Program-made: the position numbers and the translations under genes
Shown: in pieces, positions 1 to 64,000 of the stretch
How positions within the stretch are numbered: the stretch's first letter is position 1
Layout: the number at the start of each line of letters is the position of its first letter
Notes under the pieces: model-generated
Seen by the model: only the letters and a program-made list of their open reading frames with translations
Database searches by the model: none
Told to the model about the DNA's origin: nothing
Source: Amia ocellicauda
Taxonomy: Eukaryota > Chordata > Actinopteri > Amiiformes > Amiidae
Direction: 5' to 3'
NCBI RefSeq assembly: GCF_036373705.1
Contig: NC_089851.1
Coordinates: forward strand, 58,664,850-58,728,849
DNA: 64,000 bases

Positions 1-879
1 TAGATAGATAGATAGATAGATAGATGGATGGATGGATGGACGGCAAGGCAAGCATCTGATTGACAGTGGTCCGTGATCTGCTGTTATGCTACTATGCTAC
101 TGACCATTGGGGGAGCGATAGCAAGCAAGAGAGTTAGATATCGAGAGTCATAGATAGATAGATAGATAGATGGATGGATGGATAGACGGCAAGGCAAGCA
201 TCTGATTGACAGTGGTCCGTGATCTGCTGTTATGCTACTATACTACTGACCATTGTGGGAGCGATAGCAAGCAAGAGAGTTAGATATCGAGAGTCATAGA
301 CAGATAGATAGATAGATAGATGGATGGATGGATGGACGGCAATGCAAGCATCTGATTGACAGTGGTCCGTGATCTGCTGTTATGCTACTATGCTACTGAC
401 CATTGGGGGAGCGATAGCAAGCAAGAGAGATAGATATCGAGAGTCATAGATAGATAGATAGATAGATGGATGGATGGATGGACGGCAAGGCAAGCATCTG
501 ATTGACAGTGGTCCGTGATCTGCTGTTATGCTACTATGCTACTGACCATTGGGGGAGCGATAGCAAGCAAGAGAGTTAGATATCGAGAGTCATAGACAGA
601 TAGATAGATAGATGGATGGATGGATGGACGGCAAGGCAAGCATCTGATTTACAGTGGTCCGTGATCTGATGTTATGCTACTATGCTACTGACCATTGGGG
701 GAGCGATAGCAAGCAAGAGAGTTAGATATTGAGAGTCATAGATAGATAGATAGATAGATGGATGGATGGACGGCAAGGCAAGCATCTGATTGACAGTGGT
801 CCGTGATCTGCTGTTATGCTACTATGCTACTGACCATTGGGGGAGCGAAAGGAAGCAAGAGAGTTAGATATTGAGAGTC

Positions 880-933
<54 letters not shown>

Positions 934-1345
934 GGATGGATGGATGGACGGCAAGGCAAGCACCTGATTGACAGTGGTGCGTGATCTGCTGTTATGCTAC
1001 TATGCTACTGACCATTGGGGGAGCGATAGCAAGCAAGAGAGTTAGATATCGAGAGTCATACATAGATAGATAGATAGATGGATGGATGGATAGACGGCAA
1101 GGCAAGCATCTGATTGACAGTGGTCCGTGATCTGCTGTTATGCTACTATGCTACTGACCATTGGGGGAGCGATAGCAAGCAAGAGAGTTAGATATTGAGA
1201 GTAATAGATAGATAGATAGATAGATGGATGGATGGACGGCAAGGCAAGCATCTGATTGACAGTGTTCCGTGATCTGCTGTTATGCTACTATGCTACTGAC
1301 CATTGGGGGAGCGAAAGGAAGCAAGAGAGTTAGATATCGAGAGTC

Positions 1346-1407
<62 letters not shown>

Positions 1408-1526
1408 GGATGGATGGATGGACGGCAAGGAAGCACCTGATTGACAGTGGTGCGTGATCTGCTGTTATGCTACTATGCTACTGACCATTGGGGGAGCGAT
1501 AGCAAGCGAGTTAGATATCGAGAGTC

Positions 1527-1584
<58 letters not shown>

Positions 1585-2878
1585 GGATGGATGGACAGCA
1601 AGGCAAGCATCTGATTGACAGTGGTCCGTGATCTGCTGTTATGCTACTATGCTACTGACCATTGGGGGAGCAATAGCAAGCAAGAGAGTTAGATATCAAG
1701 AGTCATAGATAGATAGATAGATAGATAGATGGATTGATGGATAGACGGCAAGGCAAGCATCTGATTGACAGTGGTCCGTGATCTGCTGTTATGCTACTAT
1801 ACTACTGACCATTGGGGGAGCGATAGCAAGCAAGAAAGTTAGATATCGAGAGTCATAGACAGATAGATAGATAGATGGATGGATGGATGGACGGCAAGGC
1901 AAGCATCTGATTGACAGTGGTCCGTGATCTGCTGTTATGCTACTATGCTACTGACCATTGGGGGAGCGATAGCAAGCAAGAGAGTTAGATATCGAGAGTC
2001 ATAGATAGATAGATAGATAGATGGATGGATGGATGGACGGCAAGGCAAGCATCTGATTGACAGTGGTCCGTGATCTGCTGTTATGCTACTATGCTACTGA
2101 CCATTGAAGGAGCGATAGCAAGCAAGAGAGTTAGATATCGAGAGTCATAGACAGATAGATAGATAGATGGATGGATGGATGGACGGCAAGGCAAGCATCT
2201 GATTTACAGTGGTCCGTGATCTGATGTTATGCTACTATGCTACTGACCATTGGGGGAGCGATAGCAAGCAAGAGAGTTAGATATCGAGAGTCATAGAAAG
2301 ATAGATAGATAGATAGATGGATGGATGGACGGCAAGGCAAGCATCTGATTGACAGTGGTCCGTGATCTGCTGTTATGCTACTATGCTACTGACCATTGGG
2401 GGAGCGATAGCATGCAAGAGAGTTAGATATCGAGAGTCATAGATAGATAGATAGATAGATGGATGGATGGACGGCAAGGCAAGCATCTGATTGACAGTGG
2501 TCCGTGATCTGCTGTTATGCTACTATGCTACTGACCATTGGGGGAGCGATAGCAAGCAAGAGAGTTAGATATCGAGAGTCATAGATAGATAGATAGATAG
2601 ATGGATGGATGGATGGACGGCAAGGCAAGCATCTGATTGACAGTGGTCCGTGATCTGCTGTTATGCTACTTTGCTTCTGAGCATTGGGGGAGCGATAGCA
2701 AGCAAGAGAGTTAGATGTCAAGAGTCATAGACAGATAGATAGATAGATGGATGGATGGATGGACGGCAAGGCAAGCATCTGATTGACAGTGGTCCGTGAT
2801 CTGCTGTTATGCTACTATGCTACTGACCATTGGGGGAGCGATAGCAAGTAAGAGAGTTAGATATCGAGAGTCATTGAT
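1..2878 (+). repeat. 142-bp satellite, irregular left sub-array
   Basis: Head-to-tail copies of the satellite monomer: a (GATA)n(GGAT)n block followed by a core running from GACGGCAAGG through GGTCCGTGATC and TGACCATTGGGGGAGC to GAGAGTCATA. Successive GACGGC starts at 39, 185, 335 and 481 give spacings of 146-150 bp. This part differs from the rest of the array. It carries GACA interspersed with GATA (for example near 298, 596 and 1858), very long GATA tracts (about 882-930, 1347-1405 and 1528-1584) and private variants such as GCGAAAGGAAG (about 846 and 1314). The regular class order seen further right is not obvious here. No coding potential is visible; the open frame at 2515-2721 on the minus strand is simply the satellite read through. 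Confidence 0.97.
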
Positions 2879-5800
2879 AGATAGATAGATAGATGGATGG
2901 ATGGACGGCAAGGCAAGCATCTGATTGACAGTGGTCCGTGATCTGCTGTTATGCTACAATGCTACTGACCATTGGGGGAGCGATAGCAAGCAAGAGAGTT
3001 AGATATCGAGAGTCATAGATAGATAGATAGATAGATGGATGGATGGACGGCAAGGCAAGCATCTGATTGACAGTGGTCCGTGATCTGCTGTTATGCTACA
3101 ATGCTACTGACCATTGGGGGAGCGATAGCAAGCAAGAGAGTTAGATATCAAGAGTCATAGATAGATAGATAGATAGATGGATGGATGGACGGCAAGGCAA
3201 GCATCTGATTGACAGTGGTCCGTGATCTGCTGTTATGATACTATGCTACTGACCATTGGGGGAGCGATAGCAAGCAAGAGAGTTAGATATCAAGAGTCAT
3301 AGATAGATAGATGGATGGATGGATGGATGTACGGCAAGGCAAGCATCTGATTGACAGTGGTCCGTGATCTGCTGTTATGCTACTTTGCTTCTGACCATTG
3401 GGGGAGCGATAGCAAGCAAGAGAGTTAGATGTCAAGAGTCATAGATAGATAGATGGATGGATGGATGGACGGCAAGGCAAGCATCTGATTGACAGTGGTC
3501 CGTGATCTGCTGTTATGCTACTATGCTACTGACCATTGGGGGAGCGATAGCAAGTAAGAGAGTTAGATATCGAGAGTCATTGATAGATAGATAGATAGAT
3601 GGATGGATGGACGGCAAGGCAAGCATCTGATTGACAGTGGTCCGTGATCTGCTGTTATGCTACAATGCTACTGACCATTGGGGGAGCGATAGCAAGCAAG
3701 AGAGTTAGATATCAAGAGTCATAGATAGATAGATAGATAGATGGATGGATGGACGGCAAGGCAAGCATCTGATTGACAGTGGTCCGTGATCTGCTGTTAT
3801 GCTACAATGCTACTGACCATTGGGGGAGCGATAGCAAGCAAGAGAGTTAGATATCAAGAGTCATAGATAGATAGATAGATAGATGGATGGATGGACGGCA
3901 AGGCAAGCATCTGATTGACAGTGGTCCGTGATCTGCTGTTATGATACTATGCTACTGACCATTGGGGGAGCGATAGCAAGCAAGAGAGTTAGATATCAAG
4001 AGTCATAGATAGATAGATGGATGGATGGATGGATGGACGGCAAGGCAAGCATCTGATTGACAGTGGTCCGTGATCTGCTGTTATGCTACTTTGCTTCTGA
4101 CCATTGGGGGAGCGATAGCAAGCAAGAGAGTTAGATGTCAAGAGTCATAGATAGATAGATGGATGGATGGATGGACGGCAAGGCAAGCATCTGATTGACA
4201 GTGGTCCGTGATCTGCTGTTATGCTACTATGCTACTGACCATTGGGGGAGCGATAGCAAGTAAGAGAGTTAGATATCGAGAGTCATTGATAGATAGATAG
4301 ATAGATGGATGGATGGACGGCAAGGCAAGCATCTGATTGACAGTGGTCCGTGATCTGCTGTTATGCTACAATGCTACTGACCATTGGGGGAGCGATAGCA
4401 AGCAAGAGAGTTAGATATCAAGAGTCATAGATAGATAGATAGATAGATGGATGGATGGACGGCAAGGCAAGCATCTGATTGACAGTGGTCCGTGATCTGC
4501 TGTTATGCTACTATGCTACTGACCATTGGGGGAGCGATAGCAAGCAAGAGAGTTAGATAACAAGAGTCATAGATAGATAGATGGATGGATGGATGGACGG
4601 CAAGGCAAGCATCTGATTGACAGTGGTCCGTGATCTGCTGTTATGCTACAATGCTACTGACCATTGGGGGAGCGATAGCAAGCAAGAGAGTTAGATATCA
4701 AGAGTCATAGATAGATAGATAGATAGATGGATGGATGGACGGCAAGGCAAGCATCTGATTGACAGTGGTCCGTGATCTGCTGTTATGCTACAATGCTACT
4801 GACCATTGGGGGAGCGATAGCAAGCAAGAGAGTTAGATATCAAGAGTCATAGATAGATAGATAGATAGATGGATGGACGGCAAGGCAAGCATCTGATTGA
4901 CAGTGGTCCGTGATCTGCTGTTATGCTACAATGCTACTGACCATTGGGGGAGCGATAGCAAGCAAGAGAGTTAGATATCAAGAGTCATAGATAGATAGAT
5001 AGATAGATGGATGGATGGACGGCAAGGCAAGCATCTGATTGACAGTGGTCCGTGATCTGCTGTTATGATACTATGCTACTGACCATTGGGGGAGCGATAG
5101 CAAGCAAGAGAGTTAGATATCAAGAGTCATAGATAGATAGATGGATGGATGGATGGATGTACGGCAAGGCAAGCATCTGATTGACAGTGGTCCGTGATCT
5201 GCTGTTATGCTACTTTGCTTCTGACCATTGGGGGAGCGATAGCAAGCAAGAGAGTTAGATGTCAAGAGTCATAGATAGATAGATGGATGGATGGATGGAC
5301 GGCAAGGCAAGCATCTGATTGACAGTGGTCCGTGATCTGCTGTTATGCTACTATGCTACTGATCATTGGGGGAGCGATAGCAAGTAAGAGAGTTAGATAT
5401 CGAGAGTCATTGATAGATAGATAGATAGATGGATGGATGGACGGCAAGGCAAGCATCTGATTGACAGTGGTCCGTGATCTGCTGTTATGCTACAATGCTA
5501 CTGACCATTGGGGGAGCGATAGCAAGCAAGAGAGTTAGATATCAAGAGTCATAGATAGATAGATAGATAGATGGATGGATGGACGGCAAGGCAAGCATCT
5601 GATTGACAGTGGTCCGTGATCTGCTGTTATGCTACAATGCTACTGACCATTGGGGGAGCGATAGCAAGCAAGAGAGTTAGATATCAAGAGTCATAGATAG
5701 ATAGATAGATAGATGGATGGATGGACGGCAAGGCAAGCATCTGATTGACAGTGGTCCGTGATCTGCTGTTATGATACTATGCTACTGACCATTGGGGGAG

Positions 5801-8800
5801 CGATAGCAAGCAAGAGAGTTAGATATCAAGAGTCATAGATAGATAGATGGATGGATGGATGGATGTACGGCAAGGCAAGCATCTGATTGACAGTGGTCCG
5901 TGATCTGCTGTTATGCTACAATGCTACTGACCATTGGGGGAGCGATAGCAAGCAAGAGAGTTAGATATCAAGAGTCATAGATAGATAGATAGATAGATGG
6001 ATGGATGGACGGCAAGGCAAGCATCTGATTGACAGTGGTCCGTGATCTGCTGTTATGCTACAATGCTACTGACCATTGGGGGAGCGATAGCAAGCAAGAG
6101 AGTTAGATATCAAGAGTCATAGATAGATAGATAGATAGATGGATGGATGGACGGCAAGGCAAGCATCTGATTGACAGTGGTCCGTGATCTGCTGTTATGA
6201 TACTATGCTACTGACCATTGGGGGAGCGATAGCAAGCAAGAGAGTTAGATATCAAGAGTCATAGATAGATAGATGGATGGATGGATGGATGGACGGCAAG
6301 GCAAGCATCTGATTGACAGTGGTCCGTGATCTGCTGTTATGCTACTTTGCTTCTGACCATTGGGGGAGCGATAGCAAGCAAGAGAGTTAGATGTCAAGAG
6401 TCATAGATAGATAGATGGATGGATGGATGGACGGCAAGGCAAGCATCTGATTGACAGTGGTCCGTGATCTGCTGTTATGCTACTATGCTACTGACCATTG
6501 GGGGAGCGATAGCAAGTAAGAGAGTTAGATATCGAGAGTCATTGATAGATAGATAGATAGATGGATGGATGGACGGCAAGGCAAGCATCTGATTGACAGT
6601 GGTCCGTGATCTGCTGTTATGCTACAATGCTACTGACCATTGGGGGAGCGATAGCAAGCAAGAGAGTTAGATATCAAGAGTCATAGATAGATAGATAGAT
6701 AGATGGATGGATGGACGGCAAGGCAAGCATCTGATTGACAGTGGTCCGTGATCTGCTGTTATGCTACTATGCTACTGACCATTGGGGGAGCGATAGCAAG
6801 CAAGAGAGTTAGATAACAAGAGTCATAGATAGATAGATGGATGGATGGATGGACGGCAAGGCAAGCATCTGATTGACAGTGGTCCGTGATCTGCTGTTAT
6901 GCTACTATGCTACTGACCATTGGGGGAGCGATAGCAAGTAAGAGAGTTAGATATCGAGAGTCATTGATAGATAGATAGATAGATGGATGGATGGACGGCA
7001 AGGCAAGCATCTGATTGACAGTGGTCCGTGATCTGCTGTTATGCTACAATGCTACTGACCATTGGGGGAGCGATAGCAAGCAAGAGAGTTAGATATCAAG
7101 AGTCATAGATAGATAGATAGATAGATGGATGGATGGACGGCAAGGCAAGCATCTGATTGACAGTGGTCCGTGATCTGCTGTTATGCTACAATGCTACTGA
7201 CCATTGGGGGAGCGATAGCAAGCAAGAGAGTTAGATATCAAGAGTCATAGATAGATAGATGGATGGATGGACGGCAAGGCAAGCATCTGATTGACAGTGG
7301 TCCGTGATCTGCTGTTATGATACTATGCTACTGACCATTGGGGGAGCGATAGCAAGCAAGAGAGTTAGATATCAAGAGTCATAGATAGATAGATGGATGG
7401 ATGGATGGATGGACGGCAAGGCAAGCATCTGATTGACAGTGGTCCGTGATCTGCTGTTATGCTACTTTGCTTCTGACCATTGGGGGAGCGATAGCAAGCA
7501 AGAGAGTTAGATGTCAAGAGTCATAGATAGATAGATGGATGGATGGATGGACGGCAAGGCAAGCATCTGATTGACAGTGGTCCGTGATCTGCTGTTATGC
7601 TACTATGCTACTGACCATTGGGGGAGCGATAGCAAGCAAGAGAGTTAGATATCAAGAGTCATAGATAGATAGATAGATAGATGGATGGATGGACGGCAAG
7701 GCAAGCATCTGATTGACAGTGGTCCGTGATCTGCTGTTATGATACTATGCTACTGACCATTGGGGGAGCGATAGCAAGCAAGAGAGTTAGATATCAAGAG
7801 TCATAGATAGATAGATGGATGGATGGATGGATGGACGGCAAGGCAAGCATCTGATTGACAGTGGTCCGTGATCTGCTGTTATGCTACTTTGCTTCTGACC
7901 ATTGGGGGAGCGATAGCAAGCAAGAGAGTTAGATGTCAAGAGTCATAGATAGATAGATGGATGGATGGATGGACGGCAAGGCAAGCATCTGATTGACAGT
8001 GGTCCGTGATCTGCTGTTATGCTACTATGCTACTGACCATTGGGGGAGCGATAGCAAGTAAGAGAGTTAGATTTCGAGAGTCATTGATAGATAGATAGAT
8101 AGATGGATGGATGGACGGCAAGGCAAGCATCTGATTGACAGTGGTCCGTGATCTGCTGTTATGCTACAATGCTACTGACCATTGGGGGAGCGATAGCAAG
8201 CAAGAGAGTTAGATATCAAGAGTCATAGATAGATAGATAGATAGATGGATGGATGGACGGCAAGGCAAGCATCTGATTGACAGTGGTCCGTGATCTGCTG
8301 TTATGCTACTATGCTACTGACCATTGGGGGAGCGATAGCAAGCAAGAGAGTTAGATAACAAGAGTCATAGATAGATAGATGGATGGATGGATGGACGGCA
8401 AGGCAAGCATCTGATTGACAGTGTTCCGTGATCTGCTGTTATGCTACTATGCTACTGACCATTGGGGGAGCGATAGCAAGTAAGAGAGTTAGATATCGAG
8501 AGTCATTGATAGATAGATAGATAGATGGATGGATGGACGGCAAGGCAAGCATCTGATTGACAGTGGTCCGTGATCTGCTGTTATGCTACAATGCTACTGA
8601 CCATTGGGGGAGCGATAGCAAGCAAGAGAGTTAGATATCAAGAGTCATAGATAGATAGATAGATAGATGGATGGATGGACGGCAAGGCAAGCATCTGATT
8701 GACAGTGGTCCGTGATCTGCTGTTATGCTACAATGCTACTGACCATTGGGGGAGCGATAGCAAGCAAGAGAGTTAGATATCAAGAGTCATAGATAAATAG

Positions 8801-11800
8801 ATAGATAGATGGATGGATGGACGGCAAGGCAAGCATCTGATTGACTGTGGTCCGTGATCTGCTGTTATGCTACAATGCTACTGACCATTGGGGGAGCGAT
8901 TGCAAGCAAGAGAGTTAGATATCAAGAGTCATAGATAGATAGATGGATGGATGGACGGCAAGGCAAGCATCTGATTGACAGTGGTCCGTGATCTGCTGTT
9001 ATGCTACAATGCTACTGACCATTGGGGGAGCGATAGCAAGCAAGAGAGTTAGATATCAAGAGTCATAGATAGATAGATAGATAGATGGATGGATGGACGG
9101 CAAGGCAAGCATCTGATTGACAGTGGTCCGTGATCTGCTGTTATGCTACAATGCTACTGACCATTGGGGGAGCGATAGCAAGCAAGAGAGTTAGATATCA
9201 AGAGTCATAGATAGATAGATAGATAGATGGATGGATGGACGGCAAGGCAAGCATCTGATTGACAGTGGTCCGTGATCTGCTGTTATGATACTATGCTACT
9301 GACCATTGGGGGAGCGATAGCAAGCAAGAGAGTTAGATATCAAGAGTCATAGATAGATAGATGGATGGATGGATGGATGGACGGCAAGGCAAGCATCTGA
9401 TTGACAGTGGTCCGTGATCTGCTGTTATGCTACTTTGCTTCTGACCATTGGGGGAGCGATAGCAAGCAAGAGAGTTAGATGTCAAGAGTCATAGATAGAT
9501 AGATGGATGGATGGATGGACGGCAAGGCAAGCATCTGATTGACAGTGGTCCGTGATCTGCTGTTATGCTACTATGCTACTGACCATTGGGGGAGCGATAG
9601 CAAGTAAGAGAGTTAGATATCGAGAGTCATTGATAGATAGATAGATAGATGGATGGATGGACGGCAAGGCAAGCATCTGATTGACAGTGGTCCGTGATCT
9701 GCTGTTATGCTACAATGCTACTGACCATTGGGGGAGCGATAGCAAGCAAGAGAGTTAGATATCAAGAGTCATAGATAGATAGATAGATAGATGGATGGAT
9801 GGACGGCAAGGCAAGCATCTGATTGACAGTGGTCCGTGATCTGCTGTTATGCTACTATGCTACTGACCATTGGGGGAGCGATAGCAAGCAAGAGAGTTAG
9901 ATAACAAGAGTCATAGATAGATAGATGGATGGATGGATGGACGGCAAGGCAAGCATCTGATTGACAGTGGTCCGTGATCTGCTGTTATGCTACTATGCTA
10001 CTGACCATTGGGGGAGCGATAGCAAGTAAGAGAGTTAGATATCGAGAGTCATTGATAGATAGATAGATAGATGGATGGATGGACGGCAAGGCAAGCATCT
10101 GATTGACAGTGGTCCGTGATCTGCTGTTATGCTACAATGCTACTGACCATTGGGGGAGCGATAGCAAGCAAGAGAGTTAGATATCAAGAGTCATAGATAG
10201 ATAGATAGATAGATGGATGGATGGACGGCAAGGCAAGCATCTGATTGACAGTGGTCCGTGATCTGCTGTTATGCTACAATGCTACTGACCATTGGGGGAG
10301 CGATAGCAAGCAAGAGAGTTAGATATCAAGAGTCATAGATAGATAGATAGATAGATGGATGGATGGACGGCAAGGCAAGCATCTGATTGACAGTGGTCCG
10401 TGATCTGCTGTTATGCTACAATGCTACTGACCATTGGGGGAGCGATAGCAAGCAAGAGAGTTAGATATCAAGAGTCATAGATAGATAGATGGATGGATGG
10501 ACGGCAAGGCAAGCATCTGATTGACAGTGGTCCGTGATCTGCTGTTATGATACTATGCTACTGACCATTGGGGGAGCGATAGCAAGCAAGAGAGTTAGAT
10601 ATCAAGAGTCATAGATAGATAGATGGATGGATGGATGGATGGACGGCAAGGCAAGCATCTGATTGACAGTGGTCCGTGATCTGCTGTTATGCTACTTTGC
10701 TTCTGACCATTGGGGGAGCGATAGCAAGCAAGAGAGTTAGATGTCAAGAGTCATAGATAGATAGATGGATGCATGGATGGACGGCAAGGCAAGCATCTGA
10801 TTGACAGTGGTCCGTGATCTGCTGTTATGCTACTATGCTACTGACCATTGGGGGAGCGATAGCAAGCAAGAGAGTTAGATATCAAGAGTCATAGATAGAT
10901 AGATAGATAGATGGATGGATGGACGGCAAGGCAAGCATCTGATTGACAGTGGTCCGTGATCTGCTGTTATGATACTATGCTACTGACCATTGGGGGAGCG
11001 ATAGCAAGCAAGAGAGTTAGATATCAAGAGTCATAGATAGATAGATGGATGGATGGATGGATGGACGGCAAGGCAAGCATCTGATTGACAGTAGTCCGTG
11101 ATCTGCTGTTATGCTACTTTGCTTCTGACCATTGGGGGAGCGATAGCAAGCAAGAGAGTTAGATGTCAAGAGTCATAGATAGATAGATGGATGGATGGAT
11201 GGACGGCAAGGCAAGCATCTGATTGACAGTGGTCCGTGATCTGCTGTTATGCTACTATGCTACTGACCATTGGGGGAGCGATAGCAAGTAAGAGAGTTAG
11301 ATATCGAGAGTCATTGATAGATAGATAGATAGATGGATGGATGGACGGCAAGGCAAGCATCTGATTGACAGTGGTCCGTGATCTGCTGTTATGCTACTAT
11401 GCTACTGACCATTGGGGGAGCGATAGCAAGCAAGAGAGTTAGATAACAAGAGTCATAGATAGATAGATGGATGGATGGATGGACGGCAAGGCAAGCATCT
11501 GATTGACAGTGGTCCGTGATCTGCTGTTATGCTACTATGCTACTGACCATTGGGGGAGCGATAGCAAGTAAGAGAGTTAGATATCGAGAGTCATTGATAG
11601 ATAGATAGATAGATGGATGGATGGACGGCAAGGCAAGCATCTGATTGACAGTGGTCCGTGATCTGCTGTTATGCTACAATGCTACTGACCATTGGGGGAG
11701 CGATAGCAAGCAAGAGAGTTAGATATCAAGAGTCATAGATAGATAGATAGATAGATAGATGGATGGATGGACGGCAAGGCAAGCATCTGATTGACAGTGG

Positions 11801-14800
11801 TCCGTGATCTGCTGTTATGCTACAATGCTACTGACCATTGGGGGAGCGATAGCAAGCAAGAGAGTTAGATATCAAGAGTCATAGATAGATAGATGGATGG
11901 ATGGATGGACGGCAAGGCAAGCATCTGATTGACAGTGGTCCGTGATCTGCTGTTATGCTACTATGCTACTGACCATTGGGGGAGCGATAGCAAGCAAGAG
12001 AGTTAGATATCAAGAGTCATAGATAGATAGATAGATAGATGGATGGATGGACGGCAAGGCAAGCATCTGATTGACAGTGGTCCGTGATCTGCTGTTATGA
12101 TACTATGCTACTGACCATTGGGGGAGCGATAGCAAGCAAGAGAGTTAGATATCAAGAGTCATAGATAGATAGATGGATGGATGGATGGATGGACGGCAAG
12201 GCAAGCATCTGATTGACAGTAGTCCGTGATCTGCTGTTATGCTACTTTGCTTCTGACCATTGGGGGAGCGATAGCAAGCAAGAGAGTTAGATGTCAAGAG
12301 TCATAGATAGATAGATGGATGGATGGATGGACGGCAAGGCAAGCATCTGATTGACAGTGGTCCGTGATCTGCTGTTATGCTACTATGCTACTGACCATTG
12401 GGGGAGCGATAGCAAGTAAGAGAGTTAGATATCGAGAGTCATTGATAGATAGATAGATAGATGGATGGATGGACGGCAAGGCAAGCATCTGATTGACAGT
12501 GGTCCGTGATCTGCTGTTATGCTACAATGCTACTGACCATTGGGGGAGCGATAGCAAGCAAGAGAGTTAGATATCAAGAGTCATAGATAGATAGATAGAT
12601 AGATGGATGGATGGACGGCAAGGCAAGCATCTGATTGACAGTGGTCCGTGATCTGCTGTTATGCTACTATGCTACTGACCATTGGGGGAGCGATAGCAAG
12701 CAAGAGAGTTAGATAACAAGAGTCATAGATAGATAGATGGATGGATGGATGGACGGCAAGGCAAGCATCTGATTGACAGTGGTCCGTGATCTGCTGTTAT
12801 GCTACTATGCTACTGACCATTGGGGGAGCGATAGCAAGTAAGAGAGTTAGATATCGAGAGTCATTGATAGATAGATAGATAGATGGATGGATGGACGGCA
12901 AGGCAAGCATCTGATTGACAGTGGTCCGTGATCTGCTGTTATGCTACAATGCTACTGACCATTGGGGGAGCGATAGCAAGCAAGAGAGTTAGATATCAAG
13001 AGTCATAGATAGATAGATAGATAGATAGATGGATGGATGGACGGCAAGGCAAGCATCTGATTGACAGTGGTCCGTGATCTGCTGTTATGCTACAATGCTA
13101 CTGACCATTGGGGGAGCGATAGCAAGCAAGAGAGTTAGATATCAAGAGTCATAGATAGATAGATGGATGGATGGACGGCAAGGCAAGCATCTGATTGACA
13201 GTGGTCCGTGATCTGCTGTTATGATACTATGCTACTGACCATTGGGGGAGCGATAGCAAGCAAGAGAGTTAGATATCAAGAGTCATAGATAGATAGATGG
13301 ATGGATGGATGGACGGCAAGGCAAGCATCTGATTGACAGTGGTCCGTGATCTGCTGTTATGCTACTATGCTACTGACCATTGGGGGAGCGATAGCAAGCA
13401 AGAGAGTTAGATATCAAGAGTCATAGATAGATAGATAGATAGATGGATGGATGGACGGCAAGGCAAGCATCTGATTGACAGTGGTCCGTGATCTGCTGTT
13501 ATGATACTATGCTACTGACCATTGGGGGAGCGATAGCAAGCAAGAGAGTTAGATATCAAGAGTCATAGATAGATAGATGGATGGATGGATGGATGGACGG
13601 CAAGGCAAGCATCTGATTGACAGTAGTCCGTGATCTGCTGTTATGCTACTTTGCTTCTGACCATTGGGGGAGCGATAGCAAGCAAGAGAGTTAGATGTCA
13701 AGAGTCATAGATAGATAGATGGATGGATGGATGGACGGCAAGGCAAGCATCTGATTGACAGTGGTCCGTGATCTGCTGTTATGCTACTATGCTACTGACC
13801 ATTGGGGGAGCGATAGCAAGTAAGAGAGTTAGATATCGAGAGTCATTGATAGATAGATAGATAGATGGATGGATGGACGGCAAGGCAAGCATCTGATTGA
13901 CAGTGGTCCGTGATCTGCTGTTATGCTACAATGCTACTGACCATTGGGGGAGCGATAGCAAGCAAGAGAGTTAGATATCAAGAGTCATAGATAGATAGAT
14001 AGATAGATGGATGGATGGACGGCAAGGCAAGCATCTGATTGACAGTGGTCCGTGATCTGCTGTTATGCTACTATGCTACTGACCATTGGGGGAGCGATAG
14101 CAAGCAAGAGAGTTAGATAACAAGAGTCATAGATAGATAGATGGATGGATGGATGGACGGCAAGGCAAGCATCTGATTGACAGTGGTCCGTGATCTGCTG
14201 TTATGCTACTATGCTACTGACCATTGGGGGAGCGATAGCAAGTAAGAGAGTTAGATATCGAGAGTCATTGATAGATAGATAGATAGATGGATGGATGGAC
14301 GGCAAGGCAAGCATCTGATTGACAGTGGTCCGTGATCTGCTGTTATGCTACAATGCTACTGACCATTGGGGGAGCGATAGCAAGCAAGAGAGTTAGATAT
14401 CAAGAGTCATAGATAGATAGATAGATAGATAGATGGATGGATGGACGGCAAGGCAAGCATCTGATTGACAGTGGTCCGTGATCTGCTGTTATGCTACAAT
14501 GCTACTGACCATTGGGGGAGCGATAGCAAGCAAGAGAGTTAGATATCAAGAGTCATAGATAGATAGATGGATGGATGGACGGCAAGGCAAGCATCTGATT
14601 GACAGTGGTCCGTGATCTGCTGTTATGATACTATGCTACTGACCATTGGGGGAGCGATAGCAAGCAAGAGAGTTAGATATCAAGAGTCATAGATAGATAG
14701 ATGGATGGATGGATGGATGGACGGCAAGGCAAGCATCTGATTGACAGTGGTCCGTGATCTGCTGTTATGCTACTTTGCTTCTGACCATTGGGGGAGCGAT

Positions 14801-17800
14801 AGCAAGCAAGAGAGTTAGATGTCAAGAGTCATAGATAGATAGATGGATGGATGGATGGACGGCAAGGCAAGCATCTGATTGACAGTGGTCCGTGATCTGC
14901 TGTTATGCTACTATGCTACTGACCATTGGGGGAGCGATAGCAAGCAAGAGAGTTAGATATCAAGAGTCATAGATAGATAGATAGATAGATGGATGGATGG
15001 ACGGCAAGGCAAGCATCTGATTGACAGTGGTCCGTGATCTGCTGTTATGATACTATGCTACTGACCATTGGGGGAGCGATAGCAAGCAAGAGAGTTAGAT
15101 ATCAAGAGTCATAGATAGATAGATGGATGGATGGATGGATGGACGGCAAGGCAAGCATCTGATTGACAGTGGTCCGTGATCTGCTGTTATGCTACTTTGC
15201 TTCTGACCATTGGGGGAGCGATAGCAAGCAAGAGAGTTAGATGTCAAGAGTCATAGATAGATAGATGGATGGATGGATGGACGGCAAGGCAAGCATCTGA
15301 TTGACAGTGGTCCGTGATCTGCTGTTATGCTACTATGCTACTGACCATTGGGGGAGCGATAGCAAGTAAGAGAGTTAGATATCGAGAGTCATTGATAGAT
15401 AGATAGATAGATGGATGGATGGACGGCAAGGCAAGCATCTGATTGACAGTGGTCCGTGATCTGCTGTTATGCTACAATGCTACTGACCATTGGGGGAGCG
15501 ATAGCAAGCAAGAGAGTTAGATATCGAGAGTCATAGATAGATAGATAGATAGATGGATGGATGGACGGCAAGGCAAGCATCTGATTGACAGTGGTCCGTG
15601 ATCTGCTGTTATGCTACTATGCTACTGACCATTGGGGGAGCGATAGCAAGCAAGAGAGTTAGATAACAAGAGTCATAGATAGATAGATGGATGGATGGAT
15701 GGACGGCAAGGCAAGCATCTGATTGACAGTGTTCCGTGATCTGCTGTTATGCTACTATGCTACTGACCATTGGGGGAGCGATAGCAAGTAAGAGAGTTAG
15801 ATATCGAGAGTCATTGATAGATAGATAGATAGATGGATGGATGGACGGCAAGGCAAGCATCTGATTGACAGTGGTCCGTGATCTGCTGTTATGCTACAAT
15901 GCTACTGACCATTGGGGGAGCGATAGCAAGCAAGAGAGTTAGATATCAAGAGTCATAGATAGATAGATAGATAGATGGATGGATGGACGGCAAGGCAAGC
16001 ATCTGATTGACAGTGGTCCGTGATCTGCTGTTATGCTACAATGCTACTGACCATTGGGGGAGCGATAGCAAGCAAGAGAGTTAGATATCAAGAGTCATAG
16101 ATAGATAGATAGATAGATGGATGGATGGACGGCAAGGCAAGCATCTGATTGACTGTGGTCCGTGATCTGCTGTTATGCTACAATGCTACTGACCATTGGG
16201 GGAGCGATAGCAAGCAAGAGAGTTAGATATCAAGAGTCATAGATAGATAGATGGATGGATGGACGGCAAGGCAAGCATCTGATTGACAGTGGTCCGTGAT
16301 CTGCTGTTATGATACTATGCTACTGACCATTGGGGGAGCGATAGCAAGCAAGAGAGTTAGATATCAAGAGTCATAGATAGATAGATGGATGGATGGATGG
16401 ATGGACGGCAAGGCAAGCATCTGATTGACAGTGGTCCGTGATCTGCTGTTATGCTACTTTGCTTCTGACCATTGGGGGAGCGATAGCAAGCAAGAGAGTT
16501 AGATGTCAAGAGTCATAGATAGATAGATGGATGGATGGATGGACGGCAAGGCAAGCATCTGATTGACAGTGGTCCGTGATCTGCTGTTATGCTACTATGC
16601 TACTGACCATTGGGGGAGCGATAGCAAGCAAGAGAGTTAGATATCAAGAGTCATAGATAGATAGATAGATAGATGGATGGATGGACGGCAAGGCAAGCAT
16701 CTGATTGACAGTGGTCCGTGATCTGCTGTTATGATACTATGCTACTGACCATTGGGGGAGCGATAGCAAGCAAGAGAGTTAGATATCAAGAGTCATAGAT
16801 AGATAGATAGATAGATGGATGGATGGACGGCAAGGCAAGCATCTGATTGACAGTGGTCCGTGATCTGCTGTTATGCTACTATGCTACTGACCATTGGGGG
16901 AGCGATAGCAAGCAAGAGAGTTAGATAACAAGAGTCATAGATAGATAGATGGATGGATGGATGGACGGCAAGGCAAGCATCTGATTGACAGTGTTCCGTG
17001 ATCTGCTGTTATGCTACTATGCTACTGACCATTGGGGGAGCGATAGCAAGTAAGAGAGTTAGATATCGAGAGTCATTGATAGATAGATAGATAGATGGAT
17101 GGATGGACGGCAAGGCAAGCATCTGATTGACAGTGGTCCGTGATCTGCTGTTATGCTACAATGCTACTGACCATTGGGGGAGCGATAGCAAGCAAGAGAG
17201 TTAGATATCAAGAGTCATAGATAGATAGATAGATAGATGGATGGATGGACGGCAAGGCAAGCATCTGATTGACAGTGGTCCGTGATCTGCTGTTATGCTA
17301 CAATGCTACTGACCATTGGGGGAGCGATAGCAAGCAAGAGAGTTAGATATCAAGAGTCATAGATAGATAGATAGATAGATGGATGGATGGACGGCAAGGC
17401 AAGCATCTGATTGACTGTGGTCCGTGATCTGCTGTTATGCTACAATGCTACTGACCATTGGGGGAGCGATAGCAAGCAAGAGAGTTAGATATCAAGAGTC
17501 ATAGATAGATAGATGGATGGATGGACGGCAAGGCAAGCATCTGATTGACAGTGGTCCGTGATCTGCTGTTATGATACTATGCTACTGACCATTGGGGGAG
17601 CGATAGCAAGCAAGAGAGTTAGATATCAAGAGTCATAGATAGATAGATGGATGGATGGATGGATGGACGGCAAGGCAAGCATCTGATTGACAGTGGTCCG
17701 TGATCTGCTGTTATGCTACTTTGCTTCTGACCATTGGGGGAGCGATAGCAAGCAAGAGAGTTAGATGTCAAGAGTCATAGATAGATAGATGGATGGATGG

Positions 17801-20800
17801 ATGGACGGCAAGGCAAGCATCTGATTGACAGTGGTCCGTGATCTGCTGTTATGCTACTATGCTACTGACCATTGGGGGAGCGATAGCAAGTAAGAGAGTT
17901 AGATATCGAGAGTCATTGATAGATAGATAGATAGATGGATGGATGGACGGCAAGGCAAGCATCTGATTGACAGTGGTCCGTGATCTGCTGTTATGCTACA
18001 ATGCTACTGACCATTGGGGGAGCGATAGCAAGCAAGAGAGTTAGATATCAAGAGTCATAGATAGATAGATAAATAGATGGATGGATGGACGGCAAGGCAA
18101 GCATCTGATTGACAGTGGTCCGTGATCTGCTGTTATGCTACTATGCTACTGACCATTGGGGGAGCGATAGCAAGCAAGAGAGTTAGATAACAAGAGTCAT
18201 AGATAGATAGATGGATGGATGGATGGACGGCAAGGCAAGCATCTGATTGACAGTGGTCCGTGATCTGCTGTTATGCTACAATGCTACTGACCATTGGGGG
18301 AGCGATAGCAAGTAAGAGAGTTAGATATCGAGAGTCATTGATAGATAGATAGATAGATGGATGGATGGACGGCAAGGCAAGCATCTGATTGACAGTGGTC
18401 CGTGATCTGCTGTTATGCTACAATGCTACTGACCATTGGGGGAGCGATAGCAAGCAAGAGAGTTAGATATCAAGAGTCATAGATAGATAGATAGATAGAT
18501 GGATGGATGGACGGCAAGGCAAGCATCTGATTGACAGTGGTCCGTGATCTGCTGTTATGATACTATGCTACTGACCATTGGGGGAGCGATAGCAAGCAAG
18601 AGAGTTAGATATCAAGAGTCATAGATAGATAGATGGATGGATGGATGGATGGACGGCAAGGCAAGCATCTGATTGACAGTGGTCCGTGATCTGCTGTTAT
18701 GCTACTTTGCTTCTGACCATTGGGGGAGCGATAGCAAGCAAGAGAGTTAGATGTCAAGAGTCATAGATAGATAGATGGATGGATGGATGGACGGCAAGGC
18801 AAGCATCTGATTGACAGTGGTCCGTGATCTGCTGTTATGCTACTATGCTACTGACCATTGGGGGAGCGATAGCAAGCAAGAGAGTTAGATATCAAGAGTC
18901 ATAGATAGATAGATAGATAGATGGATGGATGGACGGCAAGGCAAGCATCTGATTGACAGTGGTCCGTGATCTGCTGTTATGATACTATGCTACTGACCAT
19001 TGGGGGAGCGATAGCAAGCAAGAGAGTTAGATATCAAGAGTCATAGATAGATAGATAGATAGATGGATGGATGGACGGCAAGGCAAGCATCTGATTGACA
19101 GTGGTCCGTGATCTGCTGTTATGCTACTATGCTACTGACCATTGGGGGAGCGATAGCAAGCAAGAGAGTTAGATAACAAGAGTCATAGATAGATAGATGG
19201 ATGGATGGATGGACGGCAAGGCAAGCATCTGATTGACAGTGTTCCGTGATCTGCTGTTATGCTACTATGCTACTGACCATTGGGGGAGCGATAGCAAGTA
19301 AGAGAGTTAGATATCGAGAGTCATTGATAGATAGATAGATAGATGGATGGATGGACGGCAAGGCAAGCATCTGATTGACAGTGGTCCGTGTTCTGCTGTT
19401 ATGCTACAATGCTACTGACCATTGGGGGAGCGATAGCAAGCAAGAGAGTTAGATATCAAGAGTCATAGATAGATAGATAGATAGATGGATGGATGGACGG
19501 CAAGGCAAGCATCTGATTGACAGTGGTCCGTGATCTGCTGTTATGCTACAATGCTACTGACCATTGGGGGAGCGATAGCAAGCAAGAGAGTTAGATATCA
19601 AGAGTCATAGATAGATAGATAGATAGATGGATGGATGGACGGCAAGGCAAGCATCTGATTGACTGTGGTCCGTGATCTGCTGTTATGCTACAATGCTACT
19701 GACCATTGGGGGAGCGATAGCAAGCAAGAGAGTTAGATATCAAGAGTCATAGATAGATAGATGGATGGATGGACGGCAAGGCAAGCATCTGATTGACAGT
19801 GGTCCGTGATCTGCTGTTATGATACTATGCTACTGACCATTGGGGGAGCGATAGCAAGCAAGAGAGTTAGATATCAAGAGTCATAGATAGATAGATGGAT
19901 GGATGGATGGACGGCAAGGCAAGCATCTGATTGACAGTGGTCCGTGATCTGCTGTTATGCTACTATGCTACTGACCATTGGGGGAGCGATAGCAAGCAAG
20001 AGAGTTAGATATCAAGAGTCATAGATAGATAGATAGATAGATGGATGGATGGACGGCAAGGCAAGCATCTGATTGACAGTGGTCCGTGATCTGCTGTTAT
20101 GATACTATGCTACTGACCATTGGGGGAGCGATAGCAAGCAAGAGAGTTAGATATCAAGAGTCATAGATAGATAGATGGATGGATGGATGGATGGACGGCA
20201 AGGCAAGCATCTGATTGACAGTGGTCCGTGATCTGCTGTTATGCTACTTTGCTTCTGACCATTGGGGGAGCGATAGCAAGCAAGAGAGTTAGATGTCAAG
20301 AGTCATAGATAGATAGATGGATGGATGGATGGACGGCAAGGCAAGCATCTGATTGACAGTGGTCCGTGATCTGCTGTTATGCTACTATGCTACTGACCAT
20401 TGGGGGAGCGATAGCAAGTAAGAGAGTTAGATATCGAGAGTCATTGATAGATAGATAGATAGATAGATGGATGGATGGACGGCAAGGCAAGCATCTGATT
20501 GACAGTGGTCCGTGATCTGCTGTTATGCTACAATGCTACTGACCATTGGGGGAGCGATAGCAAGCAAGAGAGTTAGATATCAAGAGTCATAGATAGATAG
20601 ATAGATAGATGGATGGATGGACGGCAAGGCAAGCATCTGATTGACAGTGGTCCGTGATCTGCTGTTATGCTACTATGCTACTGACCATTGGGGGAGCGAT
20701 AGCAAGCAAGAGAGTTAGATAACAAGAGTCATAGATAGATAGATGGATGGATGGATGGACGGCAAGGCAAGCATCTGATTGACAGTGGTCCGTGATCTGC

Positions 20801-23800
20801 TGTTATGCTACTATGCTACTGACCATTGGGGGAGCGATAGCAAGTAAGAGAGTTAGATATCGAGAGTCATTGATAGATAGATAGATAGATGGATGGATGG
20901 ACGGCAAGGCAAGCATCTGATTGACAGTGGTCCGTGATCTGCTGTTATGCTACAATGCTACTGACCATTGGGGGAGCGATAGCAAGCAAGAGAGTTAGAT
21001 ATCAAGAGTCATAGATAGATAGATAGATAGATGGATGGATGGACGGCAAGGCAAGCATCTGATTGACAGTGGTCCGTGATCTGCTGTTATGATACTATGC
21101 TACTGACCATTGGGGGAGCGATAGCAAGCAAGAGAGTTAGATATCAAGAGTCATAGATAGATAGATGGATGGATGGATGGATGGACGGCAAGGCAAGCAT
21201 CTGATTGACAGTGGTCCGTGATCTGCTGTTATGCTACTTTGCTTCTGACCATTGGGGGAGCGATAGCAAGCAAGAGAGTTAGATGTCAAGAGTCATAGAT
21301 AGATAGATGGATGGATGGATGGACGGCAAGGCAAGCATCTGATTGACAGTGGTCCGTGATCTGCTGTTATGCTACTATGCTACTGACCATTGGGGGAGCG
21401 ATAGCAAGTAAGAGAGTTAGATATCGAGAGTCATTGATAGATAGATAGATAGATGGATGGATGGACGGCAAGGCAAGCATCTGATTGACAGTGGTCCGTG
21501 ATCTGCTGTTATGCTACAATGCTACTGACCATTGGGGGAGCGATAGCAAGCAAGAGAGTTAGATATCGAGAGTCATAGATAGATAGATAGATAGATGGAT
21601 GGATGGACGGCAAGGCAAGCATCTGATTGACAGTGGTCCGTGATCTGCTGTTATGCTACAATGCTACTGACCATTGGGGGAGCGATAGCAAGCAAGAGAG
21701 TTAGATATCAAGAGTCATAGATAGATAGATAGATAGATGGATGGATGGACGGCAAGGCAAGCATCTGATTGACAGTGGTCCGTGATCTGCTGTTATGCTA
21801 CAATGCTACTGACCATTGGGGGAGCGATAGCAAGCAAGAGAGTTAGATATCAAGAGTCATAGATAGATAGATAGATAGATGGATGGATGGACGGCAAGGC
21901 AAGCATCTGATTGACAGTGGTCCGTGATCTGCTGTTATGATACTATGCTACTGACCATTGGGGGAGCGATAGCAAGCAAGAGAGTTAGATATCAAGAGTC
22001 ATAGATAGATAGATGGATGGATGGATGGATGGACGGCAAGGCAAGCATCTGATTGACAGTGGTCCGTGATCTGCTGTTATGCTACTTTGCTTCTGACCAT
22101 TGGGGGAGCGATAGCAAGCAAGAGAGTTAGATGTCAAGAGTCATAGATAGATAGATGGATGGATGGATGGACGGCAAGGCAAGCATCTGATTGACAGTGG
22201 TCCGTGATCTGCTGTTATGCTACTATGCTACTGACCATTGGGGGAGCGATAGCAAGTAAGAGAGTTAGATATCGAGAGTCATTGATAGATAGATAGATAG
22301 ATGGATGGTTGGACGGCAAGGCAAGCATCTGATTGACAGTGGTCCGTGATCTGCTGTTATGCTACTATGCTACTGACCATTGGGGGAGCGATAGCAAGCA
22401 AGAGAGTTAGATAACAAGAGTCATAGATAGATAGATGGATGGATGGATGGACGGCAAGGCAAGCATCTGATTGACAGTGGTCCGTGATCTGCTGTTATGC
22501 TACTATGCTACTGACCATTGGGGGAGCGATAGCAAGTAAGAGAGTTAGATATCGAGAGTCATTGATAGATAGATAGATAGATGGATGGATGGACGGCAAG
22601 GCAAGCATCTGATTGACAGTGGTCCGTGATCTGCTGTTATGCTACAATGCTACTGACCATTGGGGGAGCGATAGCAAGCAAGAGAGTTAGATATCAAGAG
22701 TCATAGATAGATAGATAGATAGATGGATGGATGGACGGCAAGGCAAGCATCTGATTGACAGTGGTCCGTGATCTGCTGTTATGCTACAATGCTACTGACC
22801 ATTGGGGGAGCGATAGCAAGCAAGAGAGTTAGATATCAAGAGTCATAGATAGATAGATAGATAGATGGATGGATGGACGGCAAGGCAAGCATCTGATTGA
22901 CAGTGGTCCGTGATCTGCTGTTATGCTACAATGCTACTGACCATTGGGGGAGCGATAGCAAGCAAGAGAGTTAGATATCAAGAGTCATAGATAGATAGAT
23001 AGATAGATGGATGGATGGACGGCAAGGCAAGCATCTGATTGACAGTGGTCCGTGATCTGCTGTTATGCTACAATGCTACTGACCATTGGGGGAGCGATAG
23101 CAAGCAAGAGAGTTAGATATCAAGAGTCATAGATAGATAGATGGATGGATGGACGGCAAGGCAAGCATCTGATTGACAGTGGTCCGTGATCTGCTGTTAT
23201 GATACTATGCTACTGACCATTGGGGGAGCGATAGCAAGCAAGAGAGTTAGATATCAAGAGTCATAGATAGATAGATGGATGGATGGATGGATGGACGGCA
23301 AGGCAAGCATCTGATTGACAGTGGTCCGTGATCTGCTGTTATGCTACTTTGCTTCTGACCATTGGGGGAGCGATAGCAAGCAAGAGAGTTAGATGTCAAG
23401 AGTCATAGATAGATAGATGGATGGATGGATGGACGGCAAGGCAAGCATCTGATTGACTGTGGTCCGTGATCTGCTGTTATGCTACAATGCTACTGACCAT
23501 TGGGGGAGCGATAGCAAGCAAGAGAGTTAGATATCAAGAGTCATAGATAGATAGATGGATGGATGGACGGCAAGGCAAGCATCTGATTGACAGTGGTCCG
23601 TGATCTACTGTTATGATACTATGCTACTGACCATTGGGGGAGCGATAGCAAGCAAGAGAGTTAGATATCAAGAGTCATAGATAGATAGATGGATGGATGG
23701 ATGGATGGACGGCAAGGCAAGCATCTGATTGACAGTGGTCCGTGATCTGCTGTTATTCTACTTTGCTTCTGACCATTGGGGGAGCGATAGCAAGCAAGAG

Positions 23801-26800
23801 AGTTAGATGTCAAGAGTCATAGATAGATAGATGGATGGATGGATGGACGGCAAGGCAAGCATCTGATTGACAGTGGTCCGTGATCTGCTGTTATGCTACT
23901 ATGCTACTGACCATTGGGGGAGCGATAGCAAGCAAGAGAGTTAGATATCGAGAGTCATAGATAGATAGATAGATAGATGGATGGATGGACGGCAAGGCAA
24001 GCATCTGATTGACAGTGGTCCGTGATCTGCTGTTATGATACTATGCTACTGACCATTGGGGGAGCGATAGCAAGCAAGAGAGTTAGATATCAAGAGTCAT
24101 AGATAGATAGATAGATAGATGGATGGATGGACGGCAAGGCAACCATCTGATTGACAGTGGTCCGTGATCTGCTTTTATGCTACTATGCTACTGACCATTG
24201 GGGGAGCGATAGCAAGCAAGAGAGTTAGATAACAAGAGTCATAGATAGATAGATGGATGGATGGATGGACGGCAAGGCAAGCATCTGATTGACAGTGTTC
24301 CGTGATCTGCTGTTATGCTACTATGCTACTGACCATTGGGGGAGCGATAGCAAGTAAGAGAGTTAGATATCGAGAGTCATTGATAGATAGATAGATAGAT
24401 GGATGGATGGACGGCAAGGCAAGCATCTGATTGACAGTGGTCCGTGATCTGCTGTTATGCTACAATGCTACTGACCATTGGGGGAGCGATAGCAAGCAAG
24501 AGAGTTAGATATCAAGAGTCATAGATAGATAGATAGATAGATGGATGGATGGACGGCAAGGCAAGCATCTGATTGACAGTGGTCCGTGATCTGCTGTTAT
24601 GCTACAATGCTACTGACCATTGGGGGAGCGATAGCAAGCAAGAGAGTTAGATATCAAGAGTCATAGATAGATAGATAGATAGATGGATGGATGGACGGCA
24701 AGGCAAGCATCTGATTGACTGTGGTCCGTGATCTGCTGTTATGCTACAATGCTACTGACCATTGGGGGAGCGATAGCAAGCAAGAGAGTTAGATATCAAG
24801 AGTCATAGATAGATAGATGGATGGATGGACGGCAAGGCAAGCATCTGATTGACAGTGGTCCGTGATCTGCTGTTATGATACTATGCTACTGACCATTGGG
24901 GGAGCGATAGCAAGCAAGAGAGTTAGATATCAAGAGTCATAGATAGATAGATGGATGGATGGATGGATGGACGGCAAGGCAAGCATCTGATTGACAGTGG
25001 TCCGTGATCTGCTGTTATGCTACTTTGCTTCTGACCATTGGGGGAGCGATAGCAAGCAAGAGAGTTAGATGTCAAGAGTCATAGATAGATAGATGGATGG
25101 ATGGATGGACGGCAAGGCAAGCATCTGATTGACAGTGGTCCGTGATCTGCTGTTATGATACTATGCTACTGACCATTGGGGGAGCGATAGCAAGCAAGAG
25201 AGTTAGATATCAAGAGTCATAGATAGATAGATGGATGGATGGATGGATGGACGGCAAGGCAAGCATCTGATTGACAGTGGTCCGTGATCTGCTGTTATGC
25301 TACTTTGCTTCTGACCATTGGGGGAGCGATAGCAAGCAAGAGAGTTAGATGTCAAGAGTCATAGATAGATAGATGGATGGATGGATGGACGGCAAGGCAA
25401 GCATCTGATTGACAGTGGTCCGTGATCTGCTGTTATGCTACTATGCTACTGACCATTGGGGGAGCGATAGCAAGCAAGAGAGTTAGATATCAAGAGTCAT
25501 AGATAGATAGATAGATAGATGGATGGATGGACGGCAAGGCAAGCATCTGATTGACAGTGGTCCGTGATCTGCTGTTATGATACTATGCTACTGACCATTG
25601 GGGGAGCGATAGCAAGCAAGAGAGTTAGATATCAAGAGTCATAGATAGATAGATGGATGGATGGATGGATGGACGGCAAGGCAAGCATCTGATTGACAGT
25701 GGTCCGTGATCTGCTGTTATGCTACTTTGCTTCTGACCATTGGGGGAGCGATAGCAAGCAAGAGAGTTAAATGTCAAGAGTCATAGATAGATAGATGGAT
25801 GGATGGATGGACGGCAAGGCAAGCATCTGATTGACAGTGGTCCGTGATCTGCTGTTATGCTACTATGCTACTGACCATTGGGGGAGCGATAGCAAGTAAG
25901 AGAGTTAGATATCGAGAGTCATTGATAGATAGATAGATAGATGGATGGATGGACGGCAAGGCAAGCATCTGATTGACAGTGGTCCGTGATCTGCTGTTAT
26001 GCTACAATGCTACTGACCATTGGGGGAGCGATAGCAAGCAAGAGAGTTAGATATCAAGAGTCATAGATAGATAGATAGATAGATGGATGGATGGACGGCA
26101 AGGCAAGCATCTGATTGACAGTGGTCCGTGATCTGCTGTTATGCTACTATGCTACTGACCATTGGGGGAGCGATAGCAAGCAAGAGAGTTAGATAACAAG
26201 AGTCATAGATAGATAGATGGATGGATGGATGGACGGCAAGGCAAGCATCTGATTGACAGTGGTCCGTGATCTGCTGTTATGCTACTATGCTACTGACCAT
26301 TGGGGGAGCGATAGCAAGTAAGAGAGTTAGATATCGAGAGTCATTGATAGATAGATAGATAGATGGATGGATGGACGGCAAGGCAAGCATCTGATTGACA
26401 GTGGTCCGTGATCTGCTGTTATGCTACAATGCTACTGACCATTGGGGGAGCGATAGCAAGCAAGAGAGTTAGATATCAAGAGTCATAGATAGATAGATAG
26501 ATAGATGGATGGATGGACGGCAAGGCAAGCATCTGATTGACAGTGGTCCGTGATCTGCTGTTATGATACTATGCTACTGACCATTGGGGGAGCGATAGCA
26601 AGCAAGAGAGTTAGATATCAAGAGTCATAGATAGATAGATGGATGGATGGATGGATGGACGGCAAGGCAAGCATCTGATTGACAGTGGTCCGTGATCTGC
26701 TGTTATGCTACTTTGCTTCTGACCATTGGGGGAGCGATAGCAAGCAAGAGAGTTAGATGTCAAGAGTCATAGATAGATAGATGGATGGATGGATGGACGG

Positions 26801-29800
26801 CAAGGCAAGCATCTGATTGACAGTGGTCCGTGATCTGCTGTTATGCTACTATGATACTGACCATTGGGGGAGCGATAGCAAGTAAGAGAGTTAGATATCG
26901 AGAGTCATTGATAGATAGATAGATAGATGGATGGATGGACGGCAAGGCAAGCATCTGATTGACAGTGGTCCGTGATCTGCTGTTATGCTACAATGCTACT
27001 GACCATTGGGGGAGCGATAGCAAGCAAGAGAGTTAGATATCGAGAGTCATAGATAGATAGATAGATAGATGGATGGATGGACGGCAAGGCAAGCATCTGA
27101 TTGACAGTGGTCCGTGATCTGCTGTTATGCTACAATGCTACTGACCATTGGGGGAGCGATAGCAAGCAAGAGAGTTAGATATCAAGAGTCATAGATAGAT
27201 AGATAGATAGATGGATGGATGGACGGCAAGTCAAGCATCTGATTGACAGTGGTCCGTGATCTGCTGTTATGCTACAATGCTACTGACCATTGGGGGAGCG
27301 ATAGCAAGCAAGAGAGTTAGATATCAAGAGTCATAGATAGATAGATAGATAGATGGATGGATGGACGGCAAGGCAAGCATCTGATTGACAGTGGTCCGTG
27401 ATCTGCTGTTATGATACTATGCTACTGACCATTGGGGGAGCGATAGCAAGCAAGAGAGTTAGATATCAAGAGTCATAGATAGATAGATGGATGGATGGAT
27501 GGATGGACGGCAAGGCAAGCATCTGATTGACAGTGGTCCGTGATCTGCTGTTATGCTACTTTGCTTCTGACCATTGGGGGAGCGATAGCAAGCAAGAGAG
27601 TTAGATATCAAGAGTCATAGATAGATAGATGGATGGATGGATGGATGGACGGCAAGGCAAGCATCTGATTGACAGTGGTCCGTGATCTGCTGTTATGCTA
27701 CTTTGCTTCTGACCATTGGGGCAGCGATAGCAAGCAAGAGAGTTAGATGTCAAGAGTCATAGATAGATAGATGGATGGATGGATGGACGGCAAGGCAAGC
27801 ATCTGATTGACAGTGGTCCGTGATCTGCTGTTATGCTACTATGCTACTGACCATTGGGGGAGCGATAGCAAGCAAGAGAGTTAGATATCAAGAGTCATAG
27901 ATAGATAGATAGATAGATGGATGGATGGACGGCAAGGCAAGCATCTGATTGACAGTGGTCCGTGATCTGCTGTTATGATACTATGCTACTGACCATTGGG
28001 GGAGCGATAGCAAGCAAGAGAGTTAGATATCAAGAGTCATAGATAGATAGATGGATGGATGGATGGATGGACGGCAAGGCAAGCATCTGATTGACAGTGG
28101 TCCGTGATCTGCTGTTATGCTACTTTGCTTCTGACCATTGGGGGAGCGATAGCAAGCAAGAGAGTTAAATGTCAAGAGTCATAGATAGATAGATGGATGG
28201 ATGGATGGACGGCAAGGCAAGCATCTGATTGACAGTGGTCCGTGATCTGCTGTTATGCTACTATGCTACTGACCATTGGGGGAGCGATAGCAAGTAAGAG
28301 AGTTAGATATCGAGAGTCATTGATAGATAGATAGATAGATGGATGGATGGACGGCAAGGCAAGCATCTGATTGACAGTGGTCCGTGATCTGCTGTTATGC
28401 TACAATGCTACTGACCATTGGGGGAGCGATAGCAAGCAAGAGAGTTAGATATCAAGAGTCATAGATAGATAGATAGATAGATGGATGGATGGACGGCAAG
28501 GCAAGCATCTGATTGACAGTGGTCCGTGATCTGCTGTTATGCTACTATGCTACTGACCATTGGGGGAGCGATAGCAAGCAAGAGAGTTAGATAACAAGAG
28601 TCATAGATAGATAGATGGATGGATGGATGGACGGCAAGGCAAGCATCTGATTGACAGTGGTCCGTGATCTGCTGTTATGCTACTATGCTACTGACCATTG
28701 GGGGAGCGATAGCAAGTAAGAGAGTTAGATATCGAGAGTCATTGATAGATAGATAGATAGATGGATGGATGGACGGCAAGGCAAGCATCTGATTGACAGT
28801 GGTCCGTGATCTGCTGTTATGCTACAATGCTACTGACCATTGGGGGAGCGATAGCAAGCAAGAGAGTTAGATATCAAGAGTCATAGATAGATAGATAGAT
28901 AGATGGATGGATGGACGGCAAGGCAAGCATCTGATTGACAGTGGTCCGTGATCTGCTGTTATGATACTATGCTACTGACCATTGGGGGAGCGATAGCAAG
29001 CAAGAGAGTTAGATATCAAGAGTCATAGATAGATAGATGGATGGATGGATGGATGGACGGCAAGGCAAGCATCTGATTGACAGTGGTCCGTGATCTGCTG
29101 TTATGCTACTTTGCTTCTGACCATTGGGGGAGCGATAGCAAGCAAGAGAGTTAGATGTCAAGAGTCATAGATAGATAGATGGATGGATGGATGGACGGCA
29201 AGGCAAGCATCTGATTGACAGTGGTCCGTGATCTGCTGTTATGCTACTATGATACTGACCATTGGGGGAGCGATAGCAAGCAAGAGAGTTAGATATCGAG
29301 AGTCATTGATAGATAGATAGATAGATGGATGGATGGACGGCAAGGCAAGCATCTGATTGACAGTGGTCCGTGATCTGCTGTTATGCTACAATGCTACTGA
29401 CCATTGGGGGAGCGATAGCAAGCAAGAGAGTTAGATATCGAGAGTCATAGATAGATAGATAGATAGATGGATGGATGGACGGCAAGGCAAGCATCTGATT
29501 GACAGTGGTCCGTGATCTGCTGTTATGCTACAATGCTACTGACCATTGGGGGAGCGATAGCAAGCAAGAGAGTTAGATATCAAGAGTCATAGATAGATAG
29601 ATAGATAGATGGATGGATGGACGGCAAGTCAAGCATCTGATTGACAGTGGTCCGTGATCTGCTGTTATGCTACAATGCTACTGACCATTGGGGGAGCGAT
29701 AGCAAGCAAGAGAGTTAGATATCAAGAGTCATAGATAGATAGATAGATAGATGGATGGATGGACGGCAAGGCAAGCATCTGATTGACAGTGGTCCGTGAT

Positions 29801-32800
29801 CTGCTGTTATGATACTATGCTACTGACCATTGGGGGAGCGATAGCAAGCAAGAGAGTTAGATATCAAGAGTCATAGATAGATAGATGGATGGATGGATGG
29901 ATGGACGGCAAGGCAAGCATCTGATTGACAGTGGTCCGTGATCTGCTGTTATGCTACTTTGCTTCTGACCATTGGGGGAGCGATAGCAAGCAAGAGAGTT
30001 AGATGTCAAGAGTCATAGATAGATAGATGGATGGATGGATGGACGGCAAGGCAAGCATCTGATTGACAGTGGTCCGTGATCTGCTGTTATGCTACTATGC
30101 TACTGACCATTGGGGGAGCGATAGCAAGTAAGAGAGTTAGATATCGAGAGTCATTGATAGATAGATAGATAGATGGATGGTTGGACGGCAAGGCAAGCAT
30201 CTGATTGACAGTGGTCCGTGATCTGCTGTTATGCTACTATGCTACTGACCATTGGGGGAGCGATAGCAAGCAAGAGAGTTAGATAACAAGAGTCATAGAT
30301 AGATAGATGGATGGATGGATGGACGGCAAGGCAAGCATCTGATTGACAGTGGTCCGTGATCTGCTGTTATGCTACTATGCTACTGACCATTGGGGGAGCG
30401 ATAGCAAGTAAGAGAGTTAGATATCGAGAGTCATTGATAGATAGATAGATAGATGGATGGATGGACGGCAAGGCAAGCATCTGATTGACAGTGGTCCGTG
30501 ATCTGCTGTTATGCTACAATGCTACTGACCATTGGGGGAGCGATAGCAAGCAAGAGAGTTAGATATCAAGAGTCATAGATAGATAGATAGATAGATGGAT
30601 GGATGGACGGCAAGGCAAGCATCTGATTGACAGTGGTCCGTGATCTGCTGTTATGCTACAATGCTACTGACCATTGGGGGAGCGATAGCAAGCAAGAGAG
30701 TTAGATATCAAGAGTCATAGATAGATAGATAGATAGATGGATGGATGGACGGCAAGGCAAGCATCTGATTGACAGTGGTCCGTGATCTGCTGTTATGCTA
30801 CTATGCTACTGACCATTGGGGGAGCGATAGCAAGCAAGAGAGTTAGATAACAAGAGTCATAGATAGATAGATGGATGGATGGATGGACGGCAAGGCAAGC
30901 ATCTGATTGACAGTGTTCCGTGATCTGCTGTTATGCTACTATGCTACTGACCATTGGGGGAGCGATAGCAAGTAAGAGAGTTAGATATCGAGAGTCATTG
31001 ATAGATAGATAGATAGATGGATGGATGGACGGCAAGGCAAGCATCTGATTGACAGTGGTCCGTGATCTGCTGTTATGCTACAATGCTACTGACCATTGGG
31101 GGAGCGATAGCAAGCAAGAGAGTTAGATATCAAGAGTCATAGATAGATAGATAGATAGATGGATGGATGGACGGCAAGGCAAGCATCTGATTGACAGTGG
31201 TCCGTGATCTGCTGTTATGCTACAATGCTACTGACCATTGGGGGAGCGATAGCAAGCAAGAGAGTTAGATATCAAGAGTCATAGATAGATAGATAGATAG
31301 ATGGATGGATGGACGGCAAGGCAAGCATCTGATTGACTGTGGTCCGTGATCTGCTGTTATGCTACAATGCTACTGACCATTGGGGGAGCGATAGCAAGCA
31401 AGAGAGTTAGATATCAAGAGTCATAGATAGATAGATGGATGGATGGACGGCAAGGCAAGCATCTGATTGACAGTGGTCCGTGATCTGCTGTTATGATACT
31501 ATGCTACTGACCATTGGGGGAGCGATAGCAAGCAAGAGAGTTAGATATCAAGAGTCATAGATAGATAGATGGATGGATGGATGGATGGACGGCAAGGCAA
31601 GCATCTGATTGACAGTGGTCCGTGATCTGCTGTTATGCTACTTTGCTTCTGACCATTGGGGGAGCGATAGCAAGCAAGAGAGTTAGATGTCAAGAGTCAT
31701 AGATAGATAGATGGATGGATGGATGGACGGCAAGGCAAGCATCTGATTGACAGTGGTCCGTGATCTGCTGTTATGCTACTATGCTACTGACCATTGGGGG
31801 AGCGATAGCAAGCAAGAGAGTTAGATATCAAGAGTCATAGATAGATAGATAGATAGATGGATGGATGGACGGCAAGGCAAGCATCTGATTGACAGTGGTC
31901 CGTGATCTGCTGTTATGATACTATGCTACTGACCATTGGGGGAGCGATAGCAAGCAAGAGAGTTAGATATCAAGAGTCATAGATAGATAGATGGATGGAT
32001 GGATGGATGGACGGCAAGGCAAGCATCTGATTGACAGTGGTCCGTGATCTGCTGTTATGCTACTTTGCTTCTGACCATTGGGGGAGCGATAGCAAGCAAG
32101 AGAGTTAGATGTCAAGAGTCATAGATAGATAGATGGATGGATGGATGGACGGCAAGGCAAGCATCTGATTGACAGTGGTCCGTGATCTGCTGTTATGCTA
32201 CTATGCTACTGACCATTGGGGGATCGATAGCAACTAAGAGAGTTAGATATCGAGAGTCATTGATAGATAGATAGATAGATGGATGGATGGACGGCAAGGC
32301 AAGCATCTGATTGACAGTGGTCCGTGATCTGCTGTTATGCTACAATGCTACTGACCATTGGGGGAGCGATAGCAAGCAAGAGAGTTAGATATCAAGAGTC
32401 ATAGATAGATAGATAGATAGATGGATGGATGGACGGCAAGGCAAGCATCTGATTGACAGTGGTCCGTGATCTGCTGTTATGCTACTATGCTACTGACCAT
32501 TGGGGGAGCGATAGCAAGCAAGAGAGTTAGATAACAAGAGTCATAGATAGATAGATTGATGGATGGATGGACGGCAAGGCAAGCATCTGATTGACAGTGG
32601 TCCGTGATCTGCTGTTATGCTACTATGCTACTGACCATTGGGGGAGCGATAGCAAGTAAGAGAGTTAGATATCGAGAGTCATTGATAGATAGATAGATAG
32701 ATGGATGGATGGACGGCAAGGCAAGCATCTGATTGACAGTGGTCCGTGATCTGCTGTTATGCTACAATGCTACTGACCATTGGGGGAGCGATAGCAAGCA

Positions 32801-35800
32801 AGAGAGTTAGATATCAAGAGTCATAGATAGATAGATAGATAGATGGATGGATGGACGGCAAGGCAAGCATCTGATTGACAGTGGTCCGTGATCTGCTGTT
32901 ATGATACTATGCTACTGACCATTGGGGGAGCGATAGCAAGCAAGAGAGTTAGATATCAAGAGTCATAGATAGATAGATGGATGGATGGATGGATGGACGG
33001 CAAGGCAAGCATCTGATTGACAGTGGTCCGTGATCTGCTGTTATGCTACTTTGCTTCTGACCATTGGGGGAGCGATAGCAAGCAAGAGAGTTAGATGTCA
33101 AGAGTCATAGATAGATAGATGGATGGATGGATGGACGGCAAGGCAAGCATCTGATTGACAGTGGTCCGTGATCTGCTGTTATGCTACTATGCTACTGACC
33201 ATTGGGGGAGCGATAGCAAGTAAGAGAGTTAGATATCGAGAGTCATTGATAGATAGATAGATAGATGGATGGATGGACGGCAAGGCAAGCATCTGATTGA
33301 CAGTGGTCCGTGATCTGCTGTTATGCTACAATGCTACTGACCATTGGGGGAGCGATAGCAAGCAAGAGAGTTAGATATCGAGAGTCATAGATAGATAGAT
33401 AGATAGATGGATGGATGGACGGCAAGGCAAGCATCTGATTGACAGTGGTCCGTGATCTGCTGTTATGCTACTATGCTACTGACCATTGGGGGAGCGATAG
33501 CAAGCAAGAGAGTTAGATAACAAGAGTCATAGATAGATAGATGGATGGATGGATGGACGGCAAGGCAAGCATCTGATTGACAGTGGTCCGTGATCTGCTG
33601 TTATGCTACAATGCTACTGACCATTGGGGGAGCGATAGCAAGCAAGAGAGTTAGATATCAAGAGTCATAGATAGATAGATAGATAGATGGATGGATGGAC
33701 GGCAAGGCAAGCATCTGATTGACAGTGGTCCGTGATCTGCTGTTATGATACTATGCTACTGACCATTGGGGGAGCGATAGCAAGCAAGAGAGTTAGATAT
33801 CAAGAGTCATAGATAGATAGATAGATAGATGGATGGATGGACGGCAAGGCAAGCATCTGATTGACAGTGGTCCGTGATCTGCTGTTATGATACTATGCTA
33901 CTGACCATTGGGGGAGCGATAGCAAGCAAGAGAGTTAGATATCAAGAGTCATAGATAGATAGATGGATGGATGGATGGATGGACGGCAAGGCAAGCATCT
34001 GATTGACAGTGGTCCGTGATCTGCTGTTATGCTACTTTGCTTCTGACCATTGGGGGAGCGATAGCAAGCAAGAGAGTTAGATGTCAAGAGTCATAGATAG
34101 ATAGATGGATGGATGGATGGACGGCAAGGCAAGCATCTGATTGACAGTGGTCCGTGATCTGCTGTTATGCTACTATGCTACTGACCATTGGGGGAGCGAT
34201 AGCAAGTAAGAGAGTTAGATATCGAGAGTCATTGATAGATAGATAGATAGATGGATGGATGGACGGCAAGGCAAGCATCTGATTGACAGTGGTCCGTGAT
34301 CTGCTGTTATGCTACAATGCTACTGACCATTGGGGGAGCGATAGCAAGCAAGAGAGTTAGATATCAAGAGTCATAGATAGATAGATAGATAGATGGATGG
34401 ATGGACGGCAAGGCAAGCATCTGATTGACAGTGGTCCGTGATCTGCTGTTATGCTACTATGCTACTGACCATTGGGGGAGCGATAGCAAGCAAGAGAGTT
34501 AGATAACAAGAGTCATAGATAGATAGATGGATGGATGGATGGACGGCAAGGCAAGCATCTGATTGACAGTGGTCCGTGATCTGCTGTTATGCTACTATGC
34601 TACTGACCATTGGGGGAGCGATAGCAAGTAAGAGAGTTAGATATCGAGAGTCATTGATAGATAGATAGATAGATGGATGGATGGACGGCAAGGCAAGCAT
34701 CTGATTGACAGTGGTCCGTGATCTGCTGTTATGCTACAATGCTACTGACCATTGGGGGAGCGATAGCAAGCAAGAGAGTTAGATATCTAGAGTCATAGAT
34801 AGATAGATAGATAGATGGATGGATGGACGGCAAGGCAAGCATCTGATTGACAGTGGTCCGTGATCTGCTGTTATGCTACAATGCTACTGACCATTGGGGG
34901 AGCGATAGCAAGCAAGAGAGTTAGATATCAAGAGTCATAGATAGATAGATAGATAGATAGATGGATGGATGGACGGCAAGGCAAGCATCTGATTGACAGT
35001 GGTCCGTGATCTGCTGTTATGCTACAATGCTACTGACCATTGGGGGAGCGATAGCAAGCAAGAGAGTTAGATATCAAGAGTCATAGATAGATAGATGGAT
35101 GGATGGACGGCAAGGCAAGCATCTGATTGACAGTGGTCCGTGATCTGCTGTTATGATACTATGCTACTGACCATTGGGGGAGCGATAGCAAGCAAGAGAG
35201 TTAGATATCAAGAGTCATAGATAGATAGATGGATGGATGGATGGATGGACGGCAAGGCAAGCATCTGATTGACAGTGGTCCGTGATCTGCTGTTATGCTA
35301 CTTTGCTTCTGACCATTGGGGGAGCGATAGCAAGCAAGAGAGTTAGATGTCAAGAGTCATAGATAGATAGATGGATGGATGGATGGACGGCAAGGCAAGC
35401 ATCTGATTGACAGTGGTCCGTGATCTGCTGTTATGCTACTATGCTACTGACCATTGGGGGAGCGATAGCAAGCAAGAGAGTTAGATATCAAGAGTCATAG
35501 ATAGATAGATAGATAGATGGATGGATGGACGGCAAGGCAAGCATCTGATTGACAGTGGTCCGTGATCTGCTGTTATGATACTATGCTACTGACCATTGGG
35601 GGAGCGATAGCAAGCAAGAGAGTTAGATATCAAGAGTCATAGATAGATAGATGGATGGATGGATGGATGGACGGCAAGGCAAGCATCTGATTGACAGTGG
35701 TCCGTGATCTGCTGTTATGCTACTTTGCTTCTGACCATTGGGGGAGCGATAGCAAGCAAGAGAGTTAGATGTCAAGAGTCATAGATAGATAGATGGATGG

Positions 35801-38800
35801 ATGGATGGACGGCAAGGCAAGCATCTGATTGACAGTGGTCCGTGATCTGCTGTTATGCTACTATGCTACTGACCATTGGGGGAGCGATAGCAAGTAAGAG
35901 AGTTAGATATCGAGAGTCATTGATAGATAGATAGATAGATGGATGGATGGACGGCAAGGCAAGCATCTGATTGACAGTGGTCCGTGATCTGCTGTTATGC
36001 TACAATGCTACTGACCATTGGGGGAGCGATAGCAAGCAAGAGAGTTAGATATCAAGAGTCATAGATAGATAGATAGATAGATGGATGGATGGACGGCAAG
36101 GCAAGCATCTGATTGACAGTGGTCCGTGATCTGCTGTTATGCTACTATGCTACTGACCATTGGGGGAGCGATAGCAAGCAAGAGAGTTAGATAACAAGAG
36201 TCATAGATAGATAGATGGATGGATGGATGGACGGCAAGGCAAGCATCTGATTGACAGTGGTCCGTGATCTGCTGTTATGCTACTATGCTACTGACCATTG
36301 GGGGAGCGATAGCAAGTAAGAGAGTTAGATATCGAGAGTCATTGATAGATAGATAGATAGATAGATGGATGGATGGACGGCAAGGCAAGCATCTGATTGA
36401 CAGTGGTCCGTGATCTGCTGTTATGCTACAATGCTACTGACCATTGGGGGAGCGATAGCAAGCAAGAGAGTTAGATATCAAGAGTCATAGATAGATAGAT
36501 AGATAGATGGATGGATGGACGGCAAGGCAAGCATCTGATTGACAGTGGTCCGTGATCTGCTGTTATGCTACAATGCTACTGACCATTGGGGGAGCGATAG
36601 CAAGCAAGAGAGTTAGATATCAAGAGTCATAGATAGATAGATAGATAGATGGATGGATGGACGGCAAGGCAAGCATCTGATTGACAGTGGTCCGTGATCT
36701 GCTGTTATGCTACAATGCTACTGACCATTGGGGGAGCGATAGCAAGCAAGAGAGTTAGATATCAAGAGTCATAGATAGATAGATAGATAGATGGATGGAT
36801 GGACGGCAAGGCAAGCATCTGATTGACAGTGGTCCGTGATCTGCTGTTATGATACTATGCTACTGACCATTGGGGGAGCGATAGCAAGCAAGAGAGTTAG
36901 ATATCAAGAGTCATAGATAGATAGATGGATGGATGGATGGATGGACGGCAAGGCAAGCATCTGATTGACAGTGGTCCGTGATCTGCTGTTATGCTACTTT
37001 GCTTCTGACCATTGGGGGAGCGATAGCAAGCAAGAGAGTTAGATGTCAAGAGTCATAGATAGATAGATGGATGGATGGATGGACGGCAAGGCAAGCATCT
37101 GATTGACAGTGGTCCGTGATCTGCTGTCATGCTACTATGCTACTGACCATTGGGGGAGCGATAGCAAGTAAGAGAGTTAGATATCGAGAGTCATTGATAG
37201 ATAGATAGATAGATGGATGGATGGACGGCAAGGCAAGCATCTGATTGACAGTGGTCCGTGATCTGCTGTTATGCTACAATGCTACTGACCATTGGGGGAG
37301 CGATAGCAAGCAAGAGAGTTAGATATCAAGAGTCATAGATAGATAGATAGATAGATGGATGGATGGACGGCAAGGCAAGCATCTGATTGACAGTGGTCCG
37401 TGATCTGCTGTTATGCTACTATGCTACTGACCATTGGGGGAGCGATAGCAAGCAAGAGAGTTAGATATCAAGAGTCATAGATAGATAGATAGATAGATGG
37501 ATGGATGGACGGCAAGGCAAGCATCTGATTGACAGTGGTCCGTGATCTGCTGTTATGATACTATGCTACTGACCATTGGGGGAGCGATAGCAAGCAAGAG
37601 AGTTAGATATCAAGAGTCATAGATAGATAGATGGATGGATGGATGGATGGACGGCAAGGCAAGCATCTGATTGACAGTGTTCCGTGATCTGCTGTTATGC
37701 TACTATGCTACTGACCATTGGGGGAGCGATAGCAAGCAAGAGAGTTAGATAACAAGAGTCATAGATAGATAGATGGATGGATGGATGGACGGCAAGGCAA
37801 GCATCTGATTGACAGTGGTCCGTGATCTGCTGTTATGCTACTATGCTACTGACCATTGGGGGAGCGATAGCAAGTAAGAGAGTTAGATATCGAGAGTCAT
37901 TGATAGATAGATAGATAGATGGATGGATGGACGGCAAGGCAAGCATCTGATTGACAGTGGTCCGTGATCTGCTGTTATGCTACAATGCTACTGACCATTG
38001 GGGGAGCGATAGCAAGCAAGAGAGTTAGATATCAAGAGTCATAGATAGATAGATAGATAGATGGATGGATGGACGGCAAGGCAAGCATCTGATTGACAGT
38101 GGTCCGTGATCTGCTGTTATGCTACAATGCTACTGACCATTGGGGGAGCGATAGCAAGCAAGAGAGTTAGATATCAAGAGTCATAGATAGATAGATAGAT
38201 AGATGGATGGATGGACGGCAAGGCAAGCATCTGATTGACAGTGGTCCGTGATCTGCTGTTATGCTACAATGCTACTGACCATTGGGGGAGCGATAGCAAG
38301 CAAGAGAGTTAGATATCAAGAGTCATAGATAGATAGATAGATAGATGGATGGATGGACGGCAAGGCAAGCATCTGATTGACAGTGGTCCGTGATCTGCTG
38401 TTATGATACTATGCTACTGACCATTGGGGGAGCGATAGCAAGCAAGAGAGTTAGATATCAAGAGTCATAGATAGATAGATAGATAGATGGATGGATGGAC
38501 GGCAAGGCAAGCATCTGATTGACAGTGGTCCATGATCTGCTGTTATGCTACAATGCTACTGACCATTGGGGGAGCGATAGCAAGCAAGAGAGTTAGATAT
38601 CAAGAGTCATAGATAGATAGATAGATAGATGGATGGATGGACGGCAAGGCAAGCATCTGATTGACAGTGGTCCGTGATCTGCTGTTATGATACTATGCTA
38701 CTGACCATTGGGGGAGCGATAGCAAGCAAGAGAGTTAGATATCAAGAGTCATAGATAGATAGATGGATGGATGGATGGATGGACGGCAAGGCAAGCATCT

Positions 38801-40952
38801 GATTGACAGTGGTCCGTGATCTGCTGTTATGCTACTTTGCTTCTGACCATTGGGGGAGCGATAGCAAGCAAGAGAGTTAGATGTCAAGAGTCATAGATAG
38901 ATAGATGGATGGATGGATGGACGGCAAGGCAAGCATCTGATTGACAGTGGTCCGTGATCTGCTGTTATGCTACTATGCTACTGACCATTGGGGGAGCGAT
39001 AGCAAGTAAGAGAGTTAGATATCGAGAGTCATTGATAGATAGATAGATAGATGGATGGTTGGACGGCAAGGCAAGCATCTGATTGACAGTGGTCCGTGAT
39101 CTGCTGTTATGCTACAATGCTACTGACCATTGGGGGAGCGATAGCAAGCAAGAGAGTTAGATATCAAGAGTCATAGATAGATAGATAGATAGATGGATGG
39201 ATGGACGGCAAGGCAAGCATCTGATTGACAGTGGTCCGTGATCTGCTGTTATGCTACAATGCTACTGACCATTGGGGGAGCGATAGCAAGCAAGAGAGTT
39301 AGATATCAAGAGTCATAGATAGATAGATAGATAGATGGATGGATGGACGGCAAGGCAAGCATCTGATTGACAGTGTTCCGTGATCTGCTGTTATGCTACT
39401 ATGCTACTGACCATTGGGGGAGCGATAGCAAGCAAGAGAGTTAGATAACAAGAGTCATAGATAGATAGATGGATGGATGGATGGACGGCAAGGCAAGCAT
39501 CTGATTGACAGTGGTCCGTGATCTGCTGTTATGCTACTATGCTACTGACCATTGGGGGAGCGATAGCAAGTAAGAGAGTTAGATATCGAGAGTCATTGAT
39601 AGATAGATAGATAGATGGATGGATGGACGGCAAGGCAAGCATCTGATTGACAGTGGTCCGTGATCTGCTGTTATGCTACAATGCTACTGACCATTGGGGG
39701 AGCGATAGCAAGCAAGAGAGTTAGATATCAAGAGTCATAGATAGATAGATAGATAGATGGATGGATGGACGGCAAGGCAAGCATCTGATTGACAGTGGTC
39801 CGTGATCTGCTGTTATGCTACAATGCTACTGACCATTGGGGGAGCGATAGCAAGCAAGAGAGTTAGATATCAAGAGTCATAGATAGATAGATAGATAGAT
39901 GGATGGATGGACGGCAAGGCAAGCATCTGATTGACAGTGGTCCGTGATCTGCTGTTATGATACTATGCTACTGACCATTGGGGGAGCGATAGCAAGCAAG
40001 AGAGTTAGATATCAAGAGTCATAGATAGATAGATGGATGGATGGATGGATGGACGGCAAGGCAAGCATCTGATTGACAGTGGTCCGTGATCTGCTGTTAT
40101 GCTACAATGCTACTGACCATTGGGGGAGCGATAGCAAGCAAGAGAGTTAGATATCAAGAGTCATAGATAGATAGATAGATAGATGGATGGATGGACGGCA
40201 AGGCAAGCATCTGATTGACAGTGGTCCGTGATCTGCTGTTATGCTACAATGCTACTGACCATTGGGGGAGCGATAGCAAGCAAGAGAGTTAGATATCAAG
40301 AGTCATAGATAGATAGATAGATAGATGGATGGATGGACGGCAAGGCAAGCATCTGATTGACAGTGGTCCGTGATCTGCTGTTATGCTACAATGCTACTGA
40401 CCATTGGGGGAGCGATAGCAAGCAAGAGAGTTAGATATCAAGAGTCATAGATAGATAGATAGATAGATGGATGGATGGACGGCAAGGCAAGCATCTGATT
40501 GACAGTGGTCCGTGATCTGCTGTTATGCTAAAATGCTACTGACCATTGGGGGAGCGATAGCAAGCAAGAGAGTTAGATATCAAGAGTCATAGATAGATAG
40601 ATAGATAGATGGATGGATGGACGGCAAGGCAAGCATCTGATTGACAGTGGTCCGTGATCTGCTGTTATGATACTATGCTACTGACCATTGGGGGAGCGAT
40701 AGCAAGCAAGAGAGTTAGATATCAAGAGTCATAGATAGATAGATGGATGGATGGATGGATGGACGGCAAGGCAAGCATCTGATTGACAGTGGTCCGTGAT
40801 CTGCTGTTATGCTACTTTGCTTCTGACCATTGGGGGAGCGATAGCAAGCAAGAGAGTTAGATATTGAGAGTCATAGATAGATGGATGGATGGATGGACGG
40901 CAAGGCAAGAACCTGATTGACAGCGGTCCGTGATCTGCTGTTATTCTACTAT
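2879..40952 (+). repeat. 142-bp satellite, main array with higher-order structure
   Basis: About 268 uninterrupted monomers, with lengths differing by multiples of 4 bp through GATA/GGAT slippage. I recognise these classes: A (CTACTATG, GCAAGTAAG, GAGTCATTGATAG), B (CTACAATG, ATATCAAG), C (ATGATACTATG, ATATCAAG, extra GGAT), D (CTACTTTGCTTCTG, ATGTCAAG), E (CTACTATG, GATAACAAG) and F (CTACTATG, ATATCAAG). A common order is F-C-D-A-B-E-A-B-B-(B)-C-D, cycling after 10-12 monomers, for example with F near 13,370, 14,910 and 16,590. Two D monomers often lie about 420 bp apart (7,461 and 7,883). No gene is seen anywhere in this interval. Confidence 0.97.
25200..30000 (+). repeat. tandem segmental duplication, 2,398-bp period
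   Basis: Three otherwise rare variants recur at exactly the same distance: GTTAAATGTC at 25,766 and 28,164, ATGATACTGA in an A monomer at 26,851 and 29,249, and CAAGTCAAGC at 27,227 and 29,625. Each pair is 2,398 bp apart, about 17 monomers. The monomer order also agrees from about 25.3 to 27.5 kb and from 27.7 to 29.9 kb. The boundaries given are approximate, because flanking monomers are near identical. Confidence 0.85.
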
Positions 40953-40974
40953 CAGCAGCAGCAGCGGCAGATTT

Positions 40975-41048
40975 GGCGCTGTGGCTTAGTTGGTTAAAGC
41001 ACCTGTCTAGTAAACAGGAGGTCCTGGGTTCAAATCCCAGCGGTGCCT
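40975..41048 (+). tRNA. trnT-AGU: tRNA-Thr (AGT), cassette copy 1
   Basis: A 74-nt cloverleaf. Acceptor GGCGCTG pairs with CGGTGCC with a U-G at pair 6 (the other copies have C-G there). D stem is GCTT/AAGC. Anticodon stem CCTGT/ACAGG encloses loop CTAGTAA, giving anticodon AGT. T arm is CTGGG-TTCAAAT-CCCAG. Box A TGGCTTAGTTGG and box B GGTTCAAATCC are intact. It closely resembles vertebrate tRNA-Thr(AGT). The first T run of four or more is weakly placed, at 41,106, almost 60 nt downstream. Confidence 0.95.
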
Positions 41049-41334
41049 TAGGCGGGCTTTCTGTGCTCCTTGCGAAGCTTGTGCTTCCGCTTTGTCGACC
41101 ATCAGTTTTAGCAAGATAGGCTTATCGTAAAGCCATCAGAGGACGTAATGAACCGGAAAGCCAACTGGACAGACGCCGGTTTGTAAAGAAGAACCAGAAC
41201 CCAAAGGACAAGCGCTACGGCCAACGTCCAATTCCCATTGCCGCCCCTGGACAGTCGCAACAGGGAGCTTGTTGCTCCCGTCAACCTTACGTTTTCACCT
41301 CTGTGTGCTTCCTTTGTTGCAGCCTGCATCCAGA

Positions 41335-41449
41335 TTTTGTTTTGTTTTGTTTTGTTTTGTTTTGTTTTGTTTTGTTTTGTTTTGTTTTGTTTTGTTTTGT
41401 TTTGTTTTGTTTTGTTTTGTTTTGTTTTGTTTTGTTTTGTTTTGTTTTT
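41335..41449 (+). repeat. (TTTTG)n microsatellite, cassette copy 1
   Basis: About 23 units of TTTTG between the two tRNA-Thr genes, ending at GCCTTACGCC. It creates long open frames (Phe/Cys/Val/Leu on plus, Lys/Gln/Asn on minus) that are artefacts of the five-base repeat. Confidence 0.97.
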
Positions 41450-41491
41450 GCCTTACGCCTGAGTGTAGGCACTGGGGAATGGGAGAGTCCT

Positions 41492-41565
41492 GGCACCGTG
41501 GCTTAGTTGGTCAAAGCGCCTGTCTTGTAAACAGGAAACCCTGGGTTCGACTCCCAGCAGTGCCT
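41492..41565 (+). tRNA. trnT-UGU: tRNA-Thr (TGT), cassette copy 1
   Basis: A 74-nt cloverleaf. Acceptor GGCACCG/CAGTGCC has a C-A mismatch at pair 6, D stem is GCTT/AAGC, anticodon stem CCTGT/ACAGG encloses loop CTTGTAA (anticodon TGT), and the T arm is CTGGG-TTCGACT-CCCAG. Box B GGTTCGACTCC is canonical. The C-A mismatch is present in all six copies, so it predates amplification. The first T run is TTTTT at 41,618, about 50 nt downstream. Confidence 0.93.
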
Positions 41566-41627
41566 TGGTTTATGTTGGCCTAGGCAATGGAAAGGAAGTT
41601 TCTAAACGCTCAATACATTTTTGCAAG

Positions 41628-41696
41628 ATGGCCGTCCACAGCAAGCAGCTTAAGGTTACTGTAGCCACAGTCTGGCAAGCTGTCCGCCAGAAGTAG
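41628..41696 (+). other. 22-codon open frame in cassette, doubtful
   Basis: An ATG in the context GCAAGATGGCC opens a 22-codon frame ending at TAG, and it is identical in all six cassettes. Identity is expected from recent amplification and is not evidence of selection. The AAGATGGCC start also resembles a YY1-type site. Listed only because it lies between the Thr(TGT) and Asn genes and would otherwise be missed. Confidence 0.1.
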
Positions 41697-41729
41697 AAAC
41701 AATAACAAGGGGCGGGGGGAAAAGTGGGC

Positions 41730-41803
41730 CACCCCTGGGTGGATTCGAACAACCATCCTTTTGGTTAACAGCCAAACGCGCTGACCGATTGCGCCACAGA
41801 GAC
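41730..41803 (-). tRNA. trnN-GUU: tRNA-Asn (GTT), cassette copy 1, damaged
   Basis: Minus-strand cloverleaf GTCTCTG-TG-GCGC..., with anticodon stem TTTGG/CCAAA and loop CTGTTAA (anticodon GTT). Compared with the intact copies it has CAGGGGT instead of CAGGGAC in the acceptor (U-G at pair 2 and G-U at pair 1), and T stem GGTTG instead of GGTGG, which breaks one pair and alters box B. A TTTT terminator begins only 6 nt beyond the discriminator (41,720-41,723), much better placed than for the Thr genes. Likely a decaying copy. Confidence 0.88.
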
Positions 41804-41903
41804 AGACAGAGGTGTTGTGGTTGCTGCAGTCGTGCAGTTCCTTGACAGTTGCCAAAAATCATTTCCAGCACACGATTTTCTTTGTCGTTGAATGCAACAT
41901 ACG

Positions 41904-41952
41904 TGACCATTGGGGGAGCGATAGCAAGCAAGAGAGTTAGATATCGAGAGTC

Positions 41953-42006
<54 letters not shown>

Positions 42007-44198
42007 GGATGGATGGACGGCAAGGCAAGCATCTGATTGACAGTGGTCCGTGATCTGCTGTTATGCTACTATGCTACTGACCATTGGGGGAGCGATAGCA
42101 AGTAAGAGAGTTAGATATCGAGAGTCATTGATAGATAGATAGATAGATGGATGGATGGATGGACGGCAAGGCAAGCATCTGATTGACAGTGGTCCGTGAT
42201 CTGCTGTTATGCTACTATGCTACTGACCATTGGGGGAGCGATAGCAAGCAAGAGAGTTAGATATCGAGAGTCATAGATAGATAGATAGATAGATGGATGG
42301 ATGGACGGCAAGGCAAGCATCTGATTGACATTGGTCCGTGATCTGCTGTTATGCTACAATGCTACTGACCATTGGGGGAGCGATAGCAAGCAAGAGAGTT
42401 AGATATCAAGAGTCATAGATAGATAGATAGATAGATGGATGGATGGACGGCAAGGCAAGCATCTGATTGACAGTGGTCCGTGATCTGCTGTTATGCTACT
42501 ATGCTACTGACCATTGGGGGAGCGATAGCAAGTAAGAGAGTTAGATATCGAGAGTCATTGATAGATAGATAGATAGATGGATGGATGGACGGCAAGGCAA
42601 GCATCTGATTGACAGTGGTCCGTGATCTGCTGTTATGCTACAATGCTACTGACCATTGGGGGAGCGATAGCAAGCAAGAGAGTTAGATATCAAGAGTCAT
42701 AGATAGATAGATAGATAGATGGATGGATGGACGGCAAGGCAAGCATCTGATTGACAGTGGTCCGTGATCTGCTGTTATGCTACAATGCTACTGACCATTG
42801 GGGGAGCGATAGCAAGCAAGAGAGTTAGATATCAAGAGTCATAGATAGATAGATAGATAGATGGATGGATGGACGGCAAGGCAAGCATCTGATTGACAGT
42901 GGTCCGTGATCTGCTGTTATGCTACTATGCTACTGACCATTGGGGGAGCGATAGCAAGCAAGAGAGTTAGATATCAAGAGTCATAGATAGATAGATAGAT
43001 AGATGGATGGATGGACGGCAAGGCAAGCATCTGATTGACAGTGGTCCGTGATCTGCTGTTATGCTACAATGCTACTGACCATTGGGGGAGCGATAGCAAG
43101 CAAGAGAGTTAGATATCAAGAGTCATAGATAGATAGATAGATAGATGGATGGATGGACGGCAAGGCAAGCATCTGATTGACAGTGGTCCGTGATCTGCTG
43201 TTATGATACTATGCTACTGACCATTGGGGGAGCGATAGCAAGCAAGAGAGTTAGATATCAAGAGTCATAGATAGATAGATGGATGGATGGATGGATGGAC
43301 GGCAAGGCAAGCATCTGATTGACAGTGGTCCGTGATCTGCTGTTATGCTACAATGCTACTGACCATTGGGGGAGCGATAGCAAGCAAGAGAGTTAGATAT
43401 CAAGAGTCATAGATAGATAGATAGATAGATGGATGGATGGACGGCAAGGCAAGCATCTGATTGACAGTGGTCCGTGATCTGCTGTTATGCTACAATGCTA
43501 CTGACCATTGGGGGAGCGATAGCAAGCAAGAGAGTTAGATATCAAGAGTCATAGATAGATAGATAGATAGATGGATGGATGGACGGCAAGGCAAGCATCT
43601 GATTGACAGTGGTCCGTGATCTGCTGTTATGCTACAATGCTACTGACCATTGGGGGAGCGATAGCAAGCAAGAGAGTTAGATATCAAGAGTCATAGATAG
43701 ATAGATAGATAGATGGATGGATGGACGGCAAGGCAAGCATCTGATTGACAGTGGTCCGTGATCTGCTGTTATGCTAAAATGCTACTGACCATTGGGGGAG
43801 CGATAGCAAGCAAGAGAGTTAGATATCAAGAGTCATAGATAGATAGATAGATAGATGGATGGATGGACGGCAAGGCAAGCATCTGATTGACAGTGGTCCG
43901 TGATCTGCTGTTATGATACTATGCTACTGACCATTGGGGGAGCGATAGCAAGCAAGAGAGTTAGATATCAAGAGTCATAGATAGATAGATGGATGGATGG
44001 ATGGATGGACGGCAAGGCAAGCATCTGATTGACAGTGGTCCGTGATCTGCTGTTATGCTACTTTGCTTCTGACCATTGGGGGAGCGATAGCAAGCAAGAG
44101 AGTTAGATATTGAGAGTCATAGATAGATGGATGGATGGATGGACGGCAAGGCAAGAACCTGATTGACAGCGGTCCGTGATCTGCTGTTATTCTACTAT
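41904..44198 (+). repeat. 142-bp satellite between cassettes 1 and 2
   Basis: About 16 monomers. It opens with a monomer having an expanded (GATA)n tract interrupted by one AAAT (about 41,956-42,006), as is usual just right of each cassette. Rare variants here reappear in neighbouring segments: GACATTGG at 42,327 and GCTAAAATG at 43,773. It ends with a D-type monomer carrying GATATTGAG and then a half monomer with CAAGAACCTGATTGACAGCGG leading into cassette 2. Confidence 0.97.
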
Positions 44199-44220
44199 CA
44201 GCAGCAGCAGCGGCAGATTT

Positions 44221-44294
44221 GGCGCCGTGGCTTAGTTGGTTAAAGCACCTGTCTAGTAAACAGGAGGTCCTGGGTTCAAATCCCAGCGGTGCCT
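44221..44294 (+). tRNA. trnT-AGU: tRNA-Thr (AGT), cassette copy 2
   Basis: Acceptor GGCGCCG/CGGTGCC is well paired (one G-U), anticodon loop is CTAGTAA, T arm CTGGG-TTCAAAT-CCCAG. No damage is visible. Same 74-nt structure as the matching gene in copies 4, 5 and 6. Confidence 0.96.
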
Positions 44295-44580
44295 TAGGCG
44301 GGCTTACTGTGCTCCTTGCGAAGCTTGTGCTTCCGCTTTGTCGACCATCAGTTTTAGCAAGATAGGCTTATCGTAAAGCCATCAGAGGACGTAATGAACC
44401 GGAAAGCCAACTGGACAGACGCCGGTTTGTAAAGAAGAACCAGAACCCAAAGGACAAGCGCTACGGCCAACGTCCAATTCCCATTGCCGCCCCTGGACAG
44501 TCGCAACAGGGAGCTTGTTGCTCCCGTCAACCTTACGTTTTCACCTCTGTGTGCTTCCTTTGTTGCAGCCTGCATCCAGA

Positions 44581-44650
44581 TTTTGTTTTGTTTTGTTTTG
44601 TTTTGTTTTGTTTTGTTTTGTTTTGTTTTGTTTTGTTTTGTTTTGTTTTG

Positions 44651-44681
<31 letters not shown>
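44581..44681 (+). repeat. (TTTTG)n microsatellite, cassette copy 2
   Basis: About 20 units, the shortest of the six tracts. Confidence 0.97.
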
Positions 44682-44723
44682 GCCTTACGCCTGAGTGTAG
44701 GCACTGGGGAATGGGAGAGTCCT

Positions 44724-44797
44724 GGCACCGTGGCTTAGTTGGTCAAAGCGCCTGTCTTGTAAACAGGAAACCCTGGGTTTGACTCCCAGCAGTGCCT
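44724..44797 (+). tRNA. trnT-UGU: tRNA-Thr (TGT), cassette copy 2, altered T loop
   Basis: Same 74-nt structure as the other copies except that the T loop reads TTTGACT instead of TTCGACT. This replaces the near-invariant C56, which pairs with G19 in tRNA tertiary folding and is a key base of box B. The copy is probably weakly transcribed or unstable. Confidence 0.88.
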
Positions 44798-44961
44798 TGG
44801 TTTATGTTGGCCTAGGCAATGGAAAGGAAGTTTCTAAACGCTCAATACATTTTTGCAAGATGGCCGTCCACAGCAAGCAGCTTAAGGTTACTGTAGCCAC
44901 AGTCTGGCAAGCTGTCCGCCAGAAGTAGAAACAATAACAAGGGGCGGGGGGAAAAGTGGGC

Positions 44962-45035
44962 CATCCCTGGGTGGATTCGAACCACCATCCTTTTGGTTAA
45001 CAGCCAAACGCGCTGACCGATTGCGCCACAGAGAC
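44962..45035 (-). tRNA. trnN-GUU: tRNA-Asn (GTT), cassette copy 2
   Basis: Anticodon GTT, T arm GGTGG-TTCGAAT-CCACC and box A TGGCGCAATCGG are intact. The acceptor 3' strand is CAGGGAT, giving G-U at pair 1 instead of G-C. A TTTT terminator lies 6 nt beyond the 3' end. Probably functional or nearly so. Confidence 0.94.
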
Positions 45036-45135
45036 AGACAGAGGTGTTGTGGTTGCTGCAGTCGTGCAGTTCCTTGACAGTTGCCAAAAATCATTTCCAG
45101 CACACGATTTTCTTTGTCGTTGAATGCAACATACG

Positions 45136-45184
45136 TGACCATTGGGGGAGCGATAGCAAGCAAGAGAGTTAGATATCGAGAGTC

Positions 45185-45222
<38 letters not shown>

Positions 45223-46838
45223 GGATGGATGGACGGCAAGGCAAGCATCTGATTGACAGTGGTCCGTGATCTGCTGTTATGCTACTATGCTACTGACCAT
45301 TGGGGGAGCGATAGCAAGTAAGAGAGTTAGATATCGAGAGTCATTGATAGATAGATAGATAGATGGATGGATGGATGGACGGCAAGGCAAGCATCTGATT
45401 GACAGTGGTCCGTGATCTGCTGTTATGCTACTATGCTACTGACCATTGGGGGAGCGATAGCAAGCAAGAGAGTTAGATATCGAGAGTCATAGATAGATAG
45501 ATAGATAGATGGATGGATGGACGGCAAGGCAAGCATCTGATTGACATTGGTCCGTGATCTGCTGTTATGCTACAATGCTACTGACCATTGGGGGAGCGAT
45601 AGCAAGCAAGAGAGTTAGATATCAAGAGTCATAGATAGATAGATAGATAGATGGATGGATGGACGGCAAGGCAAGCATCTGATTGACAGTGGTCCGTGAT
45701 CTGCTGTTATGCTACTATGCTACTGACCATTGGGGGAGCGATATCAAGCAAGAGAGTTAGATATCAAGAGTCATAGATAGATAGATAGATGGATGGATGG
45801 ATGGACGGCAAGGCAAGCATCTGATTGACAGTGGTCCGTGATCTGCTGTTATGCTACTATGCTACTGACCATTGGGGGAGCGATAGCAAGCAAGAGAGTT
45901 AGATAACAAGAGTCATAGATAGATAGATAGATAGATGTTTGGATGGACGGCAAGGCAAGCATCTGATTGACAGTGGTCCGTGATCTGCTGTTATGCTACA
46001 ATGCTACTGACCATTGGGGGAGCGATAGCAAGCAAGAGAGTTAGATATCAAGAGTCATAGATAGATAGATAGATAGATGGATGGATGGACGGCAAGGCAA
46101 GCATCTGATTGACAGTGGTCCGTGATCTGCTGTTATGCTACTATGCTACTGACCATTGGGGGAGCGATAGCAAGCAAGAGAGTTAGATAACAAGAGTCAT
46201 AGATTGATAGATGGATGGATGGATGGACGGCAAGGCAAGCATCTGATTGACAGTGGTCCGTGATCTGCTGTTATGCTACTATGCTACTGACCATTGGGGG
46301 AGCGATAGCAAGTAAGAGAGTTAGATATCGAGAGTCATTGATAGATAGATAGATAGATGGATGGATGGACGGCAAGGCAAGCATCTGATTGACAGTGGTC
46401 CGTGATCTGCTGTTATGCTACAATGCTACTGACCATTGGGGGAGCGATAGCAAGCAAGAGAGTTAGATATCAAGAGTCATAGATAGATAGATAGATAGAT
46501 GGATGGATGGACGGCAAGGCAAGCATCTGATTGACAGTGGTCCGTGATCTGCTGTTATGCTACTGACCATTGGGGGAGCGATAGCAAGCAAGAGAGTTAG
46601 ATATCAAGAGTCATAGATAGATAGATGGATGGATGGATGGATGGACGGCAAGGCAAGCATCTGATTGACAGTGGTCCGTGATCTGCTGTTATGCTACTTT
46701 GCTTCTGACCATTGGGGGAGCGATAGCAAGCAAGAGAGTTAGATATTGAGAGTCATAGATAGATGGATGGATGGATGGATGGACGGCAAGGCAAGAACCT
46801 GATTGACAGCGGTCCGTGATCTGCTGTTATTCTACTAT
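45136..46838 (+). repeat. 142-bp satellite between cassettes 2 and 3
   Basis: 1,703 bp, about 12 monomers, matching one higher-order repeat. It includes an expanded GATA tract right after cassette 2, the GACATTGG variant at 45,543, a monomer with GATGTTTGG near 45,935, and one monomer at about 46,556 that has lost 8 bp by collapse of the internal TATGCTAC tandem. The left flank of cassette 3 again shows GATATTGAG and GAACCTG. Confidence 0.97.
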
Positions 46839-46860
46839 CAGCAGCAGCAGCGGCAGATTT

Positions 46861-46934
46861 GGCGCCGTGGCTTAGTTGGTTAAAGCACCTGTCTAGTAAA
46901 CTGGAGGTCCTGGGTTCAAATCCCAGCGGTGCCT
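46861..46934 (+). tRNA. trnT-AGU: tRNA-Thr (AGT), cassette copy 3, anticodon-stem mismatch
   Basis: As the other copies except that the 3' anticodon stem reads ACTGG instead of ACAGG, giving a T-T mismatch in the middle of the five-pair stem. Acceptor, D and T arms and the anticodon AGT are intact. Confidence 0.9.
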
Positions 46935-47220
46935 TAGGCGGGCTTTCTGTGCTCCTTGCGAAGCTTGTGCTTCCGCTTTGTCGACCATCAGTTTTAGCAA
47001 GATAGGCTTATCGTAAAGCCATCAGAGGACGTAATGAACCGGAAAGCCAACTGGACAGACGCCGGTTTGTAAAGAAGAACCAGAACCCAAAGGACACGCG
47101 CTACGGCCAACGTCCAATTCCCATTGCCGCCCCTGGACAGTTGCAACAGGGAGCTTGTTGCTCCCGTCAACCTTACGTTTTCACCTCTGTGTGCTTCCTT
47201 TGTTGCAGTCTGCATCCAGA

Positions 47221-47310
47221 TTTTGTTTTGTTTTGTTTTGTTTTGTTTTGTTTTGTTTTGTTTTGTTTTGTTTTGTTTTGTTTTGTTTTGTTTTGTTTTG
47301 TTTTGTTTTG

Positions 47311-47341
<31 letters not shown>
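47221..47341 (+). repeat. (TTTTG)n microsatellite, cassette copy 3
   Basis: About 24 units followed by TTTTTTGCCTTACG. Confidence 0.97.
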
Positions 47342-47383
47342 GCCTTACGCCTGAGTGTAGGCACTGGGGAATGGGAGAGTCCT

Positions 47384-47457
47384 GGCACCGTGGCTTAGTT
47401 GGTCAAAGCGCCTGTCTTGTAAACAGGAAACCCTGGGTTCGACTCCCAGCAGTGCCT
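47384..47457 (+). tRNA. trnT-UGU: tRNA-Thr (TGT), cassette copy 3
   Basis: Identical to copy 1: box B GGTTCGACTCC, anticodon loop CTTGTAA, and the inherited C-A mismatch at acceptor pair 6. Confidence 0.93.
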
Positions 47458-47621
47458 TGGTTTATGTTGGCCTAGGCAATGGAAAGGAAGTTTCTAAACG
47501 CTCAATACATTTTTGCAAGATGGCCGTCCACAGCAAGCAGCTTAAGGTTACTGTAGCCACAGTCTGGCAAGCTGTCCGCCAGAAGTAGAAACAATAACAA
47601 GGGGCGGGGGGAAAAGTGGGC

Positions 47622-47695
47622 CGTCCCTGGGTGGATTCGAACCACCATCCTTTTGGTTAACAGCCAAACGCGCTGACCGATTGCGCCACAGAGAC
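47622..47695 (-). tRNA. trnN-GUU: tRNA-Asn (GTT), cassette copy 3, canonical
   Basis: Acceptor GTCTCTG/CAGGGAC is fully paired apart from one G-U, T arm is GGTGG-TTCGAAT-CCACC, anticodon GTT, discriminator G. Box A TGGCGCAATCGG and box B GGTTCGAATCC are consensus, and TTTT starts 6 nt downstream. This closely matches vertebrate tRNA-Asn(GTT), so it is one of the best candidates in the array for a working gene. Confidence 0.96.
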
Positions 47696-47795
47696 AGACA
47701 GAGGTGTTGTGGTTGCTGCAGTCGTGCAGTTCCTTGACAGTTGCCAAAAATCATTTCCAGCACACGATTTTCTTTGTCGTTGAATGCAACATACG

Positions 47796-47844
47796 TGACC
47801 ATTGGGGGAGCGATAGCAAGCAAGAGAGTTAGATATCGAGAGTC

Positions 47845-47890
<46 letters not shown>

Positions 47891-50800
47891 GGATGGACGG
47901 CAAGGCAAGCATCTGATTGACAGTGTTCCGTGATCTGCTGTTATGCTACTATGCTACTGACCATTGGGGGAGCGATAGCAAGCAAGAGAGTTAGATAACA
48001 AGAGTCATAGATAGATAGATGGATGGATGGATGGACGGCAAGGCAAGCATCTGATTGACAGTGGTCCGTGATCTGCTGTTATGCTACTATGCTACTGACC
48101 ATTGGGGGAGCGATAGCAAGTAAGAGAGTTAGATATCGAGAGTCATTGATAGATAGATAGATAGATGGATGGATGGACGGCAAGGCAAGCATCTGATTGA
48201 CAGTGGTCCGTGATCTGCTGTTATGCTACAATGCTACTGACCATTGGGGGAGCGATAGCAAGCAAGAGAGTTAGATATCAAGAGTCATAGATAGATAGAT
48301 AGATAGATGGATGGATGGACGGCAAGGCAAGCATCTGATTGACAGTGGTCCGTGATCTGCTGTTATGCTACAATGCTACTGACCATTGGGGGAGCGATAG
48401 CAAGCAAGAGAGTTAGATATCAAGAGTCATAGATAGATAGATAGATAGATGGATGGACGGCAAGGCAAGCATCTGATTGACAGTGGTCCGTGATCTGCTG
48501 TTATGCTACAATGCTACTGACCATTGGGGGAGCGATAGCAAGCAAGAGAGTTAGATATCAAGAGTCATAGATAGATAGATAGATAGATGGATGGATGGAC
48601 GGCAAGGCAAGCATCTGATTGACAGTGGTCCGTGATCTGCTGTTATGATACTATGCTACTGACCATTGGGGGAGCGATAGCAAGCAAGAGAGTTAGATAT
48701 CAAGAGTCATAGATAGATAGATGGATGGATGGATGGATGTACGGCAAGGCAAGCATCTGATTGACAGTGGTCCGTGATCTGCTGTTATGCTACTTTGCTT
48801 CTGACCATTGGGGGAGCGATAGCAAGCAAGAGAGTTAGATATCAAGAGTCATAGATAGATAGATAGATAGATGGATGGACGGCAAGGCAAGCATCTGATT
48901 GACAGTGGTCCGTGATCTGCTGTTATGCTACAATGCTACTGACCATTGGGGGAGCGATAGCAAGCAAGAGAGTTAGATATCAAGAGTCATAGATAGATAG
49001 ATAGATAGATGGATGGATGGACGGCAAGGCAAGCATCTGATTGACAGTGGTCCGTGATCTGCTGTTATGATACTATGCTACTGACCATTGGGGGAGCGAT
49101 AGCAAGCAAGAGAGTTAGATATCAAGAGTCATAGATAGATAGATGGATGGATGGATGGATGTACGGCAAGGCAAGCATCTGATTGACAGTGGTCCGTGAT
49201 CTGCTGTTATGCTACTTTGCTTCTGACCATTGGGGGAGCGATAGCAAGCAAGAGAGTTAGATGTCAAGAGTCATAGATAGATAGATGGATGGATGGATGG
49301 ACGGCAAGGCAAGCATCTGATTGACAGTGGTCCGTGATCTGCTGTTATGCTACTATGCTACTGACCATTGGGGGAGCGATAGCAAGCAAGAGAGTTAGAT
49401 AACAAGAGTCATAGATAGATAGATGGATGGATGGATGGACGGCAAGGCAAGCATCTGATTGACAGTGGTCCGTGATCTGCTGTTATGCTACTATGCTACT
49501 GACCATTGGGGGAGCGATAGCAAGTAAGAGAGTTAGATATCGAGAGTCATTGATAGATAGATAGATAGATGGATGGATGGACGGCAAGGCAAGCATCTGA
49601 TTGACAGTGGTCCGTGATCTGCTGTTATGCTACAATGCTACTGACCATTGGGGGAGCGATATCAAGCAAGAGAGTTAGATATCAAGAGTCATAGATAGAT
49701 AGATAGATAGATGGATGGATGGACGGCAAGGCAAGCATCTGATTGACAGTGGTCCGTGATCTGCTGTTATGCTACAATGCTACTGACCATTGGGGGAGCG
49801 ATAGCAAGCAAGAGAGTTAGATATCAAGAGTCATAGATAGATAGATAGATAGATGGATGGATGGACGGCAAGGCAAGCATCTGATTGACAGTGGTCCGTG
49901 ATCTGCTGTTATGCTACAATGCTACTGACCATTGGGGGAGCGATAGCAAGCAAGAGAGTTAGATATCAAGAGTCATAGATAGATAGATAGATAGATGGAT
50001 GGATGGACGGCAAGGCAAGCATCTGATTGACAGTGGTCCGTGATCTGCTGTTATGCTACAATGCTACTGACCATTGGGGGAGCGATAGCAAGCAAGAGAG
50101 TTAGATATCAAGAGTCATAGATAGATAGATAGATAGATGGATGGATGGACGGCAAGGCAAGCATCTGATTGACAGTGGTCCGTGATCTGCTGTTATGATA
50201 CTATGCTACTGACCATTGGGGGAGCGATAGCAAGCAAGAGAGTTAGATATCAAGAGTCATAGATAGATAGATGGATGGATGGATGGATGGACGGCAAGGC
50301 AAGCATCTGATTGACAGTGGTCCGTGATCTGCTGTTATGCTACAATGCTACTGACCATTGGGGGAGCGATAGCAAGCAAGAGAGTTAGATATCAAGAGTC
50401 ATAGATAGATAGATAGATAGATGGATGGATGGACGGCAAGGCAAGCATCTGATTGACAGTGGTCCGTGATCTGCTGTTATGCTACAATGCTACTGACCAT
50501 TGGGGGAGCGATAGCAAGCAAGAGAGTTAGATATCAAGAGTCATAGATAGATAGATAGATAGATGGATGGATGGACGGCAAGGCAAGCATCTGATTGACA
50601 GTGGTCCGTGATCTGCTGTTATGCTACAATGCTACTGACCATTGGGGGAGCGATAGCAAGCAAGAGAGTTAGATATCAAGAGTCATAGATAGATAGATAG
50701 ATAGATGGATGGATGGACGGCAAGGCAAGCATCTGATTGACAGTGGTCCGTGATCTGCTGTTATGCTACAATGCTACTGACCATTGGGGGAGCGATAGCA

Positions 50801-51190
50801 AGCAAGAGAGTTAGATATCAAGAGTCATAGATAGATAGATAGATAGATGGATGGATGGACGGCAAGGCAAGCATCTGATTGACAGTGGTCCGTGATCTGC
50901 TGTTATGATACTATGCTACTGACCATTGGGGGAGCGATAGCAAGCAAGAGAGTTAGATATCAAGAGTCATAGATAGATAGATGGATGGATGGATGGATGG
51001 ACGGCAAGGCAAGCATCTGATTGACAGTGGTCCGTGATCTGCTGTTATGCTACTTTGCTTCTGACCATTGGGGGAGCGATAGCAAGCAAGAGAGTTAGAT
51101 ATTGAGAGTCATAGATAGATGGATGGATGGATGGACGGCAAGGCAAGAACCTGATTGACAGCGGTCCGTGATCTGCTGTTATTCTACTAT
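47796..51190 (+). repeat. 142-bp satellite between cassettes 3 and 4
   Basis: 3,395 bp, about 24 monomers, twice the length of the usual 12-monomer spacing. After an expanded GATA tract it reads roughly E-A-B-B-B-C-D'-B-C-D, then E-A-B-B-B-B-C-B-B-B-B-C-D into cassette 4. D' (about 48,790) combines the D-type TTTGCTTCTG with the B/C-type ATATCAAG. GGATGTACGG variants occur near 48,735 and 49,158. Confidence 0.97.
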
Positions 51191-51212
51191 CAGCAGCAGC
51201 AGCGGCAGATTT

Positions 51213-51286
51213 GGCGCCGTGGCTTAGTTGGTTAAAGCACCTGTCTAGTAAACAGGAGGTCCTGGGTTCAAATCCCAGCGGTGCCT
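51213..51286 (+). tRNA. trnT-AGU: tRNA-Thr (AGT), cassette copy 4
   Basis: Intact 74-nt structure, with acceptor GGCGCCG/CGGTGCC, anticodon loop CTAGTAA and box B GGTTCAAATCC. Confidence 0.96.
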
Positions 51287-51572
51287 TAGGCGGGCTTACT
51301 GTGCTCCTTGCGAAGCTTGTGCTTCCGCTTTGTCGACCATCAGTTTTAGCAAGATAGGCTTATCGTAAAGCCATCAGAGGACGTAATGAACCGGAAAGCC
51401 AACTGGACAGACGCCGGTTTGTAAAGAAGAACCAGAACCCAAAGGACAAGCGCTACGGCCAACGTCCAATTCCCATTGCCGCCCCTGGACAGTCGCAACA
51501 GGGAGCTTGTTGCTCCCGTCAACCTTACGTTTTCACCTCTGTGTGCTTCCTTTGTTGCAGCCTGCATCCAGA

Positions 51573-51657
51573 TTTTGTTTTGTTTTGTTTTGTTTTGTTT
51601 TGTTTTGTTTTGTTTTGTTTTGTTTTGTTTTGTTTTGTTTTGTTTTGTTTTGTTTTG

Positions 51658-51688
<31 letters not shown>
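51573..51688 (+). repeat. (TTTTG)n microsatellite, cassette copy 4
   Basis: About 23 units of TTTTG. In copies 2 and 4 the tract length joins the minus-strand repeat frame to the 73-aa cassette frame, showing that those longer frames depend only on repeat length. Confidence 0.97.
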
Positions 51689-51730
51689 GCCTTACGCCTG
51701 AGTGTAGGCACTGGGGAATGGGAGAGTCCT

Positions 51731-51804
51731 GGCACCGTGGCTTAGTTGGTCAAAGCGCCTGTCTTGTAAACAGGAAACCCTGGGTTCGACTCCCAGCAGT
51801 GCCT
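51731..51804 (+). tRNA. trnT-UGU: tRNA-Thr (TGT), cassette copy 4
   Basis: Same sequence as copy 1, with box A TGGCTTAGTTGG, box B GGTTCGACTCC and anticodon TGT. Confidence 0.93.
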
Positions 51805-51968
51805 TGGTTTATGTTGGCCTAGGCAATGGAAAGGAAGTTTCTAAACGCTCAATACATTTTTGCAAGATGGCCGTCCACAGCAAGCAGCTTAAGGTTACTG
51901 TAGCCACAGTCTGGCAAGCTGTCCGCCAGAAGTAGAAACAATAACAAGGGGCGGGGGGAAAAGTGGGC

Positions 51969-52042
51969 CGTCCCTGGGTGGATTCGAACCACCATCCTTT
52001 TGGTTAACAGCCAAACGCGCTGACCGATTGCGCCACAGAGAC
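51969..52042 (-). tRNA. trnN-GUU: tRNA-Asn (GTT), cassette copy 4, canonical
   Basis: Same canonical sequence as copy 3 (CAGGGAC acceptor strand, intact T arm), with the nearby TTTT terminator. Confidence 0.96.
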
Positions 52043-52142
52043 AGACAGAGGTGTTGTGGTTGCTGCAGTCGTGCAGTTCCTTGACAGTTGCCAAAAATCA
52101 TTTCCAGCACACGATTTTCTTTGTCGTTGAATGCAACATACG

Positions 52143-52191
52143 TGACCATTGGGGGAGCGATAGCAAGCAAGAGAGTTAGATATCGAGAGTC

Positions 52192-52245
<54 letters not shown>

Positions 52246-53853
52246 GGATGGACGGCAAGGCAAGCATCTGATTGACAGTGGTCCGTGATCTGCTGTTATG
52301 CTACTATGCTACTGACCATTGGGGGAGCGATAGCAAGCAAGAGAGTTAGATAACAAGAGTCATAGATAGATAGATGGATGGATGGATGGACGGAAAGGCA
52401 AGCATCTGATTGACAGTGGTCCGTGATCTGCTGTTATGCTACTATGCTACTGACCATTGGGGGAGCGATAGCAAGTAAGAGAGTTAGATATCGAGAGTCA
52501 TTGATAGATAGATAGATAGATGGATGGATGGACGGCAAGGCAAGCATCTGATTGACAGTGGTCCGTGATCTGCTGTTATGCTACAATGCTACTGACCATT
52601 GGGGGAGCGATAGCAAGCAAGAGAGTTAGATATCAAGAGTCATAGATAGATAGATAGATAGATGGATGGATGGACGGCAAGGCAAGCATCTGATTGACAG
52701 TGGTCCGTGATCTGCTGTTATGCTACAATGCTACTGACCATTGGGGGAGCGATAGCAAGCAAGAGAGTTAGATATCAAGAGTCATAGATAGATAGATAGA
52801 TAGATGGATGGACGGCAAGGCAAGCATCTGATTGACAGTGGTCCGTGATCTGCTGTTATGCTACAATGCTACTGACCATTGGGGGAGCGATAGCAAGCAA
52901 GAGAGTTAGATATCAAGAGTCATAGATAGATAGATAGATAGATGGATGGATGGACGGCAAGGCAAGCATCTGATTGACAGTGGTCCGTGATCTGCTGTTA
53001 TGATACTATGCTACTGACCATTGGGGGAGCGATAGCAAGCAAGAGAGTTAGATATCAAGAGTCATAGATAGATAGATGGATGGATGGATGGATGTACGGC
53101 AAGGCAAGCATCTGATTGGCAGTGGTCCGTGATCTGCTGTTATGCTACTTTGCTTCTGACCATTGGGGGAGCGATAGCAAGCAAGAGAGTTAGATATCAA
53201 GAGTCATAGATAGATAGATAGATAGATGGATGGACGGCAAGGCAAGCATCTGATTGACAGTGGTCCGTGATCTGCTGTTATGCTACAATGCTACTGACCA
53301 TTGGGGGAGCGATAGCAAGCAAGAGAGTTAGATATCAAGAGTCATAGATAGATAGATAGATAGATGGATGGATGGACGGCAAGGCAAGCATCTGATTGAC
53401 AGTGGTCCGTGATCTGCTGTTATGATACTATGCTACTGACCATTGGGGGAGCGATAGCAAGCAAGAGAGTTAGATATCAAGAGTCATAGATAGATAGATG
53501 GATGGATGGATGGATGTACGGCAAGGCAAGCATCTGATTGACAGTGGTCCGTGATCTGCTGTTATGCTACTTTGCTTCTGACCATTGGGGGAGCGATAGC
53601 AAGCAAGAGAGTTAGATGTCAAGAGTCATAGATAGATAGATGGATGGATGGATGGACGGCAAGGCAAGCATCTGATTGACAGTGGTCCGTGATCTGCTGT
53701 TATGCTACTATGCTACTGACCATTGGGGGAGCGATAGCAAGCAAGAGAGTTAGATATCAAGAGTCATAGATAGATAGATAGATAGATGGATGGATGGACG
53801 GCAAGGCAAGCATCTGATTGACAGCGGTCCGTGATCTGCTGTTATTCTACTAT
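52143..53853 (+). repeat. 142-bp satellite between cassettes 4 and 5
   Basis: 1,711 bp, about 12 monomers. Its opening monomers repeat the series right of cassette 3 (E-A-B-B-B-C-D'-B-C-D), including the short GGATGG block near 52,803 and GGATGTACGG near 53,090 and 53,512. The cassette and its downstream satellite were therefore copied together. Unlike the other left flanks, it ends with an ordinary F monomer and a half monomer reading GCATCTGATTGACAGCGG. Confidence 0.97.
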
Positions 53854-53875
53854 CAGCAGCAGCAGCGGCAGATTT

Positions 53876-53949
53876 GGCGCCGTGGCTTAGTTGGTTAAAG
53901 CACCTGTCTAGTAAACAGGAGGTCCTGGGTTCAAATCCCAGCGGTGCCT
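53876..53949 (+). tRNA. trnT-AGU: tRNA-Thr (AGT), cassette copy 5
   Basis: Intact. Same sequence as the matching gene in copies 2, 4 and 6. Confidence 0.96.
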
Positions 53950-54235
53950 TAGGCGGGCTTACTGTGCTCCTTGCGAAGCTTGTGCTTCCGCTTTGTCGAC
54001 CATCAGTTTTAGCAAGATAGGCTTATCGTAAAGCCATCAGAGGACGTAATGAACCGGAAAGCCAACTGGACAGACGCCGGTTTGTAAAGAAGAACCAGAA
54101 CCCAAAGGACAAGCGCTACGGCCAACGTCCAATTCCCATTGCCGCCCCTGGACAGTCGCAACAGGGAGCTTGTTGCTCCCGTCAACCTTACGTTTTCACC
54201 TCTGTGTGCTTCCTTTGTTGCAGCCTGCATCCAGA

Positions 54236-54325
54236 TTTTGTTTTGTTTTGTTTTGTTTTGTTTTGTTTTGTTTTGTTTTGTTTTGTTTTGTTTTGTTTTG
54301 TTTTGTTTTGTTTTGTTTTGTTTTG

Positions 54326-54356
<31 letters not shown>
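54236..54356 (+). repeat. (TTTTG)n microsatellite, cassette copy 5
   Basis: About 24 units of TTTTG. Confidence 0.97.
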
Positions 54357-54398
54357 GCCTTACACCTGAGTGTAGGCACTGGGGAATGGGAGAGTCCT

Positions 54399-54472
54399 GG
54401 CACCGTGGCTTAGTTGGTCAAAGCGCCTGTCTTGTAAACAGGAAACCCTGGGTTCGACTCCCAGCAGTGCCT
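54399..54472 (+). tRNA. trnT-UGU: tRNA-Thr (TGT), cassette copy 5
   Basis: Same as copy 1, with anticodon TGT, canonical box B and the inherited acceptor C-A mismatch. Confidence 0.93.
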
Positions 54473-54636
54473 TGGTTTATGTTGGCCTAGGCAATGGAAA
54501 GGAAGTTTCTAAACGCTCAATACATTTTTGCAAGATGGCCGTCCACAGCAAGCAGCTTAAGGTTACTGTAGCCACAGTCTGGCAAGCTGTCCGCCAGAAG
54601 TAGAAACAATAACAAGGGGCGGGGGGAAAAGTGGGC

Positions 54637-54710
54637 CATCCCTGGGTGGATCCGAACCACCATCCTTTTGGTTAACAGCCAAACACGCTGACCGATTGCA
54701 CCACAGAGAC
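54637..54710 (-). tRNA. trnN-GUU: tRNA-Asn (GTT), cassette copy 5, probable pseudogene
   Basis: Anticodon GTT is kept, but the D stem has become GTGC/GCGT (two wobble pairs, box A altered to TGGTGCAATCGG). The T loop reads TTCGGAT, replacing the near-invariant A58, and the acceptor 3' strand is CAGGGAT. The loss of A58 and the box changes make this the most degraded Asn copy, though the fold is still recognisable. Confidence 0.85.
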
Positions 54711-54806
54711 AGAGGTGTTGAGGTTGCTGCAGTCGTGCAGTTCCTTGACAGTTGCCAAAAATCATTTCCAGCACACGATTTTCTTTGTTGTTGAATGCAA
54801 CATACG

Positions 54807-54855
54807 TGACCATTGGGGGAGCGATAGCAAGCAAGAGAGTTAGATATCGAGAGTC

Positions 54856-54897
<42 letters not shown>

Positions 54898-56651
54898 GGA
54901 TGGACGGCAAGGCAAGCATCTGATTGACAGTGGTCCGTGATCTGCTGTTATGCTACTATGCTACTGACCATTGGGGGAGCGATAGCAAGTAAGAGAGTTA
55001 GATATCGAGAGTCATTGATAGATAGATAGATAGATGGATGGATGGACGGCAAGGCAAGCATCTGATTGACAGTGGTCCGTGATCTGCTGTTATGCTACAA
55101 TGCTACTGACCATTGGGGGAGCGATAGCAAGCAAGAGAGTTAGATATCAAGAGTCATAGATAGATAGATGGATGGATGGATGGATGGACGGCAAGGCAAG
55201 CATCTGATTGACAGTGGTCCGTGATCTGCTGTTATGCTACTTTGCTTCTGACCATTGGGGGAGCGATAGCAAGCAAGAGAGTTAGATGTCAAGAGTCATA
55301 GATAGATAGATGGATGGATGGATGGATGGACGGCAAGGCAAGCATCTGATTGACAGTGGTCCGTGATCTCCTGTTATGCTACTTTGCTTCTGACCATTGG
55401 GGGAGCGATAGCAAGCAAGAGAGTTAGATGTCAAGAGTCATAGATAGATAGATGGATGGATGGATGGACGGCAAGGCAAGCATCTGATTGACAGTGGTCC
55501 GTGATCTGCTGTTATGCTACTATGCTACTGACCATTGGGGGAGCGATAGCAAGTAAGAGAGTTAGATATCGAGAGTCATTGATAGATAGATAGATAGATG
55601 GATGGATGGACGGCAAGGCAAGCATCTGATTGACAGTGGTCCGTGATCTGCTGTTATGCTACAATGCTACTGACCATTGGGGGAGCGATAGCAAGCAAGA
55701 GAGTTAGATATCAAGAGTCATAGATAGATAGATAGATAGATGGATGGATGGACGGCAAGGCAAGCATCTGATTGACAGTGGTCCGTGATCTGCTGTTATG
55801 ATACTATGCTACTGACCATTGGGGGAGCGATAGCAAGCAAGAGAGTTAGATATCAAGAGTCATAGATAGATAGATGGATGGATGGATGGATGGATGGACG
55901 GCAAGGCAAGCATCTGATTGACAGTGGTCCGTGATCTGCTGTTATGCTACTTTGCTTCTGACCATTGGGGGAGCGATAGCAAGCAAGAGAGTTAGATATT
56001 GAGAGTCATAGATAGATGGATGGATGGATGGACGGCAAGGCAAGCATCTGATTGACAGTGGTCCGTGATCTGCTGTTATGCTACTATGCTACTGACCATT
56101 GGGGGAGCGATAGCAAGTAAGAGAGTTAGATATCGAGAGTCATTGATAGATAGATAGATAGATGGATGGATGGACGGCAAGGCAAGCATCTGATTGACAG
56201 TGGTCCGTGATCTGCTGTTATGCTACAATGCTACTGACCATTGGGGGAGCGATAGCAAGCAAGAGAGTTAGATATCAAGAGTCATAGATAGATAGATAGA
56301 TAGATGGATGGATGGACGGCAAGGCAAGCATCTGATTGACAGTGGTCCGTGATCTGCTGTTATGATACTATGCTACTGACCATTGGGGGAGCGATAGCAA
56401 GCAAGAGAGTTAGATATCAAGAGTCATAGATAGATAGATGGATGGATGGATGGATGGATGGACGGCAAGGCAAGCATCTGATTGACAGTGGTCCGTGATC
56501 TGCTGTTATGCTACTTTGCTTCTGACCATTGGGGGAGCGATAGCAAGCAAGAGAATTAGATATTGAGAGTCATAGATAGATGGATGGATGGATGGACGGC
56601 AAGGCAAGAACCTGATTGACAGCGGTCCGTGATCTGCTGTTATTCTACTAT
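54807..56651 (+). repeat. 142-bp satellite between cassettes 5 and 6
   Basis: 1,845 bp, about 13 monomers. It includes a D monomer at about 55,950-56,010 with the cassette-flank variant GATATTGAG that is followed not by a cassette but by an ordinary A monomer, apparently a recombinant left flank that lost its cassette. Further copies of the A-B-C-D series then lead to the standard left flank of cassette 6. Confidence 0.97.
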
Positions 56652-56673
56652 CAGCAGCAGCAGCGGCAGATTT

Positions 56674-56747
56674 GGCGCCGTGGCTTAGTTGGTTAAAGCA
56701 CCTGTCTAGTAAACAGGAGGTCCTGGGTTCAAATCCCAGCGGTGCCT
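56674..56747 (+). tRNA. trnT-AGU: tRNA-Thr (AGT), cassette copy 6
   Basis: Intact 74-nt structure. The downstream T run is TTTTT (56,805-56,809) instead of TTTT, still almost 60 nt from the gene end. Confidence 0.96.
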
Positions 56748-57032
56748 TAGGCGGGCTTACTGTGCTCCTTGCGAAGCTTGTGCTTCCGCTTTGTCGACCA
56801 TCAGTTTTTGCTAGATAGGCTTATCGTAAAGCCATCAGAGGACGTAATGAACCGGAAAGCCAACTGGACAGACGCCGGTTTGTAAAGAAGAACCAGAACC
56901 CAAAGGACAAGCGCTACGGCCAACGTCCAATTCCCATTGCCGCCCCTGGACAGTCGCAACAGGGAGCTTGTTGCTCCCGTCAACCTTACGTTTTCACCTC
57001 TGTGTGCTTCCTTTGTTGCAGCCTGCATCCAG

Positions 57033-57153
57033 ATTTTGTTTTGTTTTGTTTTGTTTTGTTTTGTTTTGTTTTGTTTTGTTTTGTTTTGTTTTGTTTTGTT
57101 TTGTTTTGTTTTGTTTTGTTTTGTTTTGTTTTGTTTTGTTTTGTTTTGTTTTG

Positions 57154-57184
<31 letters not shown>
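57033..57184 (+). repeat. (TTTTG)n microsatellite, cassette copy 6
   Basis: About 30 units, the longest of the six tracts. Confidence 0.97.
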
Positions 57185-57226
57185 GCCTTACGCCTGAGTG
57201 TAGGCACTGGGGAATGGGAGAGTCCT

Positions 57227-57300
57227 GGCACCGTGGCTTAGTTGGTCAAAGCGCCTGTCTTGTAAACAGGAAACCCTGGGTTCGACTCCCAGCAGTGCCT
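57227..57300 (+). tRNA. trnT-UGU: tRNA-Thr (TGT), cassette copy 6
   Basis: Same as copy 1, with anticodon loop CTTGTAA and box B GGTTCGACTCC. Confidence 0.93.
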
Positions 57301-57464
57301 TGGTTTATGTTGGCCTAGGCAATGGAAAGGAAGTTTCTAAACGCTCAATACATTTTTGCAAGATGGCCGTCCACAGCAAGCAGCTTAAGGTTACTGTAGC
57401 CACAGTCTGGCAAGCTGTCCGCCAGAAGTAGAAACAATAACAAGGGGCGGGGGGAAAAGTGGGC

Positions 57465-57538
57465 CGTCCCTGGGTGGATTCGAACCACCATCCTTTTGGT
57501 TAACAGCCAAACGCGCTGACCGATTGCGCCACAGAGAC
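57465..57538 (-). tRNA. trnN-GUU: tRNA-Asn (GTT), cassette copy 6, canonical
   Basis: Same canonical sequence as copies 3 and 4, with the TTTT terminator 6 nt beyond the 3' end. Confidence 0.96.
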
Positions 57539-57638
57539 AGACAGAGGTGTTGTGGTTGCTGCAGTCGTGCAGTTCCTTGACAGTTGCCAAAAATCATTTC
57601 CAGCACACGATTTTCTTTGTCGTTGAATTCAACATACG

Positions 57639-57687
57639 TGACCATTGGGGGAGCGATAGCAAGCAAGAGAGTTAGATATCGAGAGTC

Positions 57688-57725
<38 letters not shown>

Positions 57726-59895
57726 GGATGGATGGATGGATGGATGGACGGCAAGGCAAGCATCTGATTGACAGTGTTCCGTGATCTGCTGTTATGCTAC
57801 TATGCTACTGACCATTGGGGGAGCGATAGCAAGCAAGAGAGTTAGATAACAAGAGTCATAGATAGATAGATGGATGGATGGATGGACGGCAAGGCAAGCA
57901 TCTGATTGACAGTGGTCCGTGATCTGCTGTTATGCTACTATGCTACTGACCATTGGGGGAGCGATAGCAAGTAAGAGAGTTAGATATCGAGAGTCATTGA
58001 TAGATAGATAGATAGATGGATGGATGGACGGCAAGGCAAGCATCTGATTGACAGTGGTCCGTGATCTGCTGTTATGCTACTATGCTACTGACCATTGGGG
58101 GAGCGATAGCAAGTAAGAGAGTTAGATATCGAGAGTCATTGATAGATAGATAGATAGATAGATGGATGGATGGACGGCAAGGCAAGCATCTGATTGACAG
58201 TGGTCCGTGATCTGCTGTTATGCTACAATGCTACTGACCATTGGGGGAGCGATAGCAAGCAAGAGAGTTAGATATCAAGAGTCATAGATAGATAGATAGA
58301 TAGATGGATGGATGGACGGCAAGGCAAGCATCTGATTGACAGTGGTCCGTGATCTGCTGTTATGATACTATGCTACTGACCATTGGGGGAGCGATAGCAA
58401 GCAAGAGAGTTAGATATCAAGAGTCATAGATAGATAGATGGATGGATGGATGGATGGACGGCAAGGCAAGCATCTGATTGACAGTGGTCCGTGATCTGCT
58501 GTTATGCTACTTTGCTTCTGACCATTGGGGGAGCGATAGCAAGCAAGAGAGTTAGATGTCAAGAGTCATAGATAGATAGATGGATGGATGGATGGACGGC
58601 AAGGCAAGCATCTGATTGACAGTGGTCCGTGATCTGCTGTTATGCTACTATGCTACTGACCATTGGGGGAGCGATAGCAAGTAAGAGAGTTAGATATCGA
58701 GAGTCATTGATAGATAGATAGATAGATGGATGGTTGGACGGCAAGGCAAGCATCTGATTGACAGTGGTCCGTGATCTGCTGTTATGCTACAATGCTACTG
58801 ACCATTGGGGGAGCGATAGCAAGCAAGAGAGTTAGATATCAAGAGTCATAGATAGATAGATAGATAGATGGATGGATGGACGGCAAGGCAAGCATCTGAT
58901 TGACAGTGGTCCGTGATCTGCTGTTATGCTACAATGCTACTGACCATTGGGGGAGCGATAGCAAGCAAGAGAGTTAGATATCAAGAGTCATAGATAGATA
59001 GATAGATAGATGGATGGATGGACGGCAAGGCAAGCATCTGATTGACAGTGGTCCGTGATCTGCTGTTATGATACTATGCTACTGACCATTGGGGGAGCGA
59101 TAGCAAGCAAGAGAGTTAGATATCAAGAGTCATAGATAGATAGATGGATGGATGGATGGATGGACGGCAAGGCAAGCATCTGATTGACAGTGGTCCGTGA
59201 TCTGCTGTTATGCTACAATGCTACTGACCATTGGGGGAGCGATAGCAAGCAAGAGAGTTAGATATCAAGAGTCATAGATAGATAGATAGATAGATGGATG
59301 GATGGACGGCAAGGCAAGCATCTGATTGACAGTGGTCCGTGATCTTTTGTTATGCTACTATGCTACTGACCATTGGGGGAGCGATAGCAAGCAAGAGAGT
59401 TAGATATCGAGAGTCATAGATAGATGGATGGATGGATGGACGGCAAGGCAAGCATCTGATTGACAGTGGTCCGTGATCAGCTGTTATGCTACAATGCTAC
59501 TGACCATTGGGGGAGCGATAGCAAGCAAGAGAGTTAGATATCGAGAGTCATAGATAGATGGATGGATGGATGGATGGCAAGGCAAGCATCTGATTGACAG
59601 TGGTCCGTGATCTGCTGTTATGCTACTATGCTACTGACCATTGGGGGAGCGATAGCAAGCAAGAGAGTTAGATATCGAGAGTCATAGATAGATAGATAGA
59701 TAGATGGATGGACGGCAAGGCAAGCATCTGATTGACAGTGGTCCGTGATCTGCTGTTATGCTACTATGCTACTGACCATTGGGGGAGCGATAGCAAGCAA
59801 GAGAGTTAGATATCGAGAGTCATAGATAGATAGATAGATAGATGGATGGATGGATGGACGGCAAGGCAAGCACCTGATTGACAGTGGTCCGTGAT
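57639..59895 (+). repeat. 142-bp satellite, right edge of the array
   Basis: About 16 monomers. The first part follows the usual classes. The last four or five, from about 59,280, drift: GATCTTTTGTTATG at 59,342, GATCAGCTGTTATG at 59,476, a missing GAC in GGATGGCAAGG near 59,573, and CACCTGATTG at 59,872. Divergence toward an array edge is expected where homogenisation is weaker. The final monomer is cut at GGTCCGTGAT(C), and telomeric repeats follow directly. Confidence 0.96.
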
Positions 59896-59938
59896 CCTAA
59901 CCCTAACCCTAACCCCTAACCCCTAACCCTAACCCTAA
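59896..59938 (+). repeat. interstitial telomeric repeat block 1
   Basis: About seven CCCTAA units (TTAGGG on the minus strand), two of them expanded to CCCCTAA. The block begins inside a satellite monomer with only a one-base overlap (the C of GATC). CCCTAA on the plus strand is the orientation of a left chromosome end with the interior to the right. Confidence 0.93.
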
Positions 59939-60413
59939 AATATAATTAGCCCATAATTTAACTAGGCACTCAAACCAACCTCTAAACCCAATCCCTAAAC
60001 CTAACCATTATTCAAATGTATCCCTCAATCCTATCCCCAATAATCAATTTCACAACTTATCCTTAAATTTATTCCCCATAACTTATTTCCCCCCCAAAAC
60101 AAAACCCAGACTCCCTTAAAAACCTAGGTAATAGACTTCCAGACTCTATAATTAAATTTTAATCCCAATTCCATACATTCCCCTTACTTTTAAGACGTAT
60201 TCTTGTACATACAAACTTCACATCATTCAATTACACCACATCTCATCCCACTGAATTACCTTAACAAAACAGACTATAGAACGAATACTTTCGGATGCAT
60301 CTTTTAAGGACACAACAATAGCCTCAACACCTGTCAGTGCCAGTGCACTTGAGGATGTCAGAGGAACCAAAGGTTTGATTCACCTGACAACCTCAATAAC
60401 CTATTTTTTTAAA
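59939..60413. other. G-depleted, C/A/T-rich spacer between telomeric blocks
   Basis: Counting by eye, 59,941-60,240 has about 12 G and 90 C. It contains loose telomere-like words such as CCCTAAACC, CCTAAC and CCAATCCC near 59,980-60,005. CpG is almost absent. After about 60,280 the composition becomes more balanced. No open frame or RNA gene is recognisable. It may be degenerate telomeric sequence or a strand-biased subtelomeric repeat. Confidence 0.7.
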
Positions 60414-60442
60414 CCTAACCCTAACCCTAACCCTAACCCTAA
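60414..60442 (+). repeat. interstitial telomeric repeat block 2
   Basis: About five CCCTAA units without visible variants, in the same orientation as block 1, ending at AATGACCTG. Confidence 0.93.
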
Positions 60443-60637
60443 TGACCTGTGGCCCCATGCCATGCAGAAGTCCACAGCTATGCGTGTCAGCATGCCCTGC
60501 TCCTCATCCCCAATGTGCCACTTGTAAGAACTGTGTAAAAAGCGACAGAGAACGTGATCAGCAAAGAAACACAATTCTCCTGAGAACGACAGTCATCGTG
60601 CCGATCGTAATCTCATTGCATACCTGGATGCCCAACA
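60443..60637. other. unassigned single-copy sequence
   Basis: Mixed-composition sequence between the second telomeric block and the hAT element. An open frame from the ATG at 60,442 runs through it, but it continues into the transposon end and has no recognisable family, so it is not called as a gene. Its right end CCCAAC-AAGCCAAGC is the left side of the hAT target site. Confidence 0.5.
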
Positions 60638-60645
60638 AGCCAAGC
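60638..60645 (+). repeat. target site duplication, left (AGCCAAGC)
   Basis: Exact 8-bp copy of 62,127-62,134. Eight bases is the target duplication length of hAT-superfamily elements. Confidence 0.88.
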
Positions 60646-61000
60646 CAGTGGTTCCCAAGCGTTGTAATGCCACCGCACACTTTGCTGAGACCAAAAACCT
60701 TCATGGCGCACCAACATGAAAAAAAATAAGGATTTACTAGGTATTGTCTCACCTGAATGGCAACAGGGTGCTAAAACTATTATCGCACATTGCACATTGC
60801 ATGTTAAAGTATGTCAGTAAGGGAGTAATTAAAAGGGCAAATGTGTAAAGTGCAAGGAGTGACCTTTAGTGGTTAGGTAAAAAAGTAGACAGACAAACTA
60901 AATAATTACTTGATACAAATCATTTATTTAGTGCAGACAGACCAAGACCAGACACAATAAACTATTCGCAGTAAATATAAATTCACAGCGAAATAGGTTC

Positions 61001-61200
61001 AGTTCACAATATCCTATAACAAGCTCTATTCAACAAAGTGGTTAAACGTTACAAAGGGCATTACAAATGTTGAAAAAAAATAGCACACGGATCAAACATG
61101 AGTTCACAATATCCTATAACAAGCTCTATTCAACAAAGTGGTTAAACGTTACAAAGGGCATTACAATTGTTGAAAAACAATAGCACACGGATCAAACATG
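61001..61200 (+). repeat. 100-bp tandem duplication inside the hAT element
   Basis: 61,001-61,100 and 61,101-61,200 are two adjacent 100-bp copies starting AGTTCACAAT and ending ATCAAACATG, differing at two bases (AAATGTTG versus AATTGTTG, and one A to C in the A run). The high identity implies a recent duplication. Confidence 0.95.
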
Positions 61201-61232
61201 CTATTCCCGCCGTTTTATTCGATTTGATTAGA

Positions 61233-61277
61233 CGTTTCGCGACCGAAATGTTTTGTGTTCGGACTGAACGCACACCT
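61233..61277 (+). repeat. internal inverted repeat, left arm
   Basis: Begins CGTTTCGCGACCGAAATG and ends GGACTGAACGCACACCT. The inverted partner is 61,913-61,958. The inner 18 bases, CGGACTGAACGCACACCT, match exactly; the outer part is diverged with small indels. Confidence 0.85.
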
Positions 61278-61912
61278 GAGCCGAGCTCGATCACAATACA
61301 TATCCACAGTTAATCTAGGCGGTATCATATTGTAATCGTTTCGGTTTGTTATCAACCCTTCCGGATCCAAAACCAGGAGTCAGACACCCTTTTCGGTGGA
61401 CACGCTGTTGACTTCTCACAAGCACCATCCGCCTTCACAATGGCAGCGCTAGCAGTGGAAAGAACGAAGAACTGCAGGAGAAATGCCGGGGCTATTTAGA
61501 GCCCGATTATTCATCAAAGAGGGGGGAAACCAAAGCCAAATGAGACTTAGAGGAACAGGAGACATCCAACAACAGTACACAACGGTACAGTACACAATCA
61601 ATACATAACAATGAACAGGCCCTTAATTCACTCTTTACAGTCCTTTCTCTTATCTCCCAGCAGCCCCTACGGAGATGGCCGCATATTAATCGAGAGGGGC
61701 GGTGCTGCTTCTCCATCTCCGTTACAGTATCAAAAAAATAAGCCTACCAAAAGGGCAAGAACAAACACATTGAATAATATTGATAAAATAGATTTCGTTC
61801 ACCAGTCCAACTTAGAAAAAGGACAAGCAGAGTGCAAGATATAAAGGAATTCACCATCTGTCCCTTTCATCAATTGCCTTTCAGTACCACTGATAGCACT
61901 GCAACTCAGTGT

Positions 61913-61958
61913 AGGTGTGCGTTCAGTCCGGCAAACACAACATTTCAGTTATGAAACG
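61913..61958 (-). repeat. internal inverted repeat, right arm
   Basis: Reverse complement begins CGTTTCATAACTGAAATG and ends CGGACTGAACGCACACCT. About 635 bp separate the arms. I could not find a target duplication outside them, so a nested element is possible but not shown. Confidence 0.85.
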
Positions 61959-62126
61959 CTTTCTACAGGTGATGTATAAATGTAACATTTTCACAAATTT
62001 GAATAAGTTTGATTTGATACAAGATTCATGAAGTTGACCTAACGAAATGACATAATATTTTTGAGGGGATAAAAATCTCAAGACACAATTGGGTAGTCCT
62101 CAAGGCACACGGGTTGAAAACCACTG

Positions 62127-62134
62127 AGCCAAGC
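62127..62134 (+). repeat. target site duplication, right (AGCCAAGC)
   Basis: Exact copy of 60,638-60,645. Joining the two flanks would restore the pre-insertion order ACAAGCCAAGC followed by CACGGTGCTT. Confidence 0.88.
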
Positions 62135-62196
62135 CACGGTGCTTCTTGGCTTTGCACGGCCACTGAGACTGCCAGGGGAAGGTGGTGAGAGGCTTT

Positions 62197-62285
62197 CCTT
62201 CGATAGCTCAGTTGGTAGAGCGGAGGACTGTAGGTTTCAGGCAGCGGGCATCCTTAGGTCGCTGGTTCAATTCCGGCTCGAAGGA
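62197..62285 (+). tRNA. trnY-GUA: tRNA-Tyr (GTA) with 16-nt intron
   Basis: Acceptor CCTTCGA pairs with TCGAAGG, box A is TAGCTCAGTTGG, and the anticodon stem is GAGGA/TCCTT. Anticodon GTA is at 62,230-62,232. An intron of 16 nt (62,234-62,249) sits just 3' of position 37, the canonical place. T arm ends CTGGTTCAATTCC, with box B GGTTCAATTCC. Introns in tRNA-Tyr(GTA) are general in vertebrates. The first T run of four is at 62,311, about 25 nt downstream. No damage is visible, so it is probably functional. The hAT element ends 70 bp upstream and may have displaced distal upstream sequence. Confidence 0.97.
62234..62249 (+). other. tRNA-Tyr intron
   Basis: GTTTCAGGCAGCGGGC, located between G37 and A38 of the tRNA, the normal position for splicing by the tRNA endonuclease. 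Confidence 0.9.
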
Positions 62286-62535
62286 AGCCGTGCTTATGGT
62301 TTGACGTCGGTTTTGGACGAGCTCCCAAATGTCAAGCCGTTGGAATTGCATGAGGACAAGGAGAAAACCCCGAAAATTCGGATTTGTAGTCGAGAACTCG
62401 CATTGCCCAAACATCTCATATGCATGTGACCCTTTTCACCCTGAGCCCAGGGTGTCTGCTAAGAAAGAAGTAGTGAGAAATGACAATCGGTCGTCTGCAC
62501 GCCTCCCCCCCCAAAAAAAAAAAAAAAAGGAAAAA
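62286..62535. other. tRNA-Tyr 3' flank with C8/A16 homopolymer
   Basis: Unassigned sequence containing a C8 run directly followed by A16 (62,505-62,528). The overlapping open frames here are read-throughs of the tRNA gene and homopolymers and show no family resemblance. Confidence 0.5.
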
Positions 62536-62715
62536 ACGGCGGGAAAATTCGCCCGCATCGAAAGGGGTCGATAGATCCGCTGCGACGCAGGAGTGCGAGA
62601 GGACTCAACGCCACCGAGCACGGGCGCGAGAGGGAGAGCTGCCGCAGTGCGACAAACCGCCCGCGACGCAAGCACCAGATGTCCGCGATGCCAAGGGGAA
62701 CCGGCGCGCTGCGGA
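62536..62715. promoter_or_regulatory. CpG-dense block (short CpG-island-like)
   Basis: About 27 CpG dinucleotides by eye in roughly 180 bp, against very few in the surrounding AT-rich DNA. It could mark an unmethylated promoter-like element, possibly associated with the neighbouring RNA polymerase III genes. No TATA box, transcript or exon is identified. Confidence 0.35.
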
Positions 62716-62725
62716 GAACCTGACC

Positions 62726-62795
62726 AAAATATGGAACGCTTCAAGAATTTGCGTGTCATCCTTGCGCCCAGATAGGCTGAATGTGCTCTGTATCG
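62726..62795 (-). pseudogene. RNU6: U6 snRNA-derived pseudogene
   Basis: On the minus strand the last 40 or so bases match the 3' half of U6: GCGCAAGGATGACACGCAAA, then TTCTTGAAGCGTTCCATATT ending in TTTT. I see only one mismatch (TTCTTG for TTCGTG). Further 5', CGATACAGAG is kept, but the next base is C, giving ACAGAGC instead of the ACAGAGA box, and the region that in U6 carries the AGC triad and pairs with U4/U2 is unrelated although equal in length. No intact U6 5' end is contiguous on this strand. Not a functional spliceosomal RNA. Confidence 0.8.
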
Positions 62796-62990
62796 ACATA
62801 CTAAAATGTAACCAATGGGAACGACTGCTTTTTCTAAAATTCCACTGAATTGGCAGCCTCAGCCTGCATGGATTGCTTACAATTGCCGCTGGAACAACCC
62901 CCGATTTCCCACGCCACTCAATGTGTTTTCTTTCAGCTGGTTGGCTACATGACCCGGAGAGGCGGGCTTTGCGGGTGGACTCTATCTATG

Positions 62991-63064
62991 CCTCCCTCCA
63001 TCCCTCCCTCCCTCCCTCCTTCTTTCCTTCCTTCCTTCCTTCCTTCCTATTATTTTTTTTTTTT
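62991..63064 (+). repeat. (CCCT)n, (TTCC)n and poly-T tract
   Basis: CCCT repeats from about 62,991, TTCC repeats from about 63,021 to 63,048, then a poly-T run to 63,064: a strand-asymmetric polypyrimidine stretch. The preceding 62,796-62,990 and the following 63,065-63,250 hold nothing I can assign. Confidence 0.95.
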
Positions 63065-63337
63065 GCTATCGATCCACGTAAGTAAGCATTTTCTTAATTG
63101 ATCAATTGGTCTGTCGATTAATGTGTTAATACGATCTGTTTATATGACCTGCTGTGTTTGCGGTGTTATTTCATGCTTTTTATACATTTGATAATAACCC
63201 TGGTGTTTTGTGTAAGGTATGTGTCTTCTATACTGTTGAGAGAGAAGTGTTTTGAACCGTAAAAAAGTCAAAGAAACGTATAGTGTTTCACTGCGTCACA
63301 TAATGATAAGAATAAGAATAGTATTAATAATAATGAT

Positions 63338-63338
63338 G

Positions 63339-63391
<53 letters not shown>
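63338..63391 (+). repeat. (ATT)n microsatellite
   Basis: About 18 ATT units, directly abutting the CCAT repeat of the next element. Confidence 0.97.
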
Positions 63392-63392
<1 letters not shown>

Positions 63393-63393
<1 letters not shown>

Positions 63394-63470
63394 CATCCAT
63401 CCATCCATCCATCCATCCATTCATTTTCGAAACTGCTTATCCTGGTGAGGGTCGTGGGGAAGCCGGAGAC
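63393..63470 (+). repeat. CCATCCAT-headed fish-type dispersed repeat fragment
   Basis: (CCAT)n followed by TCATTTTCGAAACTGCTTAT and CCTGGTGAGGGTCGTGGGG. This matches the short repeat with a CATCCATCC head, CGCTTATCC and AGGGTCG core that is scattered through many ray-finned fish genomes. Only about 80 bp are present, with ATT repeats on both sides, so it may have entered a microsatellite or been copied with it. The identification is from memory of the motif. Confidence 0.6.
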
Positions 63471-63472
63471 GA

Positions 63473-63498
63473 TATTATTATTATTATTATTATTATTA
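63473..63498 (+). repeat. (ATT)n microsatellite
   Basis: About eight ATT units right of the CCAT-headed fragment; probably the other half of the tract at 63,338-63,391. Confidence 0.95.
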
Positions 63499-63553
63499 GT
63501 CATTGTGTCACATCATCATCATAATAGTATTAATAATGGTATTAAAATACTAT

Positions 63554-63580
63554 TTAGTAGTAGTAGTAGTAGTAGTAGTA
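63554..63580 (+). repeat. (TAG)n microsatellite
   Basis: About nine TAG units within AT-rich sequence. Confidence 0.95.
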
Positions 63581-63587
63581 TGTGCTG

Positions 63588-63660
63588 CATTGAAACATAA
63601 AACAGAAAAAATCGTGTAGCGTTTCACTGCGTCACATCATCATCATCATAATAATAGAAA
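63588..63660 (+). repeat. diverged copy of the 63,250-63,315 sequence
   Basis: TTGAAACATAAAACAGAAAA...GTTTCACTGCGTCAC resembles TTGAACCGTAAAAAAGTCAA...GTTTCACTGCGTCAC about 340 bp to the left, and a shorter TGTGTCACATCATCATC lies near 63,504. This suggests an old local duplication around the ATT/ATC microsatellites. Confidence 0.6.
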
Positions 63661-63799
63661 TAATAATGAGGATGATGATAATAGTACTAGTACGAATCAT
63701 AATACGAATAATTGTAGCAGTGATACAAGGTATATGATGAATTATAACATATCTTGTATTATTTGTTGTCATTTAATTGAAAGTATTGTTATTTTTTAA

Positions 63800-63841
<42 letters not shown>

Positions 63842-63852
63842 TATTATTACTA
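63800..63852 (+). repeat. (ATT)n microsatellite
   Basis: About 17 ATT units with ACT interruptions near the right end. Confidence 0.96.
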
Positions 63853-63945
63853 TTCATAATAATAATAAAACATACTAATTGTAATGATCTCCTTATTCAA
63901 TATTGTTTGTCAGTGACTTCCTGACTATTTGTACCTGCTGTACAG

Positions 63946-64000
63946 GAACATGAAGGCCACCCCACAGTTCAGCTCCCTGCTGGTCCTGCAAGCCACAACT
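63946..64000 (+). other. possible 5' part of an exon, cut by the window edge
   Basis: Composition changes abruptly from AT-rich microsatellite DNA to GC-richer sequence. A pyrimidine-leaning stretch ending CTGCTGTACAG precedes it and could be a 3' splice site. Two plus-strand frames stay open to the window end; one has an ATG at 63,950. With only 55 bp visible, coding status and product cannot be judged. Confidence 0.2.

Follow-up and report, generated by a model that had tools for sequence, protein, structure and literature searches.

Six tRNA cassettes within a 142-bp satellite

The window analysed here is a 64,000-nucleotide stretch at 58.66–58.73 Mb of C2, a 63.6-Mb contig of a 988-Mb fish genome. 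Between positions 40953 and 57638, ARAGORN called 18 tRNA genes that form six trios, each made up of Thr(AGT) and Thr(TGT) on the plus strand and Asn(GTT) on the minus strand. The Rfam model RF00005 recovered 18/18 of these genes at 57.2–73.1 bits (cut-off 29), and all of them align to model positions 1–71, which points to nuclear tRNA genes and not to tRNA-derived SINEs. Each trio sits in a plus-strand cassette of ~0.94–0.99 kb. Cassette 1 (40953–41903) holds Thr(AGT) at 40975–41048, Thr(TGT) at 41492–41565 and Asn(GTT) at 41730–41803, and in the same order the genes lie at 44221–44294, 44724–44797 and 44962–45035 in cassette 2 (44199–45135), at 46861–46934, 47384–47457 and 47622–47695 in cassette 3 (46839–47795), at 51213–51286, 51731–51804 and 51969–52042 in cassette 4 (51191–52142), at 53876–53949, 54399–54472 and 54637–54710 in cassette 5 (53854–54810; its Asn gene scores 58.4 bits with RF00005), and at 56674–56747, 57227–57300 and 57465–57538 in cassette 6 (56652–57638). 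Genes in cassettes 2–6 were called directly, and the ends of these blocks were set by analogy with cassette 1.

Cassette 1 contains (TTTTG)22 at 41335–41444 (plus strand), and the number of TTTTG units in cassettes 1–6 is 22, 19, 23, 22, 23 and 29; since these counts differ, the six blocks are distinct copies. Only the three tRNAs of cassette 1 pass Rfam family cut-offs, with no other RNA genes found in it. Protein-coding ancestry of the 286 bp that separate the two Thr genes was considered and rejected, as three peptides from this spacer matched no Pfam family.

The cassettes interrupt a plus-strand 142-bp satellite array (1–59895), which was delimited using TRF and core anchors. TRF reports a period of 142 bp with 413.5 copies and 86% matches over 1563–59896, and the 382 core anchors in the window have a modal spacing of 142 bp, followed by 138 bp. 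Satellite already occupies the start of the window, where the first anchor lies at 98, and its short monomers run head to tail through the left 59.9 kb, as is typical of satellite DNA. Six anchor gaps of 1066–1116 bp house the cassettes. ARAGORN found no tRNA genes in the first 40.9 kb, which is satellite throughout, and the last cassette stops ~2.3 kb short of the right edge of the array, where the satellite breaks off mid-monomer at telomere-type CCCTAA repeats (59896–59938, plus strand) that recur at 60410–60442. Cassette spacing is irregular (3246, 2640, 4352, 2663 and 2798 bp) and monomer similarity by lag is almost flat, so we rejected one regular higher-order unit across the window.

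All cassettes join the satellite in a common phase, with ...CTACTAT|CAGCAGC at the left junction and ...CATACG|TGACCATTGG at the right. ARAGORN, Rfam and the junction comparison together confirm the original prediction of six trio blocks of 0.94–0.99 kb in a single orientation and at one point of the satellite. The monomer adjoining cassette 1 (40821–40952, plus strand) has variants shared with the monomers before the other cassettes: GACAGCGGTCC precedes 6/6 cassettes and is absent elsewhere in the window, GTTATTCTAC precedes 6/6 with one other occurrence in the window, and GCAAGAACCTGATTG precedes 5/6 and is absent elsewhere in the window. As these variants are nearly absent from other monomers, monomer and cassette appear to have been duplicated together.

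Amplification on C2 and elsewhere in the genome

A 23-base cassette tag had 598 genome matches at up to 2 mismatches, compared with 0 for its reversed control, and the 32-base right junction had 635 at up to 3 mismatches, compared with 0 for its control, which excludes a chance origin. The 100 tag matches listed of 598 all fall on C2 at 51.06–55.18 Mb, the 100 junction matches listed of 635 are all on C2, and the best 40 of 640 cassette candidates, which were scored, are all on C2 at 53.5–59.3 Mb, so that the listed cassettes span ~8 Mb. Copies number in the hundreds and, among the matches listed, are concentrated in one chromosome domain, as would be expected of a tRNA gene bank of the zebrafish Chr4 type. 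Satellite cores number 19,093 genome-wide at up to 2 mismatches, and all 100 places listed are also on C2. Satellite flanks both sides at 30/30 of the best-scoring cassette loci; along with the 635 junctions and the shared variants in adjacent monomers, this bears out the proposal that the trio is a component of the satellite array and that the two were amplified together. Counting exact junctions only, local higher-order units are mostly ~1.55 kb at 52.06–52.08 Mb and 2.6–3.2 kb at 53.53–53.55 Mb, and the tag and junction matches listed switch strand between blocks.

Wide dispersal of the cassette without satellite flanks, named at the outset as the finding that would count against this association, was not seen among the matches listed; sampling turned up two exceptions. 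At 52.61 Mb a cassette has satellite on its Asn side only, and its Thr side adjoins a run of Leu(CAG), Asp(GTC) and Ser-like tRNA genes, as expected for the edge of an ancestral tRNA cluster. The copy at 51.06 Mb is a divergent relic with only a scrap of satellite. The trio also recurs on C26 in identical order and orientation, as a tandem array with units mostly of 1.67–1.68 kb, spacers mostly unrelated to those of C2, and no satellite anchors in the 14 kb sampled. Because the trio was amplified on C26 without it, the satellite is dispensable for amplification of the trio.

Other tRNA genes are also repeated in the C2 domain. The Leu(CAG), Asp(GTC) and Ser-like genes form a partly masked two-copy stretch, and a 587–593-bp tandem repeat at 58.2 Mb carries a tRNA-like gene, judged by eye to be Pro. 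Several isotypes are therefore amplified, with Thr and Asn in hundreds and the Leu/Asp/Ser-like and Pro-like genes in the same domain. Thr(AGT) and Asn copies on C20 differ from the isodecoders of the C2 array (Thr, e.g. AGGTCC...TTCAAATCC; Asn, CCAAAAGGATGG), and the array thus has isodecoders of its own, another feature of tRNA banks.

The C2 cassettes fall into two subfamilies that occupy mainly separate blocks: a full type (AGT, TGT, Asn) and a 5′-truncated type (CGT, Asn), in which the AGT gene is deleted and the position-2 anticodon is CGT instead of TGT. Exact CGT loops number 190 compared with 199 exact TGT loops.

Gene integrity and constraint

To look at the state of individual genes we compared 40 cassettes, mostly the best-scoring ones and not a random sample; these came from 41 strings after a zero-length one (54,643,324) was dropped, and six later copies brought the set to 46, with the 51.06-Mb relic held apart. 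In full cassettes the A box TGGCTTAGTTGG is present in 32/32 Thr(AGT) genes, and all stem pairs are standard in 18/32 Thr(AGT) and 28/32 Asn genes. At 6:68 the position-2 Thr gene is mismatched (C:A or C:T) in 40/40 copies compared, and 8/8 compared Asn genes of the 5′-truncated type carry both a GGTTTGA B box and a G:G mismatch. For the two Thr genes, no T4 terminator occurs before +58 and +53 in 6/6 window cassettes. The intact copies are probably transcribable by Pol III.

Segregating sites were then counted in tRNA genes and spacers, excluding the (TTTTG)n stretch from the C2 spacers and using 5/7 C26 units, which were complete. The counts were 24/222 versus 48/622 for the full type (p 0.16), 11/148 versus 9/439 for the 5′-truncated type (p 0.006) and 11/227 versus 21/795 for C26 (p 0.13), giving a pooled odds ratio of 1.84 (p 0.0014) in which linked, related copies are counted as independent. 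Since the tRNA genes vary no less than the spacers, single copies look unconstrained. In the variant analyses, where the majority base was assumed to be ancestral, CpG variants are in excess in both the full (27/88 versus 45/756) and 5′-truncated (9/56 versus 11/531) types, which is what germ-line methylation of the region would predict. Among 22 stem variants at intact pairs, 13 retain standard pairing and 9 disrupt it; for transitions, 13/16 retain it (two-sided p 0.02 versus one half). C-to-T and G-to-A changes, counted by hand, number 15 versus 6. The pair-keeping transitions are a weak hint of either constraint or transcription-linked C-to-T change.

Comparison with known systems

The original prediction knew of no described satellite containing this trio. 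The novelty is smaller than this suggests, as tRNA-bearing satellites in the armoured catfish Harttia (PMC11955569) and tRNA banks on zebrafish Chr4 were already in print. The Harttia satellites likewise have complex units with tRNA genes or tRNA-derived sequence, and are presented in the sections available as mosaics with SINE/LINE parts, with no ordered trio in a short-monomer satellite described there (PMC11955569). Zebrafish Chr4 resembles C2 in that abundant tRNA genes are gathered in one repeat-rich domain on a chromosome arm, and its egg isodecoders derive from repetitive regions while later ones come from scattered genes (PMC11075544, PMC11417395); the egg isodecoders from highly repetitive regions include a switch of Thr-AGT/TGT/CGT (PMC11417395). 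Unlike Chr4 as portrayed in those excerpts, the C2 trio lies inside one 142-bp satellite in one phase. Chr4 has maternal 5S genes in its tRNA domain, and NLR (FISNA) genes as a companion and not a defining feature. The 47 5S matches scored of 47,274 candidates here are all on C8 or smaller contigs, with 0/47 on C2. FISNA is named as fish-specific, and matches to it number 21 in this genome (27 candidates, all scored) versus 0/14 control genomes, which is the basis for calling the genome that of a fish; 0/21 are on C2, unlike Chr4.

High-copy clustered tRNA genes with oocyte and somatic families are likewise known from Xenopus and newt, where no satellite-embedded Thr-Thr-Asn trio figures in the summary cited (in PMC3565088). 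The human 1q23.3 tRNA VNTR is similar in being a tandem tRNA-containing unit of variable copy number, and has a 7.3-kb GC-rich CTCF-binding unit at 9–43 per allele, with no satellite named in the text available (PMC4041453). In zebrafish and stickleback, 65% and 87% of tRNA genes and pseudogenes are clustered, in a survey whose available text gives counts and pair types and mentions no satellite host (PMC2888827). Another reported fish case has tandem tRNA arrays near a chromosome end, with the unit composition not given in the extract.

Origin and possible role

Given the shared junction and the co-duplicated neighbouring monomers, we infer a single capture followed by spread through unequal exchange, and consider it very likely that the trio was captured once and amplified with the satellite. 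A Thr-Thr-Asn tRNA cluster would have been captured by the 142-bp satellite on C2, and unequal exchange between monomers, the presumed mechanism, would then have multiplied satellite and cassette to ~600 linked cassettes. The explanation that we favour, with modest confidence, is that this array became part of a tRNA gene bank supplying tRNA at the level of the group, in which members would be nearly interchangeable and not individually maintained. If zebrafish Chr4 and Xenopus are a guide, the copies as a group would most likely supply tRNA at extreme demand, above all in oocytes, and may be silent or minor in other settings; an oocyte-type role specifically is plausible, though we hold it more tentatively than the bank itself. 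Weighing against a bank are the variability of the tRNA genes relative to spacers, the fixed stem defects, the distant terminators of the Thr genes, the CpG excess, and the lack of C2 hits among the 21 FISNA matches and the 47 scored 5S matches.

A close rival to the bank is that the cassette is purely a passenger of a self-expanding satellite, with tRNA copies that decay and serve no function as a group. We regard this as a real possibility, if a less probable one: in three arrays tRNA genes have no fewer variable sites than spacers, stem defects are fixed among the copies compared, CpG variants are in excess, and a common junction fits one accident. Against this, the trio was separately amplified on C26 without the satellite, further tRNA sets lie in the same C2 domain, and the pair-keeping transitions (13/16) weakly hint at constraint. 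Hitchhiking as originally proposed is supported as the mode of spread and by the lack of constraint, but amplification on both C2 and C26, together with the several isotypes nearby, tilts the balance towards a bank.

It had also been suggested that the satellite carries regularly spaced Pol III promoters that may punctuate its heterochromatin. In this reading TFIIIC-bound tRNA genes would act as boundaries that partition the satellite heterochromatin, as at fission-yeast centromeres, where tRNA genes are described as likely boundaries (PMC6538654). Internal promoter boxes are retained in most copies compared, but the regular spacing does not hold up, 40.9 kb of the window array is free of cassettes, the last cassette is followed by another ~2.3 kb of array, and a scan of one cassette and two monomers found no good CTCF-like core (best match, 2 mismatches in 13), making this very improbable. 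An assembler that duplicated or mis-joined a single cassette is less probable still. Such repeats are hard to assemble and strand switches from block to block occur; however, (TTTTG) number, single bases and spacing vary from copy to copy, and each of the two subfamilies keeps mainly to its own blocks.

With one junction and two subfamilies that differ in anticodon, the C2 array offers a countable case of a satellite-borne tRNA set, and the satellite-free C26 trio serves as an internal control within one genome. Together they make it testable whether fish tRNA banks are kept by selection on egg supply or arise by repeat turnover alone, and whether individual bank copies are under constraint. 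Satellite turnover could even drive and re-tune the animal's Thr/Asn tRNA reserve, altering through unequal exchange both copy number and, as in the CGT subfamily, decoding, an idea we think unlikely. If array copies do feed the egg, repeat dynamics would shape which Thr codons are readable before the embryo's own genome wakes.

Cassettes and satellite in the window

ARAGORN placed 18 tRNA genes in the window as six trios of Thr(AGT) (+), Thr(TGT) (+) and Asn(GTT) (-) spanning 40975-57539, and all 18 were also found by Rfam RF00005 at 57.2-73.1 bits (cut-off 29), so the six trios of the original prediction hold in both order and strand. Tandem Repeats Finder reported the 142-bp array over 1563-59896. 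A 24-base satellite anchor has 382 copies in the window, with a modal spacing of 142 bp followed by 138, and the cassettes sit in six anchor gaps of 1066-1116 bp. The satellite breaks off within a monomer at 59895 and gives way there to telomere-type CCCTAA repeats. Two interstitial CCCTAA blocks (59896-59938 and 60410-60442) lie at or just past this edge, ~4.8 Mb inside the contig end. Outside the array, an intron-containing tRNA gene at 62196-62286 (+) scored 59.4 bits with Rfam and received no isotype from ARAGORN; its anticodon reads GTA by eye, giving Tyr. A U6-like sequence at 62725-62828 (-) reached 32.9 bits against an Rfam cut-off of 44 and is perhaps a relic.

Copy number and joint amplification

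The genome comprises 988,188,214 bases in 385 contigs, and C2, the contig holding the window at 58,664,850-58,728,849, is 63.57 Mb long. The FISNA domain, named as fish-specific, has 21 matches in this genome and none in 14 control genomes, in keeping with a fish. A 23-base first-spacer tag has 598 genome copies at up to two mismatches (174 forward, 424 reverse), a 32-base right junction 635 at up to three (181 and 454 by strand), and a 32-base satellite core 19,093 at up to two (6,619 and 12,474), with 0 for each control; counting 142 bp per core match, the satellite totals ~2.7 Mb. Among the 100 matches listed for each probe all are on C2, those of the tag all being exact and at 51.06-55.18 Mb, and the listed tag and junction matches show block orientation flipping strand along the contig. 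Of the 640 candidates from a whole-cassette search, the 40 that were scored map to C2, between 53.5 and 59.3 Mb.

Satellite flanks the cassette on both sides in 30 of the 30 best-scoring loci. We also examined variants in the satellite monomer before each of the six window cassettes: GACAGCGGTCC is present there in all six and absent elsewhere in the window, GTTATTCTAC in all six plus one other place, and GCAAGAACCTGATTG in five of six and nowhere else in the window. GTTATTC lies upstream of 36/36 matched left junctions (30 loci, some counted twice since loci overlap). This sharing shows that cassette and neighbour monomer were duplicated jointly and, with the flanks and the 635 right junctions, bears out the proposal of co-amplification. 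In our reading of the sequence, cassette capture was a single event, after which satellite and cassette spread together. Distances between exact junctions, in which cassettes with changed junctions would go uncounted, vary by block: the block at 51.39-51.42 Mb has steps of 1.0-7.2 kb, that at 52.06-52.08 Mb steps mostly of ~1.55 kb, and that at 53.53-53.55 Mb steps of 2.6-3.2 kb; in the window, successive Thr(AGT) genes are 2.6-4.4 kb apart. In-register unequal exchange would account for such block-specific spacing, strand-switched blocks and co-copied monomers.

Subfamilies and gene integrity

The 40 cassettes compared fall into 32 of a full type (AGT, TGT, Asn) and eight truncated ones from 51.42 and 52.07 Mb, in which the first Thr gene is missing together with part of the first spacer and the second Thr gene carries CGT; ten fixed differences, the anticodon among them, separate the types in the compared part. 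Four further truncated CGT cassettes lie at 57.37 Mb. Exact 27-base loops number 188 AGT, 199 TGT and 190 CGT in the genome. Among 100 matches listed for each, CGT loops occupy two intervals, 51.39-52.16 Mb and 57.37-57.48 Mb, plus three single sites at 53.02-53.16 Mb, and TGT loops at 51.06-51.33 and 52.57-56.71 Mb.

Every stem pair is present in 18/32 Thr(AGT) and 28/32 full-type Asn genes. Position 6:68 of the second Thr gene is mismatched (C:A or C:T) in 40/40 copies, and truncated-type Asn genes combine a G:G mismatch with a GGTTTGA B box in 8/8. The first T4 terminator does not occur before +58 and +53 in the Thr genes and is at +7 in Asn (6/6 cassettes). Segregating sites were not scarcer in tRNA genes than in spacers in the full (24/222 versus 48/622, p 0.16), truncated (11/148 versus 9/439, p 0.006) or C26 sets (11/227 versus 21/795, p 0.13; the C26 contig is described below), with a pooled odds ratio of 1.84 (p 0.0014), or 1.68 (p 0.067) on C2 only with CpG sites excluded. 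Nucleotide diversity in the full set is 0.020 for Thr(AGT) and 0.014 for Asn, at or above the spacers (0.003-0.014), 0.005 for Thr(TGT), inside the spacer range, and 0.028 for the short 5′ flank. CpG sites vary more often than others (27/88 versus 45/756 in the full type, 9/56 versus 11/531 in the truncated), as would be expected from germ-line methylation. Of 22 stem variants at an intact pair, 13 retain a standard pair and nine break it; 13 of the 16 transitions retain it (two-sided p 0.02). On the RNA-like strand, C-to-T changes outnumber G-to-A by 15 to 6 (p 0.08, counted by hand). The stem pattern and C-to-T excess hint weakly at constraint or at transcription-linked mutation.

Other tRNA genes on C2

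At 52.61 Mb, satellite borders a full cassette at the Asn end only; the Thr end adjoins a stretch with Leu(CAG), Asp(GTC) and a Ser-like gene (labelled Ala(AGC) by ARAGORN, with a Ser body by eye), present in two copies and partly masked. A relic at 51.06 Mb diverges by ~8% from the full type in tRNA and spacer alike, is accompanied by no more than a scrap of satellite, and adjoins a stretch with Pro(AGG) and Leu(CAG) (ARAGORN) that resembles the 52.61-Mb one by eye. At 58.2 Mb, a 587-593-bp tandem (positions 2156-3994 of sample L037) carries a gene that is Pro-like by eye, Leu(gag) to ARAGORN and below the Rfam cut-off. In its copies the anticodon loop seems changed beside the anticodon (by eye). 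Three other 4-kb samples (53.0, 55.6 and 56.25 Mb) were all satellite, with no tRNA gene. Our preferred reading of the C2 domain is a bank of tRNA genes of several isotypes set in satellite. In samples L038, L039 and L041, transposon-like and repeated protein-coding sequence adjoins the arrays, as judged by visual inspection of open reading frames and DNA.

A second amplification on C26

A Thr(AGT) pattern, which we take to be the common vertebrate form, matched 29 places at up to one mismatch: 23 on contig C26 (3.98-4.15 Mb), five on C20 and one on C2 (60.3 Mb). Its Asn counterpart matched 40: 33 on C26, five on C20, one on C7 and one on C2 (46.3 Mb). Two 7-kb samples of C26 hold Thr(AGT), Thr(CGT) and convergent Asn in the order and orientation of the C2 cassette, in units mostly of 1.67-1.68 kb (with one 1.44-kb and one 2.28-kb step), and include one broken Thr(AGT). 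The satellite anchor is absent from both samples; similarity is confined, with the satellite, to its GATA/GATG-rich stretch and flank, and, with the C2 cassette, to tRNA genes, their fragments and up to ~33 bp beyond. Wide dispersal of the cassette without satellite flanks, the original condition for refutation, was not seen among the matches listed and the cassettes scored; in the C26 samples the same trio is amplified without the satellite. The C20 genes are arranged differently, with Thr and Asn head to head.

One Thr(CGT) copy on C26 (L044, 3040-3113) reads as Lys(CTT), apparently through a one-base anticodon change in a Thr body. Between genes in both samples, L043 and L044 (e.g. L044 359-1106), a 244-bp minisatellite starts with the 5′ part of the Thr tRNA gene, as though a tRNA gene were giving rise to a new satellite.

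Possible role and known systems

tRNA genes are likely boundaries at fission-yeast centromeres, according to PMC6538654, and a similar boundary or punctuating role had been suggested for the cassettes, for which we found no support in their spacing or position. Fish satellites holding tRNA genes are described for Harttia (PMC11955569), and tRNA banks are likewise known; what appears new is the trio inside a short-monomer satellite, of which a literature search covering few subscription papers found no description among its top-ranked results. A zebrafish chromosome 4 (Chr4) block is described as containing most tRNA genes and maternal 5S and snRNA genes (PMC11075544), and PMC3565088 cites tRNA gene families of oocyte and somatic type for Xenopus and tRNA families of very large size for newt. 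By analogy, the C2 array would most likely supply Thr and Asn tRNA to the germ line or egg. Two observations count against a close match to Chr4: none of 21 genome matches to FISNA is on C2, and the 47 5S matches scored, of 47,274 candidates, are on C8 and smaller contigs. The scored 5S rRNA matches include the 7.4-9.8 Mb stretch of C8, and the very many candidates of this loose first pass point to a large 5S expansion off C2.
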